Source: Pseudomonadota bacterium (GTDB lineage Bacteria; Pseudomonadota; Gammaproteobacteria; Steroidobacterales; Steroidobacteraceae). From it: a stretch of DNA of 36,490 nucleotides. The DNA is taken from contig JANXWS010000074.1 of assembly GCA_025351005.1 (NCBI GenBank), forward strand, positions 1 through 36,490, given 5' to 3'. Numbering within the stretch: the stretch's first letter is position 1; every line of letters starts with the position of its first letter. The position numbers were made by a program, and so were the translations under genes. Below the pieces are notes generated by a model. It ran no database searches. It was given only the letters and a program-made list of their open reading frames with translations, and had not been told where the DNA came from. Positions 1 through 36,490 of this stretch are shown here, piece after piece.

Positions 1-141
1 CTCGGCTGGGCGCCGGTGAAACCGATCAAGGCCCCGACCCGCAAGTCACTGGCGCCGACGCTGCCGCCGCGGGTGCTGGCGCTGCCGCGTGGCCGCGGCG
101 CAGCCGCCCCGCCGGTGGCGCCACCGGCCCCGCCGCAGTGA
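1..141 (+). CDS. C-terminal fragment of an unidentified Pro/Ala-rich protein
   Basis: The window opens inside a reading frame in phase 1 that stops at TGA 139-141. Only 46 residues are visible. They are rich in Pro, Ala and Arg with no recognisable domain (for example GRGAAAPPVAPPAPPQ at the end), which looks like a disordered tail. The stop overlaps the GTG start of the next gene (GTGA at 138-141), so the two are probably translationally coupled and in one operon. The function cannot be assigned from this fragment. Confidence 0.6.
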   Translation, partial: LGWAPVKPIKAPTRKSLAPTLPPRVLALPRGRGAAAPPVAPPAPPQ

Positions 142-2342
142 CGCCCCCGTTCGATGGCCTGGTGACCTCGCCGCGCGAGGCCGCCCTCGGGTCACCGCCG
201 GCAGGCCTGCGCGTGCTTGCTGCCGCGATCACCGGCGCGTTACTCGCTTCACCCGCCGCGCTGGCCGCCCTCGGCGCCGACCGCGTGCTCGACCAGCTGA
301 GCACGGAGCCGGGCTCGGTCCTCGTCCAGTTCAACTGCCCAATGAGCTTCGTCTCGAACTACCCGCTGCGCTCGGGCGACGAGGTCCGGATCGAGCTGCA
401 GCCGCTGCCCGGCTGCCCGCCGCCCTCGAACCTGGGAGAGACGCTGCCGGTCGCGCGCGACAACGCCGCTGGCCTCGTCGACGTGCGCCTCGAGCAGTCG
501 CTGGGCGCTCGCCGTGCGCTGACGCTGCACTTCGCGCGCACCGTCGACTTCCTGATCAAGCCGCGGCCGGGACTGACGGGCATCGAGCTGGTGCTCTCGA
601 GGCGCGTCGGGACCGCGACGGTCACAGCCGCGAACCCGCCGCCGAAGCCGACCCGCGCGCCGACCCGCAGCCTTCCCTCGCAGGAGGAGCTCGACCGCCA
701 GCTCGCGGCCGCGCGCGCCGCGATGCAGGACCGTGACTACGACGCGGCGATCCGTCTCTACACCAAGCTGCTCGAGTACCCCGAGCACGCGGCACGCCCG
801 CAGGCGCAGGAGTTCGTCGGCCTCGCGCGCGAGCGCAAGGGTCAGCTCGCCCAGGCCAAGCTCGAGTACGAGGAGTATCTGCGCCGCTACCCGGACGGCG
901 CAGACGTCGACGCAGTCAAACAGCGGCTGGCCGCCATCGTGACGCTCGAGGGCGCGAGCAAGCCGACCCGGGGCGCGCCGGACACGCGCTGGAGCGTCAG
1001 CGGCGCGCTCGCGCAGGATTACCGCCACGACGTCAACACCGTGACGGCCAACGGCGTCTCGCAGAACGGCCTCGGCCAGTCGGCGATCGACTCGGAGGCC
1101 GACCTGCAGATGCGCCATCGCGGCGACCGCTACGACTTCAAGGCGCGCGTGTTCGGCGGCTATCTGCACGACATGATGAACGTCGACGGCGCCTCGTCCG
1201 GGTCGGTGCGCGTGCCGCAGGCGTACGTGGAACTGGACGATACCAAGAACCAATGGCTGACCCGGCTCGGCCGCCAGTCGCAGAGCACCGGCGGCGTCTA
1301 CGGTAGCTACGACGGGGCCTACGCCGGCTGGTCGGTGACGCCGGGGTTCAGGCTCGGGGTTGCCGCCGGCTCGCCGATCCAGACCTACTCGGCGAGCATC
1401 AACCACGACCGCGTGTTCGGCAACCTGAGCGCCGAGTTTCCCGGGATCGCGCCCGGCCTCGACCTGACCGGGTTCGCCTACCAGGACAACGCCACTGGCA
1501 TCCTCGACTCGCGCCAGGTGGGCGCCGAGGCGCGCTACTACCAGAACGGCCACTCGCTGGTCGGCCAGGTCGACTACGACGTGTTCTTCAAGGCCCTCAA
1601 CTCCGCGACCATGCTCGCGAGCTGGGCGCTTCCCGGCAAGTGGCAGTTTACCGGCATCGTCGACCGCCGCCGCTCGCCGTTCCTCGGCAGCTACAACGCC
1701 TTGATTGGCCAGCCGACGACCTCGCTCTCCGACCTCGTCAATACGCTCGGCCTCGACGCGGTACACCAGCTCGCCCGCGACCGCAGTGCCTCCGCCGAGA
1801 CCGTCACGCTCGGTGTGCAGCGGCCGATCGGCGAGCGCCTGCAGTGGGGCAGCGACGTCTCGATGAGCAAGGTCGGCGGCATGCCGGCCTCGGGCGGCGT
1901 GCCGGCCGTGCCGGGTTCGGGCACCGCGCTCGCCTTGTCTACGCAGCTGCTCGGCGGTGGCTGGGTCGTCGAGGGTGACATGAATACGGTGGGGTTGAGC
2001 TTCTCGACCCGCGCCGGCACCAAGTCGATCTCGACGTACGGCAACGCTCGCTACCCGCTCGGGGACCGGATCAGGATCGGCCCGCGGCTGCAGGTCAGCC
2101 ACACGACCGGCAGCGACCCGAATACCGGTACGACCGCCGGCTGGTCGGCGAGCCCGTCGCTGCTCGCCGACTGGCGTTTCCGGAAAGGAGTCGTGCAGTT
2201 CGAATCCGGCTACGAGCGCTCGACGCTGAACCAGAGCCAGGCGCCCGGCGTGCCGATCGACCCGAACCTGCCGCCGGCGACGACCGTGAACCAGCAGACG
2301 CAGCGGTTCTGGTTCAGTCTCGGCTACACCTACAGCTTCTAG
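138..2342 (+). CDS. TPR-containing outer-membrane beta-barrel protein
   Basis: A 734-residue protein starting at GTG 138, chosen because it overlaps the upstream stop. A hydrophobic segment near residues 24-46 ending in SPAALA looks like a signal peptide. Residues about 47-165 form a beta-rich N-terminal domain, loosely reminiscent of AMIN domains. A Pro-rich linker is followed by TPR-like helices at about 190-265 (motifs such as DRDYDAAIRLYTKLLEYP). The remainder (about 285-734) is alternating polar/apolar sequence with many aromatic and Gly residues and ends in SLGYTYSF, the C-terminal Phe signature of outer-membrane barrels. The role is unknown. The TPR part may recruit a periplasmic partner to the barrel. 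It is probably co-transcribed with the truncated gene to its left. Confidence is high for architecture and low for function. Confidence 0.75.
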   Translation: MTPPFDGLVTSPREAALGSPPAGLRVLAAAITGALLASPAALAALGADRVLDQLSTEPGSVLVQFNCPMSFVSNYPLRSGDEVRIELQPLPGCPPPSNLGETLPVARDNAAGLVDVRLEQSLGARRALTLHFARTVDFLIKPRPGLTGIELVLSRRVGTATVTAANPPPKPTRAPTRSLPSQEELDRQLAAARAAMQDRDYDAAIRLYTKLLEYPEHAARPQAQEFVGLARERKGQLAQAKLEYEEYLRRYPDGADVDAVKQRLAAIVTLEGASKPTRGAPDTRWSVSGALAQDYRHDVNTVTANGVSQNGLGQSAIDSEADLQMRHRGDRYDFKARVFGGYLHDMMNVDGASSGSVRVPQAYVELDDTKNQWLTRLGRQSQSTGGVYGSYDGAYAGWSVTPGFRLGVAAGSPIQTYSASINHDRVFGNLSAEFPGIAPGLDLTGFAYQDNATGILDSRQVGAEARYYQNGHSLVGQVDYDVFFKALNSATMLASWALPGKWQFTGIVDRRRSPFLGSYNALIGQPTTSLSDLVNTLGLDAVHQLARDRSASAETVTLGVQRPIGERLQWGSDVSMSKVGGMPASGGVPAVPGSGTALALSTQLLGGGWVVEGDMNTVGLSFSTRAGTKSISTYGNARYPLGDRIRIGPRLQVSHTTGSDPNTGTTAGWSASPSLLADWRFRKGVVQFESGYERSTLNQSQAPGVPIDPNLPPATTVNQQTQRFWFSLGYTYSF

Positions 2343-2387
2343 CCGGCGTCGCGCTGGCCGCCGGGAACGCACCGCACCTGCGATTGT

Positions 2388-2410
2388 GCGCCCGGCCTCA
2401 GGCCGGGCGC
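2388..2410. terminator. Hairpin between convergent genes, candidate bidirectional terminator
   Basis: A perfect 10-bp GC-only stem (2388-2397 with 2401-2410) closes a three-base loop. The loop is itself the stop codon of the reverse-strand patatin gene (2398-2400). It lies 46 bp after the stop of the forward barrel gene. There is no U-tract on either side, so it may act as a Rho-assisted or transcript-end-stabilising hairpin rather than a classical intrinsic terminator. Confidence 0.4.
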
Positions 2411-4200
2411 GTGCCGGTCGCCGGCGCCGCGCGGCCGCGCGCGAGATAACGCTCGATGCCTTCCGCTGCATGGCGGTAGCCGATTTCGACCGCACGATCG
2501 AATGCGTGCCAGTCGAGCATGTCAACCTTCTCGAGCGGCGGCTTGAGCAGCAGATCGGTGAGCTCGCGATGGCCAACCGTGGACGCGGTGCTGTTGATGA
2601 CACCGGCGCGTAGCAGGATCTGCATGATGTTGATCGGCTTGCGCTGCGCCCGGCGCCAGGCGGGGATGCGCCACAGCGCCGGCACCTCGGTCCCGTCGAT
2701 GTCGGTTTCGAAGCCGCGGTCCGATCCGACATCGACGCCGATGACGGTGCCGCTCAGGGTCTCGCGCATGACGTCGACAGGCAGGCTGTTGATCGTGGCG
2801 CCGTCGACGTACACCTGCCGCTGCGCGCACACCGGCGGCAGGATCCCGGGGATCGCGATCGACGCCCTGAGCCAGAGCCACAGCTGGCCGCGCCGGTGGA
2901 CGGCGGCCTGGCCGGTCGTCAGGTTCGCCGAGACGCAGAAGAACGGCAGTCGCAGGTCCTCGATGTTGGCATCACCGAACTCCTGGCGCAGCAGCCGGCC
3001 CACCTTGCGGCCGGCCAGCAGCGATATCACCGGCACGGTGTAGTCGTTCAACGGTGCCGAATCGACGAAGGCGCGTCGCACGCGACGCACCATCTCGGCA
3101 TAGTCCCAGCCGGCCGCCCAGCCAGCGCCGATGATCGACCCGATGCTGCTGCCGCCGACCGTGTCAATGGGCACCTTCGCCTCGAGCAGCGCGCGCAACA
3201 CGCCGATGTGCGCGAAGCCGCGCGCCCCACCGCCCGACAGCACGAGTCCGGTAGCGCGGCCCAGCAGCAGGCGTCCGACGCGCGCGATGTCCGCGGCGCC
3301 GCGCACGTGGTGGTGGCGACGGAACGGATGCAGATCGAGCCAGCGGCCGGCTGGGGTCGCGCGTGCGGCGGTGCGGTGCAGCAGCACCAGGTCGGCCGGG
3401 ACGCCGGCGCCGGAAGCTACGCCCCGCTCGAGCGCCAGAAACGGCCGGGCCAGCTCGTCGTGGCATGCAAGGGCAACGAGCGTGTCGGCCTGGCGCAGGC
3501 AGAGTTTGGTCCAGTTGCTCGGCGCCGGATCGGTCACGTAGATGACGACGTCATTGGCGCGCTCGAGGCGGTGAAACCACTGACTCGTCTGCTCGTTGCC
3601 GCGCTCCTTGAGGACCAGTTCGACGCGCCCCGACTGCTGCAGCGAGCTGACGAGCTGCGAGCCGAATGCCGCGCCATCGACGCCGGCGCCGCTCGGGACC
3701 ACCGCCAGCACGCGCGATACTTTCTGCGGCAGGGCCTCCGGTCGCCACAGGCGCTCGAGCCGCGTCGCGAGCACGCCGGTCAGCATCCGCATGAACTGCG
3801 GATTGTCGTGCACCAGCCGCTCGAAGGTCGCAGGCGAGAGGCGCGCGACCTCGGTATCGCGCTGCGCGAGCACCGTTGCCGAGCGCTTGCTCCCGGACAG
3901 CATTTCCATTTCGCCGACCGGCTCGCCGGCGGGCACCTGCGCGACGCAGTGCGAGCCACCGTCCGGGCGCTTGACGTAGACGCCGAGGCCGCCATTCACG
4001 ACGACGTAGAGTCCGTCGGCCGGCTGGCCAGCCTCGTAGAGCACGGCGCCGCCCGGCAGCGAGAACCACTCGATCTCGGTCCTGATCTGCTGCAGGTAGT
4101 CGGCGTCGAGGTCGCGCAGCAGCGGCAACGCGGCGAACAGCGCCGGCAGGTTGCGGCGCTCGATCGCGTTCAGGATCATCGTATCGGGGCCCGGGCTCAT
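2398..4200 (-). CDS. Patatin-like phospholipase with N-terminal cyclic-nucleotide-binding domain
   Basis: A 600-residue protein. Residues about 15-135 form a cNMP-binding (CAP-like) beta-roll: GGAVLYEAGQPADGLYVVVNGGLGVY, then VPAGEPVGEMEMLSG. The C-terminal half is a patatin domain with the oxyanion-hole motif GGGARG, the nucleophile elbow GSSIG (Ser352) and the catalytic DGA (Asp466), so the Ser-Asp dyad is intact. The combination matches the bacterial NTE/RssA-like family of lipid esterases, in which cNMP-like domains precede the hydrolase. It is expected to hydrolyse phospholipids or lysophospholipids. No signal peptide is seen, so it is probably cytoplasmic or membrane-peripheral. It lies last in a reverse-strand group, 113 bp downstream of the lipoprotein hydrolase. 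A start at Met8 (4179) is also possible. Confidence 0.9.
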   Translation of the reverse strand: MSPGPDTMILNAIERRNLPALFAALPLLRDLDADYLQQIRTEIEWFSLPGGAVLYEAGQPADGLYVVVNGGLGVYVKRPDGGSHCVAQVPAGEPVGEMEMLSGSKRSATVLAQRDTEVARLSPATFERLVHDNPQFMRMLTGVLATRLERLWRPEALPQKVSRVLAVVPSGAGVDGAAFGSQLVSSLQQSGRVELVLKERGNEQTSQWFHRLERANDVVIYVTDPAPSNWTKLCLRQADTLVALACHDELARPFLALERGVASGAGVPADLVLLHRTAARATPAGRWLDLHPFRRHHHVRGAADIARVGRLLLGRATGLVLSGGGARGFAHIGVLRALLEAKVPIDTVGGSSIGSIIGAGWAAGWDYAEMVRRVRRAFVDSAPLNDYTVPVISLLAGRKVGRLLRQEFGDANIEDLRLPFFCVSANLTTGQAAVHRRGQLWLWLRASIAIPGILPPVCAQRQVYVDGATINSLPVDVMRETLSGTVIGVDVGSDRGFETDIDGTEVPALWRIPAWRRAQRKPINIMQILLRAGVINSTASTVGHRELTDLLLKPPLEKVDMLDWHAFDRAVEIGYRHAAEGIERYLARGRAAPATGTRPA

Positions 4201-4313
4201 GCGCAGGCTCGCTCCGTGGCGGGTGGCGCCAGTGTAGCGTCAGTGTCCGCCCGGTGGCGGCCCGCGATGAAGCGGCGCGCGGATCCCGCGGCGCAGCGGG
4301 GTGATCGTCGCGA

Positions 4314-5135
4314 CTATGGAGTCTGCTCTGGATGCGGTGGCCAGATCCGCTCCCAGCAGCAGCTGTGCCGGAAGCCTCGGACGACGATCAGCTTGCCGCC
4401 GACGCCGCGAACCGCCGCTTCAACCAGCGCCGGCGGTACGACGGTGTCGGCCGAACCGACGTAATGGAGCGCCGCCACCGTCGCCGGCAGGCGGCCGAGC
4501 CGGGCAGGGTTGAGCGAGCCGGTCAGGGGCGCGTATCCATGCAGCGCGGCCCATCGATCGGTGTCGAGGTTGCCCGCCAGCGTCACCAGCTCGCCGACTC
4601 CCGGCAGCCGGGTCGCAAGCAAGGTCGCGATCGTCGCCCCGCCGCTGTGTCCGAAGAGGGTGACGCGCTTCGCGCCGGCGGCCGCGATCTCGGCTTGTGC
4701 GACCGCCTGCATGCTCGCGATCACCTCCGGCGCGAAGCGGCGCGTCGTCCACACGGTCGCGTCACAGTGTCGGTCGTGCTCAAGCCCGAAGTAGCAGGGA
4801 CGCCCGATGTACACGCTCGGGGAGGGATCGAGCAGCATCAGGTGAAGCATCGTGAGCGAACGCGAGGTCGGATCGCGCGCGATCTGGTTGCGCGACAGGT
4901 ATGGCCGCCCGTCCCCCTCGATATAGATGTGCAGGTCGCCGGCCGGGCCGCGCCGGCGGAGGACCAGATGGCGATAGTCGTCGCCGTCGACGTACTCCGT
5001 CGCGAGTCCGTGCTGGCGTGCGATCGAGAGCGCGGCGCCGCGACCCGAGACGCAGCCGGCGAGCAATGCAAGCGCGGCGAGGCAGAGGAGGGGACCAGGG
5101 CGCGGCACGGATGGCGCCAGGCGACACTGCGACAC
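4314..5135 (-). CDS. Lipoprotein alpha/beta hydrolase
   Basis: 273 residues from a GTG start. The N-terminus is a lipoprotein signal peptide with lipobox LLAGC (Cys at about residue 28), so the protein is probably membrane-anchored in the periplasm. The nucleophile elbow GHSGG (Ser164) and a late histidine in FRHSCCW fit an alpha/beta-hydrolase triad. HIYIEGDGRPY near residue 85 is the usual strand before the oxyanion region. The start lies 4 bp after the kinase stop, so the two genes are almost certainly co-transcribed. The substrate is unknown; an esterase or lipase on membrane-derived or exogenous lipids is plausible given the patatin gene next in line. Two adjacent Cys near the C-terminal His are unusual and may form a disulfide in the periplasm. 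Confidence 0.85.
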   Translation of the reverse strand: MSQCRLAPSVPRPGPLLCLAALALLAGCVSGRGAALSIARQHGLATEYVDGDDYRHLVLRRRGPAGDLHIYIEGDGRPYLSRNQIARDPTSRSLTMLHLMLLDPSPSVYIGRPCYFGLEHDRHCDATVWTTRRFAPEVIASMQAVAQAEIAAAGAKRVTLFGHSGGATIATLLATRLPGVGELVTLAGNLDTDRWAALHGYAPLTGSLNPARLGRLPATVAALHYVGSADTVVPPALVEAAVRGVGGKLIVVRGFRHSCCWERIWPPHPEQTP

Positions 5136-5139
5136 GCGG

Positions 5140-6750
5140 TTACGAATGCGGCGGTCCCGCCGCCGCGAGGTCGCGGAGCACGGCGTTCCTCACGCGCGTC
5201 AGGTCGACGCTGTCCGGACGGATTCGCAGGCCGATTTCCGCGAGCTGGCCGGCCTGCTGCAGCTGACCCGCCTTATAGAGACGTGTGGCCTCGGAACTGT
5301 AGGCTTTGAACACGTTGAGGACGCCCTCAGCAGCCGCACGATTGTCAGGCTCCGCGCACAGCACCGTGCGGAAAGCGCCGACCGCGGAGGAGGGGTTCTC
5401 GCTCAGGACGCCGGGATCGAACGCCTTGCCGGAAGCGGCGAGGTATTCCCGCCCCTGGTCCATGAGGACCGCGACCAAGCCGGGATCCATTCCCTGCCGA
5501 TTCGGACAAGCTGCTTTCTGCTCGGCCACGATGAACGGTTCGTCCTTGTCCTGCGGGCCGTAGAAGATGCCGTAGATCACGTACGCCAGGGCTGCCGTGA
5601 CCAGCACGAGGGCGACCAGCACCGAGCCGACAAGCCGGCGGTTCGCGCCGCGCGGGCGCAGCTCACGAAGTACCTCGTCGATGCTCGGCGCTCGCTCGGG
5701 GCGACTGAAACACAGGGCCGCGGCGAGCGCCCGGTTCTGGCGACGGGCCAGACCGCGGACGCGCGGCGGCGAGTAGCCCTTGCCGAGCTTGTCGCGAGCC
5801 TCGGTGGCCGGTAAGGAATCGAACGGATGCTTGCCGGACAGGAGTTCATAGACCACGACGCCGAACGAATAGACGTCATCCCGTTGGTCCGCCTCCGGCC
5901 AGAGCTCGAGCATCTCGACGCTCGCGTATTCTGGCGTCAGCGCGGTGAGCGCCTCGGATGCCGAGCCCTCCGTCTTGGCGCGGCGAAACGCCCGCGCCAC
6001 CCCCAGATCGATCAGCTTCGGCCCACCGGAGGCGGTGACGAATACGTTCGACGGCTTGAAGTCGCTGTGGATGATGCCCTTGTCGTGCAGGTAGGCGAGC
6101 GCCTTGCCCGTGCCTTCGATGATCGGCCAGGCGTGCGCGAGCGGCATGCCGCGCGCGTGCTGGTTGCCCATCAGCCAGTCGAGCGCCCGGCCGTCGAGCA
6201 ACTCCATGATCATGATGGCGGTGTCGTCGATTGTTTCGAAGTGAAACACCTTGATCAAATGCTCGTGATTGAGATCAAGCGACTTCTTGACCTCGTCCCT
6301 CAGCGCTTTGACCGCGGCCGGCTGCGCGCTGATCGCCGGGCGCAAGATCTTGATCGCGACCGCCTTGTCGAGAACCTGATCGTAGGCGCGGAACACGACG
6401 CCCATGCCGCCGGCGCCGAGGCGCACCTGCAGCCGGTAGCGCGACAGCAGCAGGTCGCCGTCCTGCGGCTCGTGGCGCAGCGGCGCGCTCGGCTGCGGGC
6501 GGACGCTTGGGCCCGATTCGATGCGCGGCGGCCCGCCCTCCGGCGTTGCCTCGCGCTCGGCCGGGGCGCCAACGTCGCCGGGTGGCTCCGGCGCCGGCTG
6601 CGGCTCCGGGCGGGGGTCGGCAGAAGGTACAGCGCGCGCGACCGTCGCTGGCGCCTCGCCCCTGACGCGCGTCAACGCCGAGCCTAGGTCGTCCGGCTGC
6701 GGGTCGCGAGGCGGGACCGCCGTGCCGTCAACAGGTGCCTTGTCAGCCAT
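5140..6750 (-). CDS. Transmembrane Ser/Thr protein kinase (Hanks type)
   Basis: 536 residues from the ATG at 6750. The frame is open to an ATG at 6861, but those 37 extra residues look non-conserved. A Pro-rich N-terminal stretch precedes the kinase domain: Gly-rich loop LGAGGMGVVF, ATP-anchoring Lys in VAIKIL (about residue 134), catalytic loop HSDFKPSN (Asp about 230) and DLG in place of DFG. The loop has HSD rather than HRD, so this is a non-RD kinase, common in proteobacterial members of the family. One transmembrane helix (about 371-394) is followed by a C-terminal, presumably periplasmic, helical TPR-like domain of about 140 residues that could be the sensor. It is first in a reverse operon with the hydrolase and patatin genes. 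Likely partners include the FHA proteins and the PP2C phosphatase further along (inference). Confidence 0.9.
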   Translation of the reverse strand: MADKAPVDGTAVPPRDPQPDDLGSALTRVRGEAPATVARAVPSADPRPEPQPAPEPPGDVGAPAEREATPEGGPPRIESGPSVRPQPSAPLRHEPQDGDLLLSRYRLQVRLGAGGMGVVFRAYDQVLDKAVAIKILRPAISAQPAAVKALRDEVKKSLDLNHEHLIKVFHFETIDDTAIMIMELLDGRALDWLMGNQHARGMPLAHAWPIIEGTGKALAYLHDKGIIHSDFKPSNVFVTASGGPKLIDLGVARAFRRAKTEGSASEALTALTPEYASVEMLELWPEADQRDDVYSFGVVVYELLSGKHPFDSLPATEARDKLGKGYSPPRVRGLARRQNRALAAALCFSRPERAPSIDEVLRELRPRGANRRLVGSVLVALVLVTAALAYVIYGIFYGPQDKDEPFIVAEQKAACPNRQGMDPGLVAVLMDQGREYLAASGKAFDPGVLSENPSSAVGAFRTVLCAEPDNRAAAEGVLNVFKAYSSEATRLYKAGQLQQAGQLAEIGLRIRPDSVDLTRVRNAVLRDLAAAGPPHS

Positions 6751-6929
6751 CCCGCCACGTCTCGCGGACACCGTGGGCGTTGTCAGCGTTCGTCGTGCCC
6801 ACCGATCGGCGTGACGGTCGCGGACCAGATCGGATCCGGCGCGCGTCCACCGCCGTGCCATGCATCATCGCGACCCCTGCAAGTGGCCCGGCTGGGCCCG
6901 CCCACCTGCGCCCAACATCGGATTTACCG

Positions 6930-6961
6930 GACGCCGAGAGTATATAGGGTGACGCCGAGAG
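6930..6961. repeat. 11-bp direct repeat flanking the -10 box
   Basis: GACGCCGAGAG occurs at 6930-6940 and again at 6951-6961, so the copies begin 21 bp apart, close to two helical turns. One copy lies in the promoter spacer and the other just downstream of the -10 box. Same-face direct repeats at this position are typical of a binding site for a dimeric regulator. No regulator can be named. Confidence 0.45.
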
Positions 6962-6969
6962 CATTGAAA
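6941..6969 (-). promoter_or_regulatory. Sigma-70-like promoter for the kinase operon
   Basis: Read on the reverse strand, TTTCAA (6969-6964) and TATATA (6946-6941) are separated by exactly 17 bp, in otherwise very GC-rich DNA. It faces the kinase gene, and transcription would begin about 185 bp before the preferred start codon at 6750. The -35 box matches TTGACA at only three of six positions, so some activation may be needed. Confidence 0.5.
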
Positions 6970-7216
6970 GAGCAGTATTTTCAGCTCCGGCAACGAGTCG
7001 AACGACCTCGCTCGCGGCGTCGCGACCCCGCCCCACCGCCGTTCCATCCGACCGGCGGTCGGCGCGGGTCGGCCCGCATCCGGATGGAACCCGACTCGAG
7101 GGCGAGCGTCTGCTCGCGTGCCCCGTCGCAAGCCCGTGCCCAGCCTCGGCTCCGGCGTCGCCGCGGTGGCGAGCGGCCGTGAGGAATCCTGACCGATCGG
7201 CAAGCACGAGCACACC

Positions 7217-7242
7217 ATCGGCGCCGGCGCGCCGGCGCCGAT
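7217..7242. repeat. 26-bp perfect palindrome
   Basis: An uninterrupted self-complementary sequence of 26 bp, centred at 7229/7230, built around repeated GGCGCC/GCCGGC blocks with AT at both ends. It lies in the divergent intergenic region about 270 bp before the autotransporter start. It could be an operator or a cruciform-forming site. In GC-rich DNA shorter palindromes are common, but 26 bp without a mismatch is notable. Confidence 0.5.
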
Positions 7243-7513
7243 CGAACGACGCAGGGGCGGCGGACCAGACGCTGATTGGCACTCGCGAAGTTCGACTGCC
7301 AAGCGACTGCAGCGCGACGTTGCCCCGGCCGGCGTCGAATTCTCCGAACACCGCCCGCGAGGGGCTGTGCTATAAATTCGGCAAAATAAAGGGGCCGATC
7401 GTGGCGCGCGGAGCGCTACAAGCCGACAACCCACAGAATGCAACCGGCACTGCGGAGAGCTGGTGGTCGGGCTGGGAGGGGGCCGTCCATATTCGCTTGC
7501 AGGGGAGTTTGCC

Positions 7514-8995
7514 GTGCTCACAGCGATACCCGGTTTCCGCTGCGGCCGGCGAGTCAGCGGCGCAGTGTCGCGCTCGGGCAATAGGGGGGCGAGACCCCTT
7601 GGCTGGCTCGCATTGGCGAGTTTCCTGTCGGTACTGCCCGCCCCAACGCTGGCGCAGGCCGCGGCTGGTCCGCCCAAGCCGACCCCCAATCAGGCGGCGA
7701 TGGCCGCTCTCGTCGCCCGCACCTGCACCGCGCTGGCGGGGCAATCGGTCGGAGCCGGCGACCTTACGGCCGCCCAGCAGGATCTGCTGCAGCGCTGCAG
7801 CGTCCTCACGAGCGCCGCGACGGCGCCAACGGTCCTGACGGCCGCGTACAACGCGATTCTCGGCCAGCAGGTCAACGCGCTCGGACCGCAGACGAGGCAA
7901 TTCGCGACGCTTGGGCAGGACAATCTGACCGCGCGGCTCGCGGAACTCCGCCGCGGCCAGCAGGGTGTGAGCCTCGCCGGGCTCGCGCTCACCGACGCGG
8001 CCGGCCGCGACCTGATCGCCGGGCAGACCGGCACGGGGGCCCTGTTGCCGGGCGGCGCCAGCGGCGATTCGAGTGGCGGACTGCTCGACGGCAAGCTCGG
8101 CATTTTCCTCAATGGCAACCTGGCCGTTGGTTCAAACGCTCAGTCGCTGAACAGCTTTGCCTTCGGCGTCTCCGGAAATTCTCTGACGCTCGGCGCCGAC
8201 TATCGCATCGGCGAGCGCTTTGTGGTCGGTGGCGCCATCGGATCGGGCCGCACCAAAACGGATTTCGGCGACGCGCTCGGCCGCGTCGACCTCGATTCGA
8301 CCGGCGTCAGCGCGTTCGCATCGTATTACCGGCAGCGTTTCTACCTGGACCTGCTAGCCGGTGTCGGTCGCCCGAAGGTCGACCTGCAGCGGCACATCAA
8401 TTACACCGAGATGCCGGGCACGCCGGGCGCCATCGTCATCGACCAGCGGACGCATGGTACGACGCATTCGCAGGAGGCCTGGACGGGCCTCAGCACCGGT
8501 TGGGATTTCCACTGGAGCGCGCTGTCCGTGACGCCGGAGCTTTCGCTGAATTTCCACCAGAACCGCCTCGATGGCTTCCGCGAGACCGTGTCGCAGCCAC
8601 TGGCGCCCGGCGCAGGCCTCGCACTCGCCTTCGATCCCGTCACGGTGTCGTCGTTGCAGGGGCGCGCGGGAGTCCGGGTGGCTTACGTGTTCAGTACGCC
8701 GTGGGGCGTACTGGTGCCCAATGCCCACGCCAGTTACATTCGCGAGTTCCACGACTCTGCGGACGCTTTTGCCGTCCGTTACGCGGACTCCGCGACGCTG
8801 GGATCGCCGGCCGACCAGCCGGCGCTGATTCACTCGGACGCGCCCGAGGGCCACTACACGGCGAACGGCGGCGGCTTCGTGGCGCAGTTCTCCCACGGAA
8901 TTTCAGGGTTTGCGGACTACGAGCAGCTGCGGAGCCTGCAGACGATCAAAAAGCATGAGTTCGGCTTCGGCCTGCGTTATCAGGGCTCTTTCTAG
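7514..8995 (+). CDS. Autotransporter-type outer-membrane beta-barrel protein with short passenger
   Basis: 493 residues from GTG 7514. This start was chosen because AGGGGAG (7501-7507) sits six bases upstream; the frame is open further left without such a site. The N-terminus has a signal peptide with a long basic n-region, hydrophobic core LGWLALASFLSVLPAP and likely cleavage after TLAQA. Residues about 55-190 are mostly helical with two Cys. From about 205 onward the sequence is a classic autotransporter barrel: alternating strands, DYRIGERFVVGGAIG, and the end FGFGLRYQGSF with C-terminal Phe. The passenger is only about 130 residues and shows no protease or adhesin motif, so this may be a free-standing barrel. 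It is followed after 98 bp by the caspase-fold gene. Confidence 0.85.
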   Translation: MLTAIPGFRCGRRVSGAVSRSGNRGARPLGWLALASFLSVLPAPTLAQAAAGPPKPTPNQAAMAALVARTCTALAGQSVGAGDLTAAQQDLLQRCSVLTSAATAPTVLTAAYNAILGQQVNALGPQTRQFATLGQDNLTARLAELRRGQQGVSLAGLALTDAAGRDLIAGQTGTGALLPGGASGDSSGGLLDGKLGIFLNGNLAVGSNAQSLNSFAFGVSGNSLTLGADYRIGERFVVGGAIGSGRTKTDFGDALGRVDLDSTGVSAFASYYRQRFYLDLLAGVGRPKVDLQRHINYTEMPGTPGAIVIDQRTHGTTHSQEAWTGLSTGWDFHWSALSVTPELSLNFHQNRLDGFRETVSQPLAPGAGLALAFDPVTVSSLQGRAGVRVAYVFSTPWGVLVPNAHASYIREFHDSADAFAVRYADSATLGSPADQPALIHSDAPEGHYTANGGGFVAQFSHGISGFADYEQLRSLQTIKKHEFGFGLRYQGSF

Positions 8996-9093
8996 TCCGG
9001 CGCAGATGCCGGGCGCCGCCGACCGCGCCGCCGGCGGCGGGTAACCGGCGGTCCGACTCGGCACTCGAGCGTCGCAAGGAGGGGGTAACGCAG

Positions 9094-11592
9094 GTGGCCA
9101 ATGCATCGACTGCAACGCGATCTGACGAGCCAGGACGAACCGGTTCGCGGACCGGCTCGCGCCTCATCGGCGTAGTCGGCGGCACTGTCCTGGCGCTGCT
9201 GGCCGGCGCCACCGTACCGCCCGCCGCCGACTCCGCATATCTCGACCCGGACCGGCTGCTGGTTGTCGACTGCGCGCTGCCACCGCAGCTGCGAAGTCTC
9301 GGCGGCGCGATGAAGTATCTCGGCCCGCGGCGCGCGGTGCGCACGACGGTAAGCGACTGCGAGATTCGCGGCGGCGAGTACGTCGCTTACGACCGCGCCA
9401 ACTACAGCACGGCGCTGCGCGTCTGGCTGCCGCAGGCGGAAGCCGGCGACGCCCGGGCGCAGGCTTACGTCGGCGAAATCTTCGAGAAGGGGCTGGGCAC
9501 GGCGCCAGATTATGTCAAAGCGGCAGAGTGGTACGAGAAAGCGGCGAAGCAGGAGGATCGCCAGGCGCTCGCGAATCTCGGCTATCTCTACGAGCAGGGG
9601 CTCGGCGTGCCGAAAGACGCGTTGCGCGCCATGAACCTGTACCGGCGGGCGGCGGGGCTCACCGGCGAGGATCTGACCTTCGTGTCCGAGGTCGCCAAGG
9701 TCCGTGCCGAGGCCCAGACCAAGCTCGACGAGGCGTCCGCCGAGCTCGAGGCGTCGAACCAGGCCGTCACAGGATTGCAGTCTGAACTCGGACGCACGCA
9801 GGCAGAACTCGAGCGCACCCGCACCGGCGCCGACGCCGCGCGCGGTGAAGCGACCGCACTGCGCAACCGCATTGCGCTGCTGCTGCGGGACGGCGCGAGA
9901 GTCGATCATTCCGCCGAGCTCCGCGAATTACACATCAAGCTGAGCACCAGCGAATCACTGCTGCTGACACGCCAGCAAGAGCTGAGCGAGCTTCAGGGCA
10001 CGTCCAACACCGCCGCGCGCCAACTTCAGGCGCAGCTCGACGCGTCCGAGCGCAATGCCGCCCAGCTCCGCGCCCAGCTGACCTCGGCGACGAGCGGCGC
10101 GCAGGAGGCCAAGCTGCAGCTTGCGGCGGCCGAGGCCAAGCTCAACCTCACGACCCAGGAGCGTCAGAAGCTCAAGGACGACGTCGGAGCCAAGCAACGC
10201 GCGCTCAAGGAGGAAGCGGGGCGTCTCGTCCAGGCCGACAAGATCGAGCAGGCGGCGGCGGAGGCAGAGTCGCAGCGCACGCACGCAGCGCTCGCGGACA
10301 AGGACGCCGAGCGCCAGCAGCAACAATTGACGATTGCCGGACTGGACAAGCAGGTCGGGGACCTGAAGGCTGAGATCGAGCGATTGCGACGCACGGCCAG
10401 CGAAGCGGCCAGCCGTGCCGACAGCAGCCGCAAGGCGGAGCAACAAGGCGCCGAGTCGTCCACGGCCATGCGAGCGACACTCGCGACGGCGCAAGCGCTG
10501 ACGCTGCGCAGGGAGCAGGAGCTCGCTGCTGCCGCAGCGGCTCTCGAAGCGATGCGGCGGGATCTGGCGCAGGACCGCGCCACGCTGGCAACGACGCTGC
10601 GCGACAGTACGGCGAAGCAGGGCGAGATGAGCGCCACTGTCGCGCGCCTCAACCAGGCGATCGGCGATCGTGACGCGAATATCATCGCGGGCCAGGCCGA
10701 GATCGCGGGTCTGCAGAAGGAGCTTGAGCTCCGCAAGCAGGCCATGGTCCAGCCGCAGACACGCGGCGGCGCCATCGGTGCGCCGCCGCCGCTGCCGGCC
10801 GACGCGTCGACGTGGGGGAGCAGGTTCGATGCCGGCGTGAACTACGCGCTGATCATCGCCAACTACGAGTACGCCCATTTCCCTGTGCTGAAGACCGTCC
10901 GGCAGGACGCGGACGGCATCGAGAAGGTGCTGGTCGAGCGCTACGGGTACAAGGGACATACGCGTCTGCTGGCGAACGCCAATCGCAAGGCGATCATGAA
11001 TGCGCTGATGGATCTCGCGCGATCAACCCACGAGCGCGACAGCGTCGTCATCTATTTCGCCGGGCATGGCGCGCTCGACGAGACGGGAACGCACGGGTTC
11101 TGGCTGCCGGTCGACGCCGAGCCGGGCAATCCCACCGAGTGGGTGTCCGACCGCGCGATCACCGATCTCATCGCGATGATGAACGCGCGACATATACTCG
11201 TCATCGCCGATTCCTGTTACGCCGGTACAATGACCCGGCCCGCCAACGTGCGGCTCGTCAGCAAGGCGCCGAGCGCCGACGACAAGCGCCTCAACGTCCT
11301 GGCGAAGCTCCGGTCCCGTACCGTGCTGACGGCCGGCGGCATCGAGCCGGTGCTCGATTCGGACGGCGGTGACCATTCGATCTTCGCGCGCGCGCTGCTC
11401 GGTGCGTTGTGGCAGAACAATCGGGTGCTCGAGGGTGTCACGCTCTTCGGCGCCGTCTACTCGCCGGTGCAGGCGGCGGCATCGCATGCCGGCCGGATGG
11501 CGGGGACGCCGATGACGCAGACCCCGGGCTACTCCGTCCTCGCGGACGCCGGTCACCAGAATGGGGACTTTCTGCTCATCCCAGCGACCTGA
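9094..11592 (+). CDS. Sel1 repeat / coiled-coil / caspase-fold (peptidase C14-like) protein
   Basis: 832 residues from GTG 9094, with AAGGAGG 12 bases before it. A hydrophobic segment at about residues 24-48 could be a signal peptide or an N-terminal anchor. Sel1-like repeats follow at about 105-190 (GEIFEKGLGTAPDYVKAAEWYEKAA). A very long Ala/Gln/Glu/Arg coiled coil spans about 200-555. The C-terminal 260 residues are a caspase-like domain: strand VVIYFAGHG with catalytic His658 and ILVIADSCYAG with catalytic Cys708, so the dyad is intact. It belongs among bacterial metacaspase-like (orthocaspase) proteins. The substrate is unknown. Family members range from regulated proteases to proteins with structural roles. 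It may be co-transcribed with the barrel upstream; the flavoprotein gene follows after 152 bp. Confidence 0.88.
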   Translation: MANASTATRSDEPGRTGSRTGSRLIGVVGGTVLALLAGATVPPAADSAYLDPDRLLVVDCALPPQLRSLGGAMKYLGPRRAVRTTVSDCEIRGGEYVAYDRANYSTALRVWLPQAEAGDARAQAYVGEIFEKGLGTAPDYVKAAEWYEKAAKQEDRQALANLGYLYEQGLGVPKDALRAMNLYRRAAGLTGEDLTFVSEVAKVRAEAQTKLDEASAELEASNQAVTGLQSELGRTQAELERTRTGADAARGEATALRNRIALLLRDGARVDHSAELRELHIKLSTSESLLLTRQQELSELQGTSNTAARQLQAQLDASERNAAQLRAQLTSATSGAQEAKLQLAAAEAKLNLTTQERQKLKDDVGAKQRALKEEAGRLVQADKIEQAAAEAESQRTHAALADKDAERQQQQLTIAGLDKQVGDLKAEIERLRRTASEAASRADSSRKAEQQGAESSTAMRATLATAQALTLRREQELAAAAAALEAMRRDLAQDRATLATTLRDSTAKQGEMSATVARLNQAIGDRDANIIAGQAEIAGLQKELELRKQAMVQPQTRGGAIGAPPPLPADASTWGSRFDAGVNYALIIANYEYAHFPVLKTVRQDADGIEKVLVERYGYKGHTRLLANANRKAIMNALMDLARSTHERDSVVIYFAGHGALDETGTHGFWLPVDAEPGNPTEWVSDRAITDLIAMMNARHILVIADSCYAGTMTRPANVRLVSKAPSADDKRLNVLAKLRSRTVLTAGGIEPVLDSDGGDHSIFARALLGALWQNNRVLEGVTLFGAVYSPVQAAASHAGRMAGTPMTQTPGYSVLADAGHQNGDFLLIPAT

Positions 11593-11744
11593 CCGGCGCG
11601 TTGCGGAGCTGCGGTGGCGGGCCGCGCCGTTGACGACGGCACGGCGTGCGCGCCGCAGGACGGTGGGGGGGCGCTGTGTGTCGCAGCGCATCCGGATGCG
11701 GTCAGCCTAACGTGGATCAGAATGCCGGAGGCGGTGCACAGGGC

Positions 11745-14288
11745 ATGGAGATCGGTCACTTCCGGACGGTGATTGTCGGTGCGGGCCCGGCCGGCCTGAG
11801 CGCCGCCGCCCGTGCCGCCGCGATCGACGCGGACAACCGCACGACGGCCCCGAGCTACGTGCTGCTCGAAGGCTTCGCGCTGCCCGCCAAGACCATCCAG
11901 CGCTACCAGAAGGGCAAGCATGTGATGGCGGAGCCGGGCTACCTTGCGCTGCGCAGCGATTTCGGCTTCGCGGCCGGTCGTCGCGAGGTGGTGCTCGAGG
12001 GCTGGGTCAAGGACCTCGAGCAGCGCAAGGTCAACGTCCGCTTCAGCAGCGAGGTGATGACGATCAGCGGCAGCTCGGGACGGTTCACGCTCGGGCTGTC
12101 CTCCGGCGATTCGCTGTCGGCCGAGGCCGTGGTGCTCGCGATCGGTCTCGGCGGCAACCCGCGGCGCCTGAACGTGCCCGGCGAGGACCGGCCGCAGGTC
12201 CAGTACCAGCTCGACGACCCGGGCGCGTACCGGGACGAAAGCATCCTCGTTGTCGGCGCCGGCGACGCGGCAATCGAGAATGCGCTTGCGCTCGCCGGCC
12301 ACAACGCGGTGACGATCATCAACCGCGGCGCCGAGTTCAGCCGCGCCAAGGACGGCAATCTGCGCGACGTGCTGGCGGCGCTCAACGACCCCAAGCGGCG
12401 CGTGCAGTGCCTGTACCAGGCGCGGATCAAGAGCGTTGCGGCAGCTACCGGTGAGGGCGGGCCGCTCGAGGTGACGGTCGAGACGGCCGGCGGCGAGAGC
12501 CGCGGCAACTACCACCGGATCATCGCCCGGCTCGGCGCTGAGCCGCCGCGCAAGTTCCTCGAGTCGATGGGCATCCGCTTTCCGAACGAGCGCACGGATT
12601 CGGTGCCCGAGCTCAGCGCCCAGTACGAGAGCAACGTGCCCGGCATCTACATCGTGGGTTCGCTGGCGGGCGCTTCGCTGATCAAGCAGGGAATGAACCA
12701 GGGCTACGACGTCATCGAGTTCATCAACGGTCGCAACATCGATCCCGCCGATCATCCGCTGCTCGCGTGCCGGTTCCAGGGCTTGCCGTTCCAGCGGCCG
12801 GTAGAGGAGTCGCTGCAGCGACTGAAGACCGTCGTTCCGATGTTCACGGGGATTAACGCGCTGGTATTTCGGGAGCTGATCATCGAGAGCGACGTCGTCG
12901 TCGCCTACCCGGCCGGCGCCGCCTACGACCAGGCGAAGCGCAAGCTCACCGAACTGACCGCGGCCGACCCGTCGGGGCGCGCGGCGGAACGCGCGACCCG
13001 CGTCGTTCGGGAAGGGGACGTGATCTACGAGGCAGGTGACTTCAGCACCTCGTTCCTGACCATCGTGCACGGCGAGGTACGGCTCGAGTCGCCGGAGAGT
13101 GCCGTGCCGACCGTGCTGGAACGAGGCGACTTCTGCGGCGAGCTTAGTCTGCTGTCGGGCCGGCCGCGCCTCGACCGCGCGATCGCCGGGCGCGGCTGCG
13201 TATTGGTCGAGACCCCGCGGCGCATCATGCTGAAGCTGATGAACTCGAACGAGGAGGTCCGCAAGGAGATCGATCTGATGTTTCTGGCGCGGGAACTGCA
13301 GCGTCAGTTCGCGCCGCGGGCGAGCGTGGGCCGCATGAAGGAGATCGCGGCGCGCCTGACGCTGCGCCGCTACAAGGCGGGCGAGCGGATCGTGACCGAG
13401 GGCGAGGCCGGGGCGAGTCTGTTCGTCGTGCGCTCGGGCGGCGCGGCCCTCTTTCGCGGTGGCAATGGCGCAGCCACGCTCGTCAGTCACGTCCAGGCCG
13501 GACAGCGCTTCGGCGAGACCGCGGTGATGGGCGATCCGGTGCGGCGCGAGACGGCCGATGCGGTCGTCGCGACGGAGCTGATCGAGATCGGCAGCAGCGA
13601 TTTTCTGCAGCTCGTCGAACTCGGCGGCAGCCAGGTCAAGAACCTTCAGCAGCGCGTCAGCGAGCAGGTGCGGGAGTCGGCGCGCATGGGGGTGCTGCCC
13701 GACGCCGGTTCGGTGCTGGCGTTCATGATGCGCGAGGGCCTCGGCGAAGCGACCAACGTGCTGGTCATCGACGAGACGCGCTGCACGGGCTGCGACAACT
13801 GCGAGCGTGCCTGCGCCGAGACCCACGGCGGCGTGTCACGGCTTGACCGCCGCGCGGGCGCGAGCTTCGCACAGGTCCACATTCCGGTGGCATGCCGGCA
13901 CTGCGAGAGTCCGCATTGCATGAAGGACTGCCCGCCGAACGCGATCCGGCGGGCCGAATCCGGCGAGGTGTTCATCGACGAAAGCTGCATCGGCTGCGGC
14001 AACTGCCAGCTGAACTGCCCGTACGGTGTCATCAAGATGGCCTACGAGGCGCCGCGCAAGCCGAGCCTGCTCAGCTGGCTGGCGCTCGGCCGCGGACCGG
14101 GGCCCGGCGAGCAGAAGGACTACCGGCCGAGCGCCGCCGCCAAGGCGATCGGTGCCAAGGCCAAGAAGTGCGACGCCTGCATCGGCCTGCCGTCGGGTCC
14201 GGCCTGCGTCCAGGCGTGCCCGACCGGCGCCGCGCAGCGCATCGGGCCCGCGGAGTTCGCGGCGCTGGCTACCGAGCGACAGCAGTGA
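11745..14288 (+). CDS. FAD/NAD(P) oxidoreductase fused to two cNMP-binding domains and a four-cluster ferredoxin module
   Basis: 847 residues from ATG 11745, chosen for the GGAGGCGG site at 11727-11734 and because the FAD motif begins at once. Residues about 5-310 are a thioredoxin-reductase-like flavoprotein: FAD-binding VIVGAGPAGLSAAAR, a second Rossmann motif ILVVGAGDAAIENAL near 166, and closing segment VPGIYIVGSLAG. No CxxC redox disulfide is visible. Two CAP-like cNMP domains follow (about 415-500 and 535-625). The C-terminus (about 683-833) carries sixteen Cys in four groups, CTGCDNC, CRHCESPHC, CIGCGNC and CDACIGLPSGPAC, as in the iron-sulfur subunits of DMSO-reductase or Hyb-type complexes. 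It probably passes electrons between NAD(P)H and the membrane partner encoded next (GTGA overlap), under ligand control through the cNMP domains. Confidence 0.9.
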   Translation: MEIGHFRTVIVGAGPAGLSAAARAAAIDADNRTTAPSYVLLEGFALPAKTIQRYQKGKHVMAEPGYLALRSDFGFAAGRREVVLEGWVKDLEQRKVNVRFSSEVMTISGSSGRFTLGLSSGDSLSAEAVVLAIGLGGNPRRLNVPGEDRPQVQYQLDDPGAYRDESILVVGAGDAAIENALALAGHNAVTIINRGAEFSRAKDGNLRDVLAALNDPKRRVQCLYQARIKSVAAATGEGGPLEVTVETAGGESRGNYHRIIARLGAEPPRKFLESMGIRFPNERTDSVPELSAQYESNVPGIYIVGSLAGASLIKQGMNQGYDVIEFINGRNIDPADHPLLACRFQGLPFQRPVEESLQRLKTVVPMFTGINALVFRELIIESDVVVAYPAGAAYDQAKRKLTELTAADPSGRAAERATRVVREGDVIYEAGDFSTSFLTIVHGEVRLESPESAVPTVLERGDFCGELSLLSGRPRLDRAIAGRGCVLVETPRRIMLKLMNSNEEVRKEIDLMFLARELQRQFAPRASVGRMKEIAARLTLRRYKAGERIVTEGEAGASLFVVRSGGAALFRGGNGAATLVSHVQAGQRFGETAVMGDPVRRETADAVVATELIEIGSSDFLQLVELGGSQVKNLQQRVSEQVRESARMGVLPDAGSVLAFMMREGLGEATNVLVIDETRCTGCDNCERACAETHGGVSRLDRRAGASFAQVHIPVACRHCESPHCMKDCPPNAIRRAESGEVFIDESCIGCGNCQLNCPYGVIKMAYEAPRKPSLLSWLALGRGPGPGEQKDYRPSAAAKAIGAKAKKCDACIGLPSGPACVQACPTGAAQRIGPAEFAALATERQQ

Positions 14289-15178
14289 TCTTCACCGGAA
14301 TTCTGAGCTATCGCGGCTACCGATACTTGTGGTGGTCGCTGGGTCTGTCGACGTTCGCAGTGCTGCTGTTCGCGAGCCAGTACGCCTCGGACACGGCGCG
14401 CGGCAACACCTGGCAGGGCTACACGCTCGGTTCCATCGCCGGCACCGGCGTGCTGTGGCTCGGCTATCTCGGCGTGCGCAAGCGCCGCTATGCGGCGGGC
14501 GGCGCGCCGATGCTCGGCTGGTCGTCGGCGCACGTGTATCTCGGACTGGCCGTGTTCCTGGTCGCGACGCTGCATTCCGTCGCCCACCTGAGCTTCACGA
14601 TTCACGGCATGACCTATCTGCTGCTCACGGTCGTCATCATCAGTGGCATCGTCGGCGTCTACCTGTACCTGACGTGCCCGCGAGCGACCGCCGACAACCG
14701 CCAGGGCGTGTCGCGCGCCCAGCTGTTCGCCGAGTTGCTCGATCTCGACCGCCGCGCCCGCGAACTGGCGCGTCGCTGCGATCCGCGCGTCGCAGCCGCG
14801 GTTCGCAGCGCCGTGGAGCGCACCGTGATCGGTGGCGGTGCGCTAGCGCAGCTGACGGGCGCGGATCGGTCGCTGTTCCTCGACCCGGACCGGCCGGGAC
14901 CCGCGGGCGAACCGACGCTCGCGTCAAACGCCGAGCAGCGCGCCATCACGGAGTTCGTGTCGTCGCGCATTCCGCGCGGCGACAAGCGCGCCGAGGTCGC
15001 TACGCTGCAGCAGCTGCTGCCGATCCTGTTCCGGCGCCAGGCGGTTCTGCGGCGAATACGCCGCGACATCCAGCTGCAATCGTTCCTGGAGTTCTGGCTG
15101 TACGTGCATGTGCCGCTCAGCGTCGGGCTGATCGCCGCGCTGCTGACTCACGTCGTGTCGGTATTTCTGTACTGGTAG
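14285..15178 (+). CDS. Five-helix b-type cytochrome-like membrane protein (module A)
   Basis: 297 residues. GTG 14285 overlaps the preceding stop, which fixes the start. There are four hydrophobic helices in the first half and one at the C-terminus (FWLYVHVPLSVGLIAALLTHV), separated by a soluble loop of about 130 residues. Helix 3 (SSAHVYLGLAVFLVATLHSV) and the last helix each carry two or more His spaced to ligate hemes, as in cytochrome b561 or ferric-reductase-type proteins. Between the cytoplasmic FeS-flavoprotein and the periplasmic decaheme protein it is well placed to carry electrons across the inner membrane. The protein encoded at 29462-30340 has the same layout and shares an SGxVGxYLY signature at the end of helix 4, so the two are paralogues. 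Confidence 0.8.
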   Translation: MIFTGILSYRGYRYLWWSLGLSTFAVLLFASQYASDTARGNTWQGYTLGSIAGTGVLWLGYLGVRKRRYAAGGAPMLGWSSAHVYLGLAVFLVATLHSVAHLSFTIHGMTYLLLTVVIISGIVGVYLYLTCPRATADNRQGVSRAQLFAELLDLDRRARELARRCDPRVAAAVRSAVERTVIGGGALAQLTGADRSLFLDPDRPGPAGEPTLASNAEQRAITEFVSSRIPRGDKRAEVATLQQLLPILFRRQAVLRRIRRDIQLQSFLEFWLYVHVPLSVGLIAALLTHVVSVFLYW

Positions 15179-15181
15179 CGC

Positions 15182-16879
15182 ATGAACGCGTTGCTCCGGT
15201 ATGTGCGGGATGGCCTGGACGGGCAGCCGGAAACGACGGATGTCGAGGTCCAGGTCGAGGAACTGACGGTCGGCAGCGCATCGCGGGCGACGTTGCAGCT
15301 GATCGGCCGCGACCTGCGTCCCGAGCACGCGGTATTGCGGCTGCGCAACGGGCGGCTGTGGCTCACGGCGAGCGGTCCGGCAATCGAGGTCAACGGCAGC
15401 GCGGTCGAGTCGGCGCCACTTGCGACCGACGACCTGATCGTGATGGGTGGCCACAGGATCCGGGTACTCGACCCGCCGAGCGGCTTCGACGCCGCGCTTG
15501 AAGTACGCCTGGACCCGGACGTCAACCCGAGTGACTTCGAGACCGCCTTCACGACCGCGCTCGGCCGCACGCGGCTGTCGAAACGCGCACCGGCGTGGCT
15601 GCTGCTCGGCATGGTACTCGCCCTTGGCATGGGGCTGCCGCTGACCAACGTGCTGTTGCGGCACACGGGTGGCCACCCGCCCGCCTGGTTGCCCGGTGAC
15701 GCGGTCTGGTCGACCGGACCGCTGATTCCGACCCACGAACTCGCCTCGCACGGCCAGTGCTCGGTCTGCCATGCGACACTATTCGAGCGCGTGACCGACA
15801 AGAGCTGTCGCAAATGCCACGATCACGAACAGGACCACGTGCGCCTCGACGGCGAACAGCATGCGGCTGCGGAGCCGACGCCGCGTTGCGCCGGTTGTCA
15901 CCGCGAGCACTACGCCGACACGATGCATTTCGTGCCGCGCGCGGACAGTCTGTGCACCGATTGCCATCGCCAACCGAAGGCGCTGACCGGCCGGCGCCCG
16001 ATCGCGGGCGTGACGTCGTTCGCCAAGGATCGCCACCCGGAGTTCATCCTCAAGCTGCTCCGGCCGGAACCGGGCAGCGGCGCGTCGGCGGGCGGGGTCA
16101 CGTGGCGCGACGCACTGGTGCCGATCGGCTCTGCCCAGGAACAGTCGAACCTCTCGTTCTCGCACGTCCAGCATCTCGACCCGGCGAAGGTCACGCGCGT
16201 CGGCGGCGATGCGCCGCTCGGCTGCGCGGATTGTCATACGCTCTCGGTCGACGGCGCCCATTTTCAGCCGATCACGATGCTGGGCAAGTGCCTCAGCTGT
16301 CACTCGCTAGAGTTCGCGCGCGGGCGGCAGCTGCCGCACGGCCAGACCGCCGAGGCGGTGACCATCCTCGAGGACTTCTACGTCCGGAATTTCTCCGGCC
16401 CGCCGTTGCCCGAGCCGCAGCGGGTGAGGCGGCTGCCGGATCGCGGGGCGCCGCCGCCGGCCTGCACGGGCAAGCCCTATGATTGCGGGATGGTTCGTGC
16501 GCGCTTCGAGGTCGAGAACCAGTTCAAGGTGCGCGGCTGCGCGGGCTGCCATACCGTCGAGGACACCGGGGCCGCGTCGCTGGCGGACCGGTTCCGGGTG
16601 GCGCCGGTGCGGCTTGCGACCGACTATTTCCACAGTGTACGGTTCTACCACCGCGACCACGTGGTGCAGCGGGAGCTCACCGGCGACCGCGCCTGCCTCT
16701 CCTGCCACCACGCCGACCGGTCGCAGCGCAGTTCCGACGTGCTCATCCCGCCAATCGCGAAGTGCCTGGAGTGTCATGCCAGCCAGGCGACCGCGGACAA
16801 GGTGGCACTACGCTGTACGAGTTGCCACGCCTATCATCCTGTGCCAGCTGGGCTCCCTGCCCTGGAAGGTCCCTCATGA
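15182..16879 (+). CDS. FHA domain - transmembrane helix - decaheme cytochrome c fusion
   Basis: 565 residues, starting 3 bp after the preceding gene. Residues about 20-100 resemble an FHA domain, with HAVLRL and EVNGSAV in the expected order. The phosphothreonine-contacting Arg and Ser appear replaced (VGSASRA and LRPEHA), so binding may be altered. One transmembrane helix (about 138-160) follows. The rest is periplasmic with ten CxxCH motifs from CSVCH (Cys193) to CTSCH (about 546). The N-terminus would face the cytoplasm, so the protein physically links a phospho-signalling-type domain with a multiheme electron carrier. It probably accepts electrons from the membrane cytochrome encoded just upstream. 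The stop overlaps the next start (ATGA), supporting one operon. Confidence 0.88.
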   Translation: MNALLRYVRDGLDGQPETTDVEVQVEELTVGSASRATLQLIGRDLRPEHAVLRLRNGRLWLTASGPAIEVNGSAVESAPLATDDLIVMGGHRIRVLDPPSGFDAALEVRLDPDVNPSDFETAFTTALGRTRLSKRAPAWLLLGMVLALGMGLPLTNVLLRHTGGHPPAWLPGDAVWSTGPLIPTHELASHGQCSVCHATLFERVTDKSCRKCHDHEQDHVRLDGEQHAAAEPTPRCAGCHREHYADTMHFVPRADSLCTDCHRQPKALTGRRPIAGVTSFAKDRHPEFILKLLRPEPGSGASAGGVTWRDALVPIGSAQEQSNLSFSHVQHLDPAKVTRVGGDAPLGCADCHTLSVDGAHFQPITMLGKCLSCHSLEFARGRQLPHGQTAEAVTILEDFYVRNFSGPPLPEPQRVRRLPDRGAPPPACTGKPYDCGMVRARFEVENQFKVRGCAGCHTVEDTGAASLADRFRVAPVRLATDYFHSVRFYHRDHVVQRELTGDRACLSCHHADRSQRSSDVLIPPIAKCLECHASQATADKVALRCTSCHAYHPVPAGLPALEGPS

Positions 16880-18921
16880 GCCTGCGCTTGTCGTTCCTCG
16901 CCTGCGTGGCCGCGGCATCGACCGCGGCGTGCTCCGGAAGCGCGTCCGTCCAATCGTCAGCGGGCACCGATCCGACGGCGAACTGCACCGGCCAGTGCGC
17001 GTCGAGCACGCTGTTTCTGGCCCGCGCCGATGTTGACCGGATCATCAGCCAGGGGGTCACCGAGGCGCAGGCCCGCGGCGTGGCCGCGACGATCGCGGTC
17101 GTCGACCGGGTCGGCAACGTGCTCGCCGTGTACCGCATGGGATCCGCCGCAACCCGCAAGGTGCTGATCGCAAGCCGCCGCGATGCGAGCGGCAATGCCG
17201 TGATCCACGGTGGCCTCGAGGGCATCGGCCTGCCGACGATTGCGGTAGCCGCGAACATCGACGACCAGGCGGCCATCGCCAAGGCGATCACCGGCGCCTA
17301 CCTGTCCTCGGAGGGCAACGCGTTCTCGACGCGCACGGCGAGCCAGATCGTCCAGCAGCATTTCGATCCGCAGGAGCTCGGCCAGGCGAGCGGGCCGCTG
17401 TTCGGCGTGCAGTTCAGTCAGTTGGCGTGCTCCGACTTCATGCAGGCGGCGACCGGGGCCGGGCCGGGCGTCGGGCCGCAGCGCTCGCCGCTCGGCCTGT
17501 CGGCCGATCCCGGCGGATTTCCGCTCTACAAGGGCGGCACCGTCGTCGGCGGCGTCGGCGTGCTGGCGGACGGCAGCTACTCGATCGATGGCTCGTTTCC
17601 GGGACAGGATCACGATACCGACGAGCTGATCGCGACCGCCGCCAGCCACGGCTTCGCGGCGCCGGTCGAGCGACGCGCGGACCGGATTACGGCGGGCGGC
17701 AAGCTATTGCGATTCAGCGACGCGGACGAGTCGCAACTGATGACGGATCCGGGCAAAGCGCCGTCATTCGCTGCACTGGGTCCGGGCGTCGGCAACCTGG
17801 TCACGGTGATCGGCTACGCCGACGGTGCATTGCACGATGGGGTCGCATTCGGCGATGCGAGTTCCGGCATCCGCCCCGACGCCGGCGCGGACTTTCCCGG
17901 CCGGGACGCGTTCGTGTTTGTCGACGCGAGCGGTCTGCCGCGCTTCCGGGCGCGCGCTGCGACCGACGCGTCCGTGACCGGGCCGAACGCACTGACCGCG
18001 GCCGAGGTGCTGGCCATGCTGCGGGCGGCGCTCGACGTCGCCAACCATGCGCGGGCGCAGATTCGCCAGCCCGACGGCACCGTCGCCCGGGTGACGATCG
18101 CGGTGGTCGACACCGAAGGCGCGATTCTCGGCATGGTGCGCTCGCGCGACGCGCCGTTGTTCGGTGCCGACGTGGCGCTGCAGAAAGCGCGCAGCGCGAT
18201 GTTCTTTTCGAACGCCGCGGGCGCCGGGCTGCTCGCCTCACTGCCCGATGCGCAGTACCTGACCGTCACCGACGTGGGCGCGACCCTGAGCCCGGCACCG
18301 ATCGGCCCGTACGTGCCGAGGCTGCAGGCGTTTGTCGGCAATCCAACCGCGCTCGCCGATGGCGGGGTCGCCTACTCGGTCCGCGCGATCGGCAACCTGG
18401 CGCGGCCGCTTTATCCGGATGGCATAGACGGCCGGCCGGCCGGCCCGCTCAGCAAGCCCGCGGGGGCGTGGAGCGTGTTCTCGACTGGATTGCAGCTCGA
18501 CCTGTCCTACAACGCAGTGCTGCAGCACGTGCTGTTCGTCGCCGGTGTGGTGCCCGCGGACGTGAGTCCCGGCTGCCCGGGCGTCAGTCTGTCGCTGAGT
18601 CCGCTGTCGGTGACCAAGGCGACCGCCGACCTGTGGATGGGCAACGGCTTGCAGATATTTCCGGGCGGCGTGCCAGTGTATCGCAACGCGGTACTGGTCG
18701 GCGGCATCGGCGTCTCCGGTGACGGCGTCGACCAGGACGACATGATCGCTTTCCTCGGTCTCAATAACGCGGGACTGACACTCGCCTCCGGGGTCGGCAA
18801 CGCGCCTGCCGCGCGGCGCGCTGACACGTTGACGCCGCAAGGCGTGCGCCTCCGCTATGTCCAGTGCCCACAATCGCCGTTCGTCGATAGTGATTCCCAA
18901 CACGCGTGCGACGGTCTATGA
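16876..18921 (+). CDS. Lipoprotein with two GlcG/HbpS-like (heme-binding) domains
   Basis: 681 residues from ATG 16876, overlapping the previous stop by four bases. The signal peptide has lipobox STAAC (Cys at about 19). The first domain begins LFLARADVDRIISQGVTEAQ and continues with TIAVVDRVGNVLAVYRM, the signature of the GlcG/HbpS/PduO-C family. A second, more diverged unit starts near residue 372 (VTIAVVDTEGAILGMVRS) and ends with GGVPVYRNAVLVGGIGVSG. Family members such as Streptomyces HbpS bind heme and sense redox stress. Embedded among cytochrome genes, this lipoprotein may bind heme or act as a redox sensor or assembly factor in the periplasm or at a membrane. Members of this length with two copies are less usual than single-domain ones of about 140 residues. 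Confidence 0.8.
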   Translation: MSLRLSFLACVAAASTAACSGSASVQSSAGTDPTANCTGQCASSTLFLARADVDRIISQGVTEAQARGVAATIAVVDRVGNVLAVYRMGSAATRKVLIASRRDASGNAVIHGGLEGIGLPTIAVAANIDDQAAIAKAITGAYLSSEGNAFSTRTASQIVQQHFDPQELGQASGPLFGVQFSQLACSDFMQAATGAGPGVGPQRSPLGLSADPGGFPLYKGGTVVGGVGVLADGSYSIDGSFPGQDHDTDELIATAASHGFAAPVERRADRITAGGKLLRFSDADESQLMTDPGKAPSFAALGPGVGNLVTVIGYADGALHDGVAFGDASSGIRPDAGADFPGRDAFVFVDASGLPRFRARAATDASVTGPNALTAAEVLAMLRAALDVANHARAQIRQPDGTVARVTIAVVDTEGAILGMVRSRDAPLFGADVALQKARSAMFFSNAAGAGLLASLPDAQYLTVTDVGATLSPAPIGPYVPRLQAFVGNPTALADGGVAYSVRAIGNLARPLYPDGIDGRPAGPLSKPAGAWSVFSTGLQLDLSYNAVLQHVLFVAGVVPADVSPGCPGVSLSLSPLSVTKATADLWMGNGLQIFPGGVPVYRNAVLVGGIGVSGDGVDQDDMIAFLGLNNAGLTLASGVGNAPAARRADTLTPQGVRLRYVQCPQSPFVDSDSQHACDGL

Positions 18922-20789
18922 ACGCCAGGGGAGCTTCGGTGGGTACCAAAAAGCTCGCGGCACGAATCGGTCTGCTGCTGATCGCCGTCGTGGCGGTGAC
19001 TGCGATCGCCAACGCGGAAACCTGTTATCGCGACGACAAGGGCCGGATCGTGACGCGGCGCAGGCCAGGCTACGTCGAGGTTCCCTGCCCGGTGCCCGGC
19101 GCTCCGACCGCTGCCGGGTCGCCGGAGGCGAGCGCCGCGAACGCGGCGCCCGGCGCGGGGCCGGCGGGCCCGGACCGTTCGCCGCCGAGCCGGGTATCGC
19201 CGTTGCCGAGGCCGACGCTCAGCGACTACGCGGCCTCGGTCGCAGTTCCTGACCGCTGGCGCATCGTAGACGCGCTCGGCTATCCCGAGCAGCGGGTCGA
19301 TCCCTACAACCGCAACCTGCTGAAGGCGGACCGGCCGGTTCACGGCGATTGGTTCTTCAATCTCAGCGCGTTGTCCGACACCGTATTCGAGAGCCGACAG
19401 GTCCCGACACCGGTCGGCAGCCAGTCGACAACCGGCCCGGGGAGCCTCGACGTGTTCGGGCGGAACCGCCAGACGCTGCTCTCGCAGACGATCGCGACCG
19501 AGTTCGTCTACTACAAGGGCGACACTGTCTTCCAGCCACCGGACTACGAGTTCCGGTTCGCGCCGGTATTCAACGTCAATCACAACCGGGCCGAAGAGCT
19601 CGACGCGCTGTACGTCGACCCCGCCCGTGGCCGGGTGCGCAACGATTCATTTTTCGGTGTCCAGGCGCTGTTCGCCGACAAGCATCTCAGAAACGTGTCC
19701 GAGCGCTTCGACTTCGATTCGCTGCGCGTCGGCATCCAGCCGTTCTCGAGCGATTTCCGCGGTTTCCTGTTCCAGGACGACCAGCTGGGCGCACGCCTGT
19801 TCGGGACGCGCGCCAACAACCGCTACCAATACAACCTGGCGTACTTCCGCCGGATCGAGAAGGACACCAACAGCGGCCTCAACGACCTGACGCAGCCGCT
19901 GCGGCACGATGACGTGCTGATTGCCAATCTCTACCGCCAGGACACGCTGGTCGACGGCTTCACGGCGCAGGCGACCATCGCCTACAACCGCAATCGCGAG
20001 GACCGCGGTACGCACTACGACAAGAATGGCGTGCTGGTGCGGCCGGCCGCCGCGGGCGTCGAGAGCCCGTTTCACTACGACGTCGTCTACCTCGGCCTCA
20101 ACGGTGACGGCCACTTCGGTAGCACCAATCTGACGTCGTCGTTCTATTCGGCGATCGGCCGCGCCGAGCGCGGCCTGCTGGTGCCGTCGGCGGTCGATAT
20201 TCGCGCCTTTTTCGGCGCCGCCGAACTCTCCAGGGATTTCGACTGGCTGCGGCCGCGACTATCGCTGCTGTATGCGACGGGCAGCCGGCATCCGTACGGG
20301 AACAAGGCGACCGGCTTCGATGCGATTCTCGAAAATCCGCAGTTTGCGGGTGCGGATTCCAGCTACTGGATCCGGCAGGCCCTGCCGCTGGTCGGTGGTG
20401 GTGGCGTGACGCTGTCGACTCGCAACGGCGTGCTCAACGACCTGCGCTCGTCGAAGGACGAAGGCCAGTCCAACTTCGTCAATCCCGGCACGCTGCTGGC
20501 CGGAATCGGCGCCGACGCCGATCTGCTGCCGACGCTGCGGGCCTCGGTCAACGTCAATTCCGTCTATTTCGACGATACGGCGGTGCTCGAGGCGCTGCGG
20601 AACCAGGGCGGCATCGACCGGCACATCGGCTACGACGTGTCGCTGTCGCTCGTCTACCGTCCGTTGATGTCGCAGAACATCGTCGCCCGTGCATCCTATG
20701 CGCGGCTGATCCCAGGCGCAGGCTTCAAGGCGCTGTTCCCGAATCAGCAACCGAGTTACGTCCTTCTGAACGTCATCCTGGCGTACTAG
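18918..20789 (+). CDS. Outer-membrane beta-barrel protein of the cytochrome cluster
   Basis: 623 residues from ATG 18918 (ATGA overlap). A GTG at 18939 has a better AGGGGAG site six bases upstream and gives a cleaner signal peptide beginning GTKKLAARIG, so it may be the true start. After the signal peptide comes a short Cys-containing segment (ETCYRDDKGRIV) and a Pro/Ala linker. About 500 residues of amphipathic strands follow, rich in Tyr, Phe, Asn and Asp, ending in YVLLNVILAY with a terminal aromatic. The length fits a large barrel. It lies between heme-protein genes, so it is the best candidate for the outer-membrane partner of the multiheme proteins, analogous to but not recognisably homologous with MtrB. 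It shows no N-terminal CxxC as in MtrB. Confidence 0.75.
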   Translation: MNARGASVGTKKLAARIGLLLIAVVAVTAIANAETCYRDDKGRIVTRRRPGYVEVPCPVPGAPTAAGSPEASAANAAPGAGPAGPDRSPPSRVSPLPRPTLSDYAASVAVPDRWRIVDALGYPEQRVDPYNRNLLKADRPVHGDWFFNLSALSDTVFESRQVPTPVGSQSTTGPGSLDVFGRNRQTLLSQTIATEFVYYKGDTVFQPPDYEFRFAPVFNVNHNRAEELDALYVDPARGRVRNDSFFGVQALFADKHLRNVSERFDFDSLRVGIQPFSSDFRGFLFQDDQLGARLFGTRANNRYQYNLAYFRRIEKDTNSGLNDLTQPLRHDDVLIANLYRQDTLVDGFTAQATIAYNRNREDRGTHYDKNGVLVRPAAAGVESPFHYDVVYLGLNGDGHFGSTNLTSSFYSAIGRAERGLLVPSAVDIRAFFGAAELSRDFDWLRPRLSLLYATGSRHPYGNKATGFDAILENPQFAGADSSYWIRQALPLVGGGGVTLSTRNGVLNDLRSSKDEGQSNFVNPGTLLAGIGADADLLPTLRASVNVNSVYFDDTAVLEALRNQGGIDRHIGYDVSLSLVYRPLMSQNIVARASYARLIPGAGFKALFPNQQPSYVLLNVILAY

Positions 20790-20803
20790 AGAGCACCCAC
20801 GAC

Positions 20804-23800
20804 ATGGACGCTTCACGTGGTTTGAGCCGGCGCCCGACGATCATGCCGCTGCTTGGTTTGAGCGCGATCGTCGCGGCGGCCATCTGGTCCCCTTGCGGGT
20901 CGGCGGCAAACGGCAAGCTGGCTGCGGCTGCGCCGCGGGCGGAGGAGAGTAGGCCGGCGCCGGCCCTGCAGAGTGCCGAGGACAGCGCCCGCAAGAGCGC
21001 GGGCTGCCTCGGCTGCCACACGCAGACGGACGCTGCGACGATGCACGCAAGCTCGGCCGTGCAGCTCGGCTGCAGCGACTGCCATGGCGGTCACCCTGAG
21101 GTCACGCTGCCGGTAGGGACCGCGCCGGCGTCGCCCGCCTACCGCCAGACGCAGGACGCAGCGCACGTGCAGCCGCGTTACCCGGACGAGTGGCACTACC
21201 CGTCGAGCGCCAACCCGCAGCGCACCTACACGCTGCTGAATCGGGAGACCGCCGCGTTCATCCGCTTCATCAATCCGTCCGACTACCGGGTTGCGAGGGA
21301 ATCCTGCGGGGCGTGCCACCTGGACGTCATCGAGCAGTCGGTGCGCAGCCTGCACGCGACCGGCGCGATGTTGTGGGGCGGCGCCTCGTACAACAACGGC
21401 ATCCTGCCGTTCAAGCCGTCGATCCTCGGCGAGTCCTACACCGCCGACGGCGTAGGCACCGTGCTGAAGGGGCCGCGCATCCCGGCCGAATACCAGGCCG
21501 CGGCGCGAAGCGCCGGCATCCTGCCGGAACTGAATCCGCTGCCCGCATGGGAGACGGTCAAGCCGGGCGACATCTTCCGCGTCTTCGAGCGCGGCGGGCG
21601 CAACATCGGCAATCTGTTCCCGGAGACGGGCTTGCCCGACGCGAACGGCAAGCTCGAGCGTATCGAAGAGCCGGGCCGGCCGGATTTCCGGCAGTCGAAC
21701 CGTGGCCCCGGCACCGGCGCCCGGATTGCCGTGCCGATCATCAATCTCACCAAGACGCGGCTCAATGACCCGTTGCTGTGGTTCATGGGGACCAACGATC
21801 AGCCGGGCGACTACCGCCAGTCCGGCTGCGCCGGCTGCCACGTGGTCTATTCCAATGACCGCGACCCGAAGCATTCCGGGCCGTACGCGGCCTTCGGCCA
21901 CGACGGCCGGTCGCAGAGCGCGGACCCGACGATTCGCCGCGACGAGTCGGGGCACCCGCTGACGCACAGCTTCACCCGCAGCATTCCGACGAGCCAGTGC
22001 ATGGTCTGCCACATGCACCAGCCGAACATGTTCATGAACACGTTCATGGGCTACACGATGTGGGACTACGAGTCCGACGCGCCGTCCATGTGGCCCGAGC
22101 GGCAGCAGTACCCGTCGATCGCCGAGACATGGGCCGTGCTCGAGCGCAATCCCGAAGGCGCCGCGCAACGCGGCAAGTGGGCGGACGTCAATTTCCTCGG
22201 CAAGGTTGCTGATCTCAACCCGACGCTGAAGGACACCCAGTTCGCCGACTACCACGGGCACGGCTGGAACTTTCGGGCGGTGTTCAAGCGCAATCGCCAC
22301 GGCGATCTGCTCGACGCCGTCGGCACGGTCGTTCGCGACGATGACCCGGGCAAGTTCCAGAAGGCCGTGCACCTCGCGTCGATACACATGGACAAGGGCA
22401 TGCACTGCGTCGACTGCCACTACTCGCAGGACAACCACGGCAGCGGCTACATCTACGGCGAGGTCGCCGCGGCAGTCGAGATCGATTGCAAGGACTGCCA
22501 CGGGTCGGTGCGCAACTACCCGAATCTCTACACCTCCGGGCCCGCGGCGCTCGGCGGCGGCGCCGACCTGACGTTGCTGCGCACGCCGGACGGGCGGCGC
22601 CGCTTCGAATGGGTCGACGGCGCGCTCTACCAGCGCTCGATGCTCGACCCCGACCGGGAATGGAAGGTCAGCCTCGTGAAGGACACGGTGACGCCGGGGC
22701 GACCGGAGTTCAACGAGAAGGCGGCGCGCGCCAAGCTGATGGGCCGCGACGTGGCGTCGCTCAGGTGGGGCGCGAACGTCCCCGACGAGCGGCTGGCTCA
22801 CGGCGACTCGTCGATGGAGTGCTATGCCTGCCACACGTCCTGGACGACGAGCTGCGGCGGATGCCACCTGCCGATCGAGGCCAACTGGAAGACCGACCGC
22901 AAACACTTCGAGGGCGGTACGACGCGCAACTACGCGACCTACAACCCGCAGGTCGCGCGTGACGACATGTTCCTGCTCGGCCACCGCGACTCGAGCAAGG
23001 GCGGGAAGATTGCGCCCACGCGCTCGAGCTCCGCGCTCGTGCTGTCGTCGACCAACTCCAGCCGCGAGCACATTTACGTGCAGCAGGCACCGATCTCGGC
23101 GGCCGGATTCAGCTCGCAGGCGTTCAATCCGCACTATCCTCACACCGAGCGCACCGCCGAGACCAAGACCTGCGAGGACTGCCACCTGTCGCAGGCCAAT
23201 GACAACAATGCGATCCTGTCGCAGCTCTTCATGTTCGGCACCAATTTCGTCAACCTGCTCGGCTACCACGCCTACCTCGGCGGCGCCGGCGAGATCGCCG
23301 CCGTCACGGTCACCGAGTGGGATGAGCCGCAGGCCGTGATCGGAAGCTACCTGCACCGCTACGCCTACCCCGACTGGTATGCGGCGCACGAGCAGCGTGG
23401 CCGCAAGCTCGCGCAAGGCTTCGAGCACGCCGCCGGCGTGGCCAAGTGCCTGCAGCTGCGTGGCGAGTACCTGTACGTCGCCGAGGCCAGCCGCGGGCTG
23501 CGGGTCTACGACGTGGCCAGCGTCGGCAACAAGGGAGTTTCGCAGCCGCTGATCACGGCGCCATTCAGCCCGCTCGGCCACGACACGCGGGTGCGCACGG
23601 CCGACGCCACCTGCGTGGCGCTGCCGACCAATCAGCCGATCAACCCGCTGCGTAACGCGAACGCCAGCCTGCGGGCCGACAACCAGGAATCCGCGATGCA
23701 CCCGCTGTATCGCTACGCTTTCGTCACCGACGCCAAGGAAGGGCTGATCCTGACGGACGTGACGACGCTGGCCGACGGCGAGCCGCGGAACAACTTCCTG

Positions 23801-24586
23801 CGCCGCGCCGTGACCTGGAACCCGCACGGCGTGTTGAACGGGGCGCGGCACATCACGATCGGCGGTTACTACCTCTACATCACGACACCGCGCGGACTGG
23901 TGATCGTGTCGGTCGACGATCCACTCAAGCCGCAACTGGTCGCCGAACTGCCGCTGCGGGATCCGCGCGCCTCGGCGCTGCAGTTCCGCTATCTGTTCGT
24001 CACGACGGCGGAAGGCCTGGAGGTCGTCGACGTCACCGACGCGCGCGCGCCGCGGCTGGTGGCGGACGACGTCGTGCGGCTCGCGGACGCGCGCGGCGTG
24101 TTCGTCGCGCGGACCTACGCCTACGTTGCCGCCGGCCATGACGGACTGGTGCTGGTCGACGCCGAGCGGCCGGAGGCGATCCGCGAATATCAGCGCTTCG
24201 ATGCCGGCGGCAAGATGCAGGACAGCCGCGACGTGGTGGTCGCAGCAACCAACGCCTCGCTGTTCGCTTATGTCGCGGACGGCGCGGCCGGCCTCAAGGT
24301 CGTGCAGCTGTTCTCGCCCGCGACGCAGCCCAAGTTCTACGGCTTCAGCCCGGCGCCGATGCCACAGCTGATCGCGTGGTACCCGACCCGGCTGCCGGCT
24401 CTGAGCCTGTCGAAGGGTCTCGAGCGCGACCGGGCCGTCGACGAGACGGGCGGCCAGATCGCCGTGTTCGGCCGGCGCGGCTCCGGGCCGCTGTCGCGGG
24501 ACGAGATCCGCAAGATGTACCTCGATGACAAGGGCCGCCCTTGGTACGTGCCGGTCTCCGGCCATGACGCAACGCAGGGTCGGTAG
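20804..24586 (+). CDS. Decaheme cytochrome c with C-terminal LVIVD-like beta-propeller repeats
   Basis: 1260 residues from ATG 20804, 14 bp after the barrel gene. A hydrophobic segment (about 15-35) serves as signal peptide. Ten CxxCH motifs lie between about residues 68 and 795: CLGCH, CSDCH, CGACH, CAGCH, CMVCH, CVDCH, CKDCH, CYACH, CGGCH and CEDCH, with many extra His as possible distal ligands. From about 870 to 1190 there are repeats of the LVIVD type (GEYLYVAEASRGLRVYDV, YYLYITTPRGLVIVSV, RYLFVTTAEGLEVVDV, HDGLVLVD), expected to fold as a beta-propeller. The propeller may dock the heme domain to a partner or the cell surface. A repetitive element (24401-24417) is inserted in frame near the 3' end. 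Probably periplasmic or surface-exposed; no clear lipobox. Confidence 0.88.
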   Translation: MDASRGLSRRPTIMPLLGLSAIVAAAIWSPCGSAANGKLAAAAPRAEESRPAPALQSAEDSARKSAGCLGCHTQTDAATMHASSAVQLGCSDCHGGHPEVTLPVGTAPASPAYRQTQDAAHVQPRYPDEWHYPSSANPQRTYTLLNRETAAFIRFINPSDYRVARESCGACHLDVIEQSVRSLHATGAMLWGGASYNNGILPFKPSILGESYTADGVGTVLKGPRIPAEYQAAARSAGILPELNPLPAWETVKPGDIFRVFERGGRNIGNLFPETGLPDANGKLERIEEPGRPDFRQSNRGPGTGARIAVPIINLTKTRLNDPLLWFMGTNDQPGDYRQSGCAGCHVVYSNDRDPKHSGPYAAFGHDGRSQSADPTIRRDESGHPLTHSFTRSIPTSQCMVCHMHQPNMFMNTFMGYTMWDYESDAPSMWPERQQYPSIAETWAVLERNPEGAAQRGKWADVNFLGKVADLNPTLKDTQFADYHGHGWNFRAVFKRNRHGDLLDAVGTVVRDDDPGKFQKAVHLASIHMDKGMHCVDCHYSQDNHGSGYIYGEVAAAVEIDCKDCHGSVRNYPNLYTSGPAALGGGADLTLLRTPDGRRRFEWVDGALYQRSMLDPDREWKVSLVKDTVTPGRPEFNEKAARAKLMGRDVASLRWGANVPDERLAHGDSSMECYACHTSWTTSCGGCHLPIEANWKTDRKHFEGGTTRNYATYNPQVARDDMFLLGHRDSSKGGKIAPTRSSSALVLSSTNSSREHIYVQQAPISAAGFSSQAFNPHYPHTERTAETKTCEDCHLSQANDNNAILSQLFMFGTNFVNLLGYHAYLGGAGEIAAVTVTEWDEPQAVIGSYLHRYAYPDWYAAHEQRGRKLAQGFEHAAGVAKCLQLRGEYLYVAEASRGLRVYDVASVGNKGVSQPLITAPFSPLGHDTRVRTADATCVALPTNQPINPLRNANASLRADNQESAMHPLYRYAFVTDAKEGLILTDVTTLADGEPRNNFLRRAVTWNPHGVLNGARHITIGGYYLYITTPRGLVIVSVDDPLKPQLVAELPLRDPRASALQFRYLFVTTAEGLEVVDVTDARAPRLVADDVVRLADARGVFVARTYAYVAAGHDGLVLVDAERPEAIREYQRFDAGGKMQDSRDVVVAATNASLFAYVADGAAGLKVVQLFSPATQPKFYGFSPAPMPQLIAWYPTRLPALSLSKGLERDRAVDETGGQIAVFGRRGSGPLSRDEIRKMYLDDKGRPWYVPVSGHDATQGR
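24401..24417 (+). repeat. Dispersed GAGCCTGTCGAAGGG-type repeat inside a coding region
   Basis: CTGAGCCTGTCGAAGGG reads in frame as LSLSKG and on the other strand as part of FDRLRAG. This motif recurs as a dispersed palindromic repeat in many proteobacterial genomes and commonly appears as LSLSKG or FDRLRAG peptides when it falls in genes. Only one copy is visible in this window, so assignment to a repeat family rests on recalled knowledge. Confidence 0.55.
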
Positions 24587-24599
24587 GGCCGCGGCTGCC

Positions 24600-25898
24600 A
24601 TGAGAGCCCTGCGGGCGATTCGCGGCGGCGCGCCCGGCGCGTGCTTGCTGGCCGCGTCGCTGACAGCGGCGGCGACGCCGCCGCCGGGCCCCAAGCACTT
24701 AGGTACCGCGAGCTGTGCGACCGGGGTCTGCCACGGCCGCTCGGCGCCGGTGGCCGATCGCGACGTCGCGCTCAACGAGTACGCGATTTGGCTGCAGAAG
24801 GACCGACACTCGCAGGCGTACCGCGCGCTCGAGTCCGCCGAGGGGCGGCGGATCCTCGCCAACCTCGGTCTGCCGTCCGCGAAACAGGCGAAGATCTGCC
24901 TCGACTGCCACGCCGACAACATCGCGACGGCGCAGCAGGGAGCCAAGTTCAAGCTTGTCGACGGCGTCGGCTGCGAGGCCTGTCACGGCGCGGCCGAGAA
25001 ATGGATCGAGTCGCACTCCCACAAGGAGGCGACCCACGCGGCAAATCTGGCGCGCGGCTTGTATCCCTCGGAGACGCCGACCGGCCGGGCGGAACTGTGC
25101 CTCGGCTGCCATGCCGGCACCGCCGAGCGCTTCGCGACCCACGAACTCATGGGGGCCGGGCACCCCAGGCTCAGCTTCGAGCTCGAGGCCTTCACCACCG
25201 ACCAACCACCGCACTTCCGGCGTGACGACCCGAGCTACCGGCGCCGCAAGGGCCGTATCGACGGCGTCAACCTCTGGGTCACCGGCCAGCTGCGCAGCGT
25301 GTCGCGGCAGATGACCCTGCTGCAGTCCTGGTGGGGGCGCGCGGGCGGCGCGCTTCCCGAGTTTGCGCTCTACGACTGCCACTCCTGCCACCACCCGATG
25401 AGCAACGCGCGCTGGAGCCGCGAACGCGTCGGCGCCGGTATCGCGCCCGGCACGCTGCGGCTGCAGACGGGCAACCTGGTCGTGTTGCGGGCGATCACCG
25501 AGACACTGGACGGGCCCAAGGAAAGCGATGCCCTCGGCCAGGCGACCCAGGCGCTGGTGCTCGCCGGCCAGAGAGATGCGGCTTCGCTGCGAATCGCGAC
25601 CGAGCGGATCTCGGCGTGGGTCAAGGCGCACGACGAATGGACGCGGCGCAGCTACAGTGCGGAGGACACCGTCCGGCTGCGCAAGTCGCTCGTTCGTTAC
25701 GCGGCCGCCAATCGCGCCAGCGACTTTGCGGCCGCTGAGCAGATCGTGCTGGGCCTTGATAGTCTCAGCTACTCGCTCAATGACCACGACGCGCGCCGCC
25801 GCGTCCTCGACGCGCTGTTCGACACCGTGAAAAATGCGACCGGCTTCGACCCGACCCGCTTCGCCTCGGTGGCGAAGACTGCATCCGCCGAGCTCTGA
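24600..25898 (+). CDS. Pentaheme cytochrome c (c554-like)
   Basis: 432 residues from ATG 24600; an ATG at 24564, overlapping the previous gene by 23 bp, is an alternative. The signal peptide is short with hydrophobic core ACLLAASLTAAA. Heme sites are SCATGVCHG, which has four residues between the Cys (CX4CH), then CLDCH, CEACH, CLGCH and CHSCH, the last followed by HPM. The order and the first motif resemble cytochrome c554-type proteins in which the first heme site follows a GTASC-like start. The C-terminal 150 residues are helical without Cys. It probably shuttles electrons in the periplasm between the larger cytochromes. Only 2 bp separate it from the PP2C gene, tying the phosphatase to this electron-transfer operon. 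Confidence 0.85.
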   Translation: MRALRAIRGGAPGACLLAASLTAAATPPPGPKHLGTASCATGVCHGRSAPVADRDVALNEYAIWLQKDRHSQAYRALESAEGRRILANLGLPSAKQAKICLDCHADNIATAQQGAKFKLVDGVGCEACHGAAEKWIESHSHKEATHAANLARGLYPSETPTGRAELCLGCHAGTAERFATHELMGAGHPRLSFELEAFTTDQPPHFRRDDPSYRRRKGRIDGVNLWVTGQLRSVSRQMTLLQSWWGRAGGALPEFALYDCHSCHHPMSNARWSRERVGAGIAPGTLRLQTGNLVVLRAITETLDGPKESDALGQATQALVLAGQRDAASLRIATERISAWVKAHDEWTRRSYSAEDTVRLRKSLVRYAAANRASDFAAAEQIVLGLDSLSYSLNDHDARRRVLDALFDTVKNATGFDPTRFASVAKTASAEL

Positions 25899-25900
25899 CC

Positions 25901-26641
25901 GTGGTCACGTTCACCGCGCGCACCCATCCCGGTTTTCGAGCCGGCGAGAACGAAGATCGAATCGGCTGGACCGCGGACCAGCGGCGTTTCGTGGTCGCCG
26001 ACGGGATGGGAGGGCGGGACAATGGAGCCGTCGCGAGCCAGAGAGTCTGCGACGCGGTAGTGGGGCCGGGCGCCGACGAGCGGCTGGAGCGGGCGGTGCG
26101 CGCCGCGCACGGCACGATTGTCGCTGCAACCGGCGCGGACCCCGCGCTAGGCGAGATGGGCTCGACGGTGGTCGCCGCGGAATTCCACGGCCGAACCTGC
26201 CAGATCGTCTGGGTCGGGGACAGCCGCGCCTATCTGTGGCGGGCCGGCGTACTGACGCGACTCACGAGGGATCACTCGATGGCCGAACTGTTGCAGCAGA
26301 TCGCGGGACTCGCCGAAGAAGACACCAGGAGCCGGCCCGATCGTCACGTGCTGACGCAGTTTCTCGGCGGCGAGGAGACGCCAACGCCTTCGGTGCTGAC
26401 GCAGACCCTTGCCGAGCACGACTGGATCCTGCTGTGCAGCGACGGCCTGACGTCGGAACTCGTCGATGAGGAGATCGCAGACGCGCTGCGCGGCAGCGAA
26501 TCGACGGACGAGGCCGCCGACTCGCTGGTCTCGGCGACTCTGGTCGCCGGGGCGCACGACAACGTCAGCGTCGTGCTGGTCGACAGCGGTGCGGAACCGC
26601 ACCGGCTGGCAAGCATGTGGAATGCGGTGACCGGCCGATGA
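25901..26641 (+). CDS. PP2C-family Ser/Thr protein phosphatase
   Basis: 246 residues from GTG 25901. It contains the canonical metal-binding motifs of the family: GENEDRIG (Asp19), VVADGMGG (Asp34), GSTVVAAEF, WVGDSRAYL, LLCSDGLTSE and AHDNVSVVLV. All key Asp are present, so it should be an active Mn/Mg-dependent phosphatase, cytoplasmic and soluble as no signal or membrane helix is seen. It most likely reverses phosphorylation by a Hanks-type kinase such as the one at 5140-6750 (inference). It sits 2 bp after a cytochrome gene and is followed after 82 bp by the double-FHA gene, a common phosphatase/FHA pairing. Confidence 0.93.
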   Translation: MVTFTARTHPGFRAGENEDRIGWTADQRRFVVADGMGGRDNGAVASQRVCDAVVGPGADERLERAVRAAHGTIVAATGADPALGEMGSTVVAAEFHGRTCQIVWVGDSRAYLWRAGVLTRLTRDHSMAELLQQIAGLAEEDTRSRPDRHVLTQFLGGEETPTPSVLTQTLAEHDWILLCSDGLTSELVDEEIADALRGSESTDEAADSLVSATLVAGAHDNVSVVLVDSGAEPHRLASMWNAVTGR

Positions 26642-26723
26642 CCAGCGACCACGCGGGTGCGTCCGCCGCCAACCGGGGCCGGCCGAGAGGCCGCGAGCCC
26701 CGCCCCCGCGAGCGGTTGGCCAC

Positions 26724-27575
26724 ATGACGCAGGCGGACGTCTATCTGATCCGGCGCATCGCGGGCGGCGAGGTCTACAAGCTGACGAGCGCTTTGCGCGT
26801 CGGCCGCAAGGAGGGCTGCGAAATCCTGCTGACCGACATCGACGCGTCGCGACTGCACGCGCGACTCACGGTCGAGGAAAGCGGGGCGCACATCGAGGAT
26901 CTCAATTCGACGAACGGCACCTTCGTCAACGACACGCGGATTGCCGGCAAGCGGCTTCTCGCGGCTGGCGACAGCCTGCGCTTCGTGGAGGAACAGTTTG
27001 AGGTCGCGCTGGAATCGTCGCAAGAACGCCGCGCGGCCTGGCAACCGCCAAAGGTCGGCACGGTCGGGATCGAGGGATGGCGCCGCCGGGTCGAACAGGA
27101 ATCGAGCGGCACCGACCCCGCCCTGACTCCGGTGGACCAGCCGTGTCTCGTCGTGCTCGCCGGGATGGGACCCGGCCGCCGGATCGAGCTGCTGGCGCCG
27201 CCCCGCAGTGCGAAAAAATGGACCATCGGCAGCGATGCCGATCGGGACATCCGCTTCATGGAGGTCGGTGTCTCGGGCTTCCACGCAACGTTTTCGACCG
27301 ACGGCAGGCACTGGAAGATCGTCGACGAGATGTCCAAGAACGGCGTCATCGTCAACAAGGAGCCGGTCCTCGAGCGGTTCCTGGGTCACGGCGACCGCAT
27401 CGGGCTCGGTCCCGTGGTGTGCCAGCTGCTGCTCCCCGGCGGCAAGGTGGTCGGCGGCGACGCAGGCGCGCCGCGCGCCGTGGTCCGGCCGCCTTCGGCG
27501 CCGAGCGGGGCATTTGCAAGGCTTTCGGCCGCGATCGGCACGATGCTAGGCCGGGTGCTGCGGTGGCGCCGTTGA
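26724..27575 (+). CDS. Double FHA-domain protein
   Basis: 283 residues from ATG 26724. The first FHA domain (about 20-95) is canonical: RVGRKEGCEILL, DASRLHARL and NSTNGTFVN, with the Arg and Ser that contact phosphothreonine. The second (about 165-245) has SDADRDIRF, VSGFHATF and SKNGVIVN; its Arg position is Ser, so binding may be weaker. A Pro/Ala linker and a short basic amphipathic C-terminus (TMLGRVLRWRR) could touch the membrane. It is presumably a phospho-dependent adaptor for targets of the Ser/Thr kinase. Last gene of the forward run. Confidence 0.9.
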   Translation: MTQADVYLIRRIAGGEVYKLTSALRVGRKEGCEILLTDIDASRLHARLTVEESGAHIEDLNSTNGTFVNDTRIAGKRLLAAGDSLRFVEEQFEVALESSQERRAAWQPPKVGTVGIEGWRRRVEQESSGTDPALTPVDQPCLVVLAGMGPGRRIELLAPPRSAKKWTIGSDADRDIRFMEVGVSGFHATFSTDGRHWKIVDEMSKNGVIVNKEPVLERFLGHGDRIGLGPVVCQLLLPGGKVVGGDAGAPRAVVRPPSAPSGAFARLSAAIGTMLGRVLRWRR

Positions 27576-27905
27576 CGCGGCGATCGGTCGCCTGGTTCGG
27601 CGCAAGCGACTCGCGCTCCCACACTGACGCGCGACTGCGACCGGCACCGCAAATCGCGCCCGGCTGGTCCGCCCGCGACTTCCGGGCGCGCCGCTGAAGG
27701 CACGTGTCGGGGGCCGACCGGAGCAGACCGGCAACTTGGCCAATTCGTCTCTGGAGCGCGACGCGTAGCGTGCTGAGCGCGGAGCCATGAAGCCGACGGT
27801 CGCTGCCAGCCGTACGGCCGACACGACGAGCGTCAGGCGCGGACGCGCTGTCACTGCCACCCTTCGGCCACCGTGACCGGACTGGTCAGGAGCAGCGCAT
27901 TGCGC
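27576..27905. other. Intergenic region between converging modules A and B
   Basis: 330 bp with no supportable gene; the short reverse frame here is Arg/Ala/Pro-rich and lacks motifs. The region holds one inverted repeat (27655-27690), listed separately. Just inside the neighbouring cytochrome gene an 8-bp stem (27912-27919 with 27927-27934) adjoins its stop codon. No promoter, RNA gene or mobile-element end was recognised. Confidence 0.5.
27655..27690 (+). terminator. Candidate terminator hairpin after the FHA gene
   Basis: A 9-bp perfect GC stem (27655-27663 with 27682-27690) around an 18-base loop lies 79 bp after the last stop of module A. No U-tract follows, so intrinsic termination is doubtful; a Rho-assisted end is possible. 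Confidence 0.25.
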
Positions 27906-29462
27906 CTACGGCCTGGCGCCAGCGCCGCGCCAGGTGATGGTGCTGTGGCAGCGGCCGCAGTCCCGTCCGAAACTACCGTGGTGGACGTCGTCACGCGCGT
28001 GGCAACCGCCGCAGTCACGCGGCGGCTTGACGTCATCGATGGGCTTCACGTGGCAGGCTTCGCAGTCGAGTTTGGCGTGTTCGCCCTCGAGCGCGAACCT
28101 GGTCGCCTTGCCGTGATCGAACTGCCAGAACTTCCAGCCGTTCGGGTTGTGGCAGGTCGCGCACAGCTTGCCGAGATTGCCCTTGTGGACGTCGTCGGCC
28201 TTGTGGCACGACAGGCAGTCGCGCGCGGTGTTCCGGTAGGCACCGTTCGCGTGGCACTCCTCGCAGGCGACGGTCGCGTGCAGGCCGACGAGCGGGAAGC
28301 GCGTCATGTCGTGGTCGAAGCGCACCTTGTCCTTCCAGCCCGTCTCGACGTGGCAGGCGGCGCAGAGCTCGCCCATCGAGCCGTGGTGGACGTCGTCGGC
28401 CCTGTGGCAGCCGTTGCAGTCCTTCGGCAGGCTCGGCTTGCCGATAGGGACCGTGTGGCAGGTGTTGCAGGCGACCTTGGCGTGCGTGCCCTTCAGCGGC
28501 CAGTGCGCCTTGGCGTCGTGGTCGTATTTCGCTTCCTTCCACTTGATCTCGTTGTGGCAAGCGCCGCAGTCATCACCGAAGCGCCCGCCGTGACTGTCGT
28601 CGGCGGCATGACAGCCGGCGCATTTGTCGGGCACCTTGACCTTCATGTTGCCGCTGCGGTGGCACGCGTCGCAGGCGACCTTGGCATGCTCGCCGTTGAG
28701 CCGGAAATGACCGACCTTCTCGTGGTCGAAGGAGGACTGCTTCCACTTCTCCGTGTTGTGGCAGTCGCCGCACTTCGGGCCGCGCCCGCCCGCGTGGACG
28801 TCGTCGCGGTCGTGGCAGGCGACGCACTCCATCGGCGTGTTCTTGTAGGACGGGTCGCGGTGGCAGTCGGCGCAGGCGGTCTTGACGTGCGTGCCCTTGA
28901 GCGGAAACTTGGTCTTGTCGTGGTCGAACTTGGTCTTGGCCCAGGCGGTCGTGTTGTGGCAAGTGGCGCAGTCCTTGCCGAGCTTGCCGCTGTGAATGTC
29001 CTGCTTCTGGTGACAGTCGAAGCAGGTGTCCTTGGCAGCGCGGAACGGCTTGCCCTGGACGTGGCAGGCCGCGCAGACCGCGGTCGCGTGATGACCCTCG
29101 AGCTTGAAGCCGGTGATCGCGTGGTCGAAGGACTCGCGGTCGAAGCGCACGATGTCGGCGGCGCGGCCCTTGTGCTCGGTGTGGCAGGCGGTGCAGGCGC
29201 TGTCGGACTTGAGGGCACGCCCGTGGAAGCCGCGCTTCAGCCGGAGGTCGGCGCCGATGTCCTTGTGGCAGTCGACGCAGAGCGCGCTTTGGCGACTGCT
29301 GTCGGTGCGGTCATGGCACTGCGAGCACTCGGTTTCCCACTTGGCGTGGGCCTTCGCGACGTCGCCCGGCATCAGCAGCTTTTCGATCGGGCTGGCCTCG
29401 GCCGCGTTCGCGGCCAGGCCGAGCAGGACGACCGCGAGAGCTGCCCGTGCCAGCCGTCGCAT
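27906..29462 (-). CDS. 21-heme cytochrome c built of six three-heme repeats
   Basis: 518 residues from the ATG at 29462, which overlaps the stop of the membrane-cytochrome gene by one base (TGATG). The signal peptide is MRRLARAALAVVLLGLAANA with likely cleavage near AEA. Twenty-one CxxCH motifs are present: three in an N-terminal unit (CSQCH, CVDCH, CTACH), then six repeats of about 65-70 residues with three each. A repeat has the pattern FDH..., GxH..., CxxCH, CxxCH followed by a DD-H-G segment, then CxxCHN...W. Such arrays are expected to form an extended chain of closely packed hemes, a periplasmic electron wire. It should receive electrons from the b-type protein encoded just upstream. 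Confidence 0.92.
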   Translation of the reverse strand: MRRLARAALAVVLLGLAANAAEASPIEKLLMPGDVAKAHAKWETECSQCHDRTDSSRQSALCVDCHKDIGADLRLKRGFHGRALKSDSACTACHTEHKGRAADIVRFDRESFDHAITGFKLEGHHATAVCAACHVQGKPFRAAKDTCFDCHQKQDIHSGKLGKDCATCHNTTAWAKTKFDHDKTKFPLKGTHVKTACADCHRDPSYKNTPMECVACHDRDDVHAGGRGPKCGDCHNTEKWKQSSFDHEKVGHFRLNGEHAKVACDACHRSGNMKVKVPDKCAGCHAADDSHGGRFGDDCGACHNEIKWKEAKYDHDAKAHWPLKGTHAKVACNTCHTVPIGKPSLPKDCNGCHRADDVHHGSMGELCAACHVETGWKDKVRFDHDMTRFPLVGLHATVACEECHANGAYRNTARDCLSCHKADDVHKGNLGKLCATCHNPNGWKFWQFDHGKATRFALEGEHAKLDCEACHVKPIDDVKPPRDCGGCHARDDVHHGSFGRDCGRCHSTITWRGAGARP

Positions 29463-30340
29463 CAGTAGACGTTGACCGCGACGACGTGGACGATGCCGGC
29501 GACGAACAGCATGCCGAAGAGGGGTATGTGCAGCACGTGCCACAGCCCGAACAGGCGGGCGCAGCTCTCGAACTCGGCGACGCGACGGGCGGCCGTGAGC
29601 CGCGCCTCGGCGTAGCGGTCGGCGGCGAAGGCGAATGCGCGCCGGTGGTCGGCGATGATCGTTGACTCGGCGGCCGCTCCGTGCAGCGCGCGCTGCACGT
29701 AGACGCGCAGCCGCCAGCGCGCAAACTGCCAGAACAGCATCGCCGAAAGCGCCTTCGGCACGACCGGGATGTTGATGCTGATGAGCTTCTCGGCGCGGTC
29801 AACGCGGGCGCCCAGCTCCGGCAGCAGGCGCCCGGCGCCCGCGCCCTCGATCTTCAGGCGGTCGGCGTCGGCGCGCAGCTCGTCGAATGACGCCTTGCGG
29901 CCGTAGAGGCCGTGATGGATGCGGCCGTACAGGTAACGGCCGACGACGCCGCTCGTCGAGACGACCACCATCGACCACAGCGCTACGTTGCTGTTGGTGG
30001 CGCCCAGCCGATAGACGCAGTGATAGAGGATGCACACCGGCCCGATCACGCCGAGCGCCATGTGGATCTGGAACCAGACGCGCGCGGAGCCGACCATCGC
30101 GAGGCTCGGGATCCGCTTCCTGAGCGGATAGACGAGCAGCAACAGCATCAGCGAGCCGCCGAGGATCCCGAGCCAGTAGCCGAGGCCGGAACGTGGCGTC
30201 AGGTAGTCGCCGAGCGGCACGACCCAGCCGGCGAGCACGACCAGCACGGTGAGTGCGAACCAGACGCGCGCGGCGCCCAGCGTCAAGCGTCGGCCTGGTG
30301 CCGCCGGGATCGCTGTGCGGTCGACCGCTGCATTCATCAT
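29462..30340 (-). CDS. Five-helix b-type cytochrome-like membrane protein (module B)
   Basis: 292 residues. ATG 30340 overlaps the preceding stop (ATGA), and AAGGAG lies just upstream; a second ATG follows at once (30337). There are five hydrophobic helices: VWFALTVLVVLAGWVV, a second at about 60-80, VWFQIHMALGVIGPVCILYH, a fourth ending SGVVGRYLYGRIHHG, and the C-terminal LWHVLHIPLFGMLFVAGIVH. His in helices 3 and 5 are placed to ligate hemes. The soluble loop of about 110 residues between helices 4 and 5 matches the layout of the 14285-15178 product. It probably takes electrons from a cytoplasmic or membrane-bound flavoprotein to the 21-heme cytochrome. Quinol may be an alternative donor; no quinone-site motif can be identified by eye. 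Confidence 0.8.
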   Translation of the reverse strand: MMNAAVDRTAIPAAPGRRLTLGAARVWFALTVLVVLAGWVVPLGDYLTPRSGLGYWLGILGGSLMLLLLVYPLRKRIPSLAMVGSARVWFQIHMALGVIGPVCILYHCVYRLGATNSNVALWSMVVVSTSGVVGRYLYGRIHHGLYGRKASFDELRADADRLKIEGAGAGRLLPELGARVDRAEKLISINIPVVPKALSAMLFWQFARWRLRVYVQRALHGAAAESTIIADHRRAFAFAADRYAEARLTAARRVAEFESCARLFGLWHVLHIPLFGMLFVAGIVHVVAVNVY

Positions 30341-31035
30341 TTCGCTCCTTGCCGGGCGACCAGCGCGCGGGTCTCGGCGACGTTCGCGCTGACGATGCGC
30401 GCGTCGTTCGAGTCGGGTGGCAGCTTCGCCAGCAGGCGTTGCCACAACTCCAGGGCGCTGTCGTAACGCCTTTCCTGCAATTCGAGACTTGCCTTCAGCC
30501 ACAAGGCCTTCGCGTGGTTCGGGTCGAGCTGGAGTGCGCGGTCAATCTCCTGCACACCGGCCCTCAGGTCACCGCCGGCGGTGGCGGCGCTCGCGTCGCC
30601 CAGGTCCGCCCAGGCGTCGGCGTCGAATGGCGCGAGCTTCGTGATGCGGGCGTAGGCGTCCTTGGCCTCGGCGAAGCGGCGGCTGCGCCGCAGCTCCTCG
30701 GCCTCGCGGCGGAGGCTGTCGAGCGTCGATGCGCCGCTGGCGGCGCTGGCCGGCGAGGCGGCCGTCGCCGCCGCGGCGGCGGCTGCGTCAGGCCCGGCCG
30801 GAGCCGCACCGACGGTACGTGTTTGAACGGCACCAGCGCCGGTGAACGCGAGCGCCGCGGTCAGCGGCGCCGCGAGCAGTGTCGCGAAGGCGACGCGCTC
30901 GCGATGTCCCCGCTGCAGCCAGATCGCGGCTGCAACGCAGGCGACAAAAGATACCGTCGCGGCGATCGGTGCGTACAACAAGCGCTCCGTGATTCTTGGT
31001 GACGGGACTCCCCGGACATCGTCGCCGCATTTCAC
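30337..31035 (-). CDS. CcmI/NrfG-like TPR protein, probable cytochrome c maturation factor
   Basis: 232 residues. Two N-terminal hydrophobic segments (about 19-40 and 50-68) are followed by an Ala/Pro linker and TPR helices from about 105. The C-terminal part reads LDPNHAKALWLKASLELQ, then ELWQRLLAKLPPDS, closely matching the TPR domain of CcmI/CycH/NrfG proteins, which present apocytochromes to the heme lyase. It is first in the reverse operon with the membrane cytochrome and the 21-heme cytochrome, so it may be a dedicated assembly factor for that unusually heme-rich substrate. No other ccm genes are in the window. The start is uncertain because no strong ribosome-binding site precedes ATG 31035. 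Confidence 0.75.
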   Translation of the reverse strand: MKCGDDVRGVPSPRITERLLYAPIAATVSFVACVAAAIWLQRGHRERVAFATLLAAPLTAALAFTGAGAVQTRTVGAAPAGPDAAAAAAATAASPASAASGASTLDSLRREAEELRRSRRFAEAKDAYARITKLAPFDADAWADLGDASAATAGGDLRAGVQEIDRALQLDPNHAKALWLKASLELQERRYDSALELWQRLLAKLPPDSNDARIVSANVAETRALVARQGAK

Positions 31036-31249
31036 TGCGCGGGGCGGAGGCCGGGATGAGCCGCAAGTATCGCGGCCATTCTAGTCCCTGCCAACCGTTG
31101 CGGCGTCGCACACTCGCGACATCCGGGCGTCCGCGACGGGGGTCTCACACCCGACATCAAGTACCGCGCGTGACTCCTGATTGAGACACTGTTCGCGTGA
31201 CGCGGTTCGTGGACAAAATGCACTCCCGAATGCGACTGTTCCCAACATT

Positions 31250-32548
31250 ATGGAATATGCCGTCTACTCCGCCGTGATGGCGATCTGCCTCGCGTGGTAC
31301 TTCGGGCGCCGCTATTCGCTGCAGCGCACGAGCAAGGCCGCGGCGCGGGATTCGGTCGACGGCGGGCTCATGGAGCCCGCCTCGCTGCATCCGATCGTCG
31401 ACCACGCGAAGTGCATCGGCTGCGGCTCGTGCATCAAGGCCTGCCCCGAGCAGCCGCACCACGTCGTCATGGGGATGATCGGTGGCAAGGCCGACCTCGT
31501 GAGCCCGACCCTCTGCATCGGCCACGGTGCCTGTCGCACCGCGTGCCCGGTCGACGCGATCACGCTCGTCTTCGGCTCCGAGCGACGCGGCGTCGAGCTT
31601 CCGCGCGTAACTCCTTGGTTCGAGACCAACGTGTCAGGCGTCTTCGTCGCGGGCGAGCTCGGCGGCATGGGGCTCATCCGCAATGCAATCGAGCAAGGCC
31701 GCCAGGCGATCGACCAGATCGTCGCGCGCCGGCCGCGTGGCAAGGGTGAGCAGCTCGACGTCGTGATCGTGGGCGCCGGACCGGCCGGGTTCGCCGCCGC
31801 GCTTGGCTCGATGGAGAAGAAGCTCCGGTTCGTGGTCGTCGAGCAGGAGTCGCTCGGCGGCTGCGTGTTCCAGTACCCGCGCGGCAAGATCGTGATGACC
31901 CAGCCTGCCGTGCTGCCGCTCGCCGGCAGGATGAACATCACGCTGACCACCAAGGAGCAACTGCTTGCCTACTGGGAGGACATCCAGCGCCGCACCGGGC
32001 TCGAGATCCGCCAGAACGAGCGGGTCGAGGCCGTGACCCGGGATGGCACCGGCTTCGTGGTGCGGACCAGCAAGGCCGAGCTCAAGACGGCGACCGTGCT
32101 GCTCGCGGTCGGGCGCCGCGGCACGCCGCGCAAGCTCGGCGTGCCGGGCGAGGAGGCGTCGAAGGTCGTCTACCGGCTGATCGACCCGACGCAGTACACC
32201 GGCCAGCACGTGCTCGTCGTCGGCGGCGGCGACAGCGCGCTCGAGGCGGCGGCGAGCCTCGCCGAAGCCGGCGCGAGCGCCGCGCTGTCCTACCGCGGCG
32301 ACGCATTCCAGCGTGCCAAGGCGCGGAACCGCGAACGCGTCAAGAGCGCCTCGGCCGCCGGCAGCCTCAAGGTGATGCTGAAGTCCGAGGTCAAGCAGAT
32401 CTCGCCCGAGAAAGTCGCGCTGATCCAGGACGGCCAGGAAGTGGCGCTCCGCAACGACGCCATCATCGTCAACGCCGGCGGCATCCTGCCGACCGAGTTC
32501 CTGAAGAAGATCGGCATCGAGGTCGAGACCAAGTGGGGCACCGCGTGA
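31250..32548 (+). CDS. Membrane-anchored two-cluster ferredoxin / FAD-NAD(P) oxidoreductase with permuted domain order
   Basis: 432 residues from ATG 31250; the frame is open further left but the N-terminal helix (residues 3-19) begins here. Two [4Fe-4S] motifs follow: CIGCGSC with KACP (Cys55 on) and CIGHGAC with TACP. Next comes the segment VSGVFVAGELGGMGLIRNAI, which in thioredoxin-reductase-like flavoproteins normally closes the FAD domain. Only after it come the FAD-binding VVIVGAGPAGFAAAL (about 171) and the NAD(P) motif HVLVVGGGDSALEAA; the protein then ends without that closing segment. No CxxC disulfide is visible. It is clearly related to the 11745-14288 product (YRGDAFQRAKARNRERV versus NRGAEFSRAKDGNLRDV). 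It is divergent from the CcmI-like gene and overlaps the ankyrin gene. Confidence 0.88.
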   Translation: MEYAVYSAVMAICLAWYFGRRYSLQRTSKAAARDSVDGGLMEPASLHPIVDHAKCIGCGSCIKACPEQPHHVVMGMIGGKADLVSPTLCIGHGACRTACPVDAITLVFGSERRGVELPRVTPWFETNVSGVFVAGELGGMGLIRNAIEQGRQAIDQIVARRPRGKGEQLDVVIVGAGPAGFAAALGSMEKKLRFVVVEQESLGGCVFQYPRGKIVMTQPAVLPLAGRMNITLTTKEQLLAYWEDIQRRTGLEIRQNERVEAVTRDGTGFVVRTSKAELKTATVLLAVGRRGTPRKLGVPGEEASKVVYRLIDPTQYTGQHVLVVGGGDSALEAAASLAEAGASAALSYRGDAFQRAKARNRERVKSASAAGSLKVMLKSEVKQISPEKVALIQDGQEVALRNDAIIVNAGGILPTEFLKKIGIEVETKWGTA

Positions 32549-34458
32549 TCGCGGCGCTCGCGCTCAGCCTGGTGCTGGCAGGACCGGCACCGCCGCCCCC
32601 CGAACTAGAGCCCGCGCGCGACGCGCTAAGGCGCCACGACTACGGTCGCGCGGCGGGTCTGCTGCAGCCGCTCGCCGCAGGCGGCAACGCCGAGGCCGCC
32701 TACCAGCTGGCAGTCCTCTACCTGCCGCGGTCGAACGACGTGGGTCTCCCGCCCGACGCGCCGCGCGCCTGCCGGCTTCTGACCCAGGCCGCGAACGCCG
32801 CGAACGCCAAGGCCGCCTACAGCCTGGCCTCGCAGGTCGACCAGGGCGTCTGCAAGGACAGTGGCAGGAGCGCCGCCGAGTGGCTCGCGCTCGCGACCGG
32901 CGGCGGCCACCCGACGACGCGCGGCCTCAATGCCGATACCCCGCCCGCGAAGACCGAGGACCCGGCGACACTCCTGAAGCGCGCCGCCCACGACGGCGAC
33001 CTGAAGCGTCTCGAGGCGCTGCTGGCGACGACGCCGGCGACCGTCACCAACGCCGACAGGCGCAGCGCGCTCCACGAGGCAGCCGACGGCCAGCAGGCCG
33101 GTGCGGCTCGCCTCCTGATCGCCAGCGGTGCCGACGTCAACGCAAAGGACGCGGCCGGCGACACCCCGCTGCTGGTCGCGGCGCGCCGCGGTGCCGCAAC
33201 CGTGATCGACGCGCTGCTCGAGGGCAAGGCCGACCCGAACGTCGCCGACAGCCGCGGCGGGACGCCGCTGATGCTCGCGGTCGCGGCACTCTCCCCGCCC
33301 TCCGTCACGCTGCTGCTCGCGCACGGCGCCGATGTCGGCGCGAGGAACGGACAGGGGCTCGCGGCGCTCGACCTGGCCGAGCGCGCCGGCAAGGTGCCGG
33401 CGGCGACCTCGATCGCGGCGGCACTGAAGGCCCGCGGCGCGACCGGTGTTGCGCACGCGAAGGTCGCGCGCGAGGTCAAGGGCAACGACCTGTTCAGCGG
33501 CTGGACGCCGTTGATGATCGCGGCCGAGCGCGGCGACCTTCCCGGCCTCCGGGCGGCGCTCGAGAAGGGTGCCGACGCCAACGCGAACGACGTCCGAGGC
33601 CTGTCCGCGCTCGTCGTTGCAGCGCGGGGCGGCCACGCGCCGGAGGTCGAGGCGCTGCTCGCCGCCGGCGCCAAGGTCGACCAGAAGACCGGCGACGGCG
33701 ACACGGCGCTCGGCGCCGCGGTGCGGCGGAGCCAGCTCGCGGCGGCGAAGGTGCTGCTCGCGCACAAGGCCGATCCGAACGCGGTGCAGGCGCGCGCGGC
33801 GCTGCCGCTGACCCTCGCCGCCCAGGAAGGCCAGCTGGAGCTGGTCGCCGCGCTGCTGGCGGCCGGTGCCAAAGCCGCTGCGGCCGATGGCCGCGGGCGG
33901 AACGCGCTGATGGCCGCCGCCGAACACAACCGGCCGCTGATCGTGAGCGCGCTGCTCGCGGCGGGCGCGATGCCCGACGACAAGGACACCGGCGGGCGCA
34001 CCGCGCTCTCGATCGCGGCCGAGGGTGGCGCCAACGGCGCCGCGGTCGCATTGCTGGAGGCGGGCGCCACCGAGGTCGCTGACCGGGACGGCATGACGCC
34101 GCTCGCCTTCGCGGCACAGCGTGGCGACGGCGACCTGGTCGCACGCCTGCTCAAGGCCGGTGCGCCGCTCGAGGCCAGGACGCGCACCGGCAACACGCCG
34201 CTGCTGCTCGCGGCCGGCGCCGGGCGGGTCGAGATCGTCAAGCAGCTGGTTGCGGCGAAGGCGAACCTGGAGGCGCGGAACCAGCTCGGCAACACCGCGC
34301 TCCTGGCTGCGGTGGTCGGTCGTCAGGCCGAGACGGCCAAGGCGCTGATCGGGCTCGGTGCCGACCAGCGGATCCGCAACAGCGCCTCGATGACCGCCCA
34401 GGACCTCGCGAAGCAGGTCGGCGACCCGGCGCTCGCGGCGCTGTTCGGCAAGAAGTGA
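32545..34458 (+). CDS. Exported Sel1 / ankyrin-repeat protein
   Basis: 637 residues from GTG 32545 (GTGA overlap with the flavoprotein stop; AGTGGGG seven bases upstream). The signal peptide is short (IAALALSLVLAGPAPP). Sel1/TPR-like helices lie at about 40-110, followed by roughly 14 ankyrin repeats from about 140 to the end, recognisable by G-TPL--AA and LL-AGAD patterns (for example GNTPLLLAAGAGRVEIVKQL). It is a protein-interaction scaffold expected in the periplasm. Translational coupling to the FeS-flavoprotein suggests it serves the same module, perhaps holding cytochromes together (inference). An 11-bp inverted repeat spans its stop codon. Confidence 0.85.
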   Translation: MIAALALSLVLAGPAPPPPELEPARDALRRHDYGRAAGLLQPLAAGGNAEAAYQLAVLYLPRSNDVGLPPDAPRACRLLTQAANAANAKAAYSLASQVDQGVCKDSGRSAAEWLALATGGGHPTTRGLNADTPPAKTEDPATLLKRAAHDGDLKRLEALLATTPATVTNADRRSALHEAADGQQAGAARLLIASGADVNAKDAAGDTPLLVAARRGAATVIDALLEGKADPNVADSRGGTPLMLAVAALSPPSVTLLLAHGADVGARNGQGLAALDLAERAGKVPAATSIAAALKARGATGVAHAKVAREVKGNDLFSGWTPLMIAAERGDLPGLRAALEKGADANANDVRGLSALVVAARGGHAPEVEALLAAGAKVDQKTGDGDTALGAAVRRSQLAAAKVLLAHKADPNAVQARAALPLTLAAQEGQLELVAALLAAGAKAAAADGRGRNALMAAAEHNRPLIVSALLAAGAMPDDKDTGGRTALSIAAEGGANGAAVALLEAGATEVADRDGMTPLAFAAQRGDGDLVARLLKAGAPLEARTRTGNTPLLLAAGAGRVEIVKQLVAAKANLEARNQLGNTALLAAVVGRQAETAKALIGLGADQRIRNSASMTAQDLAKQVGDPALAALFGKK

Positions 34459-34479
34459 CACGACTCCCGCCGAACAGCG
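34439..34479 (+). terminator. Inverted repeat spanning the ankyrin-gene stop, possible terminator
   Basis: CGCTGTTCGGC (34439-34449) pairs perfectly with GCCGAACAGCG (34469-34479) around a 19-base loop that contains the stop codon. A second small stem (GCTGAA/TTCAGC, 34480-34496) follows immediately. No U-tract is present. It is placed between convergent genes. Confidence 0.3.
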
Positions 34480-34656
34480 GCTGAACATCATTCAGCACCA
34501 CGAATCGGTGGCGCAGCCAACGATGACCGCCGCGCTGCGAGAGCCTTCGCTGGCCGACCGCCCGGAGCCTTCGGGGCGCCGTCATCCCTACCCCGAAGTC
34601 TGCTTCCTCGGGGGCGTCTCGCCGCCCCGATCGTCGGTCATCGAGCCAATCGTGCG

Positions 34657-35658
34657 CTACGAGCGGTCGACGAAGCCCTGCGACTGCGGATCGTAGCGCG
34701 CCCCGGCCACGGCCTCCGGCGGGAACGCGTCCGCGATCGCCTTGAGTTCCGGGACCGACAGCCGCAGGTCCGCCGCCGCCACGTTCTCCGCCAGGTGCGT
34801 GCGGCGCCGTGCACCGGGAATGGGCACGATGTCCGGTCCCTGGGCCAGGAGCCACGCGAGCGCGAGCTGCGCCGCCGTGCTGCGTCTGGCCTCGGCCAAG
34901 CCCTCCAGTACCCGCACCAGTTGCAGGTTGCGGGCGAAGTTCTCGGCCTGGAATCGTGGCAGCGTCCTGCGGTAGTCGCCCTCGGCCCCGAAGGCATCGC
35001 TGGTCCGCGCGGCGCCGGTCAGGAGGCCGCGCCCCAGCGGTGCGAACGGCACGAGGCCGATGCCGAGCTCCCGGCACGCCGGCAGCACCTCGCGCTCGAC
35101 GCCGCGCTCGAAGAGCGAGTACTCGGACTGCAGCGCCGCGATCGGGTGCACGGCGACCGCGCGCCGGATGGTCCGCGCGCTCGCCTCGGAAAGGCCGAGG
35201 TGGCGGACCTTGCCGCCGCGGACGAGCTCCGCCATCGCGCCCACGGTCTCCTCGATCGGCACCGCCGGGTCGACCCGGTGCAGGTAATAGAGGTCAATCG
35301 TCTCGAGGCCCAGGCGCTGCAGCGACCCCTCGCAGGCCCGGCGCGCATTCGCGGGACTGCCGTCGAGGCCGGCGATCTCCCCGTTCGCCCCGATACGGAA
35401 GCCGAACTTGGTCGCGACCACCGCCCGCGGCCGGCGTTTCCCGAGCCAGCGGCCGATCAGCTCCTCGTTGTGGTGGGGGCCGTAGACCTCGGCGGTGTCC
35501 ATGAAATCGACGCCCTGGGCGATCGCTGCGTCGAGCGTCGCCTCGGCCTCGGCTGGGTCGCGCGCCTCCGCCGTCGCATAGACGCCGCTCATGCCCATGC
35601 AGCCGAGGCCGAGCGCCGAGACGGAGAGCCCGCCGGAGCCGAGGAGGCGTTTTTGCAT
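34657..35658 (-). CDS. Aldo/keto reductase
   Basis: 333 residues, a typical length for the family. It begins with the usual MQKRLLGSGGLSVSALGLGCMGMSG, then MDTAEVYGPHHNEELIG carries the catalytic Asp and Tyr, VVATKFGF the Lys and YYLHRVDP the His. GLSEASARTIRRA, LQSEYSLFERG and VPFAPLGRGLLTG follow in the standard order, and IPGARRRTHLAEN forms the NADPH-binding end. It reduces aldehydes or ketones with NADPH; the exact substrate cannot be read from sequence. Soluble and cytoplasmic. It stands alone on the reverse strand between the ankyrin gene and the tRNA operon, with no evident link to the cytochrome modules. Confidence 0.95.
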   Translation of the reverse strand: MQKRLLGSGGLSVSALGLGCMGMSGVYATAEARDPAEAEATLDAAIAQGVDFMDTAEVYGPHHNEELIGRWLGKRRPRAVVATKFGFRIGANGEIAGLDGSPANARRACEGSLQRLGLETIDLYYLHRVDPAVPIEETVGAMAELVRGGKVRHLGLSEASARTIRRAVAVHPIAALQSEYSLFERGVEREVLPACRELGIGLVPFAPLGRGLLTGAARTSDAFGAEGDYRRTLPRFQAENFARNLQLVRVLEGLAEARRSTAAQLALAWLLAQGPDIVPIPGARRRTHLAENVAAADLRLSVPELKAIADAFPPEAVAGARYDPQSQGFVDRS

Positions 35659-35771
35659 GCCGGGACTCTATCGCAGGCGGCCTGCCGGGGCGCGAGCGCA
35701 GCGGGGCACGCGCCGCGGCCTGCCCGCCCGGTCAAAGGCATCGGCAGGGGGCTATTGCGCTGCGGAATACG

Positions 35772-35800
35772 TTGACACGACTGGGTTTCGGCACGAAAAT
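35772..35800 (+). promoter_or_regulatory. Promoter of the tRNA-tuf operon
   Basis: A perfect -35 box TTGACA (35772-35777), a 17-bp spacer and GAAAAT (35795-35800, four of six matches to TATAAT) lie just before tRNA-Tyr. The bases after the -10 (ACGCGG) are GC-rich, like the discriminators of stringently controlled stable-RNA promoters. Transcription would begin about ten bases before the mature tRNA. Confidence 0.7.
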
Positions 35801-35816
35801 ACGCGGCTCATTTGCC

Positions 35817-35902
<86 letters not shown>

Positions 35903-36006
35903 GTCCGGGAACTGGCTGGCGGCGGGCCCCGGGGCTGCGGGAGGCCAGCCCGGGCGGATCGCAGTGTCCCCGGGCGTGGGCCGGGTCGATAGGCGGTTTG
36001 GTCGAG

Positions 36007-36080
<74 letters not shown>

Positions 36081-36158
36081 GCCGCGCGGGCGCTGGGCGA
36101 CGGGACTGGTGGACCGAATGACGCCCGGGGTGAAAACCTCGGTGGAACGAGGACTTAG

Positions 36159-36234
<76 letters not shown>

Positions 36235-36289
36235 GTAGAGGCCCCGCACGAGCGGCGGCCGGTTGAGGCGAGGGTTCCGGATAGAGGGC

Positions 36290-36309
36290 CATCCCCGTGC
36301 GCGGGGATG
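36290..36309 (+). other. Hairpin in the tRNA-Thr / tuf leader
   Basis: CATCCCCG and CGGGGATG form a perfect 8-bp stem with a four-base loop, 44 bp before the tuf start. No U-tract follows, so it is more likely a processing or stabilising structure in the leader than a terminator. Confidence 0.4.
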
Positions 36310-36352
36310 ACGTGAGAGGGCCGGGGGCCCCACTGTCTTAAGGAGAGCTGCC

Positions 36353-36490
36353 GTGTCGAAGGAAAAGTTTCAGCGTACGAAGCCGCACGTGAACGTGGGG
36401 ACGATTGGGCACGTGGACCATGGGAAGACGACGTTGACGGCGGCGCTGACCAAGGTGATGGCTGAGAAGCACGGTGGTGAGTACAAGGCG
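36353..36490 (+). CDS. tuf: Elongation factor Tu, N-terminal part (runs off the window)
   Basis: 46 codons are visible from GTG 36353, preceded by AAGGAGAG (36340-36347). The product begins [18 protein letters not shown] and contains the P-loop GHVDHGKT, the GTP-binding motif of EF-Tu. EF-Tu delivers aminoacyl-tRNA to the ribosome in the cytoplasm. It is co-transcribed with the three upstream tRNAs, as at the tufB locus of gamma- and betaproteobacteria. The rest of the gene lies beyond the right edge. The sequence fits a gammaproteobacterial EF-Tu, though so short a stretch cannot settle taxonomy. Confidence 0.97.

Follow-up and report, generated by a model that had tools for sequence, protein, structure and literature searches.

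A forkhead-associated domain tethered to a decaheme cytochrome c in a conserved seven-gene locus, a candidate trans-envelope electron conduit

Introduction

To our knowledge, it is little understood how bacteria switch on or dock electron chains that cross the cell envelope. The question is raised by a protein encoded in a 36,490-nucleotide stretch of contig JANXWS010000074.1 from a Steroidobacteraceae genome (assembly GCA_025351005.1), the whole of which is referred to here as the window. In this protein a forkhead-associated (FHA) domain is joined through a membrane helix to a decaheme cytochrome c. A previous sequence-only reading saw in the fusion a direct way for Ser/Thr phosphorylation to control or recruit an electron-transfer chain, and offered the binding of a non-phosphorylated partner as a fallback. 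What, then, does an FHA domain do on the end of a multiheme cytochrome, and to which electron chain does it belong?

Results and Discussion

The FHA-decaheme protein

The open reading frame of the FHA-decaheme protein starts 3 bases past the stop codon of the upstream gene (Table 1), and its ATG encodes a methionine, M1, that is invariant in a 60-member alignment (A4). Ten CxxCH motifs are found at residues 193, 209, 236, 258, 348, 370, 453, 505, 528 and 545, the number counted in the sequence-only reading. Shuffling the protein 2000 times gave a mean of 0.043 such motifs and a maximum of 1, which, together with the invariant M1, rules out chance motifs or a mis-called reading frame. The full set of ten is present in 74 of the 79 family members; the exceptions are L096 and L097 (nine each, at contig ends), L099 (seven, in a broken frame), and L137 and L138 (nine each). 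Ten histidines outside the motifs are likewise invariant in the 60 rows of A4 (H185, H219, H243, H285, H328, H331, H386, H490, H493 and H552), and we infer that they are the distal ligands of bis-His hemes. The CxxCH motifs, the putative distal histidines and the predicted export of this part mark the protein as a multiheme c-type cytochrome, with heme attachment as a prediction.

All of the eight 19-residue windows with the highest hydrophobicity begin within residues 135–142, and the AlphaFold2 model of the protein displays a helix at residues 135–161, in agreement with the single transmembrane helix proposed before. Lys and Arg residues are more numerous in the 15 residues before the helix than after it in 72 of the 79 members, equal in seven and fewer in none. 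Given this charge bias, a cytoplasmic FHA domain and ten periplasmic hemes are expected, which is the topology anticipated by the sequence-only reading. The opposite arrangement, with the N-terminus in the periplasm, is disfavoured, as no second hydrophobic stretch appears among the best windows and the charges point to an N-in orientation.

Table 1. Position of the locus genes and associated features within the window
Feature	Position	Strand	Remarks
Flavoprotein	11646..14288	+	TrxR/YpdA-like FAD domain, two cyclic-nucleotide (cNMP)-binding domains, C-terminal 4Fe-4S clusters
Inner-membrane protein	14285..15178	+	297 aa; two WX3HX13H and SGXXG, a di-heme b signature (PMC5566968)
FHA-TM-decaheme cytochrome c	15182..16879	+	565 aa; FHA 1-110, TM 135-161, ten hemes 185-552
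HbpS-like protein (PF03928)	16876..18921	+	681 aa; lipoprotein-like N-terminus by eye
Outer-membrane beta-barrel	18906..20789	+	About 18 long strands in the model; best Foldseek match AlgE
Decaheme cytochrome with C-terminal LVIVD repeats	20804..24586	+	1260 aa
Cytochrome c554-like protein	24525..25898	+	Pentaheme: four CxxCH and one conserved CX4CH
PP2C phosphatase	25901..26641	+	2 bases past the c554-like gene; same place in the closest relative (L057/L128)
Double-FHA protein	26724..27575	+	First domain with GR / SRxHA / NGT; same place in L128
Ser/Thr protein kinase	5140..6861	-	In the inserted block
25.5-kb block	2365..27916		Absent from four same-genus genomes

Fold and eroded pocket of the FHA domain

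The Pfam FHA model (PF00498) matches residues 29–89 of the window protein with 21.2 bits against a gathering score of 20.7, and with 25.0 bits in the genome search. The family profile, covering residues 23–103, matches GarA in the PDB at 9.3e-9, and 58 of the 62 members of alignment A3 have an FHA match at E≤0.01 (best 4.9e-10). Alignments A3 and A4 omit L096, L097 and L099, which are cut or broken, and L061, which has no FHA domain; A4 additionally omits L010 and L011. In the AlphaFold2 model, residues 1–110 form a block of eleven strands, an FHA beta sandwich, with pLDDT values of 91–98. The comparison of the predicted N-terminal domain with FHA structures, proposed in the sequence-only reading as a check, was run with Foldseek: all 44 matches at E≤0.001 are FHA proteins, most of them by title; a few whose titles do not say so, Slr1951, TIFA, CEP170 and EmbR, are known members of the FHA group. 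The FHA-like fold is thus confirmed, and the family profile and the predicted fold rule out a marginal Pfam artefact.

In the alignment with GarA, the positions of the pocket Arg and Ser are occupied by S32 and R46 of the window protein, and the position of the pocket Asn (about residue 67) is not Asn either. These three positions are presumably the ones that contact phosphothreonine, and the window protein has none of the corresponding residues; the suspected substitution of the Arg and Ser was correct and extends to the Asn. Among the 78 FHA-bearing members, Gly31 is kept in all, Arg32 in 73 and His49 in 74; Ser46 occurs in five. Asn at position 67 was found in 3 of 66 members, a count taken from the first, 66-member alignment, since column 67 is aligned differently in the 79-member alignment, and in none of the 25 members found without an Arg-holding pattern. 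The pattern used for scanning named genomes held GRATD and favours members with the pocket Arg; among the 25 members collected independently of it, the Arg is present in 19 of 24.

On a tree of the cytochrome part, from which L099 was left out, the members without Arg32 fall into two groups. The first comprises the window protein, on a long end branch, with L057 and L058 (support 99), and the second L062 and L063. Next to the window group branches the FHA-less L061 (support 91), and at least three changes are needed to account for the losses of the Arg or of the domain. A gap of 19 bases separates the cytochrome gene of L061 from the gene before it, and the rest of the locus is complete. With five Arg-less members among 78 and one member devoid of the domain, electron flow cannot depend on it. 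So the FHA domain is ancient and conserved, though not as a canonical phosphothreonine reader, and the putative electron transfer can do without it.

Canonical phosphothreonine reading by the domain is therefore not supported by these sequences. The claim that it reads Ser/Thr phosphorylation is likewise unsupported, as nearly all members lack the Ser and Asn, the Arg is missing here and in four others, and L061 lacks the whole domain; the fallback of a putative non-phosphorylated partner fits better. The same erosion, and the FHA-less L061, would also suit a domain that is a structural relic or an assembly element, as in YscD-type proteins, and that oligomerises the cytochrome without a regulatory role. 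The Pfam family Yop-YscD_cpl matches 54 of 62 members at E≤0.01, but it stays below its gathering score in the window protein. Moreover, the conservation of Gly31 and Arg32 argues for a kept binding face in most members, and the domain persists in 78 of 79 members across two classes. We consider the relic or assembly explanation improbable.

Occurrence of the family

The search for homologues with the same fusion, which the sequence-only reading had suggested, yielded 79 members from Gammaproteobacteria and Alphaproteobacteria, all but one with an FHA region. The first alignment contained 66 non-redundant members from 71 loci, and the 79 were aligned later. Among 59 genomes related to that of the window, 7 encode a full-length relative; so do 16 of 369 genomes of the class, at E below 1e-120 and counting the window's own genome and the FHA-less G313, and 15 of 398 genomes of the phylum, own genome included. 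Further relatives comprise 46 loci in named genomes and 12 Sphingobium plasmid records, and the host titles include Woeseiaceae, Steroidobacteraceae, Solimonas, Nevskia and Panacagrimonas. A single scan of viral contigs with the window protein gave no relative. The FHA-decaheme proteins share 26–41% identity with the window copy; the closest relative is L057, at 41–42%.

One genome (G170) carries two copies of the locus, L062 and L063; both lack the pocket Arg, and a cyclase gene lies about 2.5 kb from each. The locus also occurs in metagenome-assembled genomes titled Klebsiella pneumoniae or Bordetella parapertussis (L088, L092, L093 and L094). These titles look wrong, and L092–L094 group with environmental Gammaproteobacteria on the tree.

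A conserved locus from cytoplasm to outer membrane

The gene of the FHA-decaheme protein is the third of a conserved seven-gene locus (Table 1), and nine window genes follow each other in series with spacings of −62 to +82 bases. The flavoprotein gene overlaps the next gene by 4 bases, and its true start may lie about 100 bases downstream. Neighbours were counted in 37 loci with at least 8 kb on either side, window included: the flavoprotein is present in 36, the membrane protein in 37, the HbpS-like protein in 35, the barrel in 35, the decaheme-LVIVD cytochrome in 34 and the c554-like cytochrome in 36. The HbpS, barrel and LVIVD genes are missing nearby in L059 and L107, the LVIVD and c554 genes in L018, and the flavoprotein gene in L062. 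In the Sphingobium loci the outer-membrane part is inverted.

The motifs of the window membrane protein lie at residues 79, 120 and 271. Two WX3HX13H motifs are present in 64 of 65 such proteins and the Ser of SGXXG in 61 of 65; three stretches of the window protein exceed a simple hydropathy cut-off for transmembrane segments, where five are expected. The model of the barrel has a mean pLDDT of 71.7 and matches AlgE best, at 6.8e-15. Among the 50 fold matches listed for it, the best are AlgE and Occ-type porins, and MtrB is not found.

The seven-gene set reaches from the cytoplasm to the outer membrane, from which we infer electron movement across the envelope. This wider frame, a conserved envelope-spanning locus with a cyclic-nucleotide side, was missed in the sequence-only reading. 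The presence of HbpS-like and c554-like proteins and the best listed barrel matches, to AlgE and Occ-type porins and not to MtrB, could instead indicate a periplasmic redox system fed by the flavoprotein, for example one that handles heme or detoxifies peroxide or nitrogen oxides, and not an extracellular conduit. However, the barrel and the decaheme-LVIVD cytochrome travel with the three inner-membrane genes in nearly all of the 37 loci, and the barrel, with 50–62% identity to the window copy, is better conserved than the FHA-decaheme protein. A purely periplasmic system is rather unlikely in our estimation.

A second resident electron module occupies positions 27906-32548 of the window and encodes, on the minus strand, a multiheme C7 cytochrome and a di-heme-b-type membrane protein in which WX3HX13H occurs twice and, on the plus strand, an Fe-S/FAD protein. 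Its cytochrome (27906-29543) is 69–79% identical within the genus and occurs in 21 of 59 relatives.

Comparison with known systems

Porin-cytochrome conduits are already known; as far as our searches of the open-licence literature go, an FHA-tethered decaheme cytochrome with a cNMP-binding flavoprotein is undescribed in function. He et al. (PMC5566968) report SGXXG and two WX3HX13H motifs for the inner-membrane protein of PCC3 and PCC4, likely a di-heme cytochrome b. By comparison with this description, the window locus shares a porin-type barrel, multiheme cytochromes and such a membrane protein with PCC3 and PCC4. A membrane protein of about 300 amino acids with the motifs (297 in the window) and a modelled beta-barrel porin are the PCC3-type features that it has. 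The cytochromes of PCC3, by contrast, have medians of 34 and 21 heme sites, whereas those of the window locus have 10, 10 and 5, so that the many-heme character of PCC3 is lacking. The main text of PMC5566968 contains none of the terms forkhead, FHA, cyclic nucleotide, ferredoxin and LVIVD. PCC3 clusters, which come closest among published systems, are reported in PMC8788666 to be downregulated on Fe(II) in S. lithotrophicus, and the likeness to PCC3 therefore does not point to iron oxidation.

A search of the open-licence literature for FHA together with cytochromes or electron transfer returned a single relevant paper, PMC10734462 (2023); PMC3353115 and PMC9140294 were judged unrelated, and neither PMC8788666 nor PMC12442390 contains forkhead or FHA. 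None of the 12 papers listed, out of 567 matching, in a search on LVIVD proteins mentions LVIVD. Table 1 of PMC10734462 names a ten-heme 'Forkhead-associated protein' (MMSeqs2 cluster 403, Gallionellaceae) from 27 of 87 iron-oxidiser genomes. It is placed under 'Other', and the term occurs once in the main text, undiscussed. Judged by this description, cluster 403 resembles the FHA-decaheme protein in its name and its ten heme motifs.

CymA, NapC and NrfH resemble the FHA-decaheme protein in design, with a single N-terminal helix followed by a multiheme domain in the periplasm that contacts the electron pool of the membrane. Cytochromes of that type have about four hemes and are not known to carry an FHA domain in the cytoplasm, and the NapC/NirT family is not among the Pfam matches of the window protein. 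The FHA fold is shared with the best fold matches, GarA and OdhI, which act by binding metabolic enzymes. GarA has a full pocket (GR, SRRHA, SLNGT) and no cytochrome, whereas the FHA-decaheme protein has other residues in place of the Arg, Ser and Asn and joins the domain to a decaheme.

Phosphorylation and cyclic-nucleotide genes near the locus

In the window, the genes of the PP2C phosphatase and, 82 bases further, of the double-FHA protein close the operon. The two also come after the c554-like gene in the closest relative, L057, where the PP2C gene overlaps the c554-like gene by 4 bases. No locus apart from the window and L057 showed this pair in this order, and among ten loci with wide flanks L057 alone had the pair. 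In 5 of 57 other genomes (G068, G231, G823, G812 and G815) a PP2C gene shares the contig of the FHA-decaheme gene and is no more than 11 kb from it; PP2C genes further off, 17 kb away in G813 and 75 kb in G833, were not counted. These counts suggest that PP2C proximity is commoner than random placing would give, but not general, and they rule out PP2C or the double-FHA gene as a family-wide neighbour. Of the co-occurrence that the sequence-only reading had proposed to check, the PP2C part stands for a few genomes, whereas the pair is confined to the window and its closest relative. Next to the operon of the relative lies a sulfate permease (SulP-STAS) with an N-terminal FHA domain (L128:3621-5705), a further case of an FHA domain fused to a membrane protein.

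The PP2C gene comes after the c554-like gene in L092 as well, and in L078 and L081 both a cyclase-FHA gene and a PP2C gene come after it. PP2C and kinase genes stand directly after the FHA-decaheme gene in L060, a kinase gene lies near the locus in L051, and another is found in the inserted block of the window. With the pocket Arg kept in most members, these neighbours would suit a phospho-switch in which the FHA domain would bind phosphothreonine on a neighbouring protein, for which a kinase substrate, the flavoprotein or the double-FHA protein are candidates, and so recruit or release the electron chain, with PP2C reversing the step. Against it stand the scarcity of the pocket Ser and Asn, the missing Arg of the window protein itself, and the 52 of 57 genomes without PP2C within 11 kb on the same contig, a number limited in some by contig ends. 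Such a switch seems unlikely.

The cyclic-nucleotide side of the locus is carried by the flavoprotein. Both cNMP cassettes retain their Gly, Glu and Arg in at least 95% of 53 flavoproteins, and the cassettes of the window flavoprotein itself are partly degenerate. Adenylate/guanylate cyclase domains were sought in 33 of the 57 genomes, which were picked after weak cyclase matches had appeared and most of which have a long contig around the locus. At least 14 of the 33 encode such a domain no more than 10 kb from the FHA-decaheme gene, against about 1 expected at random, and at least 22 encode one within 20 kb, against about 2; relatedness of the genomes is ignored in both comparisons. Six of seven nearby cyclase reading frames that were checked are CHASE2-cyclases and one is a GAF-PAS cyclase. 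The window itself showed no detectable cyclase gene. The FHA-decaheme gene of Sphingobium sp. TomMM7A is followed by a gene annotated as CpdA, a cAMP phosphodiesterase, whose counterpart in S. herbicidovorans is a calcineurin-like phosphoesterase by Pfam. The cyclase neighbours make control by cyclic nucleotide together with the FHA domain, and also the phospho-switch, somewhat likelier, and the relic explanation somewhat less so.

Many genomes have a CHASE2-adenylate/guanylate cyclase gene at a distance of a few kb from the locus, for example at L068:1578-3719. A clear cyclase-FHA protein is encoded at L153:7733-8623. At L055:402-1385, convergent with the FHA-decaheme gene, the cyclase domain is the only Pfam match, and a weak FHA-like domain is discerned by eye.

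A candidate conduit with a cytoplasmic docking point

Taken together, we put at about an even chance the reading that the FHA-decaheme protein is the decaheme subunit of a candidate trans-envelope electron conduit and that its FHA domain is a cytoplasmic docking or control point. The protein would be the inner-membrane-anchored, periplasmic decaheme subunit. Electrons would move between the NAD(P)H or quinone pool, the flavoprotein and the b-type protein, and onward through the decaheme to the periplasmic and outer-membrane cytochromes, in one direction or the other. The FHA domain, with its eroded pocket, may serve as a cytoplasmic dock that holds the flavoprotein, or another regulator, at the membrane complex, and docking may couple or gate the entry of electrons. 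Cyclic nucleotide from cyclases that are often encoded nearby, bound by the flavoprotein, would tune the assembly, as might the PP2C, double-FHA and kinase proteins in some lineages.

We propose more tentatively, and regard as somewhat doubtful, that the conduit is a widespread and undescribed one whose inner-membrane half has two cytoplasmic inputs at once, cyclic nucleotide through the flavoprotein and the on-board FHA domain. The same caution applies to the extension of this proposal, in which CHASE2-type cyclases would be the source of the nucleotide, and the PP2C, double-FHA, cyclase-FHA and kinase genes would have been recruited into the operon or its island in some lineages. Were the two-input proposal true, the protein would be a multiheme electron wire with a built-in cytoplasmic control domain. 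Concrete handles on the control or docking of such a conduit are provided by the FHA domain at the cytoplasmic end of the decaheme and by the cNMP-binding domains of the protein with which it likely exchanges electrons, and natural variants are available with the pocket Arg kept, with the Arg lost and with the whole domain lost. If the locus does encode a conduit, it is a new candidate pathway for Woeseiaceae, Steroidobacteraceae, Nevskiaceae and Sphingobium genomes.

A probably inserted block

The operon lies within a 25.5-kb block that also contains the PP2C, double-FHA and kinase genes and those of a caspase-Sel1 protein, a patatin-cNMP protein and an autotransporter. Ten same-genus genomes hold the cytochrome gene at 27906-29543, and in four of them it adjoins the gene at 138-2342. 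In these block-free genomes, 37–118 bases separate the aligned flanks, which are 73–78% identical in DNA on both sides. The block was thus gained or lost as one unit. On the tree the window copy groups with other families, away from the copy of its own genus (L012), which favours gain of the block by transfer. A check of the block ends for insertion marks found only a 9-base direct match and 8-base inverted matches, and no mobility gene was recognised among those block reading frames, a part of the total, that were put to Pfam. The tRNA genes, at 35.8-36.2 kb, are outside the block.

The caspase-like (Peptidase_C14) protein with Sel1 repeats (9094-11592) has a relative beside the locus in L051, and the patatin-like phospholipase (2398-4200) carries a cNMP-binding domain and is NTE-like.
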